Below, piece by piece: positions 1 through 64,000 of a stretch of 64,000 bases of DNA (position 1 is its first letter; every line of letters begins with the position of its first letter). Where the stretch lies: the NCBI RefSeq assembly GCF_014489635.1, contig NZ_CP060828.1, positions 1,860,001 through 1,924,000 of the forward strand. Direction: 5' to 3'. Both the position numbers and the translations under genes were made by a program. The stretch comes from Streptomyces roseirectus (lineage in GTDB: Bacteria; Actinomycetota; Actinomycetes; Streptomycetales; Streptomycetaceae). The notes below the pieces were generated by a model that worked only from the letters and a program-made list of their open reading frames with translations, was not told where the DNA came from and ran no database searches.

Positions 1-205
1 GCGCCATGCCCGCCCAGTACATGCACACGGACGACGCCGTCGCGCCGAGCACCCGTGGCCGCCAGGGAGTTCGGGCCGCCGCCGCTCCGGCGAGCACATC
101 GCCCGGCACGCTCAGGGCCGCAGGCGCCCTGACGAGGCGTACGAAATCGGAAACGCGCCGGTCAGAGGCTTGTTCGGAGCGGAATAAGGATTTCCGATCA
201 TCCAT
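1..205 (-). CDS. UbiA-like prenyltransferase (SCO3242/EboC type), N-terminal part, cut by window edge
   Basis: On the minus strand an ATG at 205 opens a frame that runs off position 1 (68 codons visible). The product starts MDDRKSLFRSEQ and continues RLVRAPAALSVPGDVLAGAA and then SSVCMYWAGMA, which is how actinobacterial UbiA-like prenyltransferases of the SCO3242/EboC type begin: a membrane-embedded family that transfers prenyl groups. An in-frame TAA stop lies four codons upstream, so this ATG is the longest possible start; AAGG sits about 8 nt before it. Codon 7 is TTA, the rare leucine codon read by the bldA tRNA in Streptomyces. The FAD oxidoreductase gene upstream ends 56 bp away on the same strand, so the two may share a transcript. 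The product is incomplete, so its catalytic Asp motifs cannot be checked. Confidence 0.7.
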   Translation of the reverse strand, partial: MDDRKSLFRSEQASDRRVSDFVRLVRAPAALSVPGDVLAGAAAARTPWRPRVLGATASSVCMYWAGMA

Positions 206-261
206 ACCCGCACCTTACTCACACAATTTTCACTTTCAAAGGTCTCCGGCGAAACCCCATC

Positions 262-1674
262 TCACCCTTGTTCCCGCAATCTTCGCCATACGGCCTTCGC
301 GGCGTTGTGTCCGGACATGCCATGTACCCCCGGACCAGGGGGAGTCGCGGAGGAACAGATGAAGATCGCCGGGTGCGGGGTGGTGTACGGCGACAGCGAG
401 AGCTTGGGCCGCAGCATCACCTGGAGCCCGGAGAACGCGCCGGTGCCGATGTCGCCGCCGACGTAGTTGGCGTTGCGGACGGCGAGTTGGGGCGGTCCGA
501 AGGTGGCGCGAGCGAGGACCCTGTCCCTGAACCCCGGGGCGAACCGCTCCAGTTGGCGTTCGATCGCGTCCGTGAGGTCGCCGGTCCAGCCGCTCGGTAC
601 GTGCCCGTACGCCCAGAAGACCTGCTTGCCCTCGGGGGCCCGGGTGGGGTCGACGATGCTCGGCTGGACGGTGATCATGAACGGGCGGTCGGGGGCGCGG
701 TTCTCCCGCGACGCGGCCCTCAGCGCGGCGCCGATCTCCGCGCTGTCCGCGCCGATCTGCACGGTCGTCGCGGACCGGGGCTCGCTCGCCCGCCACGGCA
801 CCGGGCCGTCGAGCGCGTAGTCGACCTTGAACACGCCCGCGCCGTACCGGTAGTTGTCGTAGTAGCCGCCGAAGCCGGCGATGCGCGCGAGGGCGGTCGG
901 CGAGGTGTCGAAGACGTACGCGCGGGCCGGCGGGAGGTCGTCGAGGCGCTTGACCTCGTAGTCGGTGTGGATCTCGCCGCCGAGGTCCTTCAGGTACGCG
1001 GCCAGCGCGTCGGAGATGCCCTGGGAGCCGCCCCGGACGACCGGCCACCCGCGCGCGTGCGCGGCGAGCGCGAAGATCAGGCCGACGGCGCCGGTGGCGA
1101 GGCCGGAGAGCGGGGCCATCACGTGGGCGACCAGGCCCGCGAAGACCGTCTTCGCGCGCTCGTCCCGGAAACGGCGGGTCAGCCACGTCGACGGGGGCAG
1201 GCCGGTGAGTCCGAAGCGGGCCAGTGTGAGCGGGTCGCGGGGCAGCGCGGTCAGCGGCAGCGACATGAAGTCGCGCACCAAGGTGTCCCAGTGGGGCAGG
1301 TACGGCTCGACCAGCCGCCGGTACGCGCCCGCGTCACGCGGGCCGAACGACGCGGCCGTCTCCGCGACCGAGCGGGCCAGGACCGCTGCCGTGCCGTCCG
1401 GGAACGGGTGCGCCATGGGCAGCTCCGAGTGCAGCCATTCCAGTCCGTACCGTTCAAGAGGCATCGCGCGGAACGCCGGTGAGTTGATCCCCAGAGGATG
1501 CGCCGCCGAGCACGGATCGTGCAAAAACCCCGGCAGCGTCAACTCCTCGGTCCGCGCTCCCCCGCCGACCGTCCCCTTCGCCTCGAACAACGCGACCGAG
1601 AAACCCCTCCGCGCCAACTCCACAGCGGCAGTCAGTCCGTTCGGCCCCGCCCCCACCACCACCGCATCGAACAC
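262..1674 (-). CDS. Phytoene-desaturase-like FAD-dependent oxidoreductase
   Basis: About 470 residues. The N-terminus reads [20 protein letters not shown], a dinucleotide-binding GxGxxG fold for FAD, followed by the [10 protein letters not shown] segment seen in carotenoid-desaturase-like oxidoreductases (COG1233). The C-terminal motif [17 protein letters not shown] is the usual second FAD contact of that family. Substrate is unknown; members act on isoprenoids, retinoids or other lipophilic molecules. I chose the GTG at 1674 because GGAG lies 8 nt upstream and family members usually begin directly at this dinucleotide fold; in-frame ATGs at 1713 and 1698 are alternatives. The prenyltransferase-like gene lies just downstream on the same strand, consistent with an isoprenoid substrate, but this is inference. 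Confidence 0.85.
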
Positions 1675-1868
1675 CGCCGCCACTCCGAACCCCTCCATCA
1701 GCCGACCGGCCATTCGAGCCCAGGATATGCCGGGGGTCTGACAGGGGGGTGGGGGCGGGTGTCAGGGGGCGGGGCAGGGGCAGGGGGAGGCGGACGGGGC
1801 GCCGGGGACCGCCCGGGGCGGTGGGGACCAGGGAGCGGGGACGGGTGCCGGGGAACCGTGAGACAGGG

Positions 1869-2400
1869 GCAAGGTGAGCGAGTTCAGCGTGGCGTCACGC
1901 ACCGGGACGACGAGGACAGGGCCGACGGCCACCCTAACCCACGCCTCCGGCGAACCAGACGGGGCAGCGAGGCGGCGAGGGGGACGCTCGGGGCGGTGAG
2001 GGCTGAGGGCGGAGGTGAGTGCCGGGGCAGCGAGGCGGGGGCAAAGTGGGCGAGTTCGGCGCGGCACCACGCGCCGAGGCGACGAGGAAGGGGCGGCCTC
2101 TCTGTCCCACGCCTCCGGCAAACCGGACGGGGTGACGAGGCGCCCAGGGTGACTGCTCGGGGCCGTGAGGGCCAGGAGCGGAGGTGGGTGCCGAGGAGCA
2201 GCGAGGCGGGGGCAAAGCGGGCGAGTTCAGCACGGCGTCACGCGCCGGAGCGACAAGGACAGGGGCTGACGCCCTCCCCAGCCCACGCCTCCGGCGAACC
2301 GGACGGGATGGCGAGGCGCCGGGGTGACCGCTCGGAGCAGCGGGGGTGTGCCGGGGCGCGGAGGCAGGTGCCGGAGCGGCTGCCGGCGGCGGTGCACGCC
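1869..2400. repeat. Imperfect tandem repeat, about 171 bp unit, three copies
   Basis: The gene-free stretch 1675-2892 (about 1.2 kb) is mostly degenerate repeats. Its first block has three copies of a unit of about 171 bp, starting near 1869, 2041 and 2211. Each begins with GGGCAAAGTGGGCGAGTTC or a close variant and contains a shared phrase around ACGCCTCCGGCGAACC. Long open frames cross the block in several frames, but none has a recognisable product. I see no protein gene here. Confidence 0.75.
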
Positions 2401-2475
2401 CCGGAGCAGCCGCACAGCGCTGGTCACGCGAGTTCGGTCGGCGGCCCACGCCACCGCGCCCGCCCGCGCCCCTCG

Positions 2476-2540
2476 CGCACCGCACCGCACCGCACCGCAC
2501 CGCACCGCACCGCACCGCACCGCACCGCACCGCACCGCAC
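2476..2540. repeat. Pentanucleotide repeat (CGCAC)13
   Basis: Thirteen uninterrupted copies of CGCAC fill 2476-2540. The pentamer would frameshift any protein read through it whenever the copy number changed, so the long open frames spanning it are not credible genes. A tract this pure is likely variable by replication slippage. Confidence 0.95.
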
Positions 2541-2612
2541 CAGCCTCAGTCGACTCCCGCCGGTCGACCACCACACTCGCCAGCCCCGTCGGACGCCCCT
2601 CCACCCGCGCCC

Positions 2613-2850
2613 GGCTCTGCACCACACCAGCCCCGGCCGACCGGCTCCCGCCCGCGCCCCTGCCGCGCGCCACCGCACCTCGCCAGCTCCGTCGGCCGCC
2701 TCCCCGCCCGCGCCCCGGCTCTGCACCACACCAGCCCCGGCCGACTGGCCCCCGCCCGTCAAATACCGCGCCACGTCAGTCCCGTCGGACGCCCCTGCAC
2801 CCCGCGCTCCTGCCACGCACCACACCAACCCCGGCCGGCCGGCTCGGCGC
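2613..2850. repeat. Imperfect tandem repeat, about 100 bp unit
   Basis: A second repeat family lies between the pentamer tract and the inositol-monophosphatase-type gene. The phrase CTCTGCACCACACCAGCCCC recurs at about 2615 and 2719, and in decayed form near 2810, with similar proline/arginine-rich flanks. No gene is supported here. Confidence 0.6.
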
Positions 2851-2892
2851 CCGGCAACCACCGCGCTCCGCCGGCCCCGTCGGCCGCTCCCC

Positions 2893-3747
2893 CTACGCCG
2901 CCCCGCCCCCGCCCGCCAGCAACCCCGAGACCCTGCGTGCCGTCTCCGTGTCCCGTGCGGTCGTGAACGGCAGGGCGTTCTCGCCGGTGATGCGGAAGGG
3001 CTCGCCGGTGACGGTGAGGTGGGTGCCGCCGGCTTCCTGGACGAGGAGGAGGCCGGCGGCGTGGTCCCAGGCGGCCTCCCAGGAGAAGGCCGTGGCGTCG
3101 GAGTGGCCGCGGGCGACGGCGAGGTATTCGAGGCCGGCGGCGCCGCACGCACGCGGGGCGACTCCGTCGGTCCACAGGCGCCGCAGGACGTCCTTCTGGT
3201 CGTCGGTGGTGTAGTCGGGGTGCGAGCAGGCGACGCGGAGGTCGGCGCCGGGCTCGGGGCTGCCCGCGTGGAGGCGTTCGCCGTCCAGGAAGGCGCCGCC
3301 GCCGCGCACGGCCGTGGCGAGCCGGCCGAGCGCCGGCGCGTACGTCCAGGACGCGAGGAGGACACCGCGACGCGCGAGCGCGACCAGCGTGCAGAAGCCG
3401 TCCTCGCCGCGCACGAACGGGCGCGTGCCGTCGACCGGGTCGACGATCCAGACGGGGGCGTCACCGCGTATCGCGTCGTACACCGACGGGTCCGCGTGGA
3501 CCGCCTCCTCGCCGACGACCACGGAGCCCGGCAGAAGCTTGCCGAGCCGTTCGGTGAGGAACTTCTCGGCGAGCCGGTCCGCGTCGGTCACCAGGTCGTG
3601 CGGTCCCGCCTTCTCGTCGACGTCGTGCGCCTCCAGCTGCCGGAAGCGGGGCATGATCTCGGTCGCGGCGGCCTCCCGGACCGCCTCCTCCACATCGGCC
3701 GCACGCCGGGCGAGAAACTCCTCGATGGTTTCCATGTCTTCGATCAT
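2893..3747 (-). CDS. Inositol monophosphatase / histidinol-phosphatase family enzyme
   Basis: A 284-residue cytosolic Mg2+-dependent phosphomonoesterase. The three metal-site motifs are present: GEEA at residues 79-82, WIVDPVDGTRPF at 100-111, and WEAAWDHAAG in the C-terminal quarter. The DGTRPF form, in place of DGTTNF, resembles the actinobacterial HisN-type histidinol-phosphatases as much as true inositol phosphatases, so the substrate could be histidinol phosphate, inositol phosphate or another sugar phosphate. Length is normal for the family. It stands alone between the repeat region and the gamma-glutamyltransferase-like gene. A second ATG four codons in (3735) is a possible start. Confidence 0.85.
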   Translation of the reverse strand: MIEDMETIEEFLARRAADVEEAVREAAATEIMPRFRQLEAHDVDEKAGPHDLVTDADRLAEKFLTERLGKLLPGSVVVGEEAVHADPSVYDAIRGDAPVWIVDPVDGTRPFVRGEDGFCTLVALARRGVLLASWTYAPALGRLATAVRGGGAFLDGERLHAGSPEPGADLRVACSHPDYTTDDQKDVLRRLWTDGVAPRACGAAGLEYLAVARGHSDATAFSWEAAWDHAAGLLLVQEAGGTHLTVTGEPFRITGENALPFTTARDTETARRVSGLLAGGGGAA

Positions 3748-3837
3748 GTCTCCATGAGAGCACGCCCCACTGACAACCGGCTCCCGCCCGGTGCACCCCG
3801 GGTGGAATCGGGATGAAACCCGGGTTCCGGGCGGTGC

Positions 3838-5631
3838 TCAGCGTCCGACCGCGTACCCCTGCATCCCGCGCGGGTTCGCCGCCGCCGACAGCACCCCGGT
3901 CCCGGGATCGCGCGCGACGGCGCACAGCCGCCCCTCCGACCAGGGCCCGCCCACGGTCACGTCGTGTCCGCGCCGCCGCAGCCCTTCGACGACGTCACCC
4001 GGCATCCGGGACTCCACGGTGACGCTGCCGGGCTTCGTCGCGCGCGGGTAGAACGAGCTGGGGAAGGAGTCGTTGTGCCAGTTCGGCGCGTCGATGGCGC
4101 CCTGGAGGTCGAGTCCGCCACGCGTGTGCGCGCGCAGGGCGACGGCGAGGAAGAAGTGCACCTGCCACTGGTCCTGCTGGTCGCCGCCGGGCGTGCCGAA
4201 CGCCAGCACGGGGACGCCGTCGCGCAGGGCGATCGACGGCGACAGGGTCGTGCGGGGGCGCCGGCCGGGCGTCAGGGTGTCGGCGAGCCCTTCCTCCAGG
4301 CGCGTCATCTGGAGCCGTGTGCCGAGGGGGAAGCCGAGTTCGGGGACGACCGGGTTGGACTGGAGCCAGCCGCCGCTGGGGGTGGCCGCGACCATGTTGC
4401 CCCAGCGGTCGACGATGTCCAGGTGGCAGGTGTCGCCCCGGGTGGTCCCGTCGGTGGCGACGGTGGGTTCGCCGACGCCCATGCCGCTGACGTCCCCGGC
4501 GGCACCGGCCGCGTCGGCGTCCCCGCGTGCGTGCCCGCCGATACGCGGCTCCCGCCCGCCCGGCGCGCCGGGCCGCAGCTCGTACGACGCCTTGTCGCCG
4601 ATCAGTGCGCGCCGCCCGGCGTTGTAGGCGTCCGACAGGAGTTCGGCGAGCGGCACGTCCCCGGTGTCGCCGTACCAGGCTTCCCGGTCGGCCATGGCGA
4701 GCTTGCAGCCCTCGATCAGGAGGTGGACGTAGTCGGCGCCGCCGTGGGGCGGCAGTTCCGGCGGGAGCAGGGCGAGTTGCTGGAGGAAGGCGGGGCCCTG
4801 GCTCCAGGGGCCCGGTTTGCAGACGGTCCAGCCGTTCCAGTCGTACGACGCGGGCGTCTCGTAGCTCGCGGACCAGCCCGCGAGGTCGGCGGCCGTGAGG
4901 GTGCCGGTGCGGCGCTCGCCGGTGGTGTCGAGGGTGGGGCGGGCGGCCTGGCGCGCCAGGGCCTCGGCGATGAAGCCCCGGCGCCACACGTCGCGCGCGG
5001 CGTCGATCTGCGCCTGCCGGTCGGCCGTGCCGGACACCTCGTCCAGGAGGCGGCGCCAGGTGGCGGCGAGGGCGGGGTTGCGCAGGAGCGTGCCGGGGCG
5101 GGGCGGGCGCCCGTCCGGGAGGTAGATCTCCGCCGAGGACGTCCACTCGGTCTCGAAGAGGCGGCGTACCGTCTCGACGGTCGTGCCGACGTTCTCCACG
5201 GGCGCGTGCCCGTGCTCGGCGTATCCGACGGCGTACTTCAGGACGTCGGCCAGGCGCTTGGTCCCGTGGTCGCGCAGGAGCAGCATCCAAGCGTCGAAGG
5301 CGCCCGGTACGGCGGCGGCCAGCGGTCCGGTGCCGGGCACGAGGTCCAGGCCGAGGTCCCGGTAGTGCGCGGCGCTCGCCGCGGCCGGGGCGACGCCCTG
5401 CCCGCACAGGAGCCGCACGTCCGCGCCCGCGGGCGCGAGGAGGATCGGCACCTCGCCCGCGGGCCCGTTCAGATGGGGTTCGACGACGTGCAGCACGAAC
5501 GCGCCCGCGACGGCCGCGTCGTACGCGTTCCCGCCGTCCTCCAGGACGGCCATCGCCGACTGCGAGGCCAGCCAGTGTGTCGACGACACCATGCCGAAGG
5601 TCCCCTGGAGCGTCGGCCGTGTCGTGAACAT
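3838..5631 (-). CDS. Gamma-glutamyltransferase-like protein (intracellular type)
   Basis: About 597 residues. The fold starts with GMVSSTHWLASQSAMAVLED and GGNAYDAAVAGAF, as in the gamma-glutamyltranspeptidase/acylase superfamily. These proteins self-cleave at a Thr (or Ser), which becomes the N-terminal nucleophile; the corresponding position here is the Thr of GDTCHLDIVDRWGN. There is no signal peptide, unlike the second family member at 22097-23902, so it is probably cytoplasmic. Substrate is not predictable: members hydrolyse glutathione, gamma-glutamyl compounds or cephalosporin-like acyl groups. I start it at the ATG at 5631; a 22-residue in-frame extension to 5697 has no family resemblance. 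Confidence 0.8.
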   Translation of the reverse strand: MFTTRPTLQGTFGMVSSTHWLASQSAMAVLEDGGNAYDAAVAGAFVLHVVEPHLNGPAGEVPILLAPAGADVRLLCGQGVAPAAASAAHYRDLGLDLVPGTGPLAAAVPGAFDAWMLLLRDHGTKRLADVLKYAVGYAEHGHAPVENVGTTVETVRRLFETEWTSSAEIYLPDGRPPRPGTLLRNPALAATWRRLLDEVSGTADRQAQIDAARDVWRRGFIAEALARQAARPTLDTTGERRTGTLTAADLAGWSASYETPASYDWNGWTVCKPGPWSQGPAFLQQLALLPPELPPHGGADYVHLLIEGCKLAMADREAWYGDTGDVPLAELLSDAYNAGRRALIGDKASYELRPGAPGGREPRIGGHARGDADAAGAAGDVSGMGVGEPTVATDGTTRGDTCHLDIVDRWGNMVAATPSGGWLQSNPVVPELGFPLGTRLQMTRLEEGLADTLTPGRRPRTTLSPSIALRDGVPVLAFGTPGGDQQDQWQVHFFLAVALRAHTRGGLDLQGAIDAPNWHNDSFPSSFYPRATKPGSVTVESRMPGDVVEGLRRRGHDVTVGGPWSEGRLCAVARDPGTGVLSAAANPRGMQGYAVGR

Positions 5632-5730
5632 CTCGTACCTCGCAGTCCGGGTCTCACGGGAGTTCTCGCGGTCATGGTAGATCGTTGCTACGACCATCGG
5701 ACCGGCCGCGAACCTCCCCGCGGGCGCGCG

Positions 5731-6051
5731 CTAGCGGTTGGTCACCGGCATGCCGGTGCCCCGCCCGCGCGTCGCCGCCCGGTACCCGGCGCCGATCACC
5801 GCGGCCTGCACGAGCGCCCCGACGACGATCCCGACCAGCGGCAGCGGGCCCGGCAGCATCAGGAACAGCCAGGAGGTGGGCGCGGTGACCAGGAACAGCC
5901 ACACGCCCACGAGACTCGCGTCCGGGTGGTCGACGAACAGCGCGTCCACGGCGACCCAGCCGGCGACGGCGAGCACCAGCGCGAGGTACGCCAGCGCGGC
6001 CGGGTTGACCAGGTTCTGCCGGGCCTTGACGACAAGCTGTGAGCCGTTCAT
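5731..6051 (-). CDS. Small membrane protein, SCO4225 type
   Basis: About 106 residues with three hydrophobic segments (around AALAYLALVLAVAGWVAV, LVGVWLFLVTAPTSWLFLML and LVGIVVGALVQAAVIGAGY) and a short basic tail. This matches the small SCO4225-type streptomycete membrane proteins of unknown function. I prefer the ATG at 6051 (MNGSQLVVKAR) over one 13 codons upstream, which lengthens only a charged, unconserved leader. It follows the decayed response regulator on the same strand. Confidence 0.7.
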   Translation of the reverse strand: MNGSQLVVKARQNLVNPAALAYLALVLAVAGWVAVDALFVDHPDASLVGVWLFLVTAPTSWLFLMLPGPLPLVGIVVGALVQAAVIGAGYRAATRGRGTGMPVTNR

Positions 6052-6165
6052 GACGATCCTCCGAGATCTGCCGTGTCCTTCCTCCACCATCCCGGACCCG
6101 GTGCCCGCCGCCCTGAGTACGCGTACTCAAAACCGCCTCGCTCCTCGCCCCACCCGCGCCCGGCG

Positions 6166-6583
6166 TCACGTCCCGTCGCGGGCGCCGAGTCTGGTCATCG
6201 CGCGGCTGATGCGGGTCTTCGCGGTGAGGTGGTCGAGGCCGGGGGCGGTGGCGTGGTCGGGGGGCCGGGAGACGAACTCGCCGATGAGGGTGCGGGGCAC
6301 GGCGGGGGCCGGGAGGGCGCCCCGCGCGCGATGACGTCGATCGCCTGGAGGAGGTCGGCCGGTTCGGCGTCCTTCAGCGGGAACCCGCTCGCCCCGGCGC
6401 GCAGCGCCTCGAAGACGTACTTTCGACCAGTGCGACGTCCGGCCGCTCGGCCCGGATCAGTTCCAGCGCCCGTTCCCCGTCGCCCGCCTCCCCGACGACC
6501 TCGACGCCGTCCTCGGCGTCCAGCAGGGCCCGGAAACCGGCCCGCATGAGGGCCTGGTCGTCGACGAGGGCGACGCGGATCAC
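6166..6583 (-). pseudogene. Decayed NarL/LuxR-type response regulator
   Basis: The first 38 or so codons from a GTG at 6583 read as a normal receiver start (IRVALVDDQALMRAGFRALL, then EVVGEAGDGERALELI). Around 6420 the sequence jumps from DVALV straight to YVFEALRAGASGFPLKDAEP in another frame, so the segment carrying the phospho-acceptor Asp and the next 25-30 residues is gone. After IARG the frame shifts again; the third frame reads APAVPRTLIGEFVSRP and ends KTRISRAMTRLGARDGT followed by TGA at 6166-6168. The normal DNA-binding helices between LTA and KT are also missing. Three independent lesions argue for real decay rather than one sequencing error. The partner kinase next door is intact. 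Confidence 0.85.
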
Positions 6584-6655
6584 GGCGCCGCCCCCGGACC
6601 ACCACAACGCCCCGGGTGCCACTCCCCCGGCTCCCGCGAGAACGCCCTCTCCATC

Positions 6656-7741
6656 TCAGGCCCCCTCCCCCAGCGGCAGTTCCGCCCGGACCGAGAAGCC
6701 GCCCTCCGCGCGGGGGGCCGCGTGCAGGGTGCCGCACAGGGCCGTGACGCGTTCGCGCATGCCGGTCAGGCCGGTGCCGGGACGAGGGGGGCGGGACGGG
6801 TGGGCGAGGCCGTCGTCGTCGACGCGGATCACCAGCGCGCGTTCGCCGTAGTCGAGGCGGACCTGGACGGTGGCCCGGCCGGCGTGGCGGGCGGCGTTGG
6901 TGAGGGCTTCCTGGACGATGCGGTAGGCGGCGCGTTCGACGGGGACGGCGAGGGCGCGTTCGACGCCGGTGACGGTGAGGCGGGCGGCGAGACCGGCGGC
7001 GCGGGCGCGTTCGACGAGGAGCGCGGGCGTGCCGTGGGGCTCGTCGGTGCGCAGGACGTGCAGCGTGGCGCGCAGTTCGCGCATGGCCTCTCCACTGGCC
7101 TCCTGGATGGCGGCGAGGACGGGCGGGACCTCCTCGCCGCGTTTGCGGGCGAGGTGTACGGCGACGCCCGCCTGGAGCTTGACGACGGAGATGCTGTGGG
7201 TCAGCGAGTCGTGCAACTCGCGCGCGATGCGCAGCCGTTCCTCCCCCGCCCGGCGCAACGCGGCCTCCTCGCGGGTGCGTTCGGCGTCGATGGCGCGTTG
7301 TTCGGTCTGGCGCAGGTACGCCTGCCAGTTGCGGTCGGCGAGCCCGCTCACGGCCGCGCACAGCACCCACCCGGCGAGCAGCGCGGCCGTGCCGGGCCGG
7401 TGGACGGCGTACCCGGCGAGGAACACCGCGCCCGCCCCGAGCGCGAGCGCGCGGTGTCCCACGCGCGCGGCGGTGTGCACGGCGCCCACGACCGGCAGCG
7501 CCGCCCAGGGCCCGGGGTCGGCGCGCAGGACGTACGCCGTGCCCCCGATCGTGGCGAGGGCCAGCACCGCGCGCGGGGCGCCGCGGTGGGCGGCGAGGGC
7601 GAGGGCGCCGGCGAGGATCAGGGGGAGGTCGACGGCCCGTGTGGACGTGTCGAGGGCCGCGCACGTCACCACGAGGGCGCCGGCCACGGCCGCGAGCGCC
7701 GCGTCGGCGAGCCGTGTCCGCGTGATCACTCGCCCGTCCAT
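6656..7741 (-). CDS. NarL-family sensor histidine kinase
   Basis: A 361-residue membrane kinase. The first 140 residues are hydrophobic, with about four to five membrane segments. They are followed by a dimerisation/phosphoacceptor box ERLRIARELHDSLTHSIS, with the likely phosphorylated His at 177, then an ATPase domain with the N-box EALTNAARHA and the G-box GTGLTGMRERV. It is the upstream partner of the response regulator at 6166-6583, whose start lies 72 bp downstream, and the pair would form one operon. Because that regulator is broken, this kinase is now an orphan or signals to another regulator. Confidence 0.85.
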   Translation of the reverse strand: MDGRVITRTRLADAALAAVAGALVVTCAALDTSTRAVDLPLILAGALALAAHRGAPRAVLALATIGGTAYVLRADPGPWAALPVVGAVHTAARVGHRALALGAGAVFLAGYAVHRPGTAALLAGWVLCAAVSGLADRNWQAYLRQTEQRAIDAERTREEAALRRAGEERLRIARELHDSLTHSISVVKLQAGVAVHLARKRGEEVPPVLAAIQEASGEAMRELRATLHVLRTDEPHGTPALLVERARAAGLAARLTVTGVERALAVPVERAAYRIVQEALTNAARHAGRATVQVRLDYGERALVIRVDDDGLAHPSRPPRPGTGLTGMRERVTALCGTLHAAPRAEGGFSVRAELPLGEGA

Positions 7742-7906
7742 GTCCGCACCCTAGACCCCGGCACCGACAACGGCGTCCGCCCTGTGGACGGCTCCGGGAC
7801 TACTCCCGCCGCAGTAGCCGGCGGCGGGACGACTCCGGTGGGTGTGCGTCACAACCGCTACGCCTGTAGGACGTTTTCGCGCGCGTCCGGCGGGAGGCTG
7901 CTGTGC

Positions 7907-9007
7907 ATGACCACGCCCTTCCGCCACACCACGCCCCCGTCGCCCAAGGCCGCCGAGGGCCGCGTCGCCGAGGCGTACGCCCAGATCGCGCGCGACTTCG
8001 GGATCACCGCCCCGCCCACCTTCGTGGTCCTGTCGTCCGCGCCGGAACTGATGCTCCCCGCGTGGGCGCTCCTGCGCGAGTCGCTGATCGCCGGTCCGGG
8101 GGACCGCACCGGCAAGGAGGTCGCCGCGTACGGCGTCTCGCTGGCCAACAGGTGCCCGTTCTGTGTGTCCGCGCACACCGTCCTGCTGCACGCGACGGGC
8201 GACCACGCGCTCGCGGAACGCCTCGCGCGGGGCGAGCGCCCGGAGAGCGACGTCCACGCGCGCGTACTCGACTGGGCGATCCGGACCCGCGTCCCCGGCG
8301 CGGACCTCGGGCCGCTGCCCTTCGCGCGCGAGGAGCGCGCCGGGTACTTCGGGACGGTGCTCACCTTCCACTTCGTCAACCGTTTCGTGTCGGCCCTGCT
8401 GACCGGGGACCTGCTCCCGGCCGGCGCGCAGCGGCTGCGCCCGATGCGGTCCCTGACGGGCCGCGCGCTGTCCCGCACGGTCCGCCGCGAGGCCGTCCCG
8501 GGTGCGTCCCTGCCGCTGCTCCGCACGCCCGCCGAGGGGCCCGACGGAAACACCCGCGAGAACGCCGCCAACAGCCCCTGTGAGGGCCCGTCATGGGCGT
8601 CCGGCACCCCGGTGGCCCCCGCCTACGCCGCGCTGCGCACAGCCGCCCTCACGGGCGCCGACCTCCTCACGCCGGACGAGCGGAGCCTCGTCGAGGCGGC
8701 CGTCGCCGCCTGGGACGGCGCGCACCCGCCCGTCATCCTGCGCGGCTACCCCCACCGGCGTGAACTCCCGGCCGCGCGCCTCGCGCTGCTGTCCGCGCTC
8801 GCGCCGTACCGGATCACGGCGGACGACGTGGCGGCCTGGCGCGAGCACGCGGTCGAGGGCGACGGCACGGACAAGAGCGGCGACGGCGAGGGCGACGGCC
8901 GTACGGACCGTGACCTCGTCCGTCTGGTCGCGTACGGCGCGTTCCTCGCGGTGGAGCGGGCCGAGGCGACCTTGAACTTTTCACCGGCGCCCGCGCGGCA
9001 CATTTAG
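7907..9007 (+). CDS. AhpD/carboxymuconolactone-decarboxylase-like protein
   Basis: About 366 residues starting at the ATG at 7907 (MTTPFRH). Residues 80-95 carry CPFCVSAHTVLLHAT, the CxxC...H peroxidatic motif of alkylhydroperoxidase AhpD-type carboxymuconolactone-decarboxylase domains. A second, weaker helical half follows (from about residue 210) with no CxxC motif. Members reduce peroxides or act as thiol-dependent detoxification proteins, but the exact substrate is unknown. GGGAGG lies about 13 nt before the ATG, so spacing is slightly long. The gene is divergent from the kinase at 7741, and the 165-bp gap holds the imperfect palindrome CTACGCCTGTAG at 7858-7869. Confidence 0.75.
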   Translation: MTTPFRHTTPPSPKAAEGRVAEAYAQIARDFGITAPPTFVVLSSAPELMLPAWALLRESLIAGPGDRTGKEVAAYGVSLANRCPFCVSAHTVLLHATGDHALAERLARGERPESDVHARVLDWAIRTRVPGADLGPLPFAREERAGYFGTVLTFHFVNRFVSALLTGDLLPAGAQRLRPMRSLTGRALSRTVRREAVPGASLPLLRTPAEGPDGNTRENAANSPCEGPSWASGTPVAPAYAALRTAALTGADLLTPDERSLVEAAVAAWDGAHPPVILRGYPHRRELPAARLALLSALAPYRITADDVAAWREHAVEGDGTDKSGDGEGDGRTDRDLVRLVAYGAFLAVERAEATLNFSPAPARHI

Positions 9008-9181
9008 GGAGGTTCGCCTCGTCAGCGCCTCTCAGCGCCCCGTCAACCCGGTGCCGCTGTCACCACTCAGCCACGCAGCGAGTTCGCGCTTTCGCACCAC
9101 ACACAGTCGTGTGACACTGGCGTCCCGTCGTCCGCGGTGCGGACTGGTCTCCGTGCCCTCCCCCACAAAAGAAGTGCGCCT

Positions 9182-9853
9182 GTGCGTTCTCTTCCTCTGC
9201 CGCTCGCCCTCGCGGCGCGTCTGTCCCCGGTGGTCGTGCTCGCCTGCGCGGGCTGGGCGCTGTCGTCCTCCCCCGCCGCTCCCGAAGACACGGCGGCGCA
9301 GGGGGACACCGGGCAGCGGACCCAGTCCGAGCCGGGGGACGCCCCCGCCACGCCGACGGCGACGAAGGCGTACGCGGCGGCTCCCGCGCCGTGCGGGAGC
9401 GTCCCCGTGGCGACGGTCACCTCGCTGGTGCCGGGCGCGAAGACGGCCGGCAAGGAGATCCCGTCCACGGACACGAAGATCCGGCGGACGTGCTCGTGGA
9501 ACGCGCTCAAGGGGTTCGACTACCGCTGGCTCGACGTGTCGTTCGAGATCATGGACACCGAGGACGCGGCGGCGAAGTCGTACAAGGCGCGCGTCGGCGA
9601 GAAGAGCGGCGGCGGGGTGGTGCCGGGGCTCGGCGACGAGGCGTACTCGGTGGTCAACCTCACGACCGAGGACAAGCAGCAGACCCGCGAGGGCGTGGTG
9701 TTCGCGCGCGCGTCCAACGCGATCGTCATCGTCACGTACAACGGCAGCGACTTCGAGTCGAAGAAGGCGCCGGACACGAGCACGATCAACACGGGCGCGA
9801 TCAAGGCGGCGAAGGACGCGATGGCGGCGCTGCGGGGCAGCGGCACGGGGTGA
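9182..9853 (+). CDS. DUF3558-type lipoprotein
   Basis: About 223 residues. With the GTG at 9182 the product has a lipoprotein signal: hydrophobic residues 4-20 followed by a VLAC lipobox with the lipidated Cys at 22. A Thr/Ala/Pro-rich linker leads to a globular domain starting APCGSVPVATVTSLVPG with a second Cys in RRTCSWNAL; this paired-Cys layout is typical of DUF3558 extracytoplasmic lipoproteins of actinobacteria. AGAAG lies about 9 nt before this GTG, which supports it over a GTG 15 codons upstream. Function of the family is unknown; members are anchored outside the membrane. Confidence 0.65.
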   Translation: MRSLPLPLALAARLSPVVVLACAGWALSSSPAAPEDTAAQGDTGQRTQSEPGDAPATPTATKAYAAAPAPCGSVPVATVTSLVPGAKTAGKEIPSTDTKIRRTCSWNALKGFDYRWLDVSFEIMDTEDAAAKSYKARVGEKSGGGVVPGLGDEAYSVVNLTTEDKQQTREGVVFARASNAIVIVTYNGSDFESKKAPDTSTINTGAIKAAKDAMAALRGSGTG

Positions 9854-9922
9854 GGCGGGACGAGCGTCCGGCCCGCCCCGCTTCCCGGACCTCACGCGTC
9901 CGGCTCACCCCGCCACCGCGCC

Positions 9923-11458
9923 TCAGGCGTCCGCCGTCGCCCCCTTCCCCCTCCCCCGCAGCGCCATCAGCGCCAGGTACACCGCCATGGACGTCCCGAG
10001 CCCCACGGCCCACCCGTAGTCCGCGAGGGACTTGAGCGCCGGGATGGGCCGCCCGTCGATGATCGGGTCGAAGTCCGCGCCGCCGACCGCGAGGACGCCG
10101 CCGGCGAGGAAGGCGACGACGGCCCGCCAGTTCCAGCCGTTCTCGTACCAGTAGCGCCCGCCCGCGCGGTACAGGTCGACGAGGTCGAGCTTGCCGCGGC
10201 GCAGGATCCAGTAGTCGGCGATGAGGATGCCGGCGACGGTGCCGAGCAGGCCGCCGACCAGGCCGAGCCAGGTGAAGATGTAGCCCTGCGGGTCGGAGTA
10301 CAGCTTCCAGGGGAAGATCAGCACGCCGAGGACACAGGTCGCGAGGGCGCCGGTGCGGAAACTGATCCTGCGGGGCGCGATGTTGGAGAAGTCGAACGCC
10401 GGGGAGACCAGGTTCGCCGCGATGTTGACGGACAGCGTCGCCACCAGGACCGTCACCAGCGCGAACAGCAGCCCGAAGACGTTGTCGGTCTTGGCGGCGA
10501 GCTGGACCGGGTCCCAGATCGTCTCGCCGTAGACGGCCTGCGAGCCGGAGGTGACCATCACGGACAGCAGCGCGAACAGCGTCATCGTGGTCGGCAGGCC
10601 GAGCGCCTGCCCCCAGGTCTGCGCCTTCTGGGACTTGCCGTAGCGGGTGAAGTCGGGGATGTTCAGCGACAGCGTCGACCAGAAGCCGATCATGCCCATC
10701 AGGGACGGCCAGAACAGTTTCCAGAAGTCGCCGCCCCAGCCCAGCTTGGACGGCTGGTCGAGCAACGGCCCGAAGCCGCCTGCCTTGTTGCTCATCCAGA
10801 TCAGCATCACCACCGCGCCGACGAGGACGAAGGGCGCCGCCCAGTTCTCGAACCGGCGGATCGTCTCCATCCCCCGGTAGATGATGGCCACTTGGATCGC
10901 CCAGAAGATCGCGAACGACAGCCACATCGTCCACGCGTACCCGCCGAACTTCGCGGCGTCGCTCCACCCGGAGCCGATCAGCTTCCCGGCGAGGAAGTAG
11001 ATCGCCTCACCGCCGATCCAGGTCTGGATCCCGAACCAGCCGCACGCCACCAACGCCCGTACGACGGCGGGGAGGTTGGCGCCGCGCACCCCGAACGAGG
11101 CGCGCGCGAAGACGGGGAACGGGATGCCGTACTTGGGCCCGGCGTGCCCGGTCAGCAGCATCGGCACCAGCACGATGACGTTGGCCAGCGCGATGGTGAA
11201 CACCGCCTGCTTCCAGTCCATGCCGACGGCGATGAGACCCGAGGCGAGCGTCCAGGACGCGGTGTTGTGGGCCATGCCGACCCACAGCGCGGAGAAGTTG
11301 TACGTCGTCCAGGTGCGTTTCTCGACCGGGACGGGCAGCAGGTCCTCGTTGGCGTAGGGGCCGCTGGGCTGCGGAGCGCCGGGGGCGATCTCCACCCGGC
11401 CGTCGGCGAGGGTGACTTGGGAGGTCGGGGGCGGCGCGGTGGGCGCGGTGTCGGTCAT
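9923..11458 (-). CDS. NCS1-family nucleobase/hydantoin/allantoin:cation symporter
   Basis: About 511 residues with roughly twelve membrane segments. The start of the transport core reads TWTTYNFSALWVGMAHNTAS and GYFTYALANV-like helices follow; GPKYGIPFPVFARASFG and GWFGIQTWIGGEA are signature segments of NCS1 permeases, which import uracil, allantoin, hydantoins or cytosine with Na+ or H+. It is the last gene of the leftward catabolic group with the F420-type oxidoreductase and dihydropyrimidinase, so a hydantoin or dihydropyrimidine-like substrate is likely. I start it at the ATG at 11458, because the open frame upstream is low-complexity Arg-rich and spans a palindrome. Confidence 0.9.
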   Translation of the reverse strand: MTDTAPTAPPPTSQVTLADGRVEIAPGAPQPSGPYANEDLLPVPVEKRTWTTYNFSALWVGMAHNTASWTLASGLIAVGMDWKQAVFTIALANVIVLVPMLLTGHAGPKYGIPFPVFARASFGVRGANLPAVVRALVACGWFGIQTWIGGEAIYFLAGKLIGSGWSDAAKFGGYAWTMWLSFAIFWAIQVAIIYRGMETIRRFENWAAPFVLVGAVVMLIWMSNKAGGFGPLLDQPSKLGWGGDFWKLFWPSLMGMIGFWSTLSLNIPDFTRYGKSQKAQTWGQALGLPTTMTLFALLSVMVTSGSQAVYGETIWDPVQLAAKTDNVFGLLFALVTVLVATLSVNIAANLVSPAFDFSNIAPRRISFRTGALATCVLGVLIFPWKLYSDPQGYIFTWLGLVGGLLGTVAGILIADYWILRRGKLDLVDLYRAGGRYWYENGWNWRAVVAFLAGGVLAVGGADFDPIIDGRPIPALKSLADYGWAVGLGTSMAVYLALMALRGRGKGATADA

Positions 11459-11552
11459 GGGCCGGCCTATCGGGGAGAGGGAACGGGGCGAAGCCGTGCG
11501 GGTGCCGTGAGCGGTGCGCGTGGGGGTGCGCCCGGCCCCCGTCCCGGAGCGC

Positions 11553-11568
11553 GCGAACGGCCGTTCGC
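11553..11568. promoter_or_regulatory. 16-bp perfect palindrome upstream of the NCS1 permease gene
   Basis: GCGAACGGCCGTTCGC is a perfect 16-bp palindrome, 95 bp upstream of the permease start and within the 155-bp gap after the oxidoreductase gene. It could be an operator or a short intrinsic hairpin. There is no direct evidence for the protein that would bind it. Confidence 0.35.
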
Positions 11569-11613
11569 CGTGCGGCTTTCCGGGGCGGGGGAGACCAACT
11601 GACCAGGAAACGC

Positions 11614-12636
11614 TCAGCCGTTGACGGCCGGGATCACCGTCGTGCCGTACGCGTCGATGACCGCTTCCTGCGCGTCGTGCATGTCGTAGATCGCGAACTG
11701 GTCGACGCCGAGGGCCCGTAGGGCGTTCAGTTTCTCGACGTGCTGTTCGGGGGTGCCGATGACGCAGAACCGGTCGACGATCTCGTCCGGCACGAACTGG
11801 GTGTCGGGGTTGCCGCTGCGTCCGTGGTGGGAGTAGTCGTAGCCCTGGCGGGCCTTGATGTACTCGGTGAGTTCTTCGGGGACTTGGGAGGAGTGTTCGC
11901 CGTACTTGGAGACGAGGTCGGCGACGTGGTTGCCGACCATCCCGCCGAACCAGCGGCACTGTTCGCGGGCGTGGGCCAGGGCCTCGGGCGAGTCGTCGGC
12001 GGTGACGTAGGCGGGGGCGGCGACGCAGATCTTCACGTCGTCGGGGTTACGTCCGGCGGCCGCGGCGGCGTCCTTGACGGCCTTCACCATGTACTCGGTG
12101 AGGTAGAGGTCGGCGAGCTGAAGGATGAACCCGTCGGCCTCCTCGCCGGTCATCTTCAGCGCTTTGGGCCCGTACGCGGCCATCCACACGGGGAGTTGGG
12201 CGTCATCCTTGATCCAGGGGAACCTGACGACGGTGCCGCCGCCGAGGTCGGCCTCCTGTCCTGAGCCGAGGGCGCGGATGACCTTCATCGCGTCGCTGAT
12301 CCGGGCCAGGGTGTTGGGAGTTCGCCCCGCGACGCGCATCGCGGAGTCGCCGCGGCCGATGCCGCACACCGTGCGGTTGCCGAACATGTCGTTGAGGGTG
12401 GCGAAGGTGGAGGCGGTGACCTCCCAGGTGCGGGTGCCGGGGTTGGTGACCATCGGCCCGACCGTCAACTTGCTTGTCTGCGACAGGATCTGACTGTAGA
12501 TCACGAACGGCTCCTGCCACAGCACGGCGGAGTCGAAGGTCCAGCCGTAGGTGAAGCCGTTGTCCTCGGCGCGTTTCATCAGCTCGATGACACGCGAGGC
12601 GGGCGGGTCGGTCTGGAGGACAAGTCCGAAGTCCAT
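11614..12636 (-). CDS. LLM-class F420-dependent oxidoreductase (TIGR03842 type)
   Basis: About 340 residues. The start MDFGLVLQTDPPASRVIELM and the phrases WEVTASTFATLNDMFG and GIGRGDSAMRVAGRTP are typical of luciferase-like monooxygenases that use reduced F420 or FMN. This type commonly sits beside hydantoinases. An AGGGA sequence overlapping the stop of the dihydropyrimidinase gene lies 9 nt before the ATG at 12636 and directly against the ATG at 12645, so I chose 12636. The close spacing indicates a shared transcript with the dihydropyrimidinase. It may reduce or oxidise the heterocycle that the hydantoinase opens. Confidence 0.8.
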   Translation of the reverse strand: MDFGLVLQTDPPASRVIELMKRAEDNGFTYGWTFDSAVLWQEPFVIYSQILSQTSKLTVGPMVTNPGTRTWEVTASTFATLNDMFGNRTVCGIGRGDSAMRVAGRTPNTLARISDAMKVIRALGSGQEADLGGGTVVRFPWIKDDAQLPVWMAAYGPKALKMTGEEADGFILQLADLYLTEYMVKAVKDAAAAAGRNPDDVKICVAAPAYVTADDSPEALAHAREQCRWFGGMVGNHVADLVSKYGEHSSQVPEELTEYIKARQGYDYSHHGRSGNPDTQFVPDEIVDRFCVIGTPEQHVEKLNALRALGVDQFAIYDMHDAQEAVIDAYGTTVIPAVNG

Positions 12637-12648
12637 GGGCGCCATTCC

Positions 12649-14052
12649 CTAGATGAGGTACTGACAGGTGGAGCGCGGGGTGTAGGCGCCGTGTCCGGCG
12701 CGTCCGGTGAACTCCCGCTCGGTGATGACGAGTTCGCCGCGCGAGAGCACCGTCTCGACCCGGCCGGTGAGCCGCTTGCCCTCGTACGCCGAGTAGTCGA
12801 CGTTCATGTGGTGGGTCTCGGCGGAGACGGTCTGCTCGGCGTGCGGGTCGTAGATGACGACGTCGGCGTCGGCGCCCGGCGCGATGGTGCCCTTCTTCGG
12901 GTAGAGGCCGAACATGCGGGCCGGGGTGGCGCAGGCGATCTCGATCCAGCGGCGGCGCGAGATGTGGCCGTCCACAACTGCCTGGTGCAGCAGGTCCATT
13001 CGGTTCTCGACGCCGGGCAGGCCGTTGGGGATCTTCGAGAAGTCGCCCCGGCCCAGCTCCTTCTGTCCCACGAAGCAGAAGGGGCAGTGGTCGGTGGAGA
13101 CGACCTGGAGGTCGTTGGTGCGCAGCCCCTGCCACAGCTTCGCCTGGTGCTCGCGGGGCCGAAGGGGCGTGCTGCACACGTACTTGGCGCCCTCGAAGTC
13201 CGGTTCGGCGAGGTTGTCGGTGGACAGGAACAGGTACTGCGGGCAGGTCTCGCCGAAGACGTTGAGCCCTTCGTCGCGCGCCCGCGCCAGCTCGGCGACT
13301 GCCTCCATCGCCGAGACGTGCACGACATACAGGGGGGCGCCCGCGACCTGCGCGAGCCGGATCGCGCGGTGCGTGGCCTCGGCCTCCAGGAGCGCCTTGC
13401 GGACCTCGCCGTGGTAGCGGGGGTCCGTCTCCCCGCGTTCCAGGGCCTGTTGGACGAGGACGTCGATGGCGATGCCGTTCTCGGCGTGCATCATGATCAG
13501 GCCGCCGTTGTCGGCGGAGCGCTGCATGGCGCGCAGGATCTGACCGTCGTCGCTGTAGAAGACGCCGGGGTAGGCCATGAACTGCTTGAAGGAGGTGACG
13601 CCTTCCTCGACGAGGAGGTCCATCTCCTTCAGCGTCTCGTCGTGGACGTCGGAGACGATCATGTGGAAGGCGTAGTCGACCGCGCAGTTGCCCTCGGCCT
13701 TGGCGTGCCAGGCGTCCAGGCCCTCGCGCAGGGTGTGGCCGACGCTCTGCACCGCGAAGTCGACGATGGTCGTCGTACCGCCCCAGGCGGCGGCGCGGGT
13801 GCCGGTCTCGAAGGTGTCCGAGGCGAAGGTGCCGCCGAACGACAGCTCCATGTGCGTGTGGGCGTCGACTCCGCCCGGGATGACGTACTTTCCGGTCGCG
13901 TCGATGGTCCGCTCGGCCGTCCACGCCTCGGCCGACGGGGTGCCGGTGGCGGCGAGGGCGGCGATCCGGCCGTCCTCGATCAGGACGTCGGCGTGGATCT
14001 CGTCGGACGCGGTGACGACGAGACCGCCGCGGATGACGGTACGACTGCTCAT
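12649..14052 (-). CDS. hydA: Dihydropyrimidinase / D-hydantoinase
   Basis: About 467 residues of the cyclic amidohydrolase superfamily; it opens dihydropyrimidine or 5-substituted hydantoin rings to N-carbamoyl amino acids. The binuclear zinc ligands are visible: DAHTHM (His65, His67), the carboxylated Lys156 in GVTSFKQF, MMHAENG, a downstream VVHVSA His, and the Asp in STDHCPF. The ATG at 14052 starts MSSRTVIRGGLVV; an ATG seven codons upstream is less likely. It is followed within 12 bp by the F420-type oxidoreductase gene and preceded by a C-N hydrolase suited to the next step, removal of the carbamoyl group. Confidence 0.92.
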   Translation of the reverse strand: MSSRTVIRGGLVVTASDEIHADVLIEDGRIAALAATGTPSAEAWTAERTIDATGKYVIPGGVDAHTHMELSFGGTFASDTFETGTRAAAWGGTTTIVDFAVQSVGHTLREGLDAWHAKAEGNCAVDYAFHMIVSDVHDETLKEMDLLVEEGVTSFKQFMAYPGVFYSDDGQILRAMQRSADNGGLIMMHAENGIAIDVLVQQALERGETDPRYHGEVRKALLEAEATHRAIRLAQVAGAPLYVVHVSAMEAVAELARARDEGLNVFGETCPQYLFLSTDNLAEPDFEGAKYVCSTPLRPREHQAKLWQGLRTNDLQVVSTDHCPFCFVGQKELGRGDFSKIPNGLPGVENRMDLLHQAVVDGHISRRRWIEIACATPARMFGLYPKKGTIAPGADADVVIYDPHAEQTVSAETHHMNVDYSAYEGKRLTGRVETVLSRGELVITEREFTGRAGHGAYTPRSTCQYLI

Positions 14053-14091
14053 TGCTCCCTGCTCCTTCCTCACGAACGGTTACGGCAACGC

Positions 14092-14135
14092 CCGCGCGCG
14101 GGCCCGGAGTTCACGCCTGCCGGGCCCGCGCGCGG
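14092..14135 (-). terminator. Strong stem-loop between C-N hydrolase 1 and dihydropyrimidinase
   Basis: Positions 14092-14107 and 14120-14135 form a perfect 16-bp GC-only stem with a 12-nt loop. It lies 7 bp after the stop of the C-N hydrolase gene and 40 bp before the dihydropyrimidinase start, so it is either a terminator or an mRNA-processing/attenuation hairpin that lowers downstream expression. There is no T tract, as is usual in streptomycetes. Confidence 0.7.
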
Positions 14136-14141
14136 TGCCGG

Positions 14142-14984
14142 TCAGGGAGCGGTCAGCGGGCCGTAGGCGTCGGTGCGGCGGTCGCGGTAGAACTGCCAGC
14201 GGTCGCGGACCTCGCGGAGTTTCGCCAGGTCGAGGTCGCGGACGACGAGTTCGGACTCCTTGTCGCTGGCGACCTCGCCGACGAACTGGGCCTCCGGGTC
14301 CACGAAGTAGCTCGTCCCGTAGAAGTCGTTGTCGCCCAGTTCCTCCACGCCGACGCGGTTGATCGCGCCGACGAAGTACTCGTTGGCGACGGCCGCCGCC
14401 GGCTGCTCCAACTGCCACAGGTACGCGGAGAGTCCGCGCGAGGTCGCCGACGGGTTGAAGACGATCTCGGCGCCCGCGAGCCCGAGCGCCCGCCAGCCTT
14501 CCGGGAAGTGGCGGTCGTAGCAGATGTAGACGCCGATCCTCCCGGCCTTCGTGTCGAAGACGGGCCAGCCCGCGTTGCCGGGACGGAAGTAGAACTTCTC
14601 CCAGAATCCCTTGACTTGGGGGATGTGGTGCTTGCGGTACTTGCCGAGGTAGGAGCCGTCCGCGTCGATGACGGCGGCGGTGTTGTAGAGGACGCCGGGC
14701 TGTTCCTCCTCGTACATCGGCAGCACGAGGACGATGCCGTGCTCCTTGGCGAGTGCCTGGAACCGCTTGACGATCGGCCCGTCCGGGATCTGCTCGGCGT
14801 ACTCGTAGAACGCCGGGTCCTGGACCTGGCAGAAGTACGGCCCGTAGAACAGCTCCTGGAAGCACAGGACGTCGGCTCCCTGGGCGGCGGCGTCGCGCAC
14901 CGCCTGCTCGTGCACCTGGATCATCGACTCTTTGTCGCCCGTCCAGGCGGTCTGGAAGATCGCGGCACGGATCACTCTGCTCAT
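14142..14984 (-). CDS. Nitrilase-superfamily C-N hydrolase 1 (beta-ureidopropionase-like)
   Basis: 280 residues from the ATG at 14984 (MSRVIRAAIFQTAWTGDKES). The Glu-Lys-Cys triad is present: Glu44 in FQELFYGPYF, Lys118 in YRKHHIPQ and Cys155 in ICYDRHFPEG. The surrounding sequence matches N-carbamoyl-beta-alanine/N-carbamoyl-amino-acid amidohydrolases, which release CO2 and NH3 from the product of dihydropyrimidinase. It is a close paralogue of the equal-length product at 18164-19006. A large palindromic element lies between it and the PucR gene. Confidence 0.88.
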   Translation of the reverse strand: MSRVIRAAIFQTAWTGDKESMIQVHEQAVRDAAAQGADVLCFQELFYGPYFCQVQDPAFYEYAEQIPDGPIVKRFQALAKEHGIVLVLPMYEEEQPGVLYNTAAVIDADGSYLGKYRKHHIPQVKGFWEKFYFRPGNAGWPVFDTKAGRIGVYICYDRHFPEGWRALGLAGAEIVFNPSATSRGLSAYLWQLEQPAAAVANEYFVGAINRVGVEELGDNDFYGTSYFVDPEAQFVGEVASDKESELVVRDLDLAKLREVRDRWQFYRDRRTDAYGPLTAP

Positions 14985-15008
14985 CGGGACCTCCGGTCGC
15001 TGGGTGTG

Positions 15009-15189
15009 CTGGGGCGGGCGCCGGAAGTGCCGTCGTCCGCCCGAAGGGCGGGCTCTGCGGCGTCCGGTGCGTGCTCTCGGCGTGCCGCGCACAAGCCCTC
15101 GTACTGGGCGTACGTGGGCTTGTGCGCGGTGCGGCGAGAGTGCGTGCCGGGTGTCGCAGAGCAGACGGAACTTCCGGCGCCCGCCCCAG
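15009..15189. repeat. 181-bp palindromic (MITE-like) element A
   Basis: The outer 20 bp at 15009-15028 (CTGGGGCGGGCGCCGGAAGT) are the exact reverse complement of 15170-15189, and the arms stay largely complementary to the centre near 15110 (GTACTGGGCGTAC), so the whole 181 bp can fold into one imperfect hairpin. A 24-nt segment at 15030-15053 is identical to 25195-25218 inside the second palindrome. No coding capacity. It fills most of the 332-bp gap between the PucR gene and C-N hydrolase 1 and could act as a terminator for the regulator gene. Confidence 0.8.
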
Positions 15190-15316
15190 GAGCCTAGGAA
15201 GTCCGCGGGGGCGCTTTGAGTTGCAGCGTGTCACGTCTGCGGGCGTCTCGCGTGGCACGGTGTCACGCTCTCCTCGGCCCATGTTTCACCGCCGTTTTCG
15301 CAGGTCGTTCAGTGTT

Positions 15317-16849
15317 TCAGCGCTGTTGCGCGTCGTGCGCGAGGAGCGCGATGTGCATGGACGCGGCCTGTTCGAAGTCGTCGAGGTCGACACCGAGGCG
15401 CGCCTGTATCGCCTCCAGCCGGCGGTACAGGGCGGGCCGGGAGACGTGGTGGAGCTGCGCGGTGCGCGACTTGTTGCGGCCGGTCGCGAGGTAGGTGCGC
15501 AGGACGGCGAGCAGGTCGTCGTCGCCGTCGCACAGCAGCCCGTCCAACTCCCGTTCCGCGAACGCCTGGACGTGCGGGTCGTCGCGCAACAGCCGGACCA
15601 GGCCCCGCAGATGGACGTCCCGCAGGCGGACGACGCCGGGGAGGTCGAGGGCGTCGCCCGCGCCGTCGACGGCGTCGGCGACGTGCCGCGCCTCGCGCAG
15701 CCCCGCCGGGACGTCCTCCCAGCCGCCGCGGGGCCCGGCGGAGGCGACGACGGCCGGTCCGAGGCGGGCCGCGAAGTGGGCGGTGAGCGCGTCGGCGTCC
15801 TGGTCGCGGGGGAGGCTGAGCAGAACGGCGGTGATGCCGTCGGCGAGTTCGGCGACGAGTCCGGGCAGCCCCAACAGCCGTAGCGTGCGCTCCAGTTCAC
15901 CGGCGTCGCGGTCGCGCACGACGAGCGGGACGAAGGTGCGCCGGTTGACCGGCAGCCCGGCGGCCCGTGCCCTGGGCAGGAGTTGGCGGGCCGGCACGAC
16001 GCCCAGCGCGAGGTCGGTGAGCAGGCTCTGCGCGGACTGCTCCTCCCAGGTGGGGGCGGCGCCGAGCATCCGGTGCAGGACCAGCGCCTCGGCCGCCCGG
16101 TCGGCGAGGAGCCGGCCGCCCGCGATGTCGCCCCGGTAGCCGCACAGCACGAGCTGCCCCCAGCGTTCGCCCCGGCCGCCGAGTTCCGCGCGGATCCAGC
16201 CGTCACCCTCCCGCCCGCCGGCCTGCCGGGCGATGCGCTCCCAGTCGCGCAGCACGTCGTCGACGGCCGAGCGTTCCCCGGCGGTGGCGAGGACGCGGTG
16301 GGCGAGGTTGGTGACGACGACGGGACAGCCGCTGTGCTGCGCGACCTCGTCGAGGAGGCGTTGCAGCGGGGCCCCGGCGGTGATGAGTCCGGTGAGGGCG
16401 GTGCGGACCGCCTCGGAGAGGCTGACGGCGGCGAACTTCCGCCGCACCAGCCGGGATTGGACCTCTTCCGTCAACTCGGCGAAGGGGAACGGGCGGTGGA
16501 GGACGACGAGGGGCAGCCCGCACCGTTCGGCGGCCCGGCGCATCGCGTCGGGCGGGGTGGGGAAGGCGCGGCCGAGCCCGAGGACGACGGCGGCGGCCTC
16601 CGCGCGGTACAGGGACTGGATGTACTCGGCCTGCGCGCTGTCGTCCCCGGCGAGCAACACGCCTGTGGTGAGGACCATTTCACCGCCGCTGAGCATGACG
16701 CCGACGTCGGGCGCCTCGGCGACGTGGACCCAGCGCACCGGCCGGTCGAGCTGGCCGGCGCCGGCCACCACCTCGGGTTCCCCGGCCAGCACCCGTTCCA
16801 GGGACAGGACCTGACGGACCGACAGAGCTGGTTCCAAGGTGGTGGTCAT
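15317..16849 (-). CDS. PucR-family transcriptional regulator
   Basis: 510 residues. The N-terminal PucR ligand domain runs from VRQVLSLERVLAGEP through VVLHRPFPFAELTEEV. The C-terminal helix-turn-helix (HTH_30) contains YLATGRNKSRTAQLHHVSRPALYRRLEAIQARLGVDL-type helices. PucR proteins control purine, allantoin and hydantoin catabolism and usually activate the surrounding operon in response to a pathway intermediate. GAAGG lies 6 nt before the ATG at 16849. The direct repeat GTTACCGCGT (16864-16873 and 16883-16892), 19 bp apart, lies just upstream and includes the stop of the aminotransferase gene; it might be an autoregulatory site. Confidence 0.88.
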   Translation of the reverse strand: MTTTLEPALSVRQVLSLERVLAGEPEVVAGAGQLDRPVRWVHVAEAPDVGVMLSGGEMVLTTGVLLAGDDSAQAEYIQSLYRAEAAAVVLGLGRAFPTPPDAMRRAAERCGLPLVVLHRPFPFAELTEEVQSRLVRRKFAAVSLSEAVRTALTGLITAGAPLQRLLDEVAQHSGCPVVVTNLAHRVLATAGERSAVDDVLRDWERIARQAGGREGDGWIRAELGGRGERWGQLVLCGYRGDIAGGRLLADRAAEALVLHRMLGAAPTWEEQSAQSLLTDLALGVVPARQLLPRARAAGLPVNRRTFVPLVVRDRDAGELERTLRLLGLPGLVAELADGITAVLLSLPRDQDADALTAHFAARLGPAVVASAGPRGGWEDVPAGLREARHVADAVDGAGDALDLPGVVRLRDVHLRGLVRLLRDDPHVQAFAERELDGLLCDGDDDLLAVLRTYLATGRNKSRTAQLHHVSRPALYRRLEAIQARLGVDLDDFEQAASMHIALLAHDAQQR

Positions 16850-16883
16850 CGCGTGGTTCCTTCGTTACCGCGTACTCCCGCTG

Positions 16884-18167
16884 TTACCGCGTGTTCCTGA
16901 GCGCGCTGTCGAGGATCGCGGCGCCCTCTTCGGCCTCCGCGACGGTCAGGGTGAGCGGCGGTGCGACGCGCAGGGCGCTGGTGGCGTGCCCGCCGCCCTT
17001 GCCGATGAGCAGTCCGCCGTCGCGGGCCGCCTCCAGGACGGCGGCGGCCCGGTCGGGGTCGGCCTCGTCGGTGCCGGGCCTGACCAGTTCGACGCCGATC
17101 ATCAGCCCGCGTCCGCGCACTTCACGGACGCCGGGGTCCTGCGCGGCGGCGGCCCTGACGCGTTCGATGAGGAGGCCGCCGACGCGGCGGGCGTTGCCCT
17201 GGAGGTCGTGCTCCAGCAGGTAGGTGAGGTTGGCGAGCGCGGCGGCCATGGTGACCTGGGTGCCGCCGAACGTCGAAATGCTGTTGGAGTCCAGGCAGTT
17301 CATGATCTCGGCGCGGGCGATGACACCGCCGACGGACATGCCGTTGCCGATGCCCTTGGCGAAGGTGACGATGTCGGGCGGGCCGCTGCGGGCGTGCGCC
17401 TGCCAGCCCCAGAAGTGGTCGCCGGTGCGGCCCCACCCGGTCTGCACCTCGTCGGCGATCCACAGGATGCCGCGCTCGCGCAGCACTTCGCGGAACGCCG
17501 CGTACAGGCCGTCGGGCGGGGAGGTGAACCCGCCGACACCCTGGACGGGTTCGGCGATCAGCGCGGCGGGCGGGCGGGTGTGGCCGAGGAGGTCCTTCAG
17601 GTCGTCGACGCAGGCCGCGACGAACGCGTCGTCGTCGAGGTGGGCGTAGGGGCCCCGGGTGCGGACGCCGCCGTGGACGTACAGGGTCTGGAGCGGGGAC
17701 AGGGAGGTCGGGGACCAGCCCTTGTTGCCGGTGATGCCGACCGTGGAGAAGGAGCGGCCGTGGTAGCTGTTGCGCATGGCCAGCACGGTGTTGGTGCGCC
17801 GGTAGGTCGTCGCGAGCAGCAGGGCGGTGTCGTTGGCCTCGGTGCCGGAGGTGGTGAAGAAGACGCGGGCGTCCGGGATGCCGGACAACTGGGCGATGCG
17901 CTCGGCGAGTTCGACCATCGGACGGTTCAGGTACAGGGTGGAGGAGTGGATGATCCGTCCGGCCTGCTCGCTCACCGCCTTCGTCACCTCGGGCAGGGCG
18001 TGCGCGGTCATCGTGGTGAGGATGCCGCCGAAGAAGTCCAGGTATCTGGTGCCGTCGGCACCCCACACGTACCGGCCCTCGCCGTGGGTGATCTCCAGCG
18101 GCTCCTCGTAGTACAGCGCGAGCCAGTCCGGCATGACGGCTCGGTGGCGGGCGTACAGGTCGCTCAC
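16884..18167 (-). CDS. Class III aminotransferase (beta-alanine/omega-amino acid type)
   Basis: About 427 residues. Class III PLP-dependent aminotransferase with TTSGTEANDTALLLAT (phosphate cup), RNSYHGRSFSTVGITG, the PLP Asp in WIADEVQTGWGRTG and the Schiff-base Lys in VTFAKGIGNGMSVGG. The start is the GTG at 18167, which overlaps the TGA stop of C-N hydrolase 2 as GTGA, indicating translational coupling. In this context it probably transaminates the amino acid released by the hydrolase, such as beta-alanine or a beta-amino acid, to a semialdehyde. The alanine-glyoxylate aminotransferase group is the main alternative. Confidence 0.87.
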   Translation of the reverse strand: MSDLYARHRAVMPDWLALYYEEPLEITHGEGRYVWGADGTRYLDFFGGILTTMTAHALPEVTKAVSEQAGRIIHSSTLYLNRPMVELAERIAQLSGIPDARVFFTTSGTEANDTALLLATTYRRTNTVLAMRNSYHGRSFSTVGITGNKGWSPTSLSPLQTLYVHGGVRTRGPYAHLDDDAFVAACVDDLKDLLGHTRPPAALIAEPVQGVGGFTSPPDGLYAAFREVLRERGILWIADEVQTGWGRTGDHFWGWQAHARSGPPDIVTFAKGIGNGMSVGGVIARAEIMNCLDSNSISTFGGTQVTMAAALANLTYLLEHDLQGNARRVGGLLIERVRAAAAQDPGVREVRGRGLMIGVELVRPGTDEADPDRAAAVLEAARDGGLLIGKGGGHATSALRVAPPLTLTVAEAEEGAAILDSALRNTR

Positions 18168-19006
18168 GGCTTCACCAGTCCTTCGTAGGCGTCGGGGCGG
18201 CGGTCGCGGTAGAAGGCCCACTGCTGCCGCACGTCCTCGATCAGGTCGAAGTCGAGGTCACGGACGACGAGTTCCTCGTCCTCACCGCTCGCGACCTCTC
18301 CCACGAACTGTCCCCGCGGATCGACGAAGTAAGACGTCCCGTAGAAGTCGTTCTCGCCGTACTCCTCGCGGCCCACGCGGTTGATCGCGGCGACGAAGTA
18401 CTCGTTGGCGACGGCCGCGGCGGGCTGCTCCAACTGCCACAGGTACGCGGAGAGTCCGCGCGAGGTCGCCGACGGGTTGTAGACCAACTGGGCTCCGTTG
18501 AGCCCGAGTTGCCGCCAGCCCTCCGGGAAGTGCCGGTCGTAGCAGATGTAGACGCCGATCTTCCCGACGGCCGTGTCGAAGACGGGCCAGCCCGCGTTGC
18601 CCGGCCGGAAGTAGTACTTCTCCCAGAACCCCTTGACCTGCGGGATGTGGTGCTTGCGGTACTTGCCGAGGTAGGAGCCGTCCGCGTCGATCACGGCGGC
18701 GGTGTTGTAGTAGAAGCCGCTGCCCTCGACCTCGAACACCGGGACGACGATCACCATGCCCGTCTCGCGCGCCAGCTCCCGCATCCGGCTCACCGTCGGC
18801 CCGTCCGGCACCGGTTCCGCCCAGCGGTAGTGCTCCGGCTCCTGGACCTGGCAGAAGTACGGCGCGTTGAACACCTCCTGGAAGCCGATCACCCGCGCGC
18901 CCTGCCGGGCCGCCTCCCTGGCGTGCTCCTCGTGTTTCGCCACCATGGACTCGGTGTCGCCGGTCCAGGTGGCCTGGACCAGTGCGGCACGTACGACATT
19001 GGCCAT
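18164..19006 (-). CDS. Nitrilase-superfamily C-N hydrolase 2 (beta-ureidopropionase-like)
   Basis: 280 residues from the ATG at 19006 (MANVVRAALVQATWTGDTES). It has the same Glu-Lys-Cys triad as the paralogue at 14142-14984 (FQEVFNAPYF, YRKHHIPQ, ICYDRHFPEG), and the central 120 residues are nearly identical. The N-terminal third differs most, notably FEVEGSGFYYNTAAV versus YEEEQPGVLYNTAAV, so substrate range may differ. It is the first gene of the two-gene unit with the class III aminotransferase (GTGA overlap). An inverted repeat lies 30 bp upstream of the start. Confidence 0.88.
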   Translation of the reverse strand: MANVVRAALVQATWTGDTESMVAKHEEHAREAARQGARVIGFQEVFNAPYFCQVQEPEHYRWAEPVPDGPTVSRMRELARETGMVIVVPVFEVEGSGFYYNTAAVIDADGSYLGKYRKHHIPQVKGFWEKYYFRPGNAGWPVFDTAVGKIGVYICYDRHFPEGWRQLGLNGAQLVYNPSATSRGLSAYLWQLEQPAAAVANEYFVAAINRVGREEYGENDFYGTSYFVDPRGQFVGEVASGEDEELVVRDLDFDLIEDVRQQWAFYRDRRPDAYEGLVKP

Positions 19007-19035
19007 GAGCTGCTCCTTCGACGGGACGTCACAGC

Positions 19036-19051
19036 CTCTACGCCCGTAGAG
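19036..19051. promoter_or_regulatory. Inverted repeat CTCTACGCCCGTAGAG upstream of C-N hydrolase 2
   Basis: Seven-base arms (CTCTACG/CGTAGAG) around CC, 30 bp upstream of the C-N hydrolase 2 start. Position, symmetry and the presence of a PucR gene in the operon make it a candidate operator. The related CTACGCCTGTAG at 7858-7869 upstream of the AhpD-like gene argues against strict pathway specificity. Confidence 0.35.
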
Positions 19052-19214
19052 AGCGGGGTACAGAGGCACGAACGTAAGCCTCAGCGACGCCCTTGCCAAG
19101 ACCACCGCCGTTAACCCGGGGAGTCGATCGCGTTTCACACGCGGGAGGGGGTGGGGCGGGGCTGTTCGGAGTACACCGGGTACTACGGGTATGACAGAGC
19201 CCCGCCCGCCGCCC

Positions 19215-20816
19215 TCACGCCGTGAACCCCGCCACCCGCAGCGCGTGCACCACGTCCCAGTGCCGCTCGTCCGACACGCCCCGCGCGGCCCGCACGAGCA
19301 GCGGCACCAGGGTCTTCGGGTCCGGGGCGACGCTGCGGGCGGCCTCCTCGGGGGCGCGTACCCGGACGTACGCGTCGAGCAGGGCGTCCACCTCGCGCCG
19401 CCGCCCGTCCGCCGCCAGCGCGAGGACGGCCTGCCCGATCTCCTCGGCGGGCCGTGCCACCCCCTGCCGCAGGATCTGCTCCCCGTCGGCGCCGCGCCCG
19501 GCACCGGCGAGCGCGTCGGCCGCCTCGACCAGCCGTTCGGCGGGCAGCGAGGCCGCCTCCCACAGCAGCGTCGTCCAGTCGGCCCCGAGCCCGGCCCGCT
19601 GGAGCTCCCCCGCGACCAGCGGGATCCGCGCGGCGGGCCAGTACGCCAGCTCCACCAGCAGCGCGTGCGCCTCCCCGCTGCGCCCCTCGCCCCGCAGCGC
19701 GACCAGCCGCCGCACCACCTCGGCGGTCTCGCGCCGCGCGTCCGCGTCCGGCGTCTCGACGACCGGCTCCGCCGTCACCTCCGCGCCGGCCTCACGCCCG
19801 CCGGCCCGCGCGAACCGCGCCCCGCGCGGCCCCCGTCCACCGCCCGCCTCCGGCACGACCGTCACGGCCTCCTCCGGCACGGCGACGGCGGCCCCCTCCT
19901 CCACAACCCCCGCGAACCGCGCGCTCCCCCGCCGCCGCTTGCGCTGCTTGGGCACGGCGGCCGGACTCTCCCCACCACCGTCCGCCCCGCCGGCATCACC
20001 ACGCACGACACCCCGGGCCACGGCCTCACCCCGCCCGGCCTCATGCCTCCCGGCCTCGACGGGGACGACGCGCCCGGCACCACCCTCCGCACCCCCCTCA
20101 CCTTGGCCGGCGCCGGCCGAACCGCCCTCGGGAGCGCCCGCCGCACTCCCGCCGACCTCCCCTCCGCTCCCCCCGAATCCCCTGAGCCGACCGTTCACGT
20201 CCCGCCCTAACACGCCCACTTCACCGGCACCGGCAGCCCCGCTCCCGCCGACCCCACCACCCCAACCTCCGCCCCCGTCCCATCCACCCCACCCGTCCCG
20301 CTCCCGCTCCCGCCGCTCCAACTCCGCGACCCGGCCCCGCAGTTCCACGCACCGGGCGGTGGCCCGCTCGTGGTCGTCGTGGGCCCACGCGAGGTCGAGC
20401 CGTATCGCGTCGGCCTGTTCCCGCGTCGCGGCGGCGGCGAGCCGGCGGCCCAGCTCGGCCTGCCGCTCGACCGCGTAGCGCTGCTCGCGGAGCATGACGT
20501 CGAGCCGGTCACGGAGGGCGTCACCGGCGCCGGGCCGGGAGTCGTGGGCGTGCAGCGCCGCGCCGTGCAGGACGCGGACCCGCCGCGCCTCCTTCTCGGC
20601 GACGGCGGTGCCGTATGCGGCGGCGAGGTCCTGGAGCAGCGCCTCCATGACGTCCCAGGGCGGCAGTTCGGTGCCGTCGAGGCAGGCCCGCATGCCGTCG
20701 GGGTCGCGCTGCCAGAAGACGGCGCACCAGCCGGAGCCCTGGTCGAGGCGGCCCAGGAGGCCGTCCAGGCAGCTCACGAACTCCCGCACCTGCGCCGGGA
20801 GTTGATCCACACTCAT
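19215..20816 (-). CDS. Hypothetical protein with coiled-coil N-half and helical repeat C-half
   Basis: About 533 residues of no family I recognise. Residues 1-170 are helical and charged, with a likely coiled coil around DVMLREQRYAVERQAELG and WAHDDHERATARCVELRGRV. Residues 170-330 are a Gly/Glu/Ala-rich, low-complexity linker. The C-terminal 190 residues contain short helical repeats such as LVELAYWPAARIPLVAGELQ and ADALAGAGRGADGEQIL, reminiscent of TPR-like solenoids. I chose the ATG at 20816 (MSVDQLPAQVREFV) over one nine codons upstream. It lies downstream of the XRE gene on the same strand. Probably cytoplasmic; no signal peptide or membrane segment. Confidence 0.6.
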   Translation of the reverse strand: MSVDQLPAQVREFVSCLDGLLGRLDQGSGWCAVFWQRDPDGMRACLDGTELPPWDVMEALLQDLAAAYGTAVAEKEARRVRVLHGAALHAHDSRPGAGDALRDRLDVMLREQRYAVERQAELGRRLAAAATREQADAIRLDLAWAHDDHERATARCVELRGRVAELERRERERDGWGGWDGGGGWGGGVGGSGAAGAGEVGVLGRDVNGRLRGFGGSGGEVGGSAAGAPEGGSAGAGQGEGGAEGGAGRVVPVEAGRHEAGRGEAVARGVVRGDAGGADGGGESPAAVPKQRKRRRGSARFAGVVEEGAAVAVPEEAVTVVPEAGGGRGPRGARFARAGGREAGAEVTAEPVVETPDADARRETAEVVRRLVALRGEGRSGEAHALLVELAYWPAARIPLVAGELQRAGLGADWTTLLWEAASLPAERLVEAADALAGAGRGADGEQILRQGVARPAEEIGQAVLALAADGRRREVDALLDAYVRVRAPEEAARSVAPDPKTLVPLLVRAARGVSDERHWDVVHALRVAGFTA

Positions 20817-20951
20817 CCCCAAACTCCTGCCGGCGGCCCGCACTTGGACTGGCCAGAAAACACCAGCCGTGTTACAGCGCGGCTACGAGCAGTTTGCGAA
20901 GGGGCCGCGAAGGCAACATGGCGAGATCCCGACCCACTCTCCCGATTCCGT

Positions 20952-21206
20952 TCACACCACCCCGGCGAGGACGCACCGCGCGGCCAACTCGTCCATGGAC
21001 AGGCCGAGTGCGCCCGCCAGCGCGGCGATCGTGAAGAACGCGGGGGTCGGCGCCCGCCCGGTCTCGATCTTGCGCAGCGTCTCCGCCGAGATCCCGGCGT
21101 CCGCCGCGACCTCGGCCATGCTCCGTCCGCCGCGGGCCTCACGGAGCAACCGGCCCAGCCGCTCGCCGCGTTCACGTTCTTCGGGGGTCAAAGGGGTGCG
21201 CACCAT
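20952..21206 (-). CDS. Small XRE-family regulator
   Basis: 84 residues, nearly all a Cro/C1-type helix-turn-helix: RLGRLLREARGGRSMAEVAA, then GISAETLRKIETGRAPTPAF and TIAALAGALGLSMDELAARC. It is divergent from the methionine aminopeptidase gene, with only 32 bp between start codons, and that gap holds a perfect 10-bp palindrome. The arrangement suggests it represses itself and its neighbour. The ATG at 21206 follows a TAGAAT -10-like box by 6 nt, consistent with a leaderless transcript. Confidence 0.85.
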   Translation of the reverse strand: MVRTPLTPEERERGERLGRLLREARGGRSMAEVAADAGISAETLRKIETGRAPTPAFFTIAALAGALGLSMDELAARCVLAGVV

Positions 21207-21238
21207 GCCCCCATTCTAATACCGGTATAGTAATTGGC
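21207..21238. promoter_or_regulatory. Divergent, overlapping leaderless promoters with a palindromic operator
   Basis: The 32-bp gap contains ATACCGGTAT (21219-21228), a perfect palindrome. On the plus strand TATAGT (21226-21231) is a -10 box whose expected start point is at or next to the ATG at 21239. On the minus strand TAGAAT (21218-21213) sits 6 nt before the ATG at 21206. Neither start has room for a Shine-Dalgarno sequence, so both mRNAs are probably leaderless. The palindrome is an obvious binding site for the XRE protein. Confidence 0.65.
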
Positions 21239-22009
21239 ATGGTGGAGCTGAAGACGGACACGTCGATCGACGAGATGTACCGGGCCGGCCAGGTGGTCGC
21301 CCATGCCCTGACGGCCGTGCGGGAAGCCGCTGACGTGGGCGTTTCCCTGCTGGAGCTGGACGAGGTGGCGCGCGGCGTGCTGCGGGAGGCGGGCGCGGGC
21401 TCGCCGTTCCTCGGCTACCGCCCGTCCTTCGCGACGACCCCGTTCCCGGCCGTCGTCTGCGCCTCGGTCAACGACGCGATCGTGCACGGCATCCCGACCG
21501 GCTACCGGCTGCGCGACGGCGACCTCGTCTCGATCGACTGCGGTGCCCAACTCGACGGCTGGGCGGGCGACTCGGCGATCAGCTTCACCGTCGGCACCCC
21601 GCGCCCCGCCGACGTGACGCTGATCGAGACGGCGGAGCGCGCGCTGGCCGCCGGGATCGCCGCCGCGACGGTCGGCAACCGCGTCGGTGACATCGCGCAC
21701 GCGATCGGGACGGTCTGCCGGGCCGCCGGTTACGGCGTCCCGCAGGGCTTCGGCGGCCACGGCATCGGCCGCCGCATGCACGAGGACCCACCGGTCCCCA
21801 ACGAGGGCCGCCCGCACCGGGGCATGCGCCTGCGGCGCGGCATGGCCCTCGCGATCGAGCCGATGCTGATCGCGAGCGGCCGCGACGGCTACCACGAGGC
21901 CCCGGACGGCTGGACCCTGCGCACGAACGACGGCTCCCGCGCGGCCCACGTCGAGCACACGATCGCGATCACGGACGACGGCCCGAGGATCCTGACGGCA
22001 CGGGACTGA
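21239..22009 (+). CDS. map: Type I methionine aminopeptidase
   Basis: 256 residues; removes the N-terminal Met from nascent proteins. The five metal ligands of the pita-bread fold are visible: the Asp of VSIDCGAQLDGW and the Asp of WAGDSAISFTVG, the His of GFGGHGIGRRMHEDP, the Glu of LAIEPML and the Glu of AHVEHTIAI. VNDAIVHGIP supplies the substrate His. It lacks the N-terminal zinc-finger extension of longer forms. Streptomycetes usually carry more than one map gene, so this copy, under a local XRE regulator, may be the accessory one. Confidence 0.93.
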   Translation: MVELKTDTSIDEMYRAGQVVAHALTAVREAADVGVSLLELDEVARGVLREAGAGSPFLGYRPSFATTPFPAVVCASVNDAIVHGIPTGYRLRDGDLVSIDCGAQLDGWAGDSAISFTVGTPRPADVTLIETAERALAAGIAAATVGNRVGDIAHAIGTVCRAAGYGVPQGFGGHGIGRRMHEDPPVPNEGRPHRGMRLRRGMALAIEPMLIASGRDGYHEAPDGWTLRTNDGSRAAHVEHTIAITDDGPRILTARD

Positions 22010-22038
22010 CGGCACCTGGCTGACGGCAGAGACGAGCC

Positions 22039-22070
22039 GGGCGGCCCACCCTCGCGAGGGTGAGCCGCCC
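22039..22070. terminator. Bidirectional stem-loop between map and ggt
   Basis: A 32-nt hairpin in the convergent gap between the map stop (22009) and the gamma-glutamyltransferase stop (22097). The arms start GGGCGGC and end GCCGCCC around a CACCCTC/GAGGGTG inner stem with one mismatch. It can serve both strands. Confidence 0.75.
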
Positions 22071-22096
22071 AACCGTCTACCGCCCAACTGCCTTGC

Positions 22097-23902
22097 CTAA
22101 CGCGCCGGATACACCACCTGCGCCGACCCGCCACCCCGCCGCACGGTCTCGGCGGCGGCGAGCCACTTCCCACCGGGCAGCCGCTGCACGGCGGTTGCGG
22201 CACCGATCTCGGGGTTCTGCCGGAACCCGTGCCCGATGGCCTCCAGCTCGGTCCTCAACTCGCTGCCGTAGAGCCCCGGTTCGAGTTCCGTGGTCGTCTG
22301 GTTGCGCTGGCTGGCGCGCGGCGCGGCGATCGCGTCGACGAGCGGCAGCCCCCGGTCCACGAACTCGGTGAGCACCTGGAGGACGGTGGTGATGATGGTC
22401 GCCCCGCCGGGCGAACCGAGCGCCACGACCGGCTTGCCGGCCCTGTCCAGCACGATCGTCGGCGAGATCGACGAACGGGGCCGCTTGCCCGGACCGGGCA
22501 GGTTCGGGTCGTGGACAGTGGGGCTCGCCGGGGCGAACGAGAAGTCCGTCAGCTCGTTGTTGAGGATGAACCCGCGTCCGGGGACGGTGATGCCGCTGCC
22601 GCCGGTCTGCTCGATGGTGAGCGTGTAGGCGACGACGTTGCCCCACTTGTCGGCGACGGTCAGATGGGTCGTGCTGTCGCCCTCGTAGGTCGTCGGCGCC
22701 GGCGTGCCGCTCGCGTCGCAGGCGGCCGGGTTACGCGGATCGCCGGGCGCGACGGGGCTGGTGAGGACGGCGTCGTCCTTGATGAGGCAGGCCCGCGCGT
22801 CGGCGTAGCGCTGCGAGAGGAGTTCCTTCGCGGGGACGTCCTCGAAGGCCGGGTCGCCGACCCAGCGGCCCCGGTCGGCGAACGCGATCCGGCTGGCCTC
22901 GATGTAGCGGTGCAGGTACTGGACCTCGCTCGCCTTCGAAAGGTCCGTCTTCTCAAGGATGTTGAGGGCTTCGCCGACCGTCGTGCCGCCCGAGGAGGAC
23001 GGGGCGATGGAGTAGACGCCGAGCCCCCGGTACGAAGTCCGCGTGGGCGCCTGGAACTTGACGCGGTAGGCGGCGAGGTCGGTGGCGGTGAGCTTGCCGG
23101 GGCGGGCGTTCCACCCCGAATCCGGGTCCACGGGCGGCTTGTTGACGGTCGTGAGGACGTCCTCGCCGATGTCGCCCCGGTAGAGCGCGGCGACGCCCTT
23201 CCTGCCCAACTCGGCGTAGGTGCGGGCGAGATCGGGGTTCTTGAACGTCGAGCCGACCTCCGGGAGCCGCCCGCCGGGCAGGAACAGCTTCGCCGTGTCC
23301 GGGAAGTAGCGGAAGCGGGTCTCGTTGGCGGCGGTCTGCGAGCGGAACGTGTCGTCGACGGTGAAGCCGTCCCGGGCCAGCCGCTCGGCGGGCTTCAGCA
23401 CCGAACCCAGGCTCCTGGTCCCCCACTTGGACAGCGCGCCGGCCCAGGTGGCCGGCGTGCCGGGGGTGCCGACGCTGAGGCCGCTGCTGACGGCGTCCGC
23501 GAAGGCGAGGGGCTTGCCGTTCTCGACGAACAGGTTCGCGTCGGCGCTCAGGGGCGCGGTCTCCCGGCCGTCGATCGTGTGCACCGTGCGGGACTTGGCG
23601 TCGTAGTAGACGAAGTAGCCGCCCCCGCCGACGCCCGCCGAGTAGGGCTCGGTGACGCCGAGCGCGGCGGCGGTGGCGACGGCCGCGTCGACCGCGTTGC
23701 CGCCCCTGCGCAGCACCTCGATGCCGGCGGCGGAGGCGTCCGGGTCGACGCTGGAGACCGCGCCGCCGTACCCGACGGCGACCGGGACCTTCTCAACTCC
23801 CGTCCGCTGAGCGGTCGGTGGCGCCGCCGCCCCGACCGAGACCACGGCGGCCGAGACCGCCAGGACCGTCAGTTTCCGTGCCGCAGGGCGCCGCAGGGCC
23901 AT
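22097..23902 (-). CDS. ggt: Secreted gamma-glutamyltransferase
   Basis: About 601 residues starting MALRRPAARKLTVLAVSAAV, a clear signal peptide (basic n-region, hydrophobic core, Ala-rich cleavage region). The proenzyme motif GDSTTHLTVADKWGNVVAYT contains the Thr that becomes the N-terminal nucleophile after self-cleavage; GGSGITVPGRGFILNNEL and RPRSSISPTIVLD complete the small-subunit active site. It hydrolyses or transfers gamma-glutamyl groups, for example from glutathione or gamma-glutamyl peptides, outside the cell. The ATG at 23902 is preferred because the signal peptide begins there. Convergent with map. Confidence 0.9.
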   Translation of the reverse strand: MALRRPAARKLTVLAVSAAVVSVGAAAPPTAQRTGVEKVPVAVGYGGAVSSVDPDASAAGIEVLRRGGNAVDAAVATAAALGVTEPYSAGVGGGGYFVYYDAKSRTVHTIDGRETAPLSADANLFVENGKPLAFADAVSSGLSVGTPGTPATWAGALSKWGTRSLGSVLKPAERLARDGFTVDDTFRSQTAANETRFRYFPDTAKLFLPGGRLPEVGSTFKNPDLARTYAELGRKGVAALYRGDIGEDVLTTVNKPPVDPDSGWNARPGKLTATDLAAYRVKFQAPTRTSYRGLGVYSIAPSSSGGTTVGEALNILEKTDLSKASEVQYLHRYIEASRIAFADRGRWVGDPAFEDVPAKELLSQRYADARACLIKDDAVLTSPVAPGDPRNPAACDASGTPAPTTYEGDSTTHLTVADKWGNVVAYTLTIEQTGGSGITVPGRGFILNNELTDFSFAPASPTVHDPNLPGPGKRPRSSISPTIVLDRAGKPVVALGSPGGATIITTVLQVLTEFVDRGLPLVDAIAAPRASQRNQTTTELEPGLYGSELRTELEAIGHGFRQNPEIGAATAVQRLPGGKWLAAAETVRRGGGSAQVVYPAR

Positions 23903-24049
23903 CGGTATGTACCTCCAGTCAAGGACCGTCCGCGCACTGTAGCCACACTGCCCCGCGCCGGGCAGCCGCATTCGGAGCACTGTCATACGACTGGCACATC
24001 TCGAACACGGGTACGCCTCCGGCGCGGCCGGCCGCTACCATGCGCGCCC

Positions 24050-24805
24050 ATGAACGACGACGTGCGCAACATCGTCCTGGGCGTGGTGGCCGCCGGCATC
24101 AGCGCCGGTCTCGGCTGGCTGGCGCGGACGTACCTGTGGAGGCGCAGGCTCCGCCGCAAGCAGGCGTTCTTCGGGCTGCCGGAGAACTCCGAGTGCCTGC
24201 TCGTCGTCAACCGCGACCCGGCGACCGCCGAGCCCGCCGTGCACCGCTTCGACGTGTTCGCGCTCCTCGAACTGGCCGCGCTGATCAAGGACTGCGGGGC
24301 GAACGTCGAGATGGTCACGCAGGACGGGGTGCGGCAGGGCTTCGGCGAGCGGACGGAGTTCTGTGTCGGCGGGCCGGGGTCGAACCGGCGCATGCTGGCC
24401 CACATGTCGGCGATGCTGCCCGGCTTCCGTGTGAACATCGATCCCGAACCCGGCCCGGACCGGGGCGCGTTCCAGATCGGCACCGAGCGCTACCGGATGG
24501 ACCCGGGGATCACGGAGTACGTCCTGCTGGCCCGGCTCACCACGGGCGAACGGCACGGCAGCCGCCCGGTGTTCCTGTTCTGCGGCCAGCGCGCGATCAA
24601 CAACCAGGCGGCGACGCGCTATCTGGCCCGCCACCACGAACGCCTCGCCCGCAAGCACGGCGCCGACTCCTTCGCGCTGCTCCTGAAGGTCGTCAACTCC
24701 CAGGCGTACGGCCCGGATGTGGTGGAACTGGTGGCGGACGTGACCCGCGCGGTACGTACGCCACTGGCGGACCCGGTGGCCCCGACGTCACACCGGGCGC
24801 CGTAA
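24050..24805 (+). CDS. Conserved hypothetical protein with an N-terminal membrane anchor
   Basis: About 251 residues from the ATG at 24050. Residues 6-28 (NIVLGVVAAGISAGLGWLA) form one membrane segment followed by a basic stop-transfer stretch (RRRLRRK), so the rest is probably cytoplasmic. The soluble part (SECLLVVNRDPATAEPAVHR, FDVFALLELAALIKDCGANV, GGPGSNRRMLAHM, FLFCGQRAINNQAATRYLA) looks like a nucleotide- or sugar-binding alpha/beta fold often found in streptomycetes, but I cannot name the family. It stands alone, followed by a strong terminator. Confidence 0.7.
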   Translation: MNDDVRNIVLGVVAAGISAGLGWLARTYLWRRRLRRKQAFFGLPENSECLLVVNRDPATAEPAVHRFDVFALLELAALIKDCGANVEMVTQDGVRQGFGERTEFCVGGPGSNRRMLAHMSAMLPGFRVNIDPEPGPDRGAFQIGTERYRMDPGITEYVLLARLTTGERHGSRPVFLFCGQRAINNQAATRYLARHHERLARKHGADSFALLLKVVNSQAYGPDVVELVADVTRAVRTPLADPVAPTSHRAP

Positions 24806-24840
24806 TACCCGTAATACCCGTAGTACCCCCGAGACCGAGA

Positions 24841-24882
24841 CGGGCGGGCCCCCGCCGCGCCTCCACGGCTGGGGCCCGCCCG
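24841..24882 (+). terminator. Stem-loop after the membrane-anchored hypothetical gene
   Basis: CGGGCGGGCCCC (24841-24852) pairs perfectly with GGGGCCCGCCCG (24871-24882), giving a 12-bp stem with an 18-nt loop 36 bp after the stop codon. The first part of the gene-free stretch 24806-25613 also has two copies of TAATACCCG just after the stop (24804-24821). Confidence 0.75.
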
Positions 24883-25075
24883 CTCCCGGCAAGCCGGTCC
24901 GGCGATGCGCCGCACACCTACCCGACCCGCTCCGCGTCGAGCACAACCCGTCCGGCGCGCGGCTGACCTTCTCCCCGCGCAGCGTCCGGCCCGTCGTACG
25001 GGCCGTGCGCGCTGCGCGAGCAGTGATCTCCGGCCGCGCGTCCGGCCGGGTATGGCTCTGGTGAACTGCTGCCCC

Positions 25076-25173
25076 CTATGGGCCCTGCGGCAAAGTCCCC
25101 GGCCCGGTCACCGTCGCTCCGGGGATGAACGATCCATCGTAGTCGAGCCCGGTCACGGTGTTGACGCCCCCCG
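25076..25173 (-). pseudogene. Possible 3' fragment of a truncated gene
   Basis: On the minus strand the frame ending at the TAG at 25078-25076 reads GVNTVTGLDYDGSFIPGATV and then TGPGTLPQGP, which looks like a real protein C-terminus rather than random GC-rich translation. Its upstream end abuts the 176-bp palindromic element at 25175, as though an insertion had cut it off. I cannot name the parent protein, and no matching 5' part is evident on the far side of the element. The rest of 24883-25613 shows no gene. Confidence 0.25.
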
Positions 25174-25174
25174 G

Positions 25175-25350
25175 TAGGGCCTGTCGTCACATTTCCGTCG
25201 TCCGCCCGAAGGGCGGGCCGGGCGGGGTCTGGTGCGTGCAGCCGCAAGGCGGAGGAGGGAGTCGACGCGGAGCGTCGGCGACCGACGACAACGCCGCAGA
25301 TGCGCGTGCCAGACCCCGCCCGGCAGGCGGGAATGTGACGACAGGCCCTA
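25175..25350. repeat. 176-bp palindromic (MITE-like) element B
   Basis: The ends are perfect inverted repeats: TAGGGCCTGTCGTCACATT at 25175-25193 against its complement at 25332-25350. The inner arms include a segment at 25195-25218 identical to part of element A. The element starts and ends in TA, consistent with a TA target. It has no coding capacity, so it would need a transposase supplied elsewhere. Confidence 0.8.
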
Positions 25351-25613
25351 ACACCTGTCGCAGGCGGCCCGGCACCGGCCGCGGGGGCTCCGGTCGGGCT
25401 CCTCCTCGCGGTTGTCGACGTCACGCGGTCCGATCACCGGATCGACGGCCATGCTCAGCCCTACTCGCTCTCAGCTGTGTGTCGTGGTTGCCGCAAGCTA
25501 TCGAGAGCGGACGGGACTTGAGAGGCGACACGCACTTTTCGGGCATAAGCCGTATTTAACCTCTCTTCACGGGTTCGTGTCACACCGGCACCGCGCCGCC
25601 CCCCGCCCGCCCG

Positions 25614-26033
25614 TCAGACCTCGGCGATCTCCGCGTACCACTGCGACAGCTCCGGCACCCCGCTGGCCGCCCACTCCCGGCCGGCCGTCACGACGTCGAA
25701 CTCCCGCCCGGAGCCCAGCCGTACGACGGGTTCGCCGCCCGGCCAGAACGCCCACTCGGCGCCCTCGACGGTCCGCACGATGACCGTCCCGAGGTAGAGC
25801 CCCGCGTCGTTGCCGAGCCAGGGCAGCGTCTCCTCGTCGTCGCGCCAGCGCGGCAGCAACTGGTCGAGCGCTTCCAGGGAACGGACCGTGTCGTCGAGTC
25901 TGACGCCCGCCTCCCCCGCCTGGGAGCGCAGGAGTTCGCACTCGGACAGCAGCTCGGCCACGCCCTCGGGGTCGGCGTCCAGCACCGCGCCCGCACTCCT
26001 CTTGCGCCTGTTGCCCAGAAAAGGGATGTTCAT
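25614..26033 (-). CDS. Small conserved hypothetical protein (DUF6278-like)
   Basis: About 139 residues from the ATG at 26033 (MNIPFLGNRRKRSAGAVLDA). A basic N-terminus is followed by helical, acidic sequence (DDTVRSLEALDQLLPRWRDD) and a beta-rich half (NDAGLYLGTVIVRTVEGAEW, GGEPVVRLGSGREFDVV). From memory the opening matches streptomycete DUF6278 proteins, whose function is unknown. No signal peptide or membrane segment. It is divergent from the GDSL hydrolase, with about 100 bp between starts. Confidence 0.7.
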   Translation of the reverse strand: MNIPFLGNRRKRSAGAVLDADPEGVAELLSECELLRSQAGEAGVRLDDTVRSLEALDQLLPRWRDDEETLPWLGNDAGLYLGTVIVRTVEGAEWAFWPGGEPVVRLGSGREFDVVTAGREWAASGVPELSQWYAEIAEV

Positions 26034-26134
26034 ACGCCCAGCGTGGCATTCGCACCGGCGTACGCACCACAGGCGCGCGGGCACCTGTGCGCGCCACCCC
26101 GGTACGATCATCGGACGACAGGAGAAGGAGAGAC

Positions 26135-27997
26135 GTGCGCCGGAGATCCTGGGCGTTCCCGCTGATCGTGACCCTGTTGCTGGTTCCCCAGTCCGCCGTG
26201 CGCGCCGGTGCACGCGCCCCGAGCGCCCCTCCCGTACCCCTGGAGAGCCACTTCGACAACCGGGGCATCAGCGCGGACGACCGCCCGTCCGGCGCGGACC
26301 TCGACGGCAGGGGCGCCTCCCTGCCGGCCGCCGCGCTCGCCTCGGCGGGCTGGACCCCGGGCCGCTCCCTGACCGTCGACGGCACCCGCCTGACCTGGCC
26401 CGCGACCGTCCCCGGCGCGCCGGACAACGTCCTCGCCGACGGCCAGCGGGTCCTCCTGTCCGGCCGGGGCGACGCGCTCACCTTCCTGGTCACGAGCACG
26501 GCGGGCCGCACCGCGCGGGGCGACGGCGAGATCACCTACGGGGACGGCACCCGTGCCCCCTACACCCTCGCGGCCCCCGACTGGCGGCGCGGCTCCCCCG
26601 CCGCCAAGGCGCTCGCCCTCCCGCACGTCAACACCCCCTCCGGCCGCCGCCCCGCACGCGCACGCGTGTACGCCGTGACGGTCCCCCTCGACCCGGCCCG
26701 CGCCGTGGCCTCCGTCCGTCTCCCCGTCGCCTCCGGCCTCCACGTCTTCGCCGCCGCCATCCGCGCCAACCCCTCGCCGTGGACCGGCACTTGGGCCACC
26801 GCCCACTCCGGCCTCCCCGCCGAGGGCCCCTGGACCGACCGCACCCTGCGCCTCGTCGTCCACACCTCGGCGGGCGGCACCCGCGTGCGCCTGCGCTTCG
26901 CCAACACCTTCGCGGACACGCCGGTGCGCATCGGGGCGGCGACGGTGGCCCTGCGGGCGGAGAAGACGGCGAGCCCCACAGCGCCCCGCACCGCCCCCAC
27001 AGCCCCCCGAACCGTCCCGGACCCCCCTGCCGGGCCCCCGGCGCCGGGAGCGGCGCTCAGCGGGGCGGGAGCCGCCACGGAGGGCGCACCCGTGCCGGTG
27101 CTCTTCGGCGGCTCGGCCGGCGTCGAGATCCCCGCCGGAGCGCAGGCCGTCAGCGACCCGCTGGACCTCGCCGTACCGGCGGGCGCCGACCTGCTGGTGA
27201 GCTTCCACCTGCCCGGCACGGTGACCGCGCTCCCCACGCACCGATACGCCTCGCAACGCTCGTACGTCAGCGCGCCGGGCGACCACACGGCGGACCGCGC
27301 GGGCACGGCGTACACCTCCGGGATCACCGGCTGGCCCCTGCTGACCGGCGTGGACGTCGAGGGCGGCCCGGGGACCGTCGTCCTGCTGGGGGACTCGATC
27401 ACCGACGGGTACCTGTCGACGACGGACGCGAACCGGCGGTGGCCCGACGCGCTCGCGGCGCGGCTACGGGGGCAGCGGGCGGTGCCCGCGTACGGCGTGC
27501 TGAACGCCGGGATCGCGGGGAACCGGGTCGCCGCCGACGGGTACGCGGGCGACGGGGTCTCGCCCGTCGCGTCGGGGGTCTCGGCGCTCGCGCGCCTGGA
27601 GCGGGACGCGCTGGCGCAGCCGTCCGTGCGGACGCTGGTCGTCTTCGAGGGGATCAACGACCTGCGCCGGGGCGGCTCGGCGGACGACGTGACCGACGGG
27701 CTGCGGGAGATCGCCGAGCGCGCCCGGGAGCGCGGGATAAGCGTCCTGGGCGCGACACTGCTGCCGTGCGCGGGGGACCTGAGATGTACCCCGGAGGTCC
27801 AGGAGGACCGGGAGAAGGTCAACGCGTGGATCCGGGACGGCGACGCCTTCGACGCCGTCCTCGACTTCGACGCCGCCCTGCGGGACCCCACCGACCCGTC
27901 CCGCCTGCTGCCCGCGTACGACAGCGGGGACCGGCTGCACCCGTCGGACGCGGGGTACGCGGCGCTGGCGGCGGCGGTGGACCTGACGGCGCTGTAA
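26135..27997 (+). CDS. Secreted GDSL/SGNH esterase-like hydrolase
   Basis: About 620 residues. The GTG at 26135 follows GGAGAAGGAG with good spacing and begins an Arg-rich signal peptide (RRRSWAFPLIVTLLLVPQSA). Residues 30-300 form beta-rich modules of unknown role, followed by a Pro/Ala linker. The SGNH hydrolase domain has block I VVLLGDSITDGY at about residues 416-427, Gly and Asn in block II (VLNAGIAGNRV), GINDLRRGG (block III) and DRLHPSDAGY (block V, catalytic Asp and His near 597-600). It acts outside the cell on an ester or deacetylates a sugar; the substrate is unknown. Confidence 0.88.
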   Translation: MRRRSWAFPLIVTLLLVPQSAVRAGARAPSAPPVPLESHFDNRGISADDRPSGADLDGRGASLPAAALASAGWTPGRSLTVDGTRLTWPATVPGAPDNVLADGQRVLLSGRGDALTFLVTSTAGRTARGDGEITYGDGTRAPYTLAAPDWRRGSPAAKALALPHVNTPSGRRPARARVYAVTVPLDPARAVASVRLPVASGLHVFAAAIRANPSPWTGTWATAHSGLPAEGPWTDRTLRLVVHTSAGGTRVRLRFANTFADTPVRIGAATVALRAEKTASPTAPRTAPTAPRTVPDPPAGPPAPGAALSGAGAATEGAPVPVLFGGSAGVEIPAGAQAVSDPLDLAVPAGADLLVSFHLPGTVTALPTHRYASQRSYVSAPGDHTADRAGTAYTSGITGWPLLTGVDVEGGPGTVVLLGDSITDGYLSTTDANRRWPDALAARLRGQRAVPAYGVLNAGIAGNRVAADGYAGDGVSPVASGVSALARLERDALAQPSVRTLVVFEGINDLRRGGSADDVTDGLREIAERARERGISVLGATLLPCAGDLRCTPEVQEDREKVNAWIRDGDAFDAVLDFDAALRDPTDPSRLLPAYDSGDRLHPSDAGYAALAAAVDLTAL

Positions 27998-28026
27998 GGG
28001 GGCCCCGGCGCCGGACCGGACCCCCT
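27997..28026. terminator. Convergent stem-loop between the GDSL hydrolase and xthA
   Basis: AGGGGG (27997-28002) and CCCCCT (28021-28026) close a GC-rich hairpin in the 32-bp gap between two convergent stop codons. It begins on the last base of the GDSL gene's stop codon. It is weaker than the other stem-loops in this window. Confidence 0.45.
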
Positions 28027-28029
28027 CGG

Positions 28030-28809
28030 TCACACCTCCAGGTCGACGACCACCGGTGCGTGGTCCGAGGCGCCCTTGCCCTTGCGCTCCTCACGGTCCA
28101 CGTACGCGTCCTTGACGGCCTTGGCGAAGGGCTCGTTGCCGTAGACCAGGTCGATGCGCATGCCCCGGTTCTTGGGGAAGGCGAGCTGGCGGTAGTCCCA
28201 GTAGGTGTACGGGCGGTCGTACTTGAGGGGCCGGGGGACGACGTCCGTGAGGCCCGTCTCGCGCAGGGCCGCGAGGGCGGCGCGCTCGGCGGGGGTGACG
28301 TGGGTCAGGCCCTCGAAGACCGCCGTGTCGTAGACGTCGTCGTCCGTGGGGGCCACGTTGTAGTCGCCGAGGACGGCGAAGGGGCGCCCGCCCGCCGCGT
28401 CGCCCGTGACGGCCGTCTTCAGGGCCTCGAACCACTGGAGCTTGTACGCGTAGTGCGCGTGGTCGACCTCGCGCCCGTTGGGCACGTACACCGACCACAC
28501 GCGCACCGGGCCGCAGGTCGCCGACACGGCGCGCGGCTCGTCGGCGCCGTCGTACCGCGGGCCGCCGGGCAGGCCCTTGACGACGTCCTCGAGGCCGACG
28601 CGGGAGAGCACCGCCACGCCGTTCCACCGGCCCGTCGCGTTCACCGCCGCCTCGTACCCGGCCTCGCGCAGGGCGTCGAACGGGAACTGCTCCTCGGCGA
28701 GCTTGGCCTCCTGGAGGCAGAGCACGTCGGTGCCGCTGCTCTCCAGCCAGGCCAGGAGCCTCGGCAGGCGGGCGGTGATCGAGTTCACGTTCCAGGTCGC
28801 GATGCGCAT
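28030..28809 (-). CDS. xthA: Exodeoxyribonuclease III
   Basis: About 259 residues of the Mg2+-dependent exonuclease-endonuclease-phosphatase fold; acts on abasic sites and 3' ends in DNA repair. Motifs in order: RIATWNVNSI, LCLQEAKLAEEQFP (metal Glu), YVPNGREV, VLGDYNVAPTDDDVYD (catalytic Asp and Asn), RIDLVYGNE and the C-terminal KGASDHAPVVVDL (catalytic Asp-His). The ATG at 28809 (MRIATWNV) is the natural family start. Confidence 0.93.
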   Translation of the reverse strand: MRIATWNVNSITARLPRLLAWLESSGTDVLCLQEAKLAEEQFPFDALREAGYEAAVNATGRWNGVAVLSRVGLEDVVKGLPGGPRYDGADEPRAVSATCGPVRVWSVYVPNGREVDHAHYAYKLQWFEALKTAVTGDAAGGRPFAVLGDYNVAPTDDDVYDTAVFEGLTHVTPAERAALAALRETGLTDVVPRPLKYDRPYTYWDYRQLAFPKNRGMRIDLVYGNEPFAKAVKDAYVDREERKGKGASDHAPVVVDLEV

Positions 28810-28839
28810 GTCCGACAACCTACCGGGCGCCACTGACAG

Positions 28840-29487
28840 TCACAGCGCGGTGCTCTCCCCCGGCGCCAGCCGACCGTGCTCCGCGCCGCCCAGCGCGCCG
28901 ATCTGGTTGTCGTAGATCGGCCGGGCGAGGTCGGTCAGGAGGGCGTCGTGGATGTCGTACGCGCGCGTGGGCTTCACCTCGCGGACGTAGTCGATCACCT
29001 CGGAGATCTTGCTCCAGGGCGCCATCACCGGCAGCATCAGCGTCTGAACCGCGTGGTCCGGGACGGTGAGCGCGTCGCCGGGGTGGAAGACCCGGCCGTC
29101 GTCGATGAGGTAGCCGACGTTCGTGATGCGCGGGAGGTCCGGGTGGATGACGGCGTGCAGTTCGCCGTGGACCTGGACGTCGAACCCGGCGGCGGTGAAC
29201 GCGTCCCCGTGCCCGACAGTGTGCACGCGTCCGGGGAAGGCCGCCGTGAGCTGGTCGGCGACCGACTTCAGCGTCCAGATCTCGGCCTGCGGGTTCGCCT
29301 CCAGGGCGGCCCTCAGGTGGGCCTCGCTGAAGTGGTCCGGGTGCTCGTGGGTGACCAGGACCGCGTCCGCGCCGACGGCCGCGTCGGCCTCGCTGAACAC
29401 GCCGGGGTCCAGGACGAGGGTGCGGCCGTCCTTCTCCAGACGGACACAGGCGTGCGACTTCTTGGTGAGCTGGATGGACTTCGTCAT
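28840..29487 (-). CDS. Metallo-beta-lactamase-fold hydrolase (UlaG-like)
   Basis: About 215 residues. The zinc motif reads VLVTHEHPDHFSEAH (HxHxDH); the downstream ligand Asp is in VFHPGDALTVP, and KSHACVRLEKDGRTLVLDPG is the usual opening of single-domain, UlaG/L-ascorbate-lactonase-like members. Cytosolic; substrate unknown. The ATG at 29487 (MTKSIQLTKKSHA) is preferred over one five codons upstream. The gene lies 18 bp after the fused enol-lactonase/decarboxylase stop on the same strand, so the two may be cotranscribed. Confidence 0.85.
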   Translation of the reverse strand: MTKSIQLTKKSHACVRLEKDGRTLVLDPGVFSEADAAVGADAVLVTHEHPDHFSEAHLRAALEANPQAEIWTLKSVADQLTAAFPGRVHTVGHGDAFTAAGFDVQVHGELHAVIHPDLPRITNVGYLIDDGRVFHPGDALTVPDHAVQTLMLPVMAPWSKISEVIDYVREVKPTRAYDIHDALLTDLARPIYDNQIGALGGAEHGRLAPGESTAL

Positions 29488-29505
29488 GGGTCCATCCTGC
29501 ATCGC

Positions 29506-30792
29506 TCACTCCTGAGGTGTGGTCTCCTCCCGGATGACCTGCTGGGCCACCCGGAACGCGCTGTTGGCGGCCGGCACGCCGCAGTAGACGGCCGCGTGCA
29601 GCAGGACCTCCTTGATCTCGTCCGGGGTGAGGCCGTTGCGCAGGGCCGCGCGCGTGTGGAAGGCGAGTTCGTCGAGGTGGCCGCCCGCGACGAGGGCGGT
29701 GAGGGTGACGCAGCTGCGGGCGCGCCGGTCGAGGCCGGGGCGGTCCCAGATCTCGCCCCAGGCGTAGCGGGTGATGAACTCCTGGAAGTCGCCGGAGAAG
29801 TCGTCGGCCTGGGTGAGCGCGCGGTCCACGTGCGCGTCGCCCAGCACCTCGCGGCGCACCTTCAGGCCCGCGTCGTACGGGTCGGGGCGGCCCATGACCT
29901 GGTCGGTCGCCACGGGCGGGGCCGGGGCGATCTCGGCGATCGGGGCGGCGGGCTGCTGCGGAAGTACTACGGGTATCCCGGGGACGGCGGTCTGGCCGGT
30001 GTCGTAGCCCGGCTGCCAGGCCGTCGAGAAGTGCCGCACCAGCAGATCGGTGACGGCGGCCGGCTGCTCGACCGGCACGAGGTGCGAGGCGCCGGGGACG
30101 ACGGCGAGGCGCGCGTCCGGGATCCCGGCGACCAGCGTGCGCGCCTCGGCGGGGCCGGTGACCTGGTCGTCGGAGCCGACGAGGACCAGCGTCGGGACGC
30201 CGACCCGGCCCAGTTCGTGCCGGACGTCGAAGGAGGCCAGGGCCTCGCAGGCGGCGATGTAGCAGCCGGGGTCGGTGGTGCGGACCATCTGGACGGCCCA
30301 CTCGGTGATCGCGGGCTGCGCGGCGGCGAACCCGGCCGTGAACCACCGGTCGGGGGAGGTACGGGCGATCGGGTCGAGGCCGTTGGTGCGGACGATGACC
30401 CCGCGCTGGCGGAACTCGTCGGCCGTGCCGAACCGCGGGGAGGCCGCGATCAGCACGAGCGAGGTGAGCCGTTCGGGGTGGCGCAGGGCGAGTTCGACGC
30501 CGACGGCGCCGGCGAGCGCGCAGCCCGCGAAGCCGAAGCGCTGCACGCCGAGCGCGTCGAGGGTGGCCAGCAGGCGGCCGGTCAGTTCGGCGACCGAGCC
30601 GGCCGGGTGGGCGGGGGCGCCGCCGTGGCCGGGCAGGTCGAACCTGAACACCCGCCACTGTTTGGCGAGTTCGGGAATCTGCCGATCCCACATGTGCCAG
30701 GTCGTGCCCAGTGAGGGACCGAGGATCAGGACCGGGGCGTCCTCTGGCCCGTCGAGGCGGTATTGCAGGGTGTTCATCGGTGTCTCACTCAC
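29506..30792 (-). CDS. pcaL: Fused 3-oxoadipate enol-lactonase / 4-carboxymuconolactone decarboxylase
   Basis: About 428 residues, a fusion. Residues 1-270 are an alpha/beta hydrolase (enol-lactonase-like: LILGPSLGTTWHMWDRQIPE, DLPGHGGAP, VGSDDQVTGP, GASHLVPVEQP). Residues 310-428 are a carboxymuconolactone-decarboxylase domain (ITRYAWGEIWDRPGLDRRAR, LVAGGHLDELAFHTRAALRN, EVLLHAAVYCGVPAAN). This layout is the PcaL fusion of the protocatechuate branch of the beta-ketoadipate pathway. The nucleophile elbow, normally GxSxG, reads AGCALAG with no Ser, so the lactonase half may be inactive or altered. The GTG at 30792 gives the MSETP start usual for streptomycete homologues. No other pca genes are in the window. 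Confidence 0.8.
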   Translation of the reverse strand: MSETPMNTLQYRLDGPEDAPVLILGPSLGTTWHMWDRQIPELAKQWRVFRFDLPGHGGAPAHPAGSVAELTGRLLATLDALGVQRFGFAGCALAGAVGVELALRHPERLTSLVLIAASPRFGTADEFRQRGVIVRTNGLDPIARTSPDRWFTAGFAAAQPAITEWAVQMVRTTDPGCYIAACEALASFDVRHELGRVGVPTLVLVGSDDQVTGPAEARTLVAGIPDARLAVVPGASHLVPVEQPAAVTDLLVRHFSTAWQPGYDTGQTAVPGIPVVLPQQPAAPIAEIAPAPPVATDQVMGRPDPYDAGLKVRREVLGDAHVDRALTQADDFSGDFQEFITRYAWGEIWDRPGLDRRARSCVTLTALVAGGHLDELAFHTRAALRNGLTPDEIKEVLLHAAVYCGVPAANSAFRVAQQVIREETTPQE

Positions 30793-31277
30793 CCGGCCGA
30801 CCCTCTCATCCGTCACGTGCGGTCACGTCGCCGGGGTGGACCTGCCGGGCTCTGCCCCGCTCCGGCCCGGTTCCGGCGGGTGGCTGGGAACACTCGTGTT
30901 CGCGCCCCTTTTCGGCCTTCCTGGGCCCGGCGGGCGGCTCTTCCCGGACGCCGGACGGACGGCGGGAAGGCCATCGCGCGCAGGTGAACAGGAGCGCCGC
31001 GCACGCCGCTGACCATACGGTTCCGGCCAGCGGCACGGGCACGGCACGGTTCCGCGGGATCGTGTACGTACAGGAGGGGAACGGTGATCACCGGGTGACC
31101 GCCGCAGGGGGCCGGACGACCGGCCACCAGGGGACGAACCGCTGGTTGCGGGCATCAAGAATGACCTGATCCACGCAAGTCCGGCGTTCCCGCCCGCCCC
31201 GTATCCCCTCATGGGGCGCAATCGGAATATGTAATTCCCTTGACGCATTCGACATAGCTAGTTCGCGCCATCGAACT
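30793..31277. other. Gene-free stretch upstream of the cluster regulator
   Basis: About 485 bp between the divergent pcaL-type gene and the promoter of the OmpR-type regulator. I find no credible gene; the plus-strand frames are short. The section from about 31200 is noticeably more AT-rich than its surroundings, as expected for a promoter region. It appears to mark the left boundary of the biosynthetic cluster. Confidence 0.5.
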
Positions 31278-31307
31278 TTGACAGCCGGAAGAGGGCGTTT
31301 TTAGACT
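31278..31307 (+). promoter_or_regulatory. Sigma-70-type promoter for the OmpR-type regulator gene
   Basis: A perfect TTGACA (31278-31283), an 18-bp spacer and TAGACT (31302-31307) form a consensus housekeeping promoter. The predicted start point is near 31314, leaving a leader of about 58 nt before the ATG at 31372. Such a good -35 is rare in streptomycetes and suggests strong, sigma-HrdB-driven expression. Confidence 0.65.
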
Positions 31308-31371
31308 CGCCGCGTTCTGTTGCCCCGCCCGGTCGGGGGTCTTGGGAGCCAGACGAGTCTTGGGGGAGACG

Positions 31372-32073
31372 ATGAGTCAGCGTGCACCGGAACTACCGGT
31401 TCTGGCGAATACCGAGGCGTGGCGGGTCCTCGTGGTGGAAAGCGATATCCAATACGCGGAATCGCTGATCCATGGTCTGCGCCGCCATGGGCACGAAGTG
31501 GACGTGGCCGAGCGGGGCGGGGCGGCGCTCCAGGTGTACGGGCAGGCCGATCTCGTCCTCATCGATCTCGAACTGCCGGACCTGGACGGGCTGGAGGTCT
31601 GCCGGGCCATCAGGGCCGTGTCCGACACCCCCATCATCGCGCTGACCGCCCGGGGCACCGAGGTCGACCGGGTGCTCGGCCTCCAGGCCGGGGCGGACGA
31701 CTACATGGTCAAGCCGTACGGGTTCCGGGAGTTGATGGCGCGGATGCAGGCGGTGATGCGGCGGGCCCGGCCCGTGCCGCGGCCCGTCGACGTCATTTCG
31801 CGCGGACCGCTCACCATCGACGCCGGCTCGCGCGAGGTGAGCCTCTACGGAAAACCCGTCCGCGTCACCCGCAAGGAATTCGACCTCCTGCATCTGCTGG
31901 CCTCCCATCCGGACAGTGTGATTCCGCGAAATCGGCTCATGCAGCAGGTGTGGGGCGATTCCTGGTCGCGGCGGACCGTCGACACACATGTCAGCAGTCT
32001 GCGCAGCAAACTGGGCGGCAGTGACTGGATCATCACCATTCGGGGAGTCGGATTCCGGCTCGGCAGCGGGTGA
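31372..32073 (+). CDS. OmpR-family response regulator, cluster-situated and orphan
   Basis: About 233 residues. The receiver domain (residues 17-130) has phospho-acceptor Asp65 in LVLIDLELPDLDG, a Thr in IIALTARG and the conserved Lys in DDYMVKPYGF. The acidic pair that normally binds Mg2+ (DD) reads ES in VLVVESDIQ, so phosphorylation may be weak or absent, as in the JadR1-like atypical regulators of antibiotic clusters. Residues 135-233 are a winged helix ending VDTHVSSLRSKLGG, ITIRGVGFRL. No kinase gene is adjacent. GGGGGAGA lies 4-5 nt before the ATG at 31372. It is the first cluster gene and probably its activator. Confidence 0.88.
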   Translation: MSQRAPELPVLANTEAWRVLVVESDIQYAESLIHGLRRHGHEVDVAERGGAALQVYGQADLVLIDLELPDLDGLEVCRAIRAVSDTPIIALTARGTEVDRVLGLQAGADDYMVKPYGFRELMARMQAVMRRARPVPRPVDVISRGPLTIDAGSREVSLYGKPVRVTRKEFDLLHLLASHPDSVIPRNRLMQQVWGDSWSRRTVDTHVSSLRSKLGGSDWIITIRGVGFRLGSG

Positions 32074-32124
32074 ATTCCGAATCGATCACCCAGAACTCCG
32101 ACCCGCCCCGCCCCGACCTGGACA

Positions 32125-32151
32125 TCTGACATTCCTCTGACACGGATCTGA
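32125..32151 (+). promoter_or_regulatory. Triple 11-bp-spaced TCTGA direct repeat upstream of the synthetase gene
   Basis: TCTGA occurs at 32125, 32136 and 32147, exactly 11 bp apart (one helical turn). The first two extend to TCTGACA. Tandem direct repeats with 11-bp periodicity are how winged-helix activators of the OmpR and SARP type bind. The site lies in the 253-bp gap between the OmpR-type gene and the synthetase gene, 176 bp upstream of the latter's ATG. No good -10 is visible nearby. Confidence 0.5.
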
Positions 32152-32326
32152 GCCGGCGCCCACACACGCGCACGCGATTTGTGAAACCTGACCAAGCCCT
32201 GCAACCCGGTCCGTTGCCCCCGGACCCCCGCACCGCAGAGGCTTGTTGTCAAGGCCCTATGCGCCTCATTTCTTCCACCGCGCCCCGGCGCGCGTTTCCC
32301 CGCGAACGAGAAGAGAGGGCACCGGC

Positions 32327-35077
32327 ATGACCATCGCCGTTTCATCGACCCGTACCATCGCGGACCTCCTCCTGCGGGCCGCCCAGGACCACCCCGGTTC
32401 CGGCCTCCTCCACCAGGACGCCACCGGCCCCGACGGCGCACGGCTCCAGCGCTATCCCGAACTCCTCGACGAGGCCCGCAGGGTGCTGACCGGCCTGCGC
32501 GGCCGGGGTCTCGCCCCGCAGGACAAGGTCGTCCTGATCCTGGAGCGCCCGCAGGAGTTCCTGCCCGCCTTCTGGGCCTGTCTGCTCGGCGGCTTCGTCC
32601 CCGTCCCGATGGCGCCGCTCGGCGGTGACCCCGAGCGCTGGGCCGCCCAGCTCGGTCATGTGAACACCCTCCTCGACCGGCCGCTGATCGTCACCACCGA
32701 AGCCCTCGCGGTCGAACTGCCGCAGGTGGCGGGCCTGGGCGTGACCCCGCTGTCGGGTCTGTACGGCGCCGAACCCGCCGATCTCCTCCACCAGGCCGCG
32801 CCGGAGGACACCGCGCTCCTGGTGCTGACCTCGGGCTCCACCGGCAACTCCAAGGCCGTCCGGCTCACCCACGCCAACCTGCTCGCGTCCATGGCGGGCA
32901 AGAACGGCCACCACCGGCTCGGCCCGGACGACGTCTGTCTCAACTGGGTGTCCTTCGACCACGTGGCCGCCCTCCTGGAGTGCCATCTGCTGCCCCTGTA
33001 CGCGGGCGCCACCCAGTTGCACGTCGAGGCGGCCGTGGTCCTCGGGGAGCCGCTGGAGTTCCTGCGGCTGGTGTCCCGGCACGGCGTCACCATGACCTTC
33101 ACGCCCAACTTCCTGCTGGGGCTGCTGAACGCGTCCGCCGGCCGCCTTGAGGAGACCGGGCCCGTCGACCTGTCCCGGCTGCGGCACATCATCAGCGGCG
33201 GCGAGGCCGTGGTCCGCACCACCGGCGAGACCTTCCTGCGGCTCTTCGCGCCCCACGGACTGCGCCCCGACTCCCTGTGGCCCGCCTTCGGCATGACGGA
33301 GACCTGCGCGGGTTCCGTCTACTCGCAGACCTTCCCGGCCTTCGACCAGGGCCAGGAGTTCGCCAACCTGGGCACCCCCGTCGAGGGCCTGCGGCTGCGC
33401 GTCGCCGACGAGCACGACCGGGAGCTGGGCGAGGGCGAGACCGGTGAACTCCAGCTCGCCGGACCCATGATCACCCCGGGCTACCACAACAACGAGCAGG
33501 CCACCCGGGACGCCTTCACCGCCGACGGCTGGTTCCGCAGCGGTGACCTCGGCCGGCTCGACGAAGGCCGGCTCACCCTCGTGGGCCGCAGCAAGGACAG
33601 CGTCATCGTCAACGGCGTCAACTACTTCAGCCACGAGATCGAGACCCTGCTGGAGCAGTTGGACGGCGTCGCCCGTTCCTACGTCGCGGCGTTCCCGACC
33701 CGCGCCCCGGGCAGCGACACCGAGCAACTGGTCGTCGCCTTCCACCCGGAGACCGCGGACGGCGACGAACTCGCCCTGTACCGGGTGCTGTCCGCCGTCC
33801 GCTCCGGCGTCGTCATGCACTGGGGCTTCAGGCCCGCGCTGATCCTGCCGCTGCCCAAGGACGCCTTCCCGAAGACCAGTCTGGGCAAGATCCAGCGCGC
33901 CCTGATGCGCAAGAGGCTGGAGGCGGGCGCCTACGACGAGGTCACCCGGTCCGTCGCCGACCTCGTGCTGCGCCGACTCGGCGGATACACCCCGCCCGAG
34001 GGCGGGACCGAGCGGATCCTCGCCGGGATCTACGCCGAACTGTTCGACACCGACCCGGACCGGCTCAGCGCCACCGCCAACTTCTTCGACCTGGGCGGCA
34101 CGTCGCTGGACATCCTGCGGCTGCGCAGCATGGTCGCCCAGCGGCTCGGCGCGCACGACCTCCAGATCATCACCGTCCTGATGGCCCCCACCGTCCGTGA
34201 ACTGGCCGCCCGGCTGGGCGAGGACGGGGCGGCGGTGCGGCCGTACGACCCGATCGTCCCGATGCAGAGCACCGGCACGAAGACGCCGCTGTTCTGTGTG
34301 CACCCGGGCGTCGGCGAGGTCCTGGTCTTCGTCAACCTCGCCAAGTACTTCGTCGGCGACCGGCCGTTCTACGCGCTGCGGGCGCGCGGCTTCAACCCGG
34401 GCGAGAAGCCCTTCGAGAGCTTCGAGGAGATGGTCGCCACCTACGTCGAGGCGATCCGCGCGAAGCAGCCGCACGGTCCGTACGCCGTCGCCGGGTACTC
34501 GTACGGCGGGGCGGTGGCCTTCGAGATCGCCAAGGTGCTGGAGGGCCAGGGCGAGCGGGTCGACTTCGTCGGCAGTTTCAACCTGCCGCCGCACATCAAG
34601 TACCGCATGAACGAACTGGACTTCGTCGAGACGGCTGCCAACCTGGCGTTCTTCCTCGCGCTCATCGACAAGAAGCAGTCCCTCGACCTGCCGGGGCAGT
34701 TGCGCCACCTGTCCCGCGAGGAACAGCTCGCGCGCTTCATCGACCTCGCGCCGAAGGCCCGGCTCGCCGAACTCGACCTCACCCTGGAGAAGTTCACCGC
34801 GTGGGCCGCGCTCGCCGACGGGCTCACCGACCTGGGCCGCACCTACGCGCCCAGCGGCTCGGTCCGTTCGATGTCCGTCTTCTACGCGATACCGCTGCGC
34901 GGCACCAAGGAGGACTGGCTGAACAACGAGCTGCGCCGCTGGGACGAGCACTGCCCGGACGTCCGCTACCTCGACGTGCCCGGCGAGCACTACACCCTGA
35001 TGGGCCCGAACCATGTGGCCGTCTTCCAGTCGATCCTGCGCGCGGAGCTCGACCGCGCGCTCGGCGACGCCGACTGA
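32327..35077 (+). CDS. A-T-TE synthetase, polyporic acid/atromentin type (p-terphenylquinone)
   Basis: About 916 residues in three domains. Adenylation (1-565): [66 protein letters not shown] and PKTSLGKIQ. Thiolation (585-655): [10 protein letters not shown], with Ser593 to be phosphopantetheinylated. Thioesterase (675-916): GYSYGG with Ser725, and His888 in PGEHYTLMG. There is no condensation domain. The [11 protein letters not shown] segment replaces the Asp-containing motif that binds amino groups, as in enzymes that activate aryl-pyruvates and dimerise them to dihydroxyquinones or furanones. A prephenate dehydratase gene lies downstream, so phenylpyruvate (giving polyporic acid) is the likely substrate. 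GAGAGG precedes the ATG at 32327. The family match is from memory of motifs. Confidence 0.85.
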
Positions 35078-35106
35078 CCCCCCGTCCGACCATGGAGAGG
35101 AACACG

Positions 35107-36027
35107 ATGAACGGCAAGAAGATCCTGGTCACCGGGGGCACCGGCCAGGTGGCCGGACCGGTGGCCAAGGCCCTCGCGCGGGACAACGAGGTGTGGGCGC
35201 TCGGCCGGTTCGGCACCCCCGGCTCCGAGGAGGCGCTGGCCGAGCACGGCATCACCACGTTCCGCTGGGACATGGACGACACCGGCGACGACACCCTCAA
35301 GGGCGTGCCGGAGGACTTCACCCACGTCGTCCACTCCGCCGTGCGGCGCGGCGAGGACGGTGACTTCAACACGGCCGTCGAGGTCAACACGGTGGCCACC
35401 GGACGGCTGATGACCCACTGCCGGACCGCCGAGGCGTTCCTGTACGTCTCCACCGGCGCCCTGTACGCGCGCCAGACCCTGGACCACGCGTACACCGAGG
35501 ACGACCCGGTCGACGGGGTCGCCGACTGGCTGCCCGTCTACCCCGTCGCCAAGATCGCCACGGAGGGTGTCGTCCGCGCGTATGCCCGTACCCTGCGGCT
35601 GCCGACCGTCATCGCCCGGCTCAACATCGCCTACGGGCCCGACGGTTACGGCGGTGTGCCGATGCTGTACTTCAAGCGGATGCTGGCCGGCGAGCCGATC
35701 CCGGTGCCCGTCGAGGGCCAGAACTGGTGCTCGCTGCTGTACACCGACGACCTGATCGACCAGGTGCCCCGGCTGTGGGAGGCCGCGTCGGTGCCGGCCG
35801 TGCTCACCAACTGGGGCGGTGACGAGGCGGTCGGGATGACCGACTGCGTCCGCTACCTGGAGGAGCTGACCGGGGTCGAGGCGAAACTGGTGCCGAGCGA
35901 AGTCACCCGGGAGACCTACCAGTTCGATCCGGCGACGCGCCGGCGGCTGACGGGCCCGTGCCGGGTCGGCTGGCGCGAGGGCATCCGCCGCACCGTCGAG
36001 TCCATGTATCCCGAGTACGTGAAGTGA
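35107..36027 (+). CDS. NAD(P)-dependent epimerase/reductase (extended SDR), TerB-like by context
   Basis: About 306 residues. It has the Rossmann motif TGGTGQVAG (residues 9-17), catalytic Ser115 in YVSTGALY and the YxxxK pair Tyr145-Lys149 in YPVAKIA. It follows the synthetase by 29 bp, with GGAGAGG 6 nt before the ATG at 35107; an in-frame ATG at 35092 lies upstream of that ribosome site and is less likely. As I recall, the terfestatin p-terphenyl pathway uses an SDR reductase (TerB) with an NTF2-like dehydratase (TerC) to convert polyporic acid to a terphenyl. The same pair occurs here in the same order. The role is inferred. Confidence 0.75.
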
Positions 36028-36044
36028 CGAGGAGGAACGGTCCG

Positions 36045-36449
36045 GTGATGACGCAGGAGAGCAACCTCCATCTGATCCACGCGGCGTACCGCGCGTTCCA
36101 CGACCGGGACGTGGACGCGCTGCTGGCCGTCCTCGCCGAGGACGTGGAGTGGATCCACCCCGAGGGGATGCGCCCGTACGGTCTCGGCGGCACCAAGGTG
36201 GGCCACGCCGGGGTCAAGGAGTTCCTGGCCCACGTGCCGACCGTGCTGGGCGGTATGCGCCTGCACCCGCTGGAGTTCGTGCAGTCCGGCGACCGGGTCG
36301 TGGTCTTCGGCGTGCGGGACGTCACCTCGCACTCCGGGCACACCGAGTCCCTGGACTTCGTGCACTCCTGGACCCTGCGGGGCGGCCGGGCCGTCCGGAT
36401 GGAGGACATCTTCGACACCGTCCTCTTCCACCGGCTGATAGAGAGCTGA
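36045..36449 (+). CDS. SnoaL/NTF2-like protein, TerC-like by context
   Basis: About 134 residues of the cone-shaped NTF2 fold: HLIHAAYRAFHDRDVDALLA, VLAEDVEWIHPEG, GHAGVKEFLAHVP and the C-terminal WTLRGGRAVRMEDIFDT. Such proteins are cyclases, dehydratases, isomerases or hydroxylases in aromatic polyketide and terphenyl pathways. GGAGG at 36031-36035 lies 9 nt from the GTG at 36045 and 12 nt from the ATG at 36048; I give the GTG. Position after the SDR fits a dehydration step on the reduced quinone. Confidence 0.72.
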   Translation: MMTQESNLHLIHAAYRAFHDRDVDALLAVLAEDVEWIHPEGMRPYGLGGTKVGHAGVKEFLAHVPTVLGGMRLHPLEFVQSGDRVVVFGVRDVTSHSGHTESLDFVHSWTLRGGRAVRMEDIFDTVLFHRLIES

Positions 36450-36457
36450 CGGTCGGT

Positions 36458-37366
36458 ATGACGTACGCCTATCTGGGCCCGGAGGGCACGTTCACCCAGG
36501 CGGCGCTGCGCCGGGTCGCGCCCGGCGGGCAGGGCCGTCCCTTCCCCACGGTCCCCGCCGCGCTGGACGCGGTGCGCCGGGGGGACTGCGAGGCGGCCGT
36601 GGTGCCCCTGGAGAACTCCGTGAAGGGCGTGGTGCCCGTCACGATGGACCAGCTGGTCTCGGCGGAGCTGCACATCACGGCCGAGGTGGAGGTGCCGGTG
36701 ACGTTCACGCTGATGGCCCGGCCCGGTACCGGACTCGACTCGGTCACCGAGGTGCTGAGCCATCCGCACGCGCTCGACCAGTGCGCGCGCTGGCTGGCGG
36801 AGCAGCTGCCCGAGGCGCGGCTGCGGCCCGTGGACTCCACGGCGGCGGCCGCGCGCGAGGTGGCCGAGGCGGCGTCGGCGGCGGGGGTCGCCGCGGTCGC
36901 GGCCCCGCTCGCGGCGGACCTGTACGGCCTCGCGTCCCTCGCCACCGGCATCGGTCTGCGGGCCGGCGCGGTGACCCGGTTCGTGTCGGTCGCCCCGGCC
37001 TGGTTCCCGCCGGCGCGGACCTGGCTGGACCGCACGTCCCTGCTGGTGAACCCCGGGGACGGCCCCGGCCGGCTGGTGGACATCCTCACCGAGTTCTGCT
37101 CCCGGGACATCGAGGTCAGCCGGCTCCACTCCTGGCCCACCGGCGACCGCCTCGGCAGCTACCGCTACTTCATCGACATCGACGGCCACATCGAGAACCC
37201 GCCCGTCCGGGAGGCGGTGTCGGCGATCGCCGGGCTCGGCGCGGGGGCCCGTTTCCTGGGCAGCTATCCGCGCTGGGGACGGCGGCCGGAGGAGCTGGTC
37301 CACACAGGACCGGCCGGCGCCCCCGTCTCCCTTCCCCCCACCCGTTCACCCCATCCAGGAGCGTGA
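36458..37366 (+). CDS. pheA: Prephenate dehydratase with an altered Phe-binding motif
   Basis: About 302 residues; converts prephenate to phenylpyruvate, the precursor of phenylalanine and of terphenylquinones. The catalytic half starts YLGPEGTFTQAAL, with CEAAVVPLENSVKGVV and the Thr-Arg-Phe triplet at 173-175 (GAVTRFVSV). The C-terminal ACT domain normally carries ESRP, needed for Phe inhibition; here the segment reads LHSWP (223-227), and GALV is GRLV. The enzyme should be less sensitive to Phe. It starts 8 bp after the SnoaL-like gene. Being in the cluster, it probably feeds the A-T-TE synthetase. Confidence 0.9.
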   Translation: MTYAYLGPEGTFTQAALRRVAPGGQGRPFPTVPAALDAVRRGDCEAAVVPLENSVKGVVPVTMDQLVSAELHITAEVEVPVTFTLMARPGTGLDSVTEVLSHPHALDQCARWLAEQLPEARLRPVDSTAAAAREVAEAASAAGVAAVAAPLAADLYGLASLATGIGLRAGAVTRFVSVAPAWFPPARTWLDRTSLLVNPGDGPGRLVDILTEFCSRDIEVSRLHSWPTGDRLGSYRYFIDIDGHIENPPVREAVSAIAGLGAGARFLGSYPRWGRRPEELVHTGPAGAPVSLPPTRSPHPGA

Positions 37367-37369
37367 CCC

Positions 37370-38065
37370 GTGCCCACCCTGTTGCACCTCGACACCAGCC
37401 CGCGCATCGAGTCGGCCACGCGGCGGGTCACCGCCGAGTTCGCCGCGTCCTGGCGGGCGGCCCACCCGGACGGGACCCACGTCTACCGGGATCTGGCGGC
37501 GCTGCCCGTGGCGCACGTCGACGCCGAGCAGGTCGCCGTCATGCACCGGCTGGAGAGCGGTGAGGTGCGCGACCTCGACGCGGCCCGCGACGCCGCCGTC
37601 ACCCCCGAGGAGAAGGCGAGCTGGGCGATCACCTGGGACCTCGTCGAGGAGGTGCGGGCGGCCGACACGCTCGTCCTCGGGGTGCCCATGCACAACTTCT
37701 CGCTGCCCGCCACCTTCAAGGCGTGGTTCGACCGGCTGGTGATCCCCCCGCTGGTGGTGGACCCGGCGACGGGGACCGGACCGCTGTCCGGGAAGCAGGT
37801 CGTGGTGGTCACGGCCCGCGGCGGCGCCTACGGGCCGGGCACGCCCCGGTACGCGTACGACTTCCAGGAGCCCTATCTGAAGGCCGCGTTCGGCATGGTC
37901 GCCCTCGCGGACGACCTGACCTTCCTGCACGCCGAGATGACCAAGTCCGGGCATGTGCCGCGGCTGGCCGGGTTCCAGGACATGGCCGCCGCCTCCCTCA
38001 AGCAGGCCCTGGAGGGGGCGCGCCTACAGGCTCAGCGGGGGGCCGAGGGCTACCGGGCGTCGTAG
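37370..38065 (+). CDS. FMN-dependent NADH:quinone/azoreductase (AzoR type)
   Basis: 231 residues starting at the GTG at 37370, 3 bp after the pheA stop. The flavodoxin-like fold opens [20 protein letters not shown], has the FMN segment [20 protein letters not shown] and the [11 protein letters not shown] loop, all typical of AcpD/AzoR enzymes that reduce quinones and azo dyes by two electrons. In this cluster it could reduce the terphenylquinone to the hydroquinone, either as a biosynthetic step or to protect the cell. Its 3' end overlaps the convergent HxlR gene by 16 bp. Confidence 0.82.
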
Positions 38066-38451
38066 CTGCGGCGCGACATGCTGATGTACTCCCGGTGCCG
38101 CTCGGACCAGTGGATGAGGGAGCTGACCTCCGTGGACAGCGTGTGTCCGACCGGGGTCAGCTCGTAGTCGACCCGGGGCGGGGTGGTCGGGGTGACCGTG
38201 CGGATGACCAGTCCGTCGCGCTCCAGGCTGCGCAGCGTCAGCGTGAGCATGCGCTGCGAGATGCCGTCGATGGAGCGCCGCAGGTCCGAGTAGCGGCGTG
38301 GGCCGCCGCCGAGGAGCGCCATGATCAGCACGCTCCACTTGTCGCCGACCCGGTCCAGGACGTCCCGCAGCAAGCAGGTGGTCAACCCCTCGCCGACCTG
38401 GTCGGGAACATCGATGTGCGTAGCGCTCTTTGAGGTGCCGTCTTCTGCCAC
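38050..38451 (-). CDS. HxlR-family regulator (possible quinone/redox sensor)
   Basis: About 133 residues. A MarR-like winged helix: [54 protein letters not shown] and the wing [15 protein letters not shown]. Members such as YodB, CatR and QorR sense quinones through an N-terminal Cys; here Cys26 directly precedes the first core helix. The GTG at 38451 gives the usual short N-terminus; a longer ATG start at 38502 adds a hydrophobic leader unlike the family. It is divergent from the luciferase-like gene, with an inverted repeat in the gap, and convergent with the quinone reductase. Confidence 0.8.
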
Positions 38452-38496
38452 CCCAGCAGGATCGCCCAGAATTCCGAAGAGAACAAGAAGTGACCA

Positions 38497-38513
38497 ACGC
38501 ACTGTTCGTGCGT
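38497..38513. promoter_or_regulatory. Inverted repeat ACGCAC-TGTTC-GTGCGT, candidate HxlR operator
   Basis: Perfect 6-bp arms separated by 5 bp, in the 89-bp gap between the HxlR start (38451) and the start of the luciferase-like gene (38541). Size and position suit a dimeric HxlR protein regulating both directions. Confidence 0.45.
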
Positions 38514-38540
38514 GACTCCGGCATCCCCCTGAGGAGAGAC

Positions 38541-39017
38541 ATGGCCGTCGAACCGAGCGTGCTGAGCGCGCTGCCGCCCCGCAAGGGGCCCCGGCCTGCC
38601 ACGACCGGCCGGGAGATCCCGCACGACCAGCTGGAGGACTTCTCCCCGCCGGAGATCCGGGCCGCGCTGATCGCCCGCGCGCAGGCCCTGCCGGGCGTGT
38701 TCATGACCCAGAGCCAGGTCTCGGAGCCGTCGTCCCTGGCGCTGCGCCTGAACAAGGAGAACCGGGCCTTCGACGCGTTCCTGCACCCGTCGGTCGACGA
38801 GTTCGGGCACATCCACCGCACCGGGTTCATGCACCTCACGGTGCCGCTGGAATCCCTCGGCGCGCTGACCGAGCTGGGCTGGGTCGAACCGCACCCGATC
38901 TCCCGGCGGCCGGAGTTCCCGAGCGGCATCGTCATGCTGTACGCCCCGCGCGACGCCGACGAGCTGGAGGTCGCCGCGACGGTGATGCGGGCCTCGTACG
39001 AACTGGCCGTGCGGTGA
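38541..39017 (+). CDS. Luciferase-like (DUF5519-type) protein
   Basis: About 158 residues. The pattern [56 protein letters not shown] and [20 protein letters not shown] fits the small luciferase-like DUF5519 group, which has no known reaction. GAGGAGA lies 3-4 nt before the ATG at 38541, which supports that start over a GTG at 38490. It is first in the rightward group and is divergent from HxlR, so it is probably part of the HxlR-controlled stress response. Confidence 0.65.
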
Positions 39018-39081
39018 TCCCCGGCGTCGACTCCCCGCCCTCCAACGTCTTCTGACAGACCATCAGGAAGTGAGAGTACCT

Positions 39082-40011
39082 ATGCGAGCAGTGACCATCA
39101 CCGACTTCGGCACCACCCCCGCGGTCACCGAGCTGGCCAAGCCGGCGCCGGGGCCGGGCGAGATCCTGGTGAAGGTGCACGCCTCGTCGCTGAACGGCTT
39201 CGACGGCGCGGTGATCTACGGCGTGTTCAAGGACATGCTGGAGCACAAGTTCCCGGTGACGCTCGGCAAGGACTTCGCGGGCACGGTCGAGGCGGTCGGC
39301 GAGGGCGTGGCGCGTGCCGCCGGGGACCGGGTGTTCGGGGTGGTGATGAAGCCGGTCGTCTGTGACGGCGCCTTCGCCGAGTACGTCGTGGTCGCCGAGG
39401 GGTACGGGGTCACCGCCGTCCCGGAGGGGCTGAGCCTGGAGCAGGCCGGGGCGCTGGGCCTGGCGGGCACGGCCGCCGCGGGCGCCGTCGACGCGATCGC
39501 GCCCAAGGCGGGCGACACGGTCCTCGTCGTGGGCGCGACGGGCGGGGTGGGCGCGTACGCCGTCCAGCTGGCCGTGGCGAGCGGCGCGACGGTTGTCGCC
39601 ACCGCGAAGCCGGGCGCCGAGGCGGAGTTCGTCACCGGGCTCGGCGCGCAGCACGTCGTGGACCACACCGGTGACCTCGCCGCGCAGGTCCGCGCGATCG
39701 CGCCGGGCGGCGTGACGGCCGCCGTGCACCTGGCCGGTGACCCGACCGCGCTCGTGGAGCTGCTGGCGGACGGCGGACGGCTCGCCTCCACCCTGGGCTT
39801 CGGCCCCGAGCAGGCCGGGCGCGACGGCATCACGATCACCTCCGTGATGGCCAACCCCGACACGGCCACGCTGGACCGGCTCGCCGACGCGGTCGCCGCC
39901 GGCGCCCTCCAGGTGCCCATCGGCCAGACCTTCCCCCTCGACTCGGTGGCGGAGGCGATGGGCGCGTTCGGCGCGGGCACCGTCGGGAAGATCGCCATCT
40001 CCGTCGCCTGA
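39082..40011 (+). CDS. Zinc-type alcohol dehydrogenase-like quinone oxidoreductase (MDR/QOR)
   Basis: About 309 residues. An MDR-superfamily enzyme: GPGEILVKVHASSLNGFDGA, GKDFAGTVEAVGEGVARAAG, the NADPH motif VVGATGGVGAYAVQLA and a quinone-oxidoreductase-type C-terminus. It lacks the Cys ligands of zinc alcohol dehydrogenases, so it is probably zinc-free. It reduces quinones, enones or similar double bonds. The ATG at 39082 is the usual family start (MRAVTITDFG). The near-palindrome CTTCTGA...TCAGGAAG just upstream (about 39049-39070) may be another regulator site. Confidence 0.82.
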   Translation: MRAVTITDFGTTPAVTELAKPAPGPGEILVKVHASSLNGFDGAVIYGVFKDMLEHKFPVTLGKDFAGTVEAVGEGVARAAGDRVFGVVMKPVVCDGAFAEYVVVAEGYGVTAVPEGLSLEQAGALGLAGTAAAGAVDAIAPKAGDTVLVVGATGGVGAYAVQLAVASGATVVATAKPGAEAEFVTGLGAQHVVDHTGDLAAQVRAIAPGGVTAAVHLAGDPTALVELLADGGRLASTLGFGPEQAGRDGITITSVMANPDTATLDRLADAVAAGALQVPIGQTFPLDSVAEAMGAFGAGTVGKIAISVA

Positions 40012-40044
40012 CCCGCCGCGAAAGGCCGGGCGCGGCTCCGCACC

Positions 40045-40765
40045 CGGCAGGAGTTGCCTCGCGCCCGGCGGGGTTGCTTCGCGGCCGACAGGGACGGCCT
40101 CGCCACCCGGCGGAGTCGCCTCGCGCCCGGCGGGGCAGTCTCGCCACCCGGCGGGGCGGCATCTCGCCCGGCCGGGGGCGGCATCTCGCCCAGCGGAGGC
40201 AGCCTCGACCCGGCGGGGTGGCATCGCGCCCGGCGAGCCGCCTCGCGGCCGACGGAGTCGCTTCGCGCCCGGCGAGGGTTGCCTCGCCACCCAGCGGGGT
40301 CGCCTCGCAGCCAGCGGGGTTGCCTCACCCACCCGGCGGGGTCCCCTCGCCGCCGACGGAGTCGCCTCGCACCCAGCGGGGTCGCCTCGCCACCAGCGGG
40401 GTCCCCTCGCCACCAGCGGGGTCGCCTCGCCGCCGACGGAGTCGCTTCGCGCCCGGCGAGGGTTGCCTCGCCACCCAGCGGGGTCGCCTCGCACCCAGCG
40501 GGGTCGCCTCGCCGCCGACGGAGTCGCTTCGCGCCCGGCGAGGGTTGCCTCGCCACCCAGCGGGGTCGCCTCGCGCCCGGCGAGGGTTGCCTCGCCACCC
40601 AGCGGGGTCGCCTCGCAGCCAGCGGGGTTGCCTCACCCACCCGGCGGGGTCCCCTCGCCGCCGACGGAGTCGCCTCGCCGCCAGCGGGATTGCCTCGCCA
40701 CCCAGCGGGGTCGCCTCGCCGCCGACGGAGTCGCTTCGCGGCCGGCGGGGTCGCCTCGCCCCCGC
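40045..40765. repeat. Minisatellite: about 35 units of 20-22 bp
   Basis: The 868-bp gap between the MDR and methyltransferase genes is filled by about 35 imperfect units with core GGGTCGCCTCGCCACCCAGC or variants (TCGCTTCGCGCCCGGCG, TCCCCTCGCCGCCGACG). A higher-order block of several units recurs at least twice (about 40260-40330 and 40520-40630). Open frames of 270-530 codons run through it on both strands simply because stop codons are rare in such sequence; I treat it as non-coding. 40766-40879 holds only the methyltransferase leader. Confidence 0.9.
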
Positions 40766-40879
40766 TCTCGCGCCGCCCGCTTCCTCGCCGTCCACCCACT
40801 CTCTCGCCGCCCACCCGCCGCCCTCACCACACACCGCCACCCCCTCGCCGCCCTCACCACGAGCCGCATGGAGATCGCC

Positions 40880-41926
40880 ATGGATGACACCGCACGACCC
40901 GAGGACGCCGGTACGCGTCCCGACTTCGACGGGATGTTCCAGATCGTCACCAGCTTCTGGGTGGCGCGGGCGGTGCATGCCGCCGCCGCGTTGGAGCTGC
41001 CCGATCACCTCGCGCAGGAGCCTCGGACGGCCGCTGAGCTGGCCGGGGTGACCGGTACCGATCCCGGGTCCCTGGCCCGGCTGTTGCGGGCGTTGGCCGG
41101 GCTGGGGGTGCTGCGTTCGGACGGTGACGGCCGGTATGCGACGACGCCTCTCGGGGACACGCTGCGCTCGGACGTCCCCGGTTCCCTCGCGTCCTTCGTC
41201 CAGATGGAACTGGGTGAGGCCCACCACGCCACGTGGGGACTGCTTCCGGAGTCCGTGCGGTCGGGCGAGCCGGTCTTCGAGCGGGCGGTGGGGAAACAGA
41301 TCTGGCAGTTCTTCGAGGACTCCCCCGTCATGAACGCCCACCTCGGGAAGGCGATGACCGGGCTCACCGCGATGGTCGCGGACGCCGTCCTCGACGTCTA
41401 CGACTTCGGCCCCCACCAGCGGATCGTGGACATCGGCGGCGGCGAGGGCGGCTTCCTCGCCGCGATCCTCGCCGCGAACCCCCAGGCGCACGGCGTCGTC
41501 CTCGACCTGCCGCACGTCGTGGCGCACGGGCGGGAGCGGATCGAGGCCGCGGGGCTCGCGGACCGGTGCGACCTCGTGGGCGGCGACTTCTTCGAGAAGG
41601 TCCCCGAGGGCGGCGACCTCTACACGATGAAGTGGGTCCTGCACGACTGGGACGACGCCTCCGCCGTCCGGATCCTCACGTCCTGCCGCCGGGTCATGGG
41701 CGACGACGCGCGGCTGCTCGTCGTCGACACGGTCGTCCCGGACGGGGACGGCTTCTCCCCCAGCAAGATCATCGACCTCAACATGATGGTGCTCAGCGGC
41801 GGCCGGGAGCGCACGGCCGAGGAGTTCCGGCAGCTCTTCGCGGCGGCGGGCTTCACGCTGACCCGCGTCCTGCCCACCCGTTCCCCGAGCAGCGTCGTCG
41901 AGGCCGTCCCCGCCCCGCTCGCCTGA
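40880..41926 (+). CDS. O-methyltransferase (acetylserotonin/hydroxyneurosporene type)
   Basis: About 348 residues. An N-terminal winged-helix dimerisation domain (IVTSFWVARAVHAAAALELP, TDPGSLARLLRALAGLGVL) is followed by a SAM-dependent domain with VDIGGGEGGFLAAILA, VLDLPHVV, GDFFEKVPEGGDLYTMKWV and the catalytic His in LHDWDD. This family methylates phenolic hydroxyls of polyketides and terphenyls. GGAG lies 6 nt before the ATG at 40880, preferred over an ATG at 40868. The upstream minisatellite separates it from the MDR gene, so it probably has its own promoter. Confidence 0.88.
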   Translation: MDDTARPEDAGTRPDFDGMFQIVTSFWVARAVHAAAALELPDHLAQEPRTAAELAGVTGTDPGSLARLLRALAGLGVLRSDGDGRYATTPLGDTLRSDVPGSLASFVQMELGEAHHATWGLLPESVRSGEPVFERAVGKQIWQFFEDSPVMNAHLGKAMTGLTAMVADAVLDVYDFGPHQRIVDIGGGEGGFLAAILAANPQAHGVVLDLPHVVAHGRERIEAAGLADRCDLVGGDFFEKVPEGGDLYTMKWVLHDWDDASAVRILTSCRRVMGDDARLLVVDTVVPDGDGFSPSKIIDLNMMVLSGGRERTAEEFRQLFAAAGFTLTRVLPTRSPSSVVEAVPAPLA

Positions 41927-41977
41927 CGTCCGACCCGCTTCACGCGTCCCCGCTTCACACCACTCCAGGAGTTCCCC

Positions 41978-42328
41978 GTGTTCATCGCCTACGTCGTCGT
42001 CGCGAGCCTGCTCGCCCTCGTCCTCGTCAGTTCCGGCAGAGCCAAGCTCGTCCGGGACGAGAAGGTCACCGAGGGGATGCACAAGATCGGCGTGCCGGAC
42101 AGCTGGTTCCCGCGGCTGTCGGCCCTGGAGATCGCCGGCGCGCTCGGTCTGGTCGCCGGGATCTTCTACCGGCCGCTGGGCATCGCCGCCAGCGTCGGGA
42201 TCGTCGCCTACTTCATCGGCGCGATCATCACCCACCTGCGCGCCAAGGACGCCAAGGGCCTGCCGGTGCCGGCCGTGCTGATGGTGGTCGCGGCGGCTCC
42301 GCTGCTGTTCGGCATCGCGTCGGTCTGA
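41978..42328 (+). CDS. DoxX-family membrane protein
   Basis: 116 residues with four membrane segments (AYVVVASLLALVLVSSGRAKL, SALEIAGALGLVAGIFYRP, IAASVGIVAYFIGAIITH, PAVLMVVAAAPLLFGIASV) and the DoxX-like opening. Starts at the GTG at 41978 behind CAGGAG. DoxX proteins are linked to thiol and oxidative stress defence or quinone-dependent oxidation, but no exact reaction is known for this short type. It lies 51 bp after the methyltransferase and 14 bp before the DsbA-like gene. Confidence 0.78.
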   Translation: MFIAYVVVASLLALVLVSSGRAKLVRDEKVTEGMHKIGVPDSWFPRLSALEIAGALGLVAGIFYRPLGIAASVGIVAYFIGAIITHLRAKDAKGLPVPAVLMVVAAAPLLFGIASV

Positions 42329-42342
42329 CGAGGGGAGAGCAC

Positions 42343-42993
42343 ATGTCCGGCACGGTGAAGTCCCCGACCCGGGTCGACTTCTGGTTCGACCCGCTGTGCG
42401 GGTGGACCTGGATGACCTCCCGCTGGCTGCTGGAGGCGGCGCGCTCGCGCGACCTCGACATCCACTGGCACGTCATGAGCCTGGCGATCCTCAACGAGGA
42501 CAAGCTCGACCAGATCCCGGAGCAGTTCCACGACCTGGTGGGGCCCAAGGGCCTGCGCCCGGTCCGGGTGATCGTCGCGGCCCAGCAGAGCCACGACGAC
42601 GCGGCGATCGCCCGCCTCTACACGGAACTCGGCACCCTCTTCCACAAGGGCGGCGAGGTCCCCAGCCCCACCCTGGAGGCCATCGAGGCCGCGCTGACCG
42701 CGGCGGGCCTCCCGGCGGACCTGGTCCGGTACGCCGACACGGACACCTACGACGCCGAGGTCCGCGCCTCCCACGAGCGGTCCCAGGCCGCGGTGGGCGA
42801 GGAGTCCGGCAGCCCGGTGACCGCGCTCCCCGACGGGACGGGAGGGCAGCGCGCCTTCTGCGGCCCCGTCCTCACCCCCATCCCCAGGGGCGAGGAGGCC
42901 GCCCGCCTCCTCGACGCGCTCCTGCTCGCCGCCTCGGTCCCGGCGTTCGCGGAACTGAAGCGGGCTCGGTCGGGGGCGCCGGTCTTCGACTGA
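42343..42993 (+). CDS. DsbA-family mycothiol-dependent nitroreductase-like protein
   Basis: About 216 residues. The sequence matches the Rv2466c-like actinobacterial group: VDFWFDPLCGWTWMTSRWLL, IHWHVMSLAILNED, FCGPVLTPIPRGEEA. Those proteins have a CPWC active site and use mycothiol to reduce electrophiles. Here the motif is CGWT, so only the first Cys remains and a monothiol mechanism would be needed. It starts at the ATG at 42343, 14 bp after the DoxX-type stop (GAGGGGAGAG precedes). Probably part of the thiol/quinone defence set. Confidence 0.78.
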   Translation: MSGTVKSPTRVDFWFDPLCGWTWMTSRWLLEAARSRDLDIHWHVMSLAILNEDKLDQIPEQFHDLVGPKGLRPVRVIVAAQQSHDDAAIARLYTELGTLFHKGGEVPSPTLEAIEAALTAAGLPADLVRYADTDTYDAEVRASHERSQAAVGEESGSPVTALPDGTGGQRAFCGPVLTPIPRGEEAARLLDALLLAASVPAFAELKRARSGAPVFD

Positions 42994-43083
42994 GGCCGGT
43001 GTCCAGACCGTGTCACAGTCGCGCGTCCGGCTGCGTCGGTCCTGTTGAAGCACCTCACACGACTACGAAGGAGAGGCGACGGG

Positions 43084-44604
43084 ATGGGCACGGAAGCACC
43101 CGAGGCACGGCGGCGAAACCCCTGGCTGGTGCTGGCGGTACTCTGCGCGAGCTTCTTCATGACGCTGCTGGACACGACGATCGTCACGATCGCCATCCCG
43201 GAGATGGCCGAAGGGCTCGGCGCGTCGCTGGACGACATCCTCTGGTTCGCCAACGCGTACATGCTGGTGTTCGCGGCGCTGCTGCTGCTCTCGGGGCGGC
43301 TCGGCGACCGGTTCGGCGCGCAGCGCACCTTCACCGCCGGGCTCGCCCTGTTCACCGTGGCCTCGGCGGTGTGCGGGATCGTGGACACCCCGGGGCAGAT
43401 GATCGCGGCGCGCGCGGTCCAGGGGCTCGGCGCGGCGGTGATGATGCCGCAGACCCTGGCCCTGATCAGCGCCGTCTTCCCGGCGGAGCGGCGCGGGGCG
43501 GCCTTCGGCGTGTGGTCGGCGGTCGCGGGCCTGGCGACCGTCGCGGGTCCGACCGTCGGTGGCGCGCTGGTCTCGGGCCTCGACTGGCGCTGGATCTTCT
43601 TCATCAACGTCCCGATCGGCGTGGCGGCGCTCGTGGGCGCGTTCGTCGTGGTGCCCGACGTGCGGACCGGGCAGCAGACGTCGCTGGACCTGCCGGGCGC
43701 CGTGCTGTCCACGGCGGGGCTCGGCCTGATCGTGTACGGGCTGATCGAGGGCGAGCGCTACGACTGGGGCACCATCGAGTCCTTCCTCAGCATCCCGCTG
43801 GTCCTGGCGCTCGGCGTGGCGCTGCTCGGGCTGTTCGCGCTGCACCAGCGGGCCCGCCAGGACCGCCGTCCGCTGGTCCCGTTCGAGCTGTTCCGCAGCC
43901 GGGGGTTCACCGTCTCGGCGGCGCTCGGGGCGATGCTGCTGTTCGGTTCCATCGGCGTGCTGCTGCCGCTCACCCTCTACCTCCAGTCCGCCCTCGGGCT
44001 CTCCGCCGGTGAGGCCGGGCTCGCCCTCGTGCCGGGGCCGCTGGTGTCGCTGTTCGTGGCGCCGGTCGCGGGCAACGCGGTCGGCAGGCTGGGCGGCCGC
44101 AAGATCCTCGTCCCCGGGCTGCTGGTCTTCGGCGCCGGCATCGCCCTGACGGCGGCCATGGCGCGGGCGGACTCCAGCGTGTGGGCGATCGTCCCCGGGC
44201 AGATCGTGTTCGGACTCGGCATGGGCCTGGTCTTCGCACCCACCAGCACCCTCGCGATGCAGGACATCCCGCCACGGCTGACCGGCGTCGCCTCCGGCAT
44301 GTTCACCACGTTCCGGCAGATCGGCGCCGTCGTCGGCGCGGCGGCGGTCGGCGCGCTGCTGCAGAACCGGCTCGCCGCCGAGGGCGTGCCGGAGGAGGTG
44401 CGGCAGCAGGCCGGCCGGCTCTCGGACGCGGTGTACGCCGAAGGGCTGACCGACGCGGTGCGCTACGGCCTGTTCCTCACGGTCGCCGTGGCCGTCGTCG
44501 CCGCCGCCCTCGCGCTGCTCCTGCCGCCCCCGGCGCCGCAGCCGGAGCCGGACGCGGCCGCCGGGCCGCGCGCCGGGGCGGACGTGGCCCAGGCTGTGGA
44601 CTGA
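43084..44604 (+). CDS. DHA2-family (14-TM) MFS drug exporter
   Basis: About 506 residues and around fourteen membrane segments. Motifs: FFMTLLDTTIVTIAIPEM (motif D1), GRLGDRFGAQRT (motif A) and GLGAAVMMPQTLALISAVFP followed by GPTVGGALVSGLDWRWIFFINVP (motif C region). This is the EmrB/QacA type that exports antibiotics and dyes in exchange for protons. GAAGGAGAGG precedes the ATG at 43084. It is the likely exporter of the cluster product. Confidence 0.9.
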   Translation: MGTEAPEARRRNPWLVLAVLCASFFMTLLDTTIVTIAIPEMAEGLGASLDDILWFANAYMLVFAALLLLSGRLGDRFGAQRTFTAGLALFTVASAVCGIVDTPGQMIAARAVQGLGAAVMMPQTLALISAVFPAERRGAAFGVWSAVAGLATVAGPTVGGALVSGLDWRWIFFINVPIGVAALVGAFVVVPDVRTGQQTSLDLPGAVLSTAGLGLIVYGLIEGERYDWGTIESFLSIPLVLALGVALLGLFALHQRARQDRRPLVPFELFRSRGFTVSAALGAMLLFGSIGVLLPLTLYLQSALGLSAGEAGLALVPGPLVSLFVAPVAGNAVGRLGGRKILVPGLLVFGAGIALTAAMARADSSVWAIVPGQIVFGLGMGLVFAPTSTLAMQDIPPRLTGVASGMFTTFRQIGAVVGAAAVGALLQNRLAAEGVPEEVRQQAGRLSDAVYAEGLTDAVRYGLFLTVAVAVVAAALALLLPPPAPQPEPDAAAGPRAGADVAQAVD

Positions 44605-44653
44605 CCGATCTCGGCATTTCTTCTTTCCGCACTGTTCCCGAGGAGGAATTCCC

Positions 44654-45142
44654 ATGTCGGAAAAGACTGTCATCCAGCGTTATCTCACCGCGCTCGGTGA
44701 TCAGGACTGGGCCGCGCTGGAAAAGGTGTACGCCCCGGACGTCACCATGTACGCGCCGACCGCCTGGGGGGTGAAAGGCGTGGAATTCCTGCTGAAATTC
44801 TGCCAGGAGATCCACCGCGCCCACCCCGGAATCCGCGTCGTGCTGCACGACGAGTTCTACAGCGCCGACGGCACCCGGGCGGCCTTCCGGTTCGCGCTGC
44901 ACTGGCACAACACCGGCCCGTACTTCGGGCACGCGGCCACCGGCGAGCGCGGGTCCAGCATCGAGCAGCACACCGTGCGCATCGAGGGCGGGCGGATCGT
45001 CGAGCAGGTCGTCGGGGTGAGCACCCTGGGGCTGCACTTCCTGCAGAAGGAGGCGTGGGGGGTGGCGTACGTGGCGGACGCGGCCGACCCGGCGCCCGAG
45101 ATCGTCTCCGCGCCGCGGGCTGCGGAGGCGGGCCGTCCGTGA
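44654..45142 (+). CDS. Second SnoaL/NTF2-like protein
   Basis: 162 residues: VIQRYLTALGDQDWAALEKV, YAPDVTMYAPTAWGVKGVEF and a C-terminal SSIEQHTVRIEGGRIVEQVV. Same fold class as the 36045-36449 protein but only distantly similar, with about 30 extra C-terminal residues. GAGGAGG lies 5-6 nt before the ATG at 44654. Its stop overlaps the GTG start of the adenylating enzyme gene (GTGA), so the two are translationally coupled and probably act on the same intermediate. Confidence 0.7.
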   Translation: MSEKTVIQRYLTALGDQDWAALEKVYAPDVTMYAPTAWGVKGVEFLLKFCQEIHRAHPGIRVVLHDEFYSADGTRAAFRFALHWHNTGPYFGHAATGERGSSIEQHTVRIEGGRIVEQVVGVSTLGLHFLQKEAWGVAYVADAADPAPEIVSAPRAAEAGRP

Positions 45143-46866
45143 CCCAGCCGCTCGTCGAGGGACCCTGGTCCATGGAGGCCGCCGCCGGACTGCGGGTGCC
45201 GGGGGACGTCGCCGAGCGGTTCCGGGCGCGCGGCTGGTGGCGGGACACCTCCGTCCTGCACGACCTGTTCCGGGTCGCCGCCGCGCGCCCCGACGACCCG
45301 GCGATCGTCGTGTGCAGCGCGCAGGACGGCCGCACCACCACCGTGTGCTACGCCGAACTCGCGTTCCACGTGCGGCGGTTCGCCGCCGCGCTGCACTCCC
45401 TCGGGGTGCGCCGGGGTGATCGCGTCGCGTTCCAGCTGCCCAACTGGTGGGAGGTGGCGGCCCTCACCCTCGCCTGCTGCTGGACCGGCGCGATCGCCGT
45501 CCCCCTGCTGCCCTCGCTGCACGCCCTGGAGCTGGAGCGCATGCTGGCGGCGGCGCGCGCCCAGGTGTGCGTCGTCGTGGACACCTGGGAGGGTTACGAC
45601 TGCGTGGCCGCGCTGGAGGAGATCTCCGCCCGGCTGCCCTGGCTGCGCCATGTCGTCGTGCACGGGGAGCGGGTGCCGCCGTGGGCGGTCGACTTCCGTG
45701 AGTACTTCCTGCGCACCCCGCACGAGGAGCGGTTCGCCGCGCCGCGCCTGCCGGCCGGGGACGCCCTCGACCGGGTGTGCATGCTGCTGTTCACCTCCGG
45801 GACCACCGGGGAGCGCAAGGCGGTGCTGCACACGGAGAACACCCTGTACGCGGGCACCGGGGCGGGGGCCGGGGCGGTCGAGCGGGGCTGGGCCGCCCGC
45901 GAGGTGTTCAGCACCCCGCACCCCGTCACCGGTCCCGCGGGCCTGCTGTACTGCGTGTGGGGGCCGATCCTCGCCGGTGGCACCGGCGCCTACCAGGACG
46001 TGTGGGCGCCGGAGCGGTACCTGGAGCTCCTGTCGGCGGCCTCGGTCACCCAGACCTTCCTGGCGCCCTCCTTCGCCCAGCAGCTCCTGGCGGAACAGCG
46101 CCGGCGGCCCCGTTCGCTGCCCTCGCTGCGGTTCGTCATGACCGGCGCCGCCCCGGTGCGGGCGGACCTCGCGCGGGCGATCCACGACGAGCTGCGGGTG
46201 CCGGTGCGCTCGTGCTGGGGGATGACCGAGGCGGGCATGGGGTTCAGGACCCGCGAGGACGCCCCCTGCGACTGGGCCGCCAAGAGCGACGGCTCCCCCA
46301 TGCCGGGCCTGGAGATGCGGCTGCTGCCGGGCCCCGGCGACGACGGTGTCCACCGGCTGCTGGTCCGGGGCGCCTCGCTGGCCGTCGGGTTCTGGCAGCC
46401 GGGCTCCGGGGAGCCGTTCCACGAGACGTGGCGCAGCGACGGCGGCTGGCTGGACACCGGGGACCTGGTCCGTGAGGACGGCCGGGGCGGCATCCGGTTC
46501 GCCGGGCGGGCGAGCCGGCGGGTCGGTGCGACGTTCATGATCCCGGTGGCCGAGGTCGAGCAGGAGATCCTGCGCCATCCCGGGGTGCGGGAGGTGGTGC
46601 TGGTCGGCTACGAGGACGAGTCGGGGCACGAGAGTTCGTGCGCCGTGGTGGTGGCCGACGGGGACCGCTGTCCGACGCTGCCCGAGCTGGTCGGCATCCT
46701 CGTCGAGCGCGGCATGACGCGGTGGTACCTGCCGACCCGGCTGCTGGCGGTCTCCCCCGAGCTGCCGCGCAACGAGAACGGCAAAATCCGGTACGAGCTG
46801 TTGAAAGCCATGATTGTAGACTCGGCGGGGCAGTCTGCGAGCGATCGCGACCAGCGCCGATCCTGA
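45139..46866 (+). CDS. Free-standing class I adenylate-forming ligase (aryl/acyl-CoA or AMP ligase)
   Basis: About 575 residues. AMP-binding enzyme: LLFTSGTTGERKAVLHTENT (A3), WGMTEAGMGF (A5), WLDTGDLVRED (A7) and PRNENGKIRYELL (A10, catalytic Lys). The A8 loop reads GRASRRVGATFMIPVAEVEQ, where most members have GRxKDxI and a Gly-X-Asn/Arg turn. The order of domains suits benzoate- or cyclohexanecarboxylate-type CoA/AMP ligases. It has no carrier domain. The GTG at 45139 overlaps the SnoaL stop. It probably activates an aromatic or cyclic acid, possibly the substrate of the nearby BenE transporter. Confidence 0.82.
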   Translation: MTQPLVEGPWSMEAAAGLRVPGDVAERFRARGWWRDTSVLHDLFRVAAARPDDPAIVVCSAQDGRTTTVCYAELAFHVRRFAAALHSLGVRRGDRVAFQLPNWWEVAALTLACCWTGAIAVPLLPSLHALELERMLAAARAQVCVVVDTWEGYDCVAALEEISARLPWLRHVVVHGERVPPWAVDFREYFLRTPHEERFAAPRLPAGDALDRVCMLLFTSGTTGERKAVLHTENTLYAGTGAGAGAVERGWAAREVFSTPHPVTGPAGLLYCVWGPILAGGTGAYQDVWAPERYLELLSAASVTQTFLAPSFAQQLLAEQRRRPRSLPSLRFVMTGAAPVRADLARAIHDELRVPVRSCWGMTEAGMGFRTREDAPCDWAAKSDGSPMPGLEMRLLPGPGDDGVHRLLVRGASLAVGFWQPGSGEPFHETWRSDGGWLDTGDLVREDGRGGIRFAGRASRRVGATFMIPVAEVEQEILRHPGVREVVLVGYEDESGHESSCAVVVADGDRCPTLPELVGILVERGMTRWYLPTRLLAVSPELPRNENGKIRYELLKAMIVDSAGQSASDRDQRRS

Positions 46867-46880
46867 GGGAACGGGGAGTC

Positions 46881-47795
46881 ATGGCCGAGGCGACAGCCGT
46901 CTCCGAGCGGTCCGGGACCTCGGATCCGTTCGAGCGGTACCGGCGGCTGATGTTCGGCATCTCGTACCGCATGCTCGGTACCGTCGCCGACGCGGAGGAC
47001 GTCGTCCAGGAGACCTGGCTGCGCTGGCAGCGCGTCGACCGGGACGCCGTCGCCGATCCGCGCGGGTATCTGGTGCGGGCCGTCACCCGTACCGCCATCG
47101 ACCAGATGCGGCGCAGCCGGGCGCGGCGCGAGGAGTACGTGGGGCCCTGGCTGCCGGAGCCGCTGCTGGTCTCGTCCGATGTCGCGCTGGAGTCCTCGCT
47201 GCTCGGGGAGTCGCTGAGCATGGCGGTCCTGGTGATGATGGAGACGTTGTCGCCGCTGGAGCGCGCGGTGTTCGTGCTGCACGAGGTGTTCGGCTTCAGC
47301 TTCCCGGAGGTCGCCGAGGCCGTCGACCGCACCGAGCCGGCGGTGCGGCAGCTCGGCAGCCGGGCCCGGCGCCATGTGCGGCTGCGCCGCCGCCGCTTCG
47401 AACCGGACCGCCGCCAGGCCCGCGAGATCACCGAGCGCTTCCTCGCCGCCTGCCTCGACGGCGACGTGGAAGCGCTCATGGCGGTCCTCGCCCCCGACGT
47501 CACGATGTGGGCCGACGGCAACGGCCACGCCGAAACCCCCCGCGTCCCCCTCCACGGCGCCCCCGCCCTCACCGCCTACTTCGCCTCCACCGCGGGCCGC
47601 TACCCACCCGGCCTGACGGTCCACCTCCACACCCAGCACGACGGCACCCCCGCCGCCGTCCTCACCACCCCGACCGGCGTCTTCGCCGTGGTCATCGCGG
47701 ACATCGCCCTCACCCCCGACGGCCACCCCCACATCACGGCCGTACGCGCGATACGCAACCCGGAGAAGCTGGGGCGGGTGCGGGCGGAGAGCTGA
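46881..47795 (+). CDS. ECF sigma factor with SnoaL-like C-terminal domain (ECF41/SigJ type)
   Basis: About 304 residues. Sigma region 2 (YRRLMFGISYRMLGTVADAE, DVVQETWLRW), region 4 (LSPLERAVFVLHEVFGFSFP, AEAVDRTEPAVRQL) and a C-terminal SnoaL-like domain from about residue 180 (RFLAACLDGDVEALMAVLAP). This is the ECF41/SigJ layout, in which the C-terminal domain controls the sigma factor in place of a separate anti-sigma protein. GGGGAG lies about 5 nt before the ATG at 46881. It follows the ligase gene by 14 bp, so it may be induced with the cluster. Confidence 0.85.
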   Translation: MAEATAVSERSGTSDPFERYRRLMFGISYRMLGTVADAEDVVQETWLRWQRVDRDAVADPRGYLVRAVTRTAIDQMRRSRARREEYVGPWLPEPLLVSSDVALESSLLGESLSMAVLVMMETLSPLERAVFVLHEVFGFSFPEVAEAVDRTEPAVRQLGSRARRHVRLRRRRFEPDRRQAREITERFLAACLDGDVEALMAVLAPDVTMWADGNGHAETPRVPLHGAPALTAYFASTAGRYPPGLTVHLHTQHDGTPAAVLTTPTGVFAVVIADIALTPDGHPHITAVRAIRNPEKLGRVRAES

Positions 47796-47810
47796 CCGGG
47801 CCGGCGTCGG

Positions 47811-50138
47811 TTACTCCGGGGCTGGTCCCAGGCCGTTGCGGCGTTGGCGGGTCATGACCCATTGGGCGATGTGGATGCGGGAGGGGACGTCGAGGCGGCG
47901 CATGACTTGGCGGACGTGGTTGACGACGGTCCATTCGGAGAGGCGGAGTTGTTGGGAGATCTGGCGGTTGGTCAGGCCCTGGCTGACCAGCATGGCCACC
48001 TCGTATTGGCGGGCTGTTAGTTGGACTGGGCGGGAGATCGCGGAGGCGGGTTCGGGGGTGGGGGGGCCTACGGCTAGGGCTTCGTCCGCGGCGGCGTCGG
48101 CGGAGAGGACGCGTCCTTCGCGTCGGGCCGCTTCGTGCTCGGGGCCGGACAGCAGGCGGCGGGCGTCGCGCAGTGCTGTCTCGTCGACGGCGACGAGGAG
48201 GGGGCGGGCTCCGGTCGCCTCGCGGAGGGCGGAGGCGGCGGCGAGCAGCCGGGCCACCCGGTGTCCTTGCTGCGGCAGCCTGCGCCAGACGTGGAGGGCG
48301 TGTCCTTCGAGGACGGTGGGGAGCATGGTGTGTTCCCCGATGGCGCGCAGCCGGTGCAGGCTCTCCCACAGCAGCCGTTCCGCGAGGGCCTGGTCGCCGC
48401 GCGAGTCGGCTAGGACGCCGCGCAGGCCCAGCACCAGCCCTTCGCCCCGGACGTCCCGGGCCCGTACGAAGAGGGCGTTCGCGGTCTCCAGGAGGTCGGC
48501 GGAGAGCTTGGCGTCGATGAGGCGGCTGCCGGTGGCGAGCGCCAGAGCGGCAGTCGCCGCCTCGACGGTCGCGCCCTCACCGGCTGCCGCGTCGAGCAGT
48601 TGGACCGCGGCCCTGCGTACCGCCGAGGGCACCGCGGGCCGGCGGCTGACCGCGAGCCGGGCGAGCGCGGCCTGCTCGTGGACGGTGTCGCCGGCCTCGT
48701 GGAAGGCGCGGGCCGCGTGCCGGAAGCAGTCCGCCGCCAGCCGTGCGTTGCCGCCGGCCAGCGCCAGCTGGCCGCGCGCCGCCTCGGCCCGCGCGGCGAG
48801 GCCCCCCTGTCCGGGGTCGGACAGGAACGCGATCGACGCCTTGGCGAGCCACTGCTCGCCGAGGGCGAGATGGCCGCGCACCAGCCAGAAGCGGTGCAGG
48901 GCGAGGGCGGCGCGCGCGGCGTCCGTCCGGCGTCCGCTCGCCTCCAGGTGGGTCAGCGCGGCCAGCAGGTCCTCGTGCAGCGGGGCCAACCGCCGCAGCC
49001 ACTGGGCCTGTTGGGGGCCGGTCAGTTGCTCCTCGGCCTCCAGGGCGAGGGCCAGGAAGTGTTCCGCGTGCCGGCGCCGGGCCTCCGGCAGTCCGCCCGT
49101 CGCCGCGAGCCGTTCCAGGCAGAACTCGCGGACGGTGTTGAACATCGTCAGCCGCAGTTCCCCGCCGCCCGGCGTCACCCGCAGCAGGTGATGGCCGACC
49201 AGCGCCTCCACCACCTGTTCCGTGCGGTGCGCGGGGAGGTCCGAGAACTCCTCGACGGTGGTGAGGTTCACGCTGCCGGTGAAGACGGAGAGCCGGGAGA
49301 TCAGCGCGCGCTGCTCCTCGTCGAGCAGCCGGAAGCTGTGCTCGGTGATCGTGCGGACGCTGCGGTGCAGGGGCGAGCGCGCGGCATGGTCGCCGCCGAG
49401 CACGGGCCGGCCCTCGCGCAGCCGGGTCAGCAGGCTGTCCACCGGGAAGAGCCGCAGTTTCTCGGCGACCAGTTCGATGGCCAGCGGCAGCCCGTCCATC
49501 CGGGTGCAGATCTCCGCGACGGCCTGGGCGTTCTGCGCGGTCAGGGCGAAGGAGGGGTCGACGGCCCTGGCCCGGTCGACGAACAGTTCCACCGCGGCGT
49601 GGTCCTGGAGCCCGGGGACGTCCTGCCGGTAGGGCGGGCTCGGCGTCGGCAGCGGGAGCACGGGGAAGAGCCGTTCCCCGTACAGGCTCAGCGGCCGGCG
49701 GCTGGTGGTGAGGACGCGCAGCAGGGGGAAGCGGCTCAGCAGGGTGTCGACGGCGGCGGCGGTGGCGTCGGCGGCCTGTTCGAAGCCGTCGAGGACCAGC
49801 AGGCTCGGTTCGTCGGGCAGCCGTGCGGCCAGGGTCTCCGCGAGGCCGTCGCCGCCGACGGTCTCGTGCAGGTCGAGGTAGGCGATCCGGTCGATCGGGG
49901 CGTCGGCCACGGCCGCGCAGGCCAGTCGGCTCTTGCCGACGCCGCCGGGGCCGGTCAGGGTGATCAGCCGGTGCGTCTCGCGGCCGAGCAGGGCGGAGAG
50001 GGTGAGGACTTCGAGGTCGCGTCCCACGAGTGTGGTGCGGTGGCTGGGTGCCCGGGAGGGCGTGTCGATGATCAGTTGCGCGCCCAGTTCGCCGGAGCCG
50101 AGCGCCCCGGCCGTCACCGGGATTTTCCCGTCGTGCAA
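47811..50138 (-). CDS. Large ATPase regulator with C-terminal LuxR helix-turn-helix
   Basis: About 775 residues. An NB-ARC/STAND ATPase with Walker A GPGGVGKSRLA near residues 63-73 and Walker B LLVLDGFEQ, a long TPR-like helical middle (LALEAEEQLTGPQQAQWLRR onwards) and a C-terminal LuxR HTH (LTARQYEVAMLVSQGLTNRQ, ISQQLRLSEWTVVNHVRQVM). These regulators are common pathway-specific activators in antibiotic clusters. The longest frame starts at a TTG (50138); a GTG at 50117 with a weak GGGA nearby is equally plausible. It is convergent with the sigma-factor gene, leaving 15 bp between stops. Confidence 0.85.
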   Translation of the reverse strand: MHDGKIPVTAGALGSGELGAQLIIDTPSRAPSHRTTLVGRDLEVLTLSALLGRETHRLITLTGPGGVGKSRLACAAVADAPIDRIAYLDLHETVGGDGLAETLAARLPDEPSLLVLDGFEQAADATAAAVDTLLSRFPLLRVLTTSRRPLSLYGERLFPVLPLPTPSPPYRQDVPGLQDHAAVELFVDRARAVDPSFALTAQNAQAVAEICTRMDGLPLAIELVAEKLRLFPVDSLLTRLREGRPVLGGDHAARSPLHRSVRTITEHSFRLLDEEQRALISRLSVFTGSVNLTTVEEFSDLPAHRTEQVVEALVGHHLLRVTPGGGELRLTMFNTVREFCLERLAATGGLPEARRRHAEHFLALALEAEEQLTGPQQAQWLRRLAPLHEDLLAALTHLEASGRRTDAARAALALHRFWLVRGHLALGEQWLAKASIAFLSDPGQGGLAARAEAARGQLALAGGNARLAADCFRHAARAFHEAGDTVHEQAALARLAVSRRPAVPSAVRRAAVQLLDAAAGEGATVEAATAALALATGSRLIDAKLSADLLETANALFVRARDVRGEGLVLGLRGVLADSRGDQALAERLLWESLHRLRAIGEHTMLPTVLEGHALHVWRRLPQQGHRVARLLAAASALREATGARPLLVAVDETALRDARRLLSGPEHEAARREGRVLSADAAADEALAVGPPTPEPASAISRPVQLTARQYEVAMLVSQGLTNRQISQQLRLSEWTVVNHVRQVMRRLDVPSRIHIAQWVMTRQRRNGLGPAPE

Positions 50139-50265
50139 TTTTCGCGTCGAATTGATCGCGTTCCACTGCTCGGCACGATAACCCCCGTCCGTTGCCTTGC
50201 CCGAACTCCGAGGAAAAGTTTACGGCCAACCGTCCTCCGGCCACTTCCCGGCGGAAATATTTGGC

Positions 50266-51483
50266 CTATTCACGCCGCACGGGTTCCGGGGCCGAATTCA
50301 CGTCCCGCTTTGTTCTTCTCCGGACCACCAGGCAGCCCGTTCCGAGGACCAGGCCCCAGAAGGCGGCCCCGAGTCCCAGCAGGGTGATTCCGGAGGCGGT
50401 GGTGAGGAACGCGACGAGGACGGCGGTCCGGTCGCGTGCCTCGGTGAACGCCCCCGACAGGCTCCCGCCGAGGGCGCCGAGCAGGGCGACGCCGGCCGCC
50501 GCCGAGATCAGGGCGGGCGGCAGCGCGGCGAACAGCCCCGCGACCGTCGTCCCGAACAGGCCGACCGCGATGTAGAGCGCTCCACAGCTGATTCCGGCCA
50601 CGTACCGGCGGTCGCGGTCCTCGTGCGCGTCGGGCCCGGCGCAGATCGCGGCGGTGATCGCGCCGAGGTTGAGGGCGTGCGCGCCGAACGGCGCGAAGAG
50701 GGCGGACGCGATGCCTGTGTCCCGTACCAGTGGGCCCGGGGGCACCGTGTACCCGGCCTCCCGGAGCGCCCCGACGCCGGGCGCGTTCTGCGCGGACATG
50801 GTGACCAGGAACAGCGGCAGTGTGAGGCTCACCAGCGCCTGCCCCGGCCAGGCGGGCGCGGTGAACACGGGGGTGGCCGGGGACAGGTGCACGCCGTCCA
50901 GGGTCAGCGTGCCGGTGAGCGCCGCGACCGCCACGGCGGCGGCGAGGGGTGCCGCGATGGCGTACCGGGGGGCCAGTCGCTGGAGGACGACGTACCCCCC
51001 TACCATCACCCCGGCCACGGCGGGGGCGTCTTCGAGCGCCCGGAAGGCGTCCAGGCCGAACCGCAGGAGGATCCCGGCCAGCACGGCGGAGACGACGGCG
51101 GCCGGAACGCGCCGCATCAGCGCGTCGAACCAGCCGGTCACCCCGACGAGGACGGTGAGCGCGGCGGCGGCCAGGTACGCCCCGATCGCCGTCGCGTACG
51201 GGATGTCGTCGAGCTGCGCGACCAGCAGCGCCGCGCCGGGTGTGGACCAGGCCGCCACGACGGGCACGCGGTGGCGCAGGCTGAGCACGAGTCCGGTCAC
51301 GCCGCTGCCCACGGCGATGGCCCAGATCCACGAGGAGAGCCGGTCGTCATCCAGTCCCCCGGCGTGCGCGGCCTGCACCACGAGGGTCAGCGGGCCCGCG
51401 AAGGAGACGACGACGGCGACGGCCCCGGCGACGACCGCGGACAGCGACACGTCGCGCCACAGGCCGCCGGCGGCCCGCGCCAT
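50266..51483 (-). CDS. benE: BenE-family benzoate/H+ transporter
   Basis: 405 residues with about twelve membrane segments. BenE signatures include VVAAWSTPGAALLVAQ, GLFAALPPALISAAAGVALL and LPLFLVTMSAQNAPGVGALR. The family moves benzoate (or similar aromatic acids) across the membrane with protons. Its ATG overlaps the stop of the nucleotide-sugar dehydrogenase gene (ATGA), making it the last gene of the six-gene leftward operon. In this cluster it could import an aromatic acid for the adenylating enzyme or export an aromatic product. Confidence 0.85.
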   Translation of the reverse strand: MARAAGGLWRDVSLSAVVAGAVAVVVSFAGPLTLVVQAAHAGGLDDDRLSSWIWAIAVGSGVTGLVLSLRHRVPVVAAWSTPGAALLVAQLDDIPYATAIGAYLAAAALTVLVGVTGWFDALMRRVPAAVVSAVLAGILLRFGLDAFRALEDAPAVAGVMVGGYVVLQRLAPRYAIAAPLAAAVAVAALTGTLTLDGVHLSPATPVFTAPAWPGQALVSLTLPLFLVTMSAQNAPGVGALREAGYTVPPGPLVRDTGIASALFAPFGAHALNLGAITAAICAGPDAHEDRDRRYVAGISCGALYIAVGLFGTTVAGLFAALPPALISAAAGVALLGALGGSLSGAFTEARDRTAVLVAFLTTASGITLLGLGAAFWGLVLGTGCLVVRRRTKRDVNSAPEPVRRE

Positions 51484-52784
51484 CAGAGGATCTCGACGTT
51501 GGCGGCCGGCCGCAGCCGTCGCCGGCAGTCCAGGACGTGCCGTGCCCCGCGCAGCACGACGTCGTAGTCGAAGTCGTCGTGGTCGGTGAGCAGCACCACC
51601 GCGTCGGCGGCGGCGACCTCGGCCTCGGTCAGTTCCACCCGGCGGACCCGGGCGTCGAGCGGCGCGGTCTCCCGGACGTGCGGGTCGACGGCGTGCACCT
51701 GCGCGCCGGTGCGCAGCAGCAGTTCGGCGACGCGCAGCGCCGGGGACTCGCGGGCGTCACCGCTGTTGCGCTTGTACGCGAGGCCCAGCAGCAGCACCCG
51801 TGAGCCGTTGGCCGGGCGCTGGAGCTGGTTGAGGGCTTCGACGAGGCGTTGGACGACGTAGTGCGGCATCTGGCTGTTGACGTCGTTGGCGAGGTCGACG
51901 AACCGGAAGCGGCGGCCCAGTTGGCGTTCCACCCGCCAGGAGAGGTAGCGCGGGTCGACCGGCAGGCAGTGGCCGCCCACGCCGGGTCCCGGGGTGAAGG
52001 GCATGAAGCCGAACGGTTTGGAGGAGGCCGCGTCGATCGCCTCCCAGGCGTCCACGCCGAGTTCGCGCGCGATCACGGCCATCTCGTTGACCAGCGCGAT
52101 GTTGACGTGCCGGTAGGTGTTCTCCAGGAGCTTGGCGAGTTCGGCGGTCTTCGGGTCCCGGACCGGCACGGTCCGCTCGACCACCGTGCCGTAGAACTCG
52201 CCGACCCGGTCCAGGGAGGCGGCGTCCACCCCGGAGACGATCTTGGGGGTGGTCTCCAGGGTCCAGCGCTGGTTGCCGGGGTCGATGCGTTCGGGGCTGT
52301 AGCCGAGGTGGAAGTCGGTGCCGGGGCGCAGTCCGCTCTCCTTCTCCAGGAGCGCCCCGAACACGTCCTCGGTGGTGCCCGGGTAGGTGGTGGACTCCAG
52401 GACGACCAGCGCGCCGGGCCGCAGGTGCGCGGCCAGCGTGAGCGCGGCGTCCTCGATGCAGGTCAGGTCGGGGACGTCGTCCAGGAGCGGCGTGGGCACG
52501 GTGACGACGGCCACGTCGAAGCCGGCGAGGTCTCCGGCGTCGGTCGTGGGGTGGTAGGCGCCCGACTCCAGGGCCTTGGCCAGCCGGCGTTCGTCCACGT
52601 CCTCCACGTAGGAGTCGCCCGTGCGGAGGCGGGCGATCCGGGCGGCGTCCACGTCGTAGCCCACGACGGTGTGGCCCGCCTCCACCGCCCGGACGGCCAG
52701 CGGCAGGCCCACGTACCCCTGGCCGACCACCGCCACGCGACGGCCCGTGCGCCGGGGGGCGCCGCCGTTCATCGATTGGGACAT
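51483..52784 (-). CDS. UDP-sugar 6-dehydrogenase (WecC/WbpA-like)
   Basis: About 433 residues. The NAD fold opens VAVVGQGYVGLPLAVRAVEA; catalytic Cys273 lies in PGPGVGGHCLPVDPRY; LLGLAYKRNSGDARESPAL and the C-terminal AVVLLTDHDDFDY complete the three-domain UDP-glucose/GDP-mannose dehydrogenase family. It converts a UDP-hexose (UDP-N-acetyl-sugar in the closest groups) to the uronic acid with two NAD+. The ATG at 52784 gives MSQSMNGG; an ATG four codons on is also possible. It lies 11 bp after the UbiA stop and overlaps BenE. It suggests a glucuronic or aminouronic acid unit. Confidence 0.87.
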   Translation of the reverse strand: MSQSMNGGAPRRTGRRVAVVGQGYVGLPLAVRAVEAGHTVVGYDVDAARIARLRTGDSYVEDVDERRLAKALESGAYHPTTDAGDLAGFDVAVVTVPTPLLDDVPDLTCIEDAALTLAAHLRPGALVVLESTTYPGTTEDVFGALLEKESGLRPGTDFHLGYSPERIDPGNQRWTLETTPKIVSGVDAASLDRVGEFYGTVVERTVPVRDPKTAELAKLLENTYRHVNIALVNEMAVIARELGVDAWEAIDAASSKPFGFMPFTPGPGVGGHCLPVDPRYLSWRVERQLGRRFRFVDLANDVNSQMPHYVVQRLVEALNQLQRPANGSRVLLLGLAYKRNSGDARESPALRVAELLLRTGAQVHAVDPHVRETAPLDARVRRVELTEAEVAAADAVVLLTDHDDFDYDVVLRGARHVLDCRRRLRPAANVEIL

Positions 52785-52795
52785 GGTGTGCCCTT

Positions 52796-53752
52796 TCAGC
52801 CGTTGTGCACGAGGACCAGGTTCGCCGCGACCAGGAGGACGACGCCCCAGCGGTGGGTGGTGACGCCTTGCCTGCGGGCCGCCAGCACCTCGCCCGCGAC
52901 GAGCCCGGCGTGCGCCTGGCGGGCGCGCATCGCCACCACGGGCAGCAGAAACGCGCAAAACCACCAGGGCACCGCGCCGACCGCCGCCGCGAGGACGATC
53001 GCGCCGGTCTCGGCGAGCGAGAGCCCGGCGATGAAGCCCCGGTAGACGCCCGGGGGGACGCTCGTGGCCAGGTTGCGGCGGCCGGCCGCCCGGTCGCCGT
53101 CCACGTCGTTGATGTTGGAGTAGACCGAGACCAGCAGGCTCCACAGCCCGAACAGGAAGCACTCCAGCCAGGCCGCGCCGGTCAGCTCGCCGGTCAGCAG
53201 GGCGAAGGGGATCAGCACGCACAGGCCGGTGCTCAGCCAGATGACCGCCTCCTGGCCGCCCCGGTAGCTGAGCTTGAGGCCGTAGGAGTACTGGACGCTG
53301 ATGACCACCGAGAAGCCCGCTGCCGCCAGCGCCCACCAGGGCCGGTGCGGGGCGGCCAGCGCGGTGAGCGCCCACAGCGCGCTGCCCCCGGCGGCGCAGC
53401 CCCAGCCGAAGCGCAGCGCCTGGCGCAGGGTGAGCCGGCCGTCGAGCAGCGGTTTGCGGTCGCGGGCCCGCAGTACCTGGCCCGGGTCGTAGTTGCGGGC
53501 GTCGCTGCCGTCGCGCAGTCCGGTGACGTCGTCCAGGGCGACGGTGGCCGCGACGACGCCGACCCAGCCCGCGTCGAACAGCAGCAGGACCCACCAGGTG
53601 CGCGGTTCCTGCCAGGCGGCGGTGGGCAGCAGGGCGAGGACCACGAAGACGCACAGGTAGTAGTCGAAGAAGGAGAGTTTCGCGAGTTTCGCGTAGGCGC
53701 CCGCGCGTTCCCGTATGCCGGTGCGCGGTGGCGCCGAGGTCGTCGCCGTCAT
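52796..53752 (-). CDS. UbiA-family membrane prenyltransferase
   Basis: 318 residues with about eight to nine membrane segments. The two Asp-rich diphosphate/Mg2+ motifs are DDVTGLRDG at residues 74-82 (first Asp in place of the usual Asn) and NDVDGDRAAGRR in the middle. UbiA enzymes attach a prenyl chain to an aromatic ring or another acceptor in the membrane. The ATG overlaps the stop of the methyltransferase (ATGA). With IspH and a polyprenyl diphosphate synthase on the divergent arm, it is the likely prenyl-transfer step of the cluster. The acceptor is unknown. Confidence 0.87.
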   Translation of the reverse strand: MTATTSAPPRTGIRERAGAYAKLAKLSFFDYYLCVFVVLALLPTAAWQEPRTWWVLLLFDAGWVGVVAATVALDDVTGLRDGSDARNYDPGQVLRARDRKPLLDGRLTLRQALRFGWGCAAGGSALWALTALAAPHRPWWALAAAGFSVVISVQYSYGLKLSYRGGQEAVIWLSTGLCVLIPFALLTGELTGAAWLECFLFGLWSLLVSVYSNINDVDGDRAAGRRNLATSVPPGVYRGFIAGLSLAETGAIVLAAAVGAVPWWFCAFLLPVVAMRARQAHAGLVAGEVLAARRQGVTTHRWGVVLLVAANLVLVHNG

Positions 53753-54564
53753 CGCCGTGGCTCCGCCTCGCCCGGTTTGCGGCCGACCGTGCTGATCAGG
53801 ACCTGGCTCAGCCAGTGGTGGGCCGGGTCGGCCATCTCGGCGAGGGCCGCGTCGATACGGGTGTCGTCAAGGAGGCCGGCGGCCACGATGCGCGGGCGCA
53901 TGTACTCCAGCCACAGCATGTAGTGCCGGGCCTGGTCGGAGCCGCCGCGCACCATCACCGCCCGGCCCTCCGCCGTGGCATCGAGCCCGGCGGCCAGGAC
54001 GAGGCGGAGGTCGGTGTGTCCGCCGCGCGGGTCGTGGCCCGACTCGCGCATCAGCCCGTATCCGGCGGCCCGGACGTCCTGGAGGAAGTCCTCGGACAGG
54101 AAGGAGCGGAAGAGCGTGGAGGAGTCGGTGTCCTCCAGGAACAGCAGCCCGCCGGGCCGCAGCGCGCGCACCATGCGGGCCACGGCGGCATCCCGGTCGG
54201 GCAGGTGCTGGAGCACCATGCGGGAGTGGACGAGGTCGAAGGCGGCCTCCGGCAGCTCCTCCTCCCGCAGGTCGTGCCGGACGACGTCCACCTGCGGCAG
54301 CGCGGCCAGTGCGGCCAGCCGCTCGGTCTGGAGGTCGGTGGCCAGGACCCGGCCCGTGGGGCCGACCCGGTCGGCGAGCCAGCGGGCCACGGAGCCCGAA
54401 CCGGCCCCGATCTCCAGGCAGTTCCAGCCGGGCCCGACGCCCAGCGCGGCCAGCCGCTCCAGGGTGCCCGGGTCCCAGATCGCCTCGTTGGTCCGCAGCC
54501 GCTCGGTCTCCTTCTCCCAGACCGGGTCGAAGACGTACTCCCGCTGCGTCGGTGGACTCGTCAT
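53749..54564 (-). CDS. SAM-dependent methyltransferase (class I)
   Basis: About 271 residues. SAM motif CLEIGAGSGSVARWLADR, post-motifs VLATDLQTERLAAL, FDLVHSRMVLQHLPDRDAAV and LRPGGLLFLEDTDSS. The TRP-like C-terminal part is not diagnostic, so O-, N- or C-methylation is possible. AGGGAG lies 6 nt before the ATG at 54564; an ATG at 54597, overlapping the DegT stop as ATGA, gives 11 more residues. Its stop overlaps the UbiA start (ATGA), so it is translationally tied to prenylation. Confidence 0.8.
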   Translation of the reverse strand: MTSPPTQREYVFDPVWEKETERLRTNEAIWDPGTLERLAALGVGPGWNCLEIGAGSGSVARWLADRVGPTGRVLATDLQTERLAALAALPQVDVVRHDLREEELPEAAFDLVHSRMVLQHLPDRDAAVARMVRALRPGGLLFLEDTDSSTLFRSFLSEDFLQDVRAAGYGLMRESGHDPRGGHTDLRLVLAAGLDATAEGRAVMVRGGSDQARHYMLWLEYMRPRIVAAGLLDDTRIDAALAEMADPAHHWLSQVLISTVGRKPGEAEPRR

Positions 54565-54593
54565 GGGGGTCTCCCTGGTCTGTGCGCGCGTGC

Positions 54594-55712
54594 TCATGCG
54601 TAGAACTCGCAGACCGTGTCGGCGATGAACTCCACCTCGGCATCGGTCAGATGGGGCCAGATCGGGATGGCGAGGTTGCGCTCGGAGGCCCGCTCGGCGT
54701 TCGGCCAGCTGCCGTCCGGGGCGGCCCACGGCGCGAAGGCGGGCTGCCGGGGCAGCGGCACGGGGTAGTAGATGTGGCTGCCGATCTGCCGTTCCGTGAG
54801 ATAGGCGCGCAGGTCCTCGCGGCGGTCGACGAGCAGCGAGTAGACGTAGTAGCAGCGGCCGTTGCGGCCGGCCGGCGGGGCGAGCACCCCGCGTTCGCGC
54901 AGCGGCTCGAAGCGCTCGGTGTAGTAGTCGGCGATCCGCGCGCGGCGCTCCAGCCGGTCCGGGAAGCCGGCCAGCCGGTGCAGCTGGAAGGCGGCCAGCA
55001 CCTCGTCGAACCGGTTGTTCTGGCCGATGCGGTGGTGCAGGAAGCGGTGCACGCCGTCCTGTCCGTGGTTGCGCAGCATGCGGGCGGCGCGGGCCAGTTC
55101 GGGGTCGTCGGTGAGGACCACCCCGCCCTCGCCCGCCGTGCCGAACGCCTTGACCTGGAAGAAGGAGAACACGCCGACGTCGCCCCAGCGGCCGGCGGGC
55201 CGGCCGTCCAGGACGGAGCCCTGGGCGACGGCGGCGTCCTCGATCAGCGCGAGCCCGTGCTCGCGGGCGATCTCGCCCAGCCGCTCCATGTCCGCCATGA
55301 TCGAGAAGACGTGGGCCGGCATCAGCGCCTTGGTGCGTTCGGTGATCAGCGACTTCGTCGCGTCGGGGTCCAGGACCATGGTCCAGGGGTCGACGTCGGC
55401 GAAGACCGGGGTGGCCCCCGCGTTGGCCACCGAACTCGCCACCGGCTGGCAGCAGAAGGCCGGCACGATCACCTCGTCGCCCGGACCGATGTCCAGCGCG
55501 CGCACGGACAGCTCCAGCGCCCCGGTCCCGCTGGCGCAGGCGACGACATGGCCGGCGCCGGTCATCTCGCGCAGCGCCTCCTCCAGCTCGGCGGTGCGCT
55601 CCCCGAGGATGAACCGCTGGCCGGTGCCGGTGCCCAGGTCGCGGACGGCCGACAGCAGCGCCTCGCGGTCCTCCTCGAAGAGGTCGGGCGGGAAGAAGGG
55701 CAGGGTCCTCAT
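54594..55712 (-). CDS. DegT/DnrJ/EryC1-family aminotransferase 1
   Basis: About 372 residues. The PLP Lys is Lys188 in FSFFQVKAFGTAGEGG; DEVIVPAFCCQPVASSV and ADVDPWTMVLDP are family landmarks. These enzymes aminate keto-sugars or keto-cyclitols, or make 3-amino-5-hydroxybenzoate. It overlaps its paralogue upstream (55709-56914) by ATGA and precedes the methyltransferase gene. The two DegT proteins differ in the substrate loop (PTPLHLQPC versus PVPLPRQPA), so they probably act on different ketones or positions. Confidence 0.87.
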   Translation of the reverse strand: MRTLPFFPPDLFEEDREALLSAVRDLGTGTGQRFILGERTAELEEALREMTGAGHVVACASGTGALELSVRALDIGPGDEVIVPAFCCQPVASSVANAGATPVFADVDPWTMVLDPDATKSLITERTKALMPAHVFSIMADMERLGEIAREHGLALIEDAAVAQGSVLDGRPAGRWGDVGVFSFFQVKAFGTAGEGGVVLTDDPELARAARMLRNHGQDGVHRFLHHRIGQNNRFDEVLAAFQLHRLAGFPDRLERRARIADYYTERFEPLRERGVLAPPAGRNGRCYYVYSLLVDRREDLRAYLTERQIGSHIYYPVPLPRQPAFAPWAAPDGSWPNAERASERNLAIPIWPHLTDAEVEFIADTVCEFYA

Positions 55713-56914
55713 GACGCGCTCCCCGTGTAGAAGCGGCGGACGGCCTCGCACACCCGGTGCACGTCGTCGAGGCCGAGGTCGGGGTGGAAGGGGAGCGCGA
55801 CGGTGCGCTCGCAGGCGGCCTCCGCGTGCGGGAAGTCGCCCCGGCGGTGGCCGAGTCCGGCGAAGCAGGGCTGGAGGTGCAGCGGCGTCGGGTAGTAGAC
55901 CTCGGTGCCGATGCCCTCGCGGGTGAGGTGCGCGACCAGGTCGTCGCGCCGCTCGGCCTCGATGACGTACACGTAGAACACCGGCTCCTGCGGCACGTCC
56001 CGCACGGCCACCGTGGGCAGCCGCAGGACGCCCGGCACGTCGCTCAGCAGCTCGGTGTAGGCCGCCGCCAGCTCCGCGCGCCGGGCGATCGCCGCGTCCA
56101 GCCGGGGCAGCTTGCCGAGCAGGACGGACGCCTGGATGTCGTCCATCTTGCTGTTGGTGCCGGAGACGCCCGAGAGGTTGGAAATACCGGCGATGTGGTC
56201 CACCGTGCGGCCCATCCGGCCGTGGTGGCGCAGGATCGCCACCCGTTCCGCGATCTCCGGGTCGTCCGTCAGGACGGCTCCGGCGTCGCCGAGGGCGCCG
56301 AGGGTCTTGGTGGGGAAGAACGACAGCACGCCGCCGTCGCCCAGGAGCCCGGCGTGGACGCCGGCGCGGCGCATGCCGATCGCCTCCGCGCTGTCCTCCA
56401 CGACCTTCAGCCCGTGCCGGCCGGCCAGGGCGCCGAGCGCCCCCATGTCCGCGAGCTGGCAGAACAGGTGCACCGGCATGATCGCCCGGGTGCGCGGTGT
56501 GAGGACCGCCTCGACGGACGCCGGGTCCAGCGAGTAGGTCACGGGGTCGATGTCGGCGAACACCGGCGTGGCACGGGCCAGCGCCACCGAGGAGGCCGAG
56601 GCGACGAAGCTGAAGGCGGGCACGACGACCTCGTCACCGGGGCCGACGCCGCAGGCGCGCAGCAGCAGGACGAGCGCGTCCGTCCCGCTGTTCACCGCCA
56701 CCGCGTGCCGGGCCCCGGTGTATTCGGCGAGCGCCTTCTCCAGTTCGGCGACCTGCCGGCCGTGGGAATACTTTCCGCGGTCGAACATCTCGTTGAGATG
56801 CCGCTCGATGTCCGGCCAGCAGTCGGTGAAGGTGTCGGCCTGAGTGAAGAACGGAACCGGGTGTTCGGTTTCCGGTTCGCTGTTTCGATCGGTGCTCCGG
56901 GTGGGGGAGATCAC
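55709..56914 (-). CDS. DegT/DnrJ/EryC1-family aminotransferase 2
   Basis: About 401 residues. PLP Lys203 in FFPTKTLGALGDAGAV, the NSGTDALVLLL segment and PVHLFCQLADMGAL mark a sugar or cyclitol aminotransferase similar to WbpE/DesV-type enzymes. The GTG at 56914 has GGAGG 7 nt upstream and is much better than an in-frame ATG 38 codons earlier, which would add unrelated residues. It is the first gene of the leftward operon, facing the ispH promoter across 257 bp. Confidence 0.88.
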   Translation of the reverse strand: MISPTRSTDRNSEPETEHPVPFFTQADTFTDCWPDIERHLNEMFDRGKYSHGRQVAELEKALAEYTGARHAVAVNSGTDALVLLLRACGVGPGDEVVVPAFSFVASASSVALARATPVFADIDPVTYSLDPASVEAVLTPRTRAIMPVHLFCQLADMGALGALAGRHGLKVVEDSAEAIGMRRAGVHAGLLGDGGVLSFFPTKTLGALGDAGAVLTDDPEIAERVAILRHHGRMGRTVDHIAGISNLSGVSGTNSKMDDIQASVLLGKLPRLDAAIARRAELAAAYTELLSDVPGVLRLPTVAVRDVPQEPVFYVYVIEAERRDDLVAHLTREGIGTEVYYPTPLHLQPCFAGLGHRRGDFPHAEAACERTVALPFHPDLGLDDVHRVCEAVRRFYTGSAS

Positions 56915-57125
56915 GCGTAATCCTCCGTGGACCGGGCGGAGACAGGGATGTGCGCAGCTAAGCCGCTCGTTTTCGCGACGGCAATGGCAAACCCTTGTCA
57001 GCACCGGGCGCGGGGGGCTGGCAAACATCAGTCATACCGGGGCTGGGGAGCGGAGAACGCGCAGGTCAAAGGGGTTCATGAGCGGCTTGAGCCGGCCTCG
57101 CCCGCGCCCTGCGGGGGTTCGGCGC

Positions 57126-57154
57126 TTGACACATCGACCCGTTCACCGCAGGTT
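57126..57154 (+). promoter_or_regulatory. Candidate sigma-70 promoter of the ispH operon
   Basis: TTGACA (57126-57131), a 17-bp spacer and CAGGTT (57149-57154) precede the ispH start by only 17 bp, implying a leader of about 10 nt. The -35 is perfect and the -10 is fair. The remaining divergent gap (56915-57125) shows no clear counterpart for the leftward operon. Confidence 0.5.
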
Positions 57155-57171
57155 TTCTGTGTCCGAAGCGG

Positions 57172-58185
57172 GTGACAGAGGATGTGCTCTCCTTGAAATC
57201 GCTGGACCATTTCGAAAAGCCGGAAATCCGGGAAGATTCGACGGAACCGCGCGGAAAAACCGTGATCCTCGCCGAGCCCCGCAGTTTCTGCGCCGGCGTG
57301 CAGCGGGCCATCGACATCGTCGAGGCGGCGCTGGAACGCTTCGGCCCTCCCGTCTACGTACGCAAACAGATCGTGCACAACGAACACGTGGTGCGTGACC
57401 TGGAGACCCGGGGCGCGCGGTTCGTGGACTCCGAGGAGGAGGTGCCGGTCGGCGCGGTCTGTGTCTTCTCCGCCCACGGCGTCTCCCCCGCCGTGCGCCG
57501 GGGCGCCGCCGGCCGGGACCTCCGGGTGATCGACGCCACCTGCCCGCTCGTGTCCAAGGTGCACCAGGAGTCCCGGCGGTTCGCCGAGGAGCGGCGCACG
57601 ATCCTCCTCATCGGCCACGCCGAGCACGAGGAGGTCGAGGGCACCTACGGCGAGGCACCCGAGCGCACCCTCGTCGTCGGCACGGTCGAGGAGGTGCGCG
57701 CGCTGGACCTGCCCCGTGACGCGCCCGTCGCCTACCTCACGCAGACCACCCTCGCCCTGGACGAGACCAGGGAGATCATCGAGGCGATGGAGGAACGGTT
57801 CGACGATCTGCGCGGGCCGGGCAGTGACGACATCTGCTACGCCAGCCAGAACCGCCAGAACGCGGTCAAGGCCGTCGCCGCCCGTACCGGTCTGGTGCTC
57901 GTCGTCGGCTCCACGAACTCCAGCAACTCGGTGCGCATGGTGGAGGTCGCCCGCGACGCCGGCACCCCCGCCCACCTCGTCCCCGGTCCGGACGACCTCG
58001 ACGAACGCTGGCTCGCCGGGGTGGACGCGGTCGGCGTCAGCGCCGGCGCCAGCGCCCCCGGCGCCCTCGTCGACGCCCTGCTGCGCCGGCTCGCCGCGCT
58101 CGGCTACGCCACGGTCGAGGTCGAGCAAACCGCCACCGAGGACATCGTGTTCGGACTGCCGTCCCAGCTGAAAGGCACCGCATGA
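57172..58185 (+). CDS. ispH: 4-Hydroxy-3-methylbut-2-enyl diphosphate reductase
   Basis: About 337 residues; the last enzyme of the MEP pathway, making IPP and DMAPP with a 4Fe-4S cluster. Three cluster Cys are present (Cys40 in RSFCAGVQRA, Cys124 in IDATCPLVSK, Cys222 in DDICYASQNRQ), as are the catalytic Glu in EVEGTYGEAP and the His of VHNEHVV and FSAHGVSP. It starts at a GTG (57172). Its stop overlaps the polyprenyl synthase start (ATGA). A copy in the cluster probably raises prenyl supply; none of the earlier MEP genes is in the window. Confidence 0.92.
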   Translation: MTEDVLSLKSLDHFEKPEIREDSTEPRGKTVILAEPRSFCAGVQRAIDIVEAALERFGPPVYVRKQIVHNEHVVRDLETRGARFVDSEEEVPVGAVCVFSAHGVSPAVRRGAAGRDLRVIDATCPLVSKVHQESRRFAEERRTILLIGHAEHEEVEGTYGEAPERTLVVGTVEEVRALDLPRDAPVAYLTQTTLALDETREIIEAMEERFDDLRGPGSDDICYASQNRQNAVKAVAARTGLVLVVGSTNSSNSVRMVEVARDAGTPAHLVPGPDDLDERWLAGVDAVGVSAGASAPGALVDALLRRLAALGYATVEVEQTATEDIVFGLPSQLKGTA

Positions 58186-59213
58186 GCGACGACGACGTCC
58201 TCACCCGGTCGCTGGAGGCCGTGCGGCGGCGCCTCCACTCGGTCCTCGGCGAGGAGAGCGCGCGGTGGAACGCCGTCGACCCGCGCTGTGCCGCGTTCGT
58301 CGACACCGTCACCGCCATCACCACCGCCAAGGGCAAGCTGCTGCGCCCCCGGTTCTGTCTCCTCGGGCACCTCGCCGCCGGGGGCGACCCCGCCGACGAG
58401 CGGGCCGTGGACGCGGCCGCCGCCCTCGAACTCCTGCACAGCTTCGCCCTGTTGCGCGACGACGTCCTCGACGACTCCCCGCTGCGGCGCGGCGCGGTCA
58501 CGGCCCACGAGCGGCACGCCGAGGACCACCGGGCGCGGCTGCTGCGCGGGGAGCCCCGCCGGTACGGGGAGGGCGTCGCCAACCTCGCCGCCGACCTCGC
58601 GCACGTCTACGCCGACCGGCTCACCCGGGCCCTGCCCGAGGAGGCGCGGGCGGTGTGGGACGAGACCAGGGTCGAGGTCACCGTCGGCCAGTACCTGGAC
58701 ATCGCCGTGGCCGCCGAGGGGGTGGCCGACCCGGAGCTGTCCCGCTGGATCGCGGTCTGCAAGTCGGGCCGCTACACCATCCACCGTCCCCTCCAGCTCG
58801 GTGCCGTGCTCGCGGGCAGGCCCGACCTCGCCGGGGTGTTCGAGGGGTACGGGCTGCCGCTGGGCGAGGCGTTCCAGCTGCGGGACGACCTCATCGACGC
58901 CTTCGGGGACTCCGAGGACACCGGCAAGCCGGCCGGTCTCGACTTCGACCGGTTCAAGATGAGCTACCTGCTCAGTCTCTCCGTCCGCCGCGACGGGCGG
59001 ATCCGGGAACTCGCCGCCGCGCCTACGGGGCCGGGCGGCGCGGCCAGGATGCGCGGGCTGCTCGTGGAGACCGGCGTCGCGGACGAGGTCGAGCAGCGCA
59101 TCGCCGCTCTCGTCCAGCAGGCCCGCCGGGCCGTGGCCGACGCTCCCCTGGTGCCCCGGTGGCGCACCGAGCTGATGGACCTCACCGCACGCGTGGCGTA
59201 CCGGGACCGCTGA
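58182..59213 (+). CDS. Short-chain polyprenyl (C15-C20) diphosphate synthase
   Basis: About 343 residues. First Asp-rich motif DDVLDD at residues 93-98, second DDLIDAFGD from 235, and GKLLRPRF as the IPP-binding Lys-Arg region. Phe88, five residues before the first motif, is bulky and usually limits the chain to FPP or GGPP; this is a rule of thumb, not proof. Coupled to ispH by ATGA, and 16 bp before the Gfo/Idh gene. It should provide the allylic donor for the UbiA prenyltransferase. Confidence 0.88.
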   Translation: MSDDDVLTRSLEAVRRRLHSVLGEESARWNAVDPRCAAFVDTVTAITTAKGKLLRPRFCLLGHLAAGGDPADERAVDAAAALELLHSFALLRDDVLDDSPLRRGAVTAHERHAEDHRARLLRGEPRRYGEGVANLAADLAHVYADRLTRALPEEARAVWDETRVEVTVGQYLDIAVAAEGVADPELSRWIAVCKSGRYTIHRPLQLGAVLAGRPDLAGVFEGYGLPLGEAFQLRDDLIDAFGDSEDTGKPAGLDFDRFKMSYLLSLSVRRDGRIRELAAAPTGPGGAARMRGLLVETGVADEVEQRIAALVQQARRAVADAPLVPRWRTELMDLTARVAYRDR

Positions 59214-59229
59214 GAGGAGCCGTACCGGC

Positions 59230-60291
59230 ATGGAACGGACACTGATCATCGGGCTCGGACGGGCGGGCCTGGGCCTGCACTGGGCGGTCCTGCGCAGGCT
59301 GCGCGCCGAAGGGCGCCACCCGGACCTCTTCGACCCCGCCCCCGTCCTGGCCCTCGACCCCCTCGCCCCCGGGGCGCCCCTGCCGGTGTCGGCGGCCGAG
59401 GAGCTGCGCCCGGTCTCCTCGGTCGCCGAGGCCCGTGCGCTGCTGGATCCCGAGCGGACCGTCGTGCACCTGTGCACCCCGCCCGTGGCGCGTCTTGGCC
59501 CGCTGCGGGAGCTGGCGGCGGCCGGGTTCCGCCGGGTCGTCGTCGAGAAGCCTCTCGCGGTCGAGCGCCTGGCCGTCCACGACATCCTCGACCTCGGCCG
59601 TGCCGAGCGGCTGCGCATGGCGGTCGTCGCGCCGTGGCTGGCGAGTTCGCTGACGGCGCGGCTCGCCCGGCTGGTCGAGGAGGGCACACTCGGTGAGCTG
59701 CGCAGCGTCGACGTGCTGCAGAGCAAGCCGCGCATGAGCCGCACCCTGGCCGACGGCGGGCATCCCACCGCGTTCGACGTCGAGCCGCCGCACTCCCTCG
59801 GTGTCTGTCTGCGGCTCGCCGGGGACGCGGTCCTCGCCGGTGCCGAACTCGCCGACATGCGCGTCGGTGACACGGTCGTGCCCGGCATGGGCCGCGCCGA
59901 GCTGGTCCTGCGGCACCGGGAGGCCACCAGCCGGATCGTCTCCGACCTCACCTCCCCCGTCCGCGAGCGCCGCATCCGGCTGGGGTTCACCGACGGCACG
60001 GCGGTCGCGCACTACCCGGGCTCCGAGGACGACCACTACGCGCAACTGCGGTTCAGCCGCACCGGCCGGCCGGAGACCTGGGAGGTCTTCCCCGACGACG
60101 CGCTGTCCGCGTACTTCGTCGACACCTACCGCGCCCTGCGCGACGGCACCGACCTGGAACCGGACCTGCGCCTCGCCTCCCGCGTGGTGGAACTCCTCGC
60201 CGACGCCAAGGAGACGAGCCGCCGGCCCGGCCCGGCAGACGGGCGGGTGCCCACCGGGCACCCGGGACGGCGGGTGAGCCATGCGGGGTGA
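59230..60291 (+). CDS. Gfo/Idh/MocA-family oxidoreductase
   Basis: About 353 residues. Rossmann motif [26 protein letters not shown], the catalytic Lys-Pro in [12 protein letters not shown] and the C-terminal beta sheet with [14 protein letters not shown] (putative catalytic His). The family oxidises or reduces sugars, cyclitols and uronic acids at C2 or C3 with NAD(P). The last 25 residues ([20 protein letters not shown]) are low-complexity. It overlaps the start of the heptad/TIM-barrel gene by 11 bp. Together with the DegT enzymes it could produce the keto group that is aminated. Confidence 0.83.
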
Positions 60292-61639
60292 CACCGAAGC
60301 CGTGCGGGCCGATACCGAGGCCGTGCGGGCCGACGCCCGAGCCGTGCGGACCGACGCCGGAGCCGTGCGGGCCGACACCGAAGCCGTGCAGGCCGACACC
60401 GGAACCAAGCGGGCCGACACCGAAGCCGTGCAGACCGACACCACAGCCAAGCGGACCGACACCGAAGCCGTGCGGGCCGACACCGAAGCCGTGCAGACCG
60501 ACACCACAGCCAAGCGGACCGACGCCCGAGCCATGCGGGCCGACATCGGAGCCGTGCGGACCGACGCCGGAGCCGTGCGGGCCGACACCGAAGCCGTGCA
60601 GACCGACACCACAGCCATGCGGGCCGACGCCCGAGCCATGCGGGCCGACACCGAGGCCGTGCAGGCCGACACCGAAGCCGTGCAGACCGACACCACAGCC
60701 AAGCGGGCCGACGCCGAGACCATGCGCGCCGACACCGCGCCCCGGCACACCCCCGCCGCGTCCCGCCTCCACCCCCCGCCCGGCATCCGCTTCGCCGGTA
60801 TCGGCGACGAGGCCGCCCCCGGCCTCGCCGGGCAGGTTCGGGCCCACCAGTTGCTGGGCTGGTCCGCCATAGAGCTGCGCGACGTCGACGGCACAGCCCT
60901 CGCCGACCTCGACGACGCCGCCTTCGAGCGGGTGGCCGGGACGCTGGCCGGGGCGGGGTTGGACGTCGTGTGCGTGGACTCCCGCATCGCCAACTGGGCC
61001 CGCCCCGTCACCGGTGACTTCGAGCTGGACCGGGGCGAGCTGGAGCGCCTGGCCCCGAGGTGCGCCGCGCTCGGCACCCGCCACATCCGCGTGATGTCCT
61101 ACCCGAACGACCCCGACGCCCCGCTCGACGAGCCGGAGTGGGCCCGCGAGGTCATCGCCCGGATGCGGCGTCTCGCCCGGCAGGCGGAGGACGCCGGGCT
61201 CGTCCTGCTGCACGAGAACTGCGCGGGCTGGGCCGGCGCCGACGCGGCCCGCGCGCTGCGCCTGCTGGCCGAGGTCGACAGCCCGGCGCTGCGGCTGGTG
61301 TTCGACACCGGCAACGGGGTGGCGTACGGCTACGAGGCGTACGACCTGCTCACGGAACTCGTCGCGTGGGTGGACCACGTCCAGGTCAAGGACGCCCGCG
61401 CCGAGGCCGGCGAGGCGGTCTACACCCTGCCCGGCGAGGGGAGTTGCCGGGTCGCCGACTGTCTGCGGCTGCTGCTCGACCACGGCTACACCGGCACCTG
61501 GTCCATCGAACCGCACCGGACGGTCCGCCCCCACGAGGGCCTGGCGGACGCCGGACAGGACGGTGTCGCCGAGTTCGTCCGGTACGGCCGCGCCCTGGAG
61601 GCGCTGGCCGCCGGGCTGAGCGGGGAGGGCGCGCGATGA
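60281..61639 (+). CDS. Sugar phosphate isomerase/epimerase-type TIM barrel with 21-heptad N-terminal repeat
   Basis: About 452 residues as read. Residues 4-150 are 21 tandem heptads (consensus [21 protein letters not shown]). The TIM barrel begins near residue 165 ([20 protein letters not shown]) and has the AP-endonuclease-2-type ligands: Glu in [11 protein letters not shown], Asp in [10 protein letters not shown], His/Asp in VDHVQVKDA and Glu in WSIEPHRTV. Family members of about 280 residues lack any such N-terminus. Metal-dependent keto-aldo isomerase or epimerase of sugars or cyclitols is likely. Translation could instead start at the ATG at 60722 with the repeats as leader. Its stop overlaps the M20 start (ATGA). 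Confidence 0.8.
60290..60730 (+). repeat. Minisatellite of 21 units of 21 bp at the Gfo/Idh-TIM barrel junction
   Basis: Twenty-one copies of a 21-bp unit (consensus GACACCGAAGCCGTGCAGGC plus C) tile 60290-60730; a 22nd is degenerate. The pair of units [14 protein letters not shown] recurs four times, showing that blocks were duplicated. Because the unit is a multiple of three, all six frames stay open: minus strand gives Gly-Val-Gly-X-His-Gly-Phe/Ser, plus frame 2 gives Thr-Pro-X-Pro-Cys-Gly-Pro. Base changes in the heptad frame fall mainly at first and second codon positions, which argues against strong selection on that protein sequence. Confidence 0.93.
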
Positions 61640-62934
61640 AGGACGCCCGCTTGAGTCCCGGTGACCGGGAACTGCTGCTGCGCCTGCTGGAACTGCCCAC
61701 CGCGGGCCCGCTGGAGGGTGAGGGGGAGCCCCGGCTGTGGGAGGCCCAGCGCGCCTACGCCGACGCCGCGCGCGGGCTGGGCTTCGAGGTCGCGCACCAC
61801 GCCGCCGCCGATCCGGCGGAGCTGACGGACGACCAGGTGCCGCTCGCCGTGCGCCGGGCCGTCGCGGAGGACCCCGGTTTCCTCGCCGTCCAGCCCTCGC
61901 TGGTGCTGGCGCTCGGTCCGGCGCTGCCGCAGGCGGACACGGTGATGTTCAACGTGCACCTCGACACCGTCGCGGGCCTGGAGCCGGCCGGGTTCGACGG
62001 GGAGCGGTTCACCGGGCGCGGGGCGATCGACGCCAAGGGTCCGGCCGTGGCGCTGCTGGCGGGGGTGCGCGCGGCGCTCGACGCCGTCCCCGGGCTGGCC
62101 GACGGCACCCGGGTACTGGTGCAGGCCGTGTCCGGTGAGGAGGGCGGTGCCCTGGGCGTGTTCGGCACCCGTCCGCTGATCCGGCGCGGCTGGTACGGCC
62201 GGCTCAACCTGTTCTGCGAGCCCACCGGGATGCGGCTGCTGCCGCGCGCGACCGCCGCGATGACCGCGTGCGTGCGGGTCGACGGCGACGACGCCATCGA
62301 CGACCGTCCCGCCGCCGGGCACAACGCGACCGTCCTGCTCGGTCACCTCGCGCAGCGGCTCGCGGCCCGGCTCCCGGAGCGGGCGGGCGGCGGCCAGGTC
62401 TGTGTCGCCGGGCTGCACACCGGCCACCTCCACAACCGGGTGTACGGCACCGGTCGGCTGCTGCTCAACTGCTCCTACCCGGACTCCGCCGCGGGCCGCG
62501 CCCTGGCCGGCCACCTGGAGCGCGAGGTCGCCGAGGGGCTGCGGGAGTTCACCGAGACCTACCGCGCCCACCGGGACCTGGCCCGCACCGCCAGGGACGC
62601 CGCCGCGATCACCCGCGTCGAGTGGCACAAGCGCGGCCTGCCCGCGCTCGCGCCCGCCGACGACCCCTGGGCCGTCGATCTGCTGGAGCGCGGCGGGCTC
62701 GCCCGGTGGCCCGCCGACGAGCCCGCCTTCACCTGCGACGCGCTGTGGGCGGCCGGTCTGCCGGGCGCCTACACCGCCGTCCTCGGGCCCGGCGACCTCG
62801 GCCGCAATCACGCGCACGCGGCGGGGGAGTTCGCCGACCTGTCCGATCTCGAAGCCTTCGCCGGGGCGGTGAGCGGGATCCTCGTCCGCTTCGCCGCCCG
62901 GCACCACGCCGCCACGGGAGGAACACGACAGTGA
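61636..62934 (+). CDS. M20-family metallopeptidase/deacylase (ArgE/DapE/ACY1)
   Basis: About 432 residues. Zinc ligands His108 and Asp110 (NVHLDTV), Asp132 (GRGAIDAKGPA), Glu168/169 (SGEEGG), the later Glu of FCEPTG and the C-terminal His of NHAHAAGEFADLSD match dinuclear M20 enzymes, which remove acyl groups from N-acyl amino acids or amino sugars. In this operon an N-deacetylase role on an amino-sugar or aminocyclitol intermediate is plausible. The central dimerisation domain is present. It overlaps both neighbours (ATGA at its start, GTGA at its end). Confidence 0.85.
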   Translation: MKDARLSPGDRELLLRLLELPTAGPLEGEGEPRLWEAQRAYADAARGLGFEVAHHAAADPAELTDDQVPLAVRRAVAEDPGFLAVQPSLVLALGPALPQADTVMFNVHLDTVAGLEPAGFDGERFTGRGAIDAKGPAVALLAGVRAALDAVPGLADGTRVLVQAVSGEEGGALGVFGTRPLIRRGWYGRLNLFCEPTGMRLLPRATAAMTACVRVDGDDAIDDRPAAGHNATVLLGHLAQRLAARLPERAGGGQVCVAGLHTGHLHNRVYGTGRLLLNCSYPDSAAGRALAGHLEREVAEGLREFTETYRAHRDLARTARDAAAITRVEWHKRGLPALAPADDPWAVDLLERGGLARWPADEPAFTCDALWAAGLPGAYTAVLGPGDLGRNHAHAAGEFADLSDLEAFAGAVSGILVRFAARHHAATGGTRQ

Positions 62935-64000
62935 CCCAGTCGACCGACGCCCCGCCGCACGACGGGGTGACCGTCTCCCACGACGCCCTCGTGGCCTTCA
63001 CCGCCGAGGTCTTCGCCGACCGCGGGGTGCCGGAGGCGCGGGCCCGCACCGCCGCCGAGGCCCTGGTCCACGGCGACCTGACCGGGATCGCCTCGCACGG
63101 GCTCGCCAACCTGACGCGGCTGTACCTGCCGGCCCTCGACGCGGGCCGCATCGACGCCGCCGCCGAGCCGGAGAAGGTCACCGACACCGGCGCCGCCGTC
63201 CTGCTCGACGGGCGCCGCTCGCTGGGCCTGTGGGCGGCGACGGAGGCGCTGGAGCTGGCCGCCGACCGCGCGCGGGAGACCGGCGTCGCCCTGGTGACGA
63301 TGCGCGACGCGACCCACTTCGGGTGCGCCGGGTACCACACGGCCCGGATCGCCCGGCGCGGCATGGTCGCGTTCCTGGCCGCCAACTGCGGCCGTCAGCG
63401 CATCGCCCGTCCGCCGGGCGGCCGGGCGGCGATGCTCGGCACGAACCCGTTCAGTGTCGCCGCGCCGGCCGGCGACCGGCCGCCGTACGTGCTGGACATG
63501 AGCACCACCGTGGTGCCGACCGGCCGGGTGCGGGCCGCCGCCCGCGCCGGGGAGCCGATCCCGGAGGGCTGGCTGGAGGACGCCGAGGGCCGCCCGGTGA
63601 CCGACCCGCTGGCCCTGGACGCCGGTGAGGGCTTCCTGCGCTGGCTCGGCGGCGACCCCGCCACCGGCGCCTTCAAGGGCTACGGGCTCGGTCTGATGGT
63701 GGAGGTGCTGGCCGCGCTGGTGCCCGGCGCCGGCCTCGGCCCCGCCCCGGAGGCCCTGACCGGCGACGGCCGGCCCACCGGCCGGGACGACGACATCGGC
63801 CTCACCGCCCTCGTCCTGGCCCCGGGCGCCCTGCGCCGCGAGCGGGACTTCCGTGCCGAGGCCGACGGGCTCTTCGGCGCGCTCCTCGACTGCCCGCCCC
63901 TCGACCCCGCCCGCCCGGTCAGCTACCCCGGCCGTCCCGAGGAGCTGACCGCCGCGCACCGCCGGCGGCACGGCGTCCCGCTGTCCGCCGAACGCCACGC
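62931..64000 (+). CDS. Ldh-family (malate/L-lactate/ureidoglycolate type) dehydrogenase, cut by window edge
   Basis: At least 356 residues, no stop before the window end. The GTG at 62931 overlaps the M20 stop. Signatures of the non-Rossmann Ldh family: LVHGDLTGIASHGLANLTRL, RDATHFGCAGYHTARIARRG, MLGTNPFSVAAPAG and KGYGLGLMVEVLAALVPG. Members oxidise or reduce 2-hydroxy acids or sugar acids such as malate, ureidoglycolate or 2,3-diketogulonate with NAD(P). Here it probably acts on a uronic acid or cyclitol-derived keto acid. Full length in the family is about 340-360, so only a few residues should be missing. Confidence 0.85.
   Translation, partial: MTQSTDAPPHDGVTVSHDALVAFTAEVFADRGVPEARARTAAEALVHGDLTGIASHGLANLTRLYLPALDAGRIDAAAEPEKVTDTGAAVLLDGRRSLGLWAATEALELAADRARETGVALVTMRDATHFGCAGYHTARIARRGMVAFLAANCGRQRIARPPGGRAAMLGTNPFSVAAPAGDRPPYVLDMSTTVVPTGRVRAAARAGEPIPEGWLEDAEGRPVTDPLALDAGEGFLRWLGGDPATGAFKGYGLGLMVEVLAALVPGAGLGPAPEALTGDGRPTGRDDDIGLTALVLAPGALRRERDFRAEADGLFGALLDCPPLDPARPVSYPGRPEELTAAHRRRHGVPLSAERH

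Follow-up and report, generated by a model that had tools for sequence, protein, structure and literature searches.

A prenylation and amino-sugar gene unit with a DUF6917 protein in Streptomyces roseirectus, and its possible product

A block of 24 called genes, at about 43,084 to 71,529 in the coordinates of the window (the 64,000-nucleotide stretch of Streptomyces roseirectus DNA that was analysed), combines genes for prenylation with genes of amino-sugar type. All twelve genes named in a preliminary description of this DNA, six leftward and six rightward, are present. The two divergent operons form one unit, as had been proposed there, and the 257-bp gap between them (56915..57171) is exact when both starts are read as GTG. 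Of the 10 junctions, however, 6 rather than nearly all are 4-base overlaps. Two copies of TGGCAAAC-N4-GTCA lie in this divergent promoter region, at 56985 and 57019. Across the window and the fetched loci, exact copies occur only in this promoter and its close relatives; when 2 mismatches are allowed the window holds 2, no more than chance (shuffle mean 2.26).

Leftward from the gap, the minus strand carries DegT aminotransferase a (55709..56914; PF01041 E 5e-115), DegT aminotransferase b (54594..55712; PF01041 E 9e-96), the SAM methyltransferase MT1 (53749..54597; PF08241 E 7e-18), a UbiA-family prenyltransferase (52796..53752; PF01040 E 5e-20), a UDP-sugar 6-dehydrogenase nearest to the UDP-HexNAc type (51483..52784; TIGR03026 over cut-off) and a BenE-type membrane transporter (50266..51483; TIGR00843 over cut-off, PF03594 E 3e-132). 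A PADLOC assignment of MT1 to mad2 was set aside, as the match spans the methyltransferase stretch and is uninformative. On the plus strand follow IspH (LytB; 57172..58185; TIGR00216 over cut-off), a polyprenyl diphosphate synthase of C15-C20 type by similarity (58182..59213; PF00348 E 6e-38), the Gfo/Idh-fold oxidoreductase Gfo1 (59230..60291), a TIM-barrel sugar isomerase/dehydratase (60281..61639; PF01261 E 8e-28), an M20-family amidohydrolase (61636..62934; PF01546 E 2e-12) and an Ldh2-family oxidoreductase (62931..64000 in the window, true end 64061). The start of the TIM-barrel gene carries a 21-bp repeat private to this strain. Outside the window the unit continues with a second Gfo/Idh gene, Gfo2 (64058-64987), DUF6917 (64984-65430), DXS (65433-67343), IspG (67343-68500), an alpha/beta hydrolase (68536-69471), a flavin monooxygenase of the MonCI/LasC epoxidase type (69503-70879) and a second methyltransferase, MT2 (70876-71529). 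Glycosyltransferases had been anticipated past 64000, but none was found up to 71529, and none of the 24 genes matched a glycosyltransferase family (the exporter being searched with NCBIfam only).

Five genes left of 50266, absent from the preliminary description, complete the unit. At its left edge is an MFS transporter of the EmrB/DHA2 drug-efflux type (43084..44604, plus strand; TIGR00711 E 4e-88), which adjoins the unit in genomes G412-G415 and was not seen in 60 kb of G010. Also on the plus strand are a SnoaL/NTF2-like protein (44654..45142; Pfam SnoaL_2 E 6e-14), with homologues of 55-92% identity in G412-G415, an acyl-CoA/AMP ligase (45139..46866) and a SigJ-type sigma factor with a SnoaL-like C-terminal domain (46881..47795), likewise found in G412-G415. 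The ligase is nearest to cyclohexanecarboxylate-CoA ligase, below that family's cut-off; homologues lie within the unit in all five genomes compared (37-92%) and adjoin the core genes in loci L015, L017, L018 and L019, and a Streptomyces plasmid carries one at 37%. A LuxR-family regulator on the minus strand (47811..50117; Pfam GerE E 4e-14) also has homologues in 5 of 5 genomes (36-89%). The four genes from the SnoaL-like protein through the LuxR-family regulator belong to the prenyl/amino-sugar unit.

The core of the unit, consisting of two Gfo/Idh, two DegT, TIM barrel, M20, Ldh2, DUF6917 and often the UDP-sugar dehydrogenase, is common across many actinobacterial genera, mostly together with a UbiA of this type. 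Gfo1, TIM barrel, M20, Ldh2 and Gfo2 occur together in 67 of 79 fetched loci, and 52 of these 67 hold UbiA in the same locus. The genomes of 12 of the remaining 15 loci (all but L014, L015 and L017) were searched, and every one holds this UbiA at E 1.1e-59 or better, in several of them next to the locus by coordinates. L059 has UbiA adjoining Gfo1 with the rest of the core absent. DUF6917 was found in 34 of 295 genomes of the genus (about one in nine) and in 1 of 396 genomes of the phylum, namely that of the window itself. Among the 33 other DUF6917 holders of the genus sample, 26 have UbiA and 30 have M20, while 20 non-holders have neither. Seven of these holders lack this UbiA, four with a divergent core and three (G487, G631 and G698) without an M20 match.

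Within the 20 kb read for each, the divergent cores are incomplete, L112 and L115 being without Gfo1 and L113 and L114 without Ldh2. The UDP-sugar dehydrogenase adjoins three of the four and is missing from L112. L114 lies beside L-amino-acid ligases and a FemAB-like protein, and L112 and L115 beside trp genes. A Rhizobium core, also without UbiA, sits beside EctB and an ATP-grasp gene, and its stretch gave no match to the UDP-sugar dehydrogenase or DUF6917. These ligase, FemAB-like, trp and EctB/ATP-grasp neighbours would suit an aminated or amino-acid-like building block. Because the UDP-sugar dehydrogenase is present in only 40 of the 79 loci, many of them cut by flank or contig ends, and was not found in the Rhizobium stretch, a start from a non-nucleotide sugar or a cyclitol is possible.

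The best PDB relative of the UDP-sugar dehydrogenase is 4r16, annotated as a UDP-ManNAcA dehydrogenase (E 4e-76). Both DegT proteins are near WbpE and other sugar aminotransferases, DegT b matching WbpE best (E 4e-63) and DegT a the transaminase 2oga (E 2e-78) and WbpE (E 1e-71). Gfo2 is nearest to WlbA (3q2k). Gfo1 matches no Pfam family at E 0.001, GFO_IDH_MocA included, and is assigned to Gfo/Idh because of its fold and profile comparison; KijD10 and GnnA rank first by Foldseek. With VIA the top-ranked neighbours of Gfo1 were tied, inositol and other sugar dehydrogenases among them, with no separation. Relatives of the Wbp-pathway 6-dehydrogenase, 3-dehydrogenase and 3-aminotransferase are thus found together in the unit. 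The equivalog models for UDP-ManNAc/GlcNAc dehydrogenase, UDP-GlcNAc 3-dehydrogenase and PseC-type enzymes all stay below cut-off, only the subfamily TIGR03026 being passed, and the M20 protein resembles deacylases weakly, with no score reaching a curated cut-off. In the TIM barrel, E312, D342, H366 and E410 are invariant among 19 aligned members. TIM-M20 and Gfo2-DUF6917 fusion proteins occur in relatives, and such fusions would tie the pathway steps together. The DgpA/B/C C-deglycosidase set consists of a Gfo/Idh protein, a TIM barrel and a small beta subunit; DUF6917, considered as such a subunit, gave no significant fold match to known C-glycoside deglycosidase small subunits, and a literature search found no paper mentioning it.

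On the prenyl side, UbiA and a polyprenyl synthase of its own (PF01040 and PF00348 over cut-off) share one unit. The Asp-rich motifs of UbiA are conserved in 19 aligned members, and its characterised relatives are only remote. The flavin monooxygenase aligns with MonCI (23zv) over residues 2-451 at E 5e-87, a full-length homology.

The sequence shows which genes are present, how they are ordered and conserved, and to which enzyme families they belong; from this we infer the chemistry of a product. The interpretation in the preliminary description holds in part: its prenylated core joined to a deacetylated amino-uronic acid agrees with what the UDP-sugar dehydrogenase, Gfo/Idh and DegT proteins resemble most closely. 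We put at somewhat under an even chance the reading that the approximately 24 genes (43.1-71.5 kb) are one secondary-metabolite cluster making a geranylgeranylated compound of amino-sugar-acid type. The UDP-sugar dehydrogenase would first oxidise C6 of a UDP-hexose, probably UDP-HexNAc, the two Gfo/Idh enzymes would give keto sugars and the two DegT enzymes would aminate them. The TIM barrel, M20, Ldh2 and DUF6917 proteins would then isomerise, deacylate and adjust the redox state to yield a free (di)amino sugar acid, formed without any glycosyltransferase. The polyprenyl synthase would provide GGPP, its supply boosted by the extra DXS, IspG and IspH, and UbiA would attach it at a carbon, a hydroxyl or a carboxylate, either of the sugar-acid unit or of an acid that the acyl ligase has joined to this unit. 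The MonCI/LasC-type flavoenzyme would epoxidise the chain and the SnoaL-like protein, by analogy a possible epoxide-opening enzyme, or the hydrolase would open the epoxide. MT1 and MT2 would methylate, MFS and BenE would serve transport, and the LuxR protein and sigma factor would regulate.

We read the core as such as a putative cassette that supplies a building block, an aminated compound of hexuronate type. A wider proposal, possible but rather doubtful, is that the cassette's product is a free aminated sugar acid serving as an exchangeable part, joined to terpenes by UbiA, to amino acids by ATP-grasp ligases or used with trp genes, so that UbiA prenylates a sugar-derived, non-aromatic acceptor. 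If true, this would mean glycosyltransferase-free sugar-terpene natural products.

The preliminary description knew of no cluster with this gene combination, and literature searches found no described match. The closest pathway, the WbpA/WbpB/WbpE route to UDP-2,3-diamino-hexuronate with GnnA/GnnB, shares the UDP-HexNAc-type 6-dehydrogenase, the WlbA/GnnA-like Gfo/Idh and the WbpE-like DegT. However, the present unit has Gfo/Idh and DegT doubled, adds TIM barrel, M20, Ldh2, DUF6917 and UbiA, and lacks a glycosyltransferase match in its 24 genes. Aminocyclitol clusters of the spectinomycin and kanamycin type are alike in that a diamino ring could arise from the two dehydrogenase/DegT pairs, but the 24 genes gave no match to an inosose synthase, an inositol phosphatase or a glycosyltransferase and hold a UDP-sugar dehydrogenase and UbiA instead. 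The unit's flavin monooxygenase is a clear relative of the polyether epoxidases MonCI and LasC, and a SnoaL-fold protein is also present; unlike those systems the 24 genes include no polyketide synthase, and the likely substrate is the prenyl chain. In the portion of its description available to us, the zigralone zig cluster has a polyprenyl synthase, a UbiA-like prenyltransferase, an aminotransferase, two methyltransferases and an epoxidised prenyl chain in common with the unit (PMC13307353). Its pathway begins with tryptophan and relies on P450s, a TPP enzyme and a Pyr4-like cyclase, and that portion describes no amino-sugar core (PMC13307353). None of these enzymes was identified in the unit, where the family searches run on the 24 genes named no Pyr4-like membrane cyclase. 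If the amino-sugar-acid reading is true, sugar and isoprenoid chemistry would be linked without a glycosyltransferase, a domain of unknown function, DUF6917, would gain a function, and DUF6917 with M20 and UbiA would be a search handle for many cryptic clusters, among them variants associated with amino-acid ligases or with tryptophan genes.

An unlikely alternative is a cyclitol or aromatic head group, inositol or a sugar being the starting material from which the core forms an enolisable (amino)cyclohexanedione, or an aminophenol. Gfo/Idh would then be an inositol dehydrogenase and the TIM barrel an IolE-like dehydratase, with UbiA C-prenylating as in quinone and meroterpenoid pathways. Consistent with this, the TIM barrel scores best in NCBIfam against IolE, the myo-inosose-2 dehydratase (E 6e-9, short of the cut-off), although D-tagatose 3-epimerases match as well and are its only relatives found in the PDB (E 2e-5). 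Gfo2 matches IolG too, fold neighbours of Gfo1 include scyllo-inositol dehydrogenases, and a glutamine--scyllo-inositol transaminase is among the PDB relatives of one DegT. Aromatic rings are the usual substrates of UbiA enzymes and UbiE-like methyltransferases, and a flavin amine-oxidase-like gene that sits with UbiA in relatives could aromatise the ring. The UDP-sugar dehydrogenase, in 40 loci and beside three of four divergent cores, argues against it, and the amino-acid ligase and FemAB-like partners fit an amino or amino-acid unit better. We consider it improbable that the product, instead of being a secreted natural product, is a cell-envelope lipid in which an amino sugar is linked to a polyprenyl chain. 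WbpA/B/E-like enzymes serve surface polysaccharides, the plasmid copy has an annotated MMPL-family transporter next to it, and the core is spread over many actinobacterial genera. However, DUF6917 is patchily distributed in the genus and phylum, the 24 genes gave no glycosyltransferase match, and secondary metabolism is the usual setting for an epoxidase, an acyl ligase, a LuxR regulator and an EmrB-type efflux protein.

It is very improbable that the unit decorates the terphenyl of the A-T-TE protein at 32327-35077, a hybrid disfavoured by synteny and genus-wide co-occurrence. The terphenyl locus and the unit do adjoin each other, with their order conserved, in G412 (S. phaeofaciens) and G413 (NRRL WC-3618), and Streptomyces terphenyls bearing uronic-acid-like sugars exist. 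G411, which has the two on different contigs, counts neither way. The other option of the preliminary description, two abutting clusters, is favoured despite this adjacency, because relatives carry the unit with no close terphenyl synthetase and the genus sample shows no adjacency between them; the locus on the left is probably a separate cluster. Streptomyces sp. B93, S. atriruber and S. canus have the unit or most of it (in B93 and S. atriruber the unit is without IspH, DXS and IspG) and no close terphenyl synthetase, no close homologue being found in G414, G415 or G010. Linkage of the synthetase to the unit is thus not general. Among 53 genus genomes, with up to 17 candidates scored per genome, a synthetase of at least 65% identity was found in 5 of 33 DUF6917 holders and 2 of 20 non-holders. 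It is adjacent in none of the five, lying 94-96 kb away in G447 and G563, megabases away in G473 and G518 and on another contig in G500.

The window covers positions 1,860,001-1,924,000 of a 9.95 Mb genome in one contig, and genes were called in the window and 20 kb on either side. All twelve genes that the preliminary description had placed between 50266 and 64000 were recovered at those positions and in the families named, and the 257 bp gap between the divergent operons is exact when GTG starts at 56914 and 57172 are taken. The 4-base stop-start overlaps, said to join nearly all of these genes, do exist, at six of ten junctions. Gfo1 (59230-60291) gave no Pfam family match; its predicted structure is that of a clear Gfo/Idh enzyme, and its family profile aligns with that of Gfo2. 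The rightward operon runs on past 64,000. According to gene calls and family searches, Ldh2 ends on the forward strand at 64061, and it is followed in order by Gfo2, DUF6917, DXS, IspG, an alpha/beta hydrolase, a flavin monooxygenase related to the polyether epoxidases MonCI and LasC (E 5e-87) and a UbiE-like methyltransferase that ends the operon at 71529. Left of 50266, an MFS exporter, a SnoaL protein, an acyl ligase, a sigma factor and a LuxR gene are, judged from sequence, members of the unit as well, because their order is kept in relatives and homologues of the acyl ligase and the LuxR gene are found beside the core elsewhere. The cluster is real and larger than first described. Family-level assignments of its genes are firm, and its product is one that we infer. 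The sigma factor (46881-47795) carries a SnoaL-like C-terminal domain, and the separate SnoaL protein lies nearby at 44654.

Five relatives were compared: S. phaeofaciens (G412), NRRL WC-3618 (G413), Streptomyces sp. B93 (G414), S. atriruber (G415) and S. canus (G010). Gene order from the MFS exporter (43084) to the last methyltransferase (71529) is conserved in G412 through G415, with the left side of the unit rearranged in S. atriruber. IspH, DXS and IspG were not found in the 40 kb examined in Streptomyces sp. B93 and S. atriruber. Many of the unit genes are present in S. canus in two separate blocks, as they are on a Streptomyces plasmid, where homologues of the acyl ligase (37%) and of the LuxR gene (35%) adjoin the core.

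The relatives of the enzymes fit an aminated, deacylated sugar acid. The UDP-sugar dehydrogenase is closest to UDP-HexNAc dehydrogenases, both DegT enzymes are closest to sugar aminotransferases, with WbpE among the best, and the closest structure to Gfo2 is 3q2k, titled WlbA with UDP-GlcNAcA. For the Gfo1 model, Foldseek ranks KijD10 and GnnA first, and the top rows from VIA are tied and mixed. M20 (61636-62934) is weakly similar to N-acyl amino-acid deacylases. In the TIM-barrel family (here 60281-61639), a Glu, an Asp, a His and a second Glu are invariant across the aligned members, and we take them to match the metal site found in epimerases and IolE-type enzymes. Glycosyltransferases had been named as genes to look for beyond 64,000, and none of the 24 unit genes, including those up to 71529, matched a glycosyltransferase family. 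The unit therefore does not obviously supply an NDP-sugar to such an enzyme, and linkage of the sugar acid would have to fall to UbiA (52796-53752) or the acyl ligase. UbiA family enzymes can attach prenyl groups to aromatic rings, to hydroxyls and to carboxylates, and the acceptor here may be any of these. The extra copies of DXS, IspG and IspH appear to serve precursor supply; in two relatives they were not found. The MonCI/LasC-type epoxidase suggests that the prenyl chain may be oxidised, and the SnoaL-fold protein recalls, by analogy, polyether epoxide-opening enzymes.

Scanning named genomes with Gfo1 gave 116 relatives, from which 79 distinct loci were kept. All five of Gfo1, TIM barrel, M20, Ldh2 and Gfo2 were present in 67 of these loci, and 52 of the 67 also contain UbiA. 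Fifteen have no local UbiA; the genomes of 12 (all except L014, L015 and L017) were searched, and every one carries the gene. Nine loci lack the TIM and M20 pair. Of the three searched (L042, L046 and L057), two gave no UbiA match and one a weak match (E 3e-4); UbiA is present in others of the nine. DUF6917 was found in 34 of 295 genus genomes versus one of 396 phylum-wide genomes, that one being the window's own. UbiA is present in 26 and M20 in 30 of 33 DUF6917 holders, versus none of 20 non-holders in either case. The distribution is patchy and cluster-like. Two further families accompany the core in many actinobacteria, an EF-hand protein in 45 of the 79 loci (e.g. L030) and a small, apparently secreted protein in 36.

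The core is also found with other partners. A Rhizobium plasmid (L091) carries the row Gfo1, DegT, DegT, TIM, M20, Ldh2 and Gfo2, with best identities of 32-48%. Its annotated neighbours are EctB, L-histidine N-alpha-methyltransferase, MFS and ATP-grasp genes, and UbiA, UDP-sugar dehydrogenase and DUF6917 had no match in 31 kb. Four of the seven DUF6917 holders without UbiA contain a divergent core (loci L112-L115). L112 and L115 combine DegT, DegT, TIM, M20, Ldh2 and a Gfo2-DUF6917 fusion with trp genes, a B3/4-domain protein and a PaaK/BagE-like ligase. Neither locus showed a Gfo1, and in L112 a UDP-sugar dehydrogenase was not seen either. By NCBIfam the trp genes of L115 are trpD, C, B and A with a trpE/pabB-type and a trpG-type gene. 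This core among trp genes with a B3/4-domain protein may represent a separate type of cluster. L114 has Gfo1, two DegT genes (the second a weak match), TIM, M20 and Gfo2-DUF6917 beside two ATP-grasp L-amino-acid ligases, a FemAB-like protein, an enolase-superfamily gene and a UDP-sugar dehydrogenase. L113 resembles it, with a GNAT-like protein replacing the ligases, and Ldh2 was seen in neither. Domain searches covered chosen genes of L113, L114 and L115; the names of the L112 trp genes and of the L114 enolase and MFS genes are based on translation similarity. The other three holders (G487, G631 and G698) had no UbiA or M20 match, and no core was seen in the two loci read, L116 and L117. The Gfo2-DUF6917 fusion is identified by Pfam in L113 and by matches lying in a single open frame in L112, L114 and L115. 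A TIM-M20 fusion is found in a 7-member family, F23, of which one member was read, and, by Pfam, in L113.

The terphenyl locus to the left contains an A-T-TE protein (32327-35077), a prephenate dehydratase and an O-methyltransferase, and the preliminary description had considered either a hybrid with the unit or two abutting clusters. In G412 and G413 the terphenyl genes lie beside the unit with their order unchanged, and the two could still cooperate within the sub-clade where they abut. In S. graminilatus (G411) they lie on different contigs, and no close terphenyl synthetase is present in G414, G415 or G010 (29-33% identity). The genus sample comprised 53 genomes, namely 33 DUF6917 holders besides the window's own genome and 20 listed non-holders. 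With up to 17 candidates scored per genome and a cut-off of at least 65% identity, a terphenyl synthetase was found in 5 of the 33 holders versus 2 of the 20 non-holders. Among those five the synthetase of G518 is split in two pieces and that of G447 spans residues 271-915; in two more holders, G487 and G660, matches over the first part of the synthetase reach 41-43%. The synthetase is adjacent to the unit in none of the five: its distance from DUF6917 is 94-96 kb in G563 and G447 and megabases in G473 and G518, and in G500 it is on another contig. The absence of a close synthetase from the three relatives and this lack of adjacency argue against the hybrid, and both the relatives and the genus sample favour abutting clusters. 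In our reading, the terphenyl locus and the unit are independent of each other and adjoin within a single sub-clade, and the unit is most likely distinct from the terphenyl cluster.

No paper naming DUF6917 and no description of the unit's gene combination was found in open-licence literature, in keeping with the earlier statement that no described cluster was known to have this combination; the unit is a real cluster for which no published description was found. In outline, the nearest described system is the zigralone cluster, which has UbiA, polyprenyl synthase, aminotransferase and methyltransferases in common with the unit (PMC13307353). The same text gives zigralone an epoxidised prenyl chain, matched in the unit by an epoxidase for which chain oxidation is only suggested, and a head group derived from tryptophan, unlike the sugar acid proposed here (PMC13307353).

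The start of the TIM-barrel gene contains a 21-bp tandem repeat in 22 copies (60277-60737), adding about 147 residues with heptad-like repeats, and the N-terminal stretch is 172 residues long versus 25-44 in the five relatives examined. Compared with those relatives, only this strain has the repeat, unless the true start is internal. Between the divergent operons (56985-57034) are two copies of TGGCAAAC-N4-GTCA, a possible operator; one exact copy each occurs in the fetched loci L011, L012 and L013. At the left edge of the window, an ebo-type metabolite-traffic operon with a UbiA gene extends from -6342 to 22 (13658-20000 of the fetched stretch L008 plus the window's first bases), with EboE and EboA-domain models above NCBIfam cut-offs. 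A further UbiA gene lies about 8 kb to the left of this operon.
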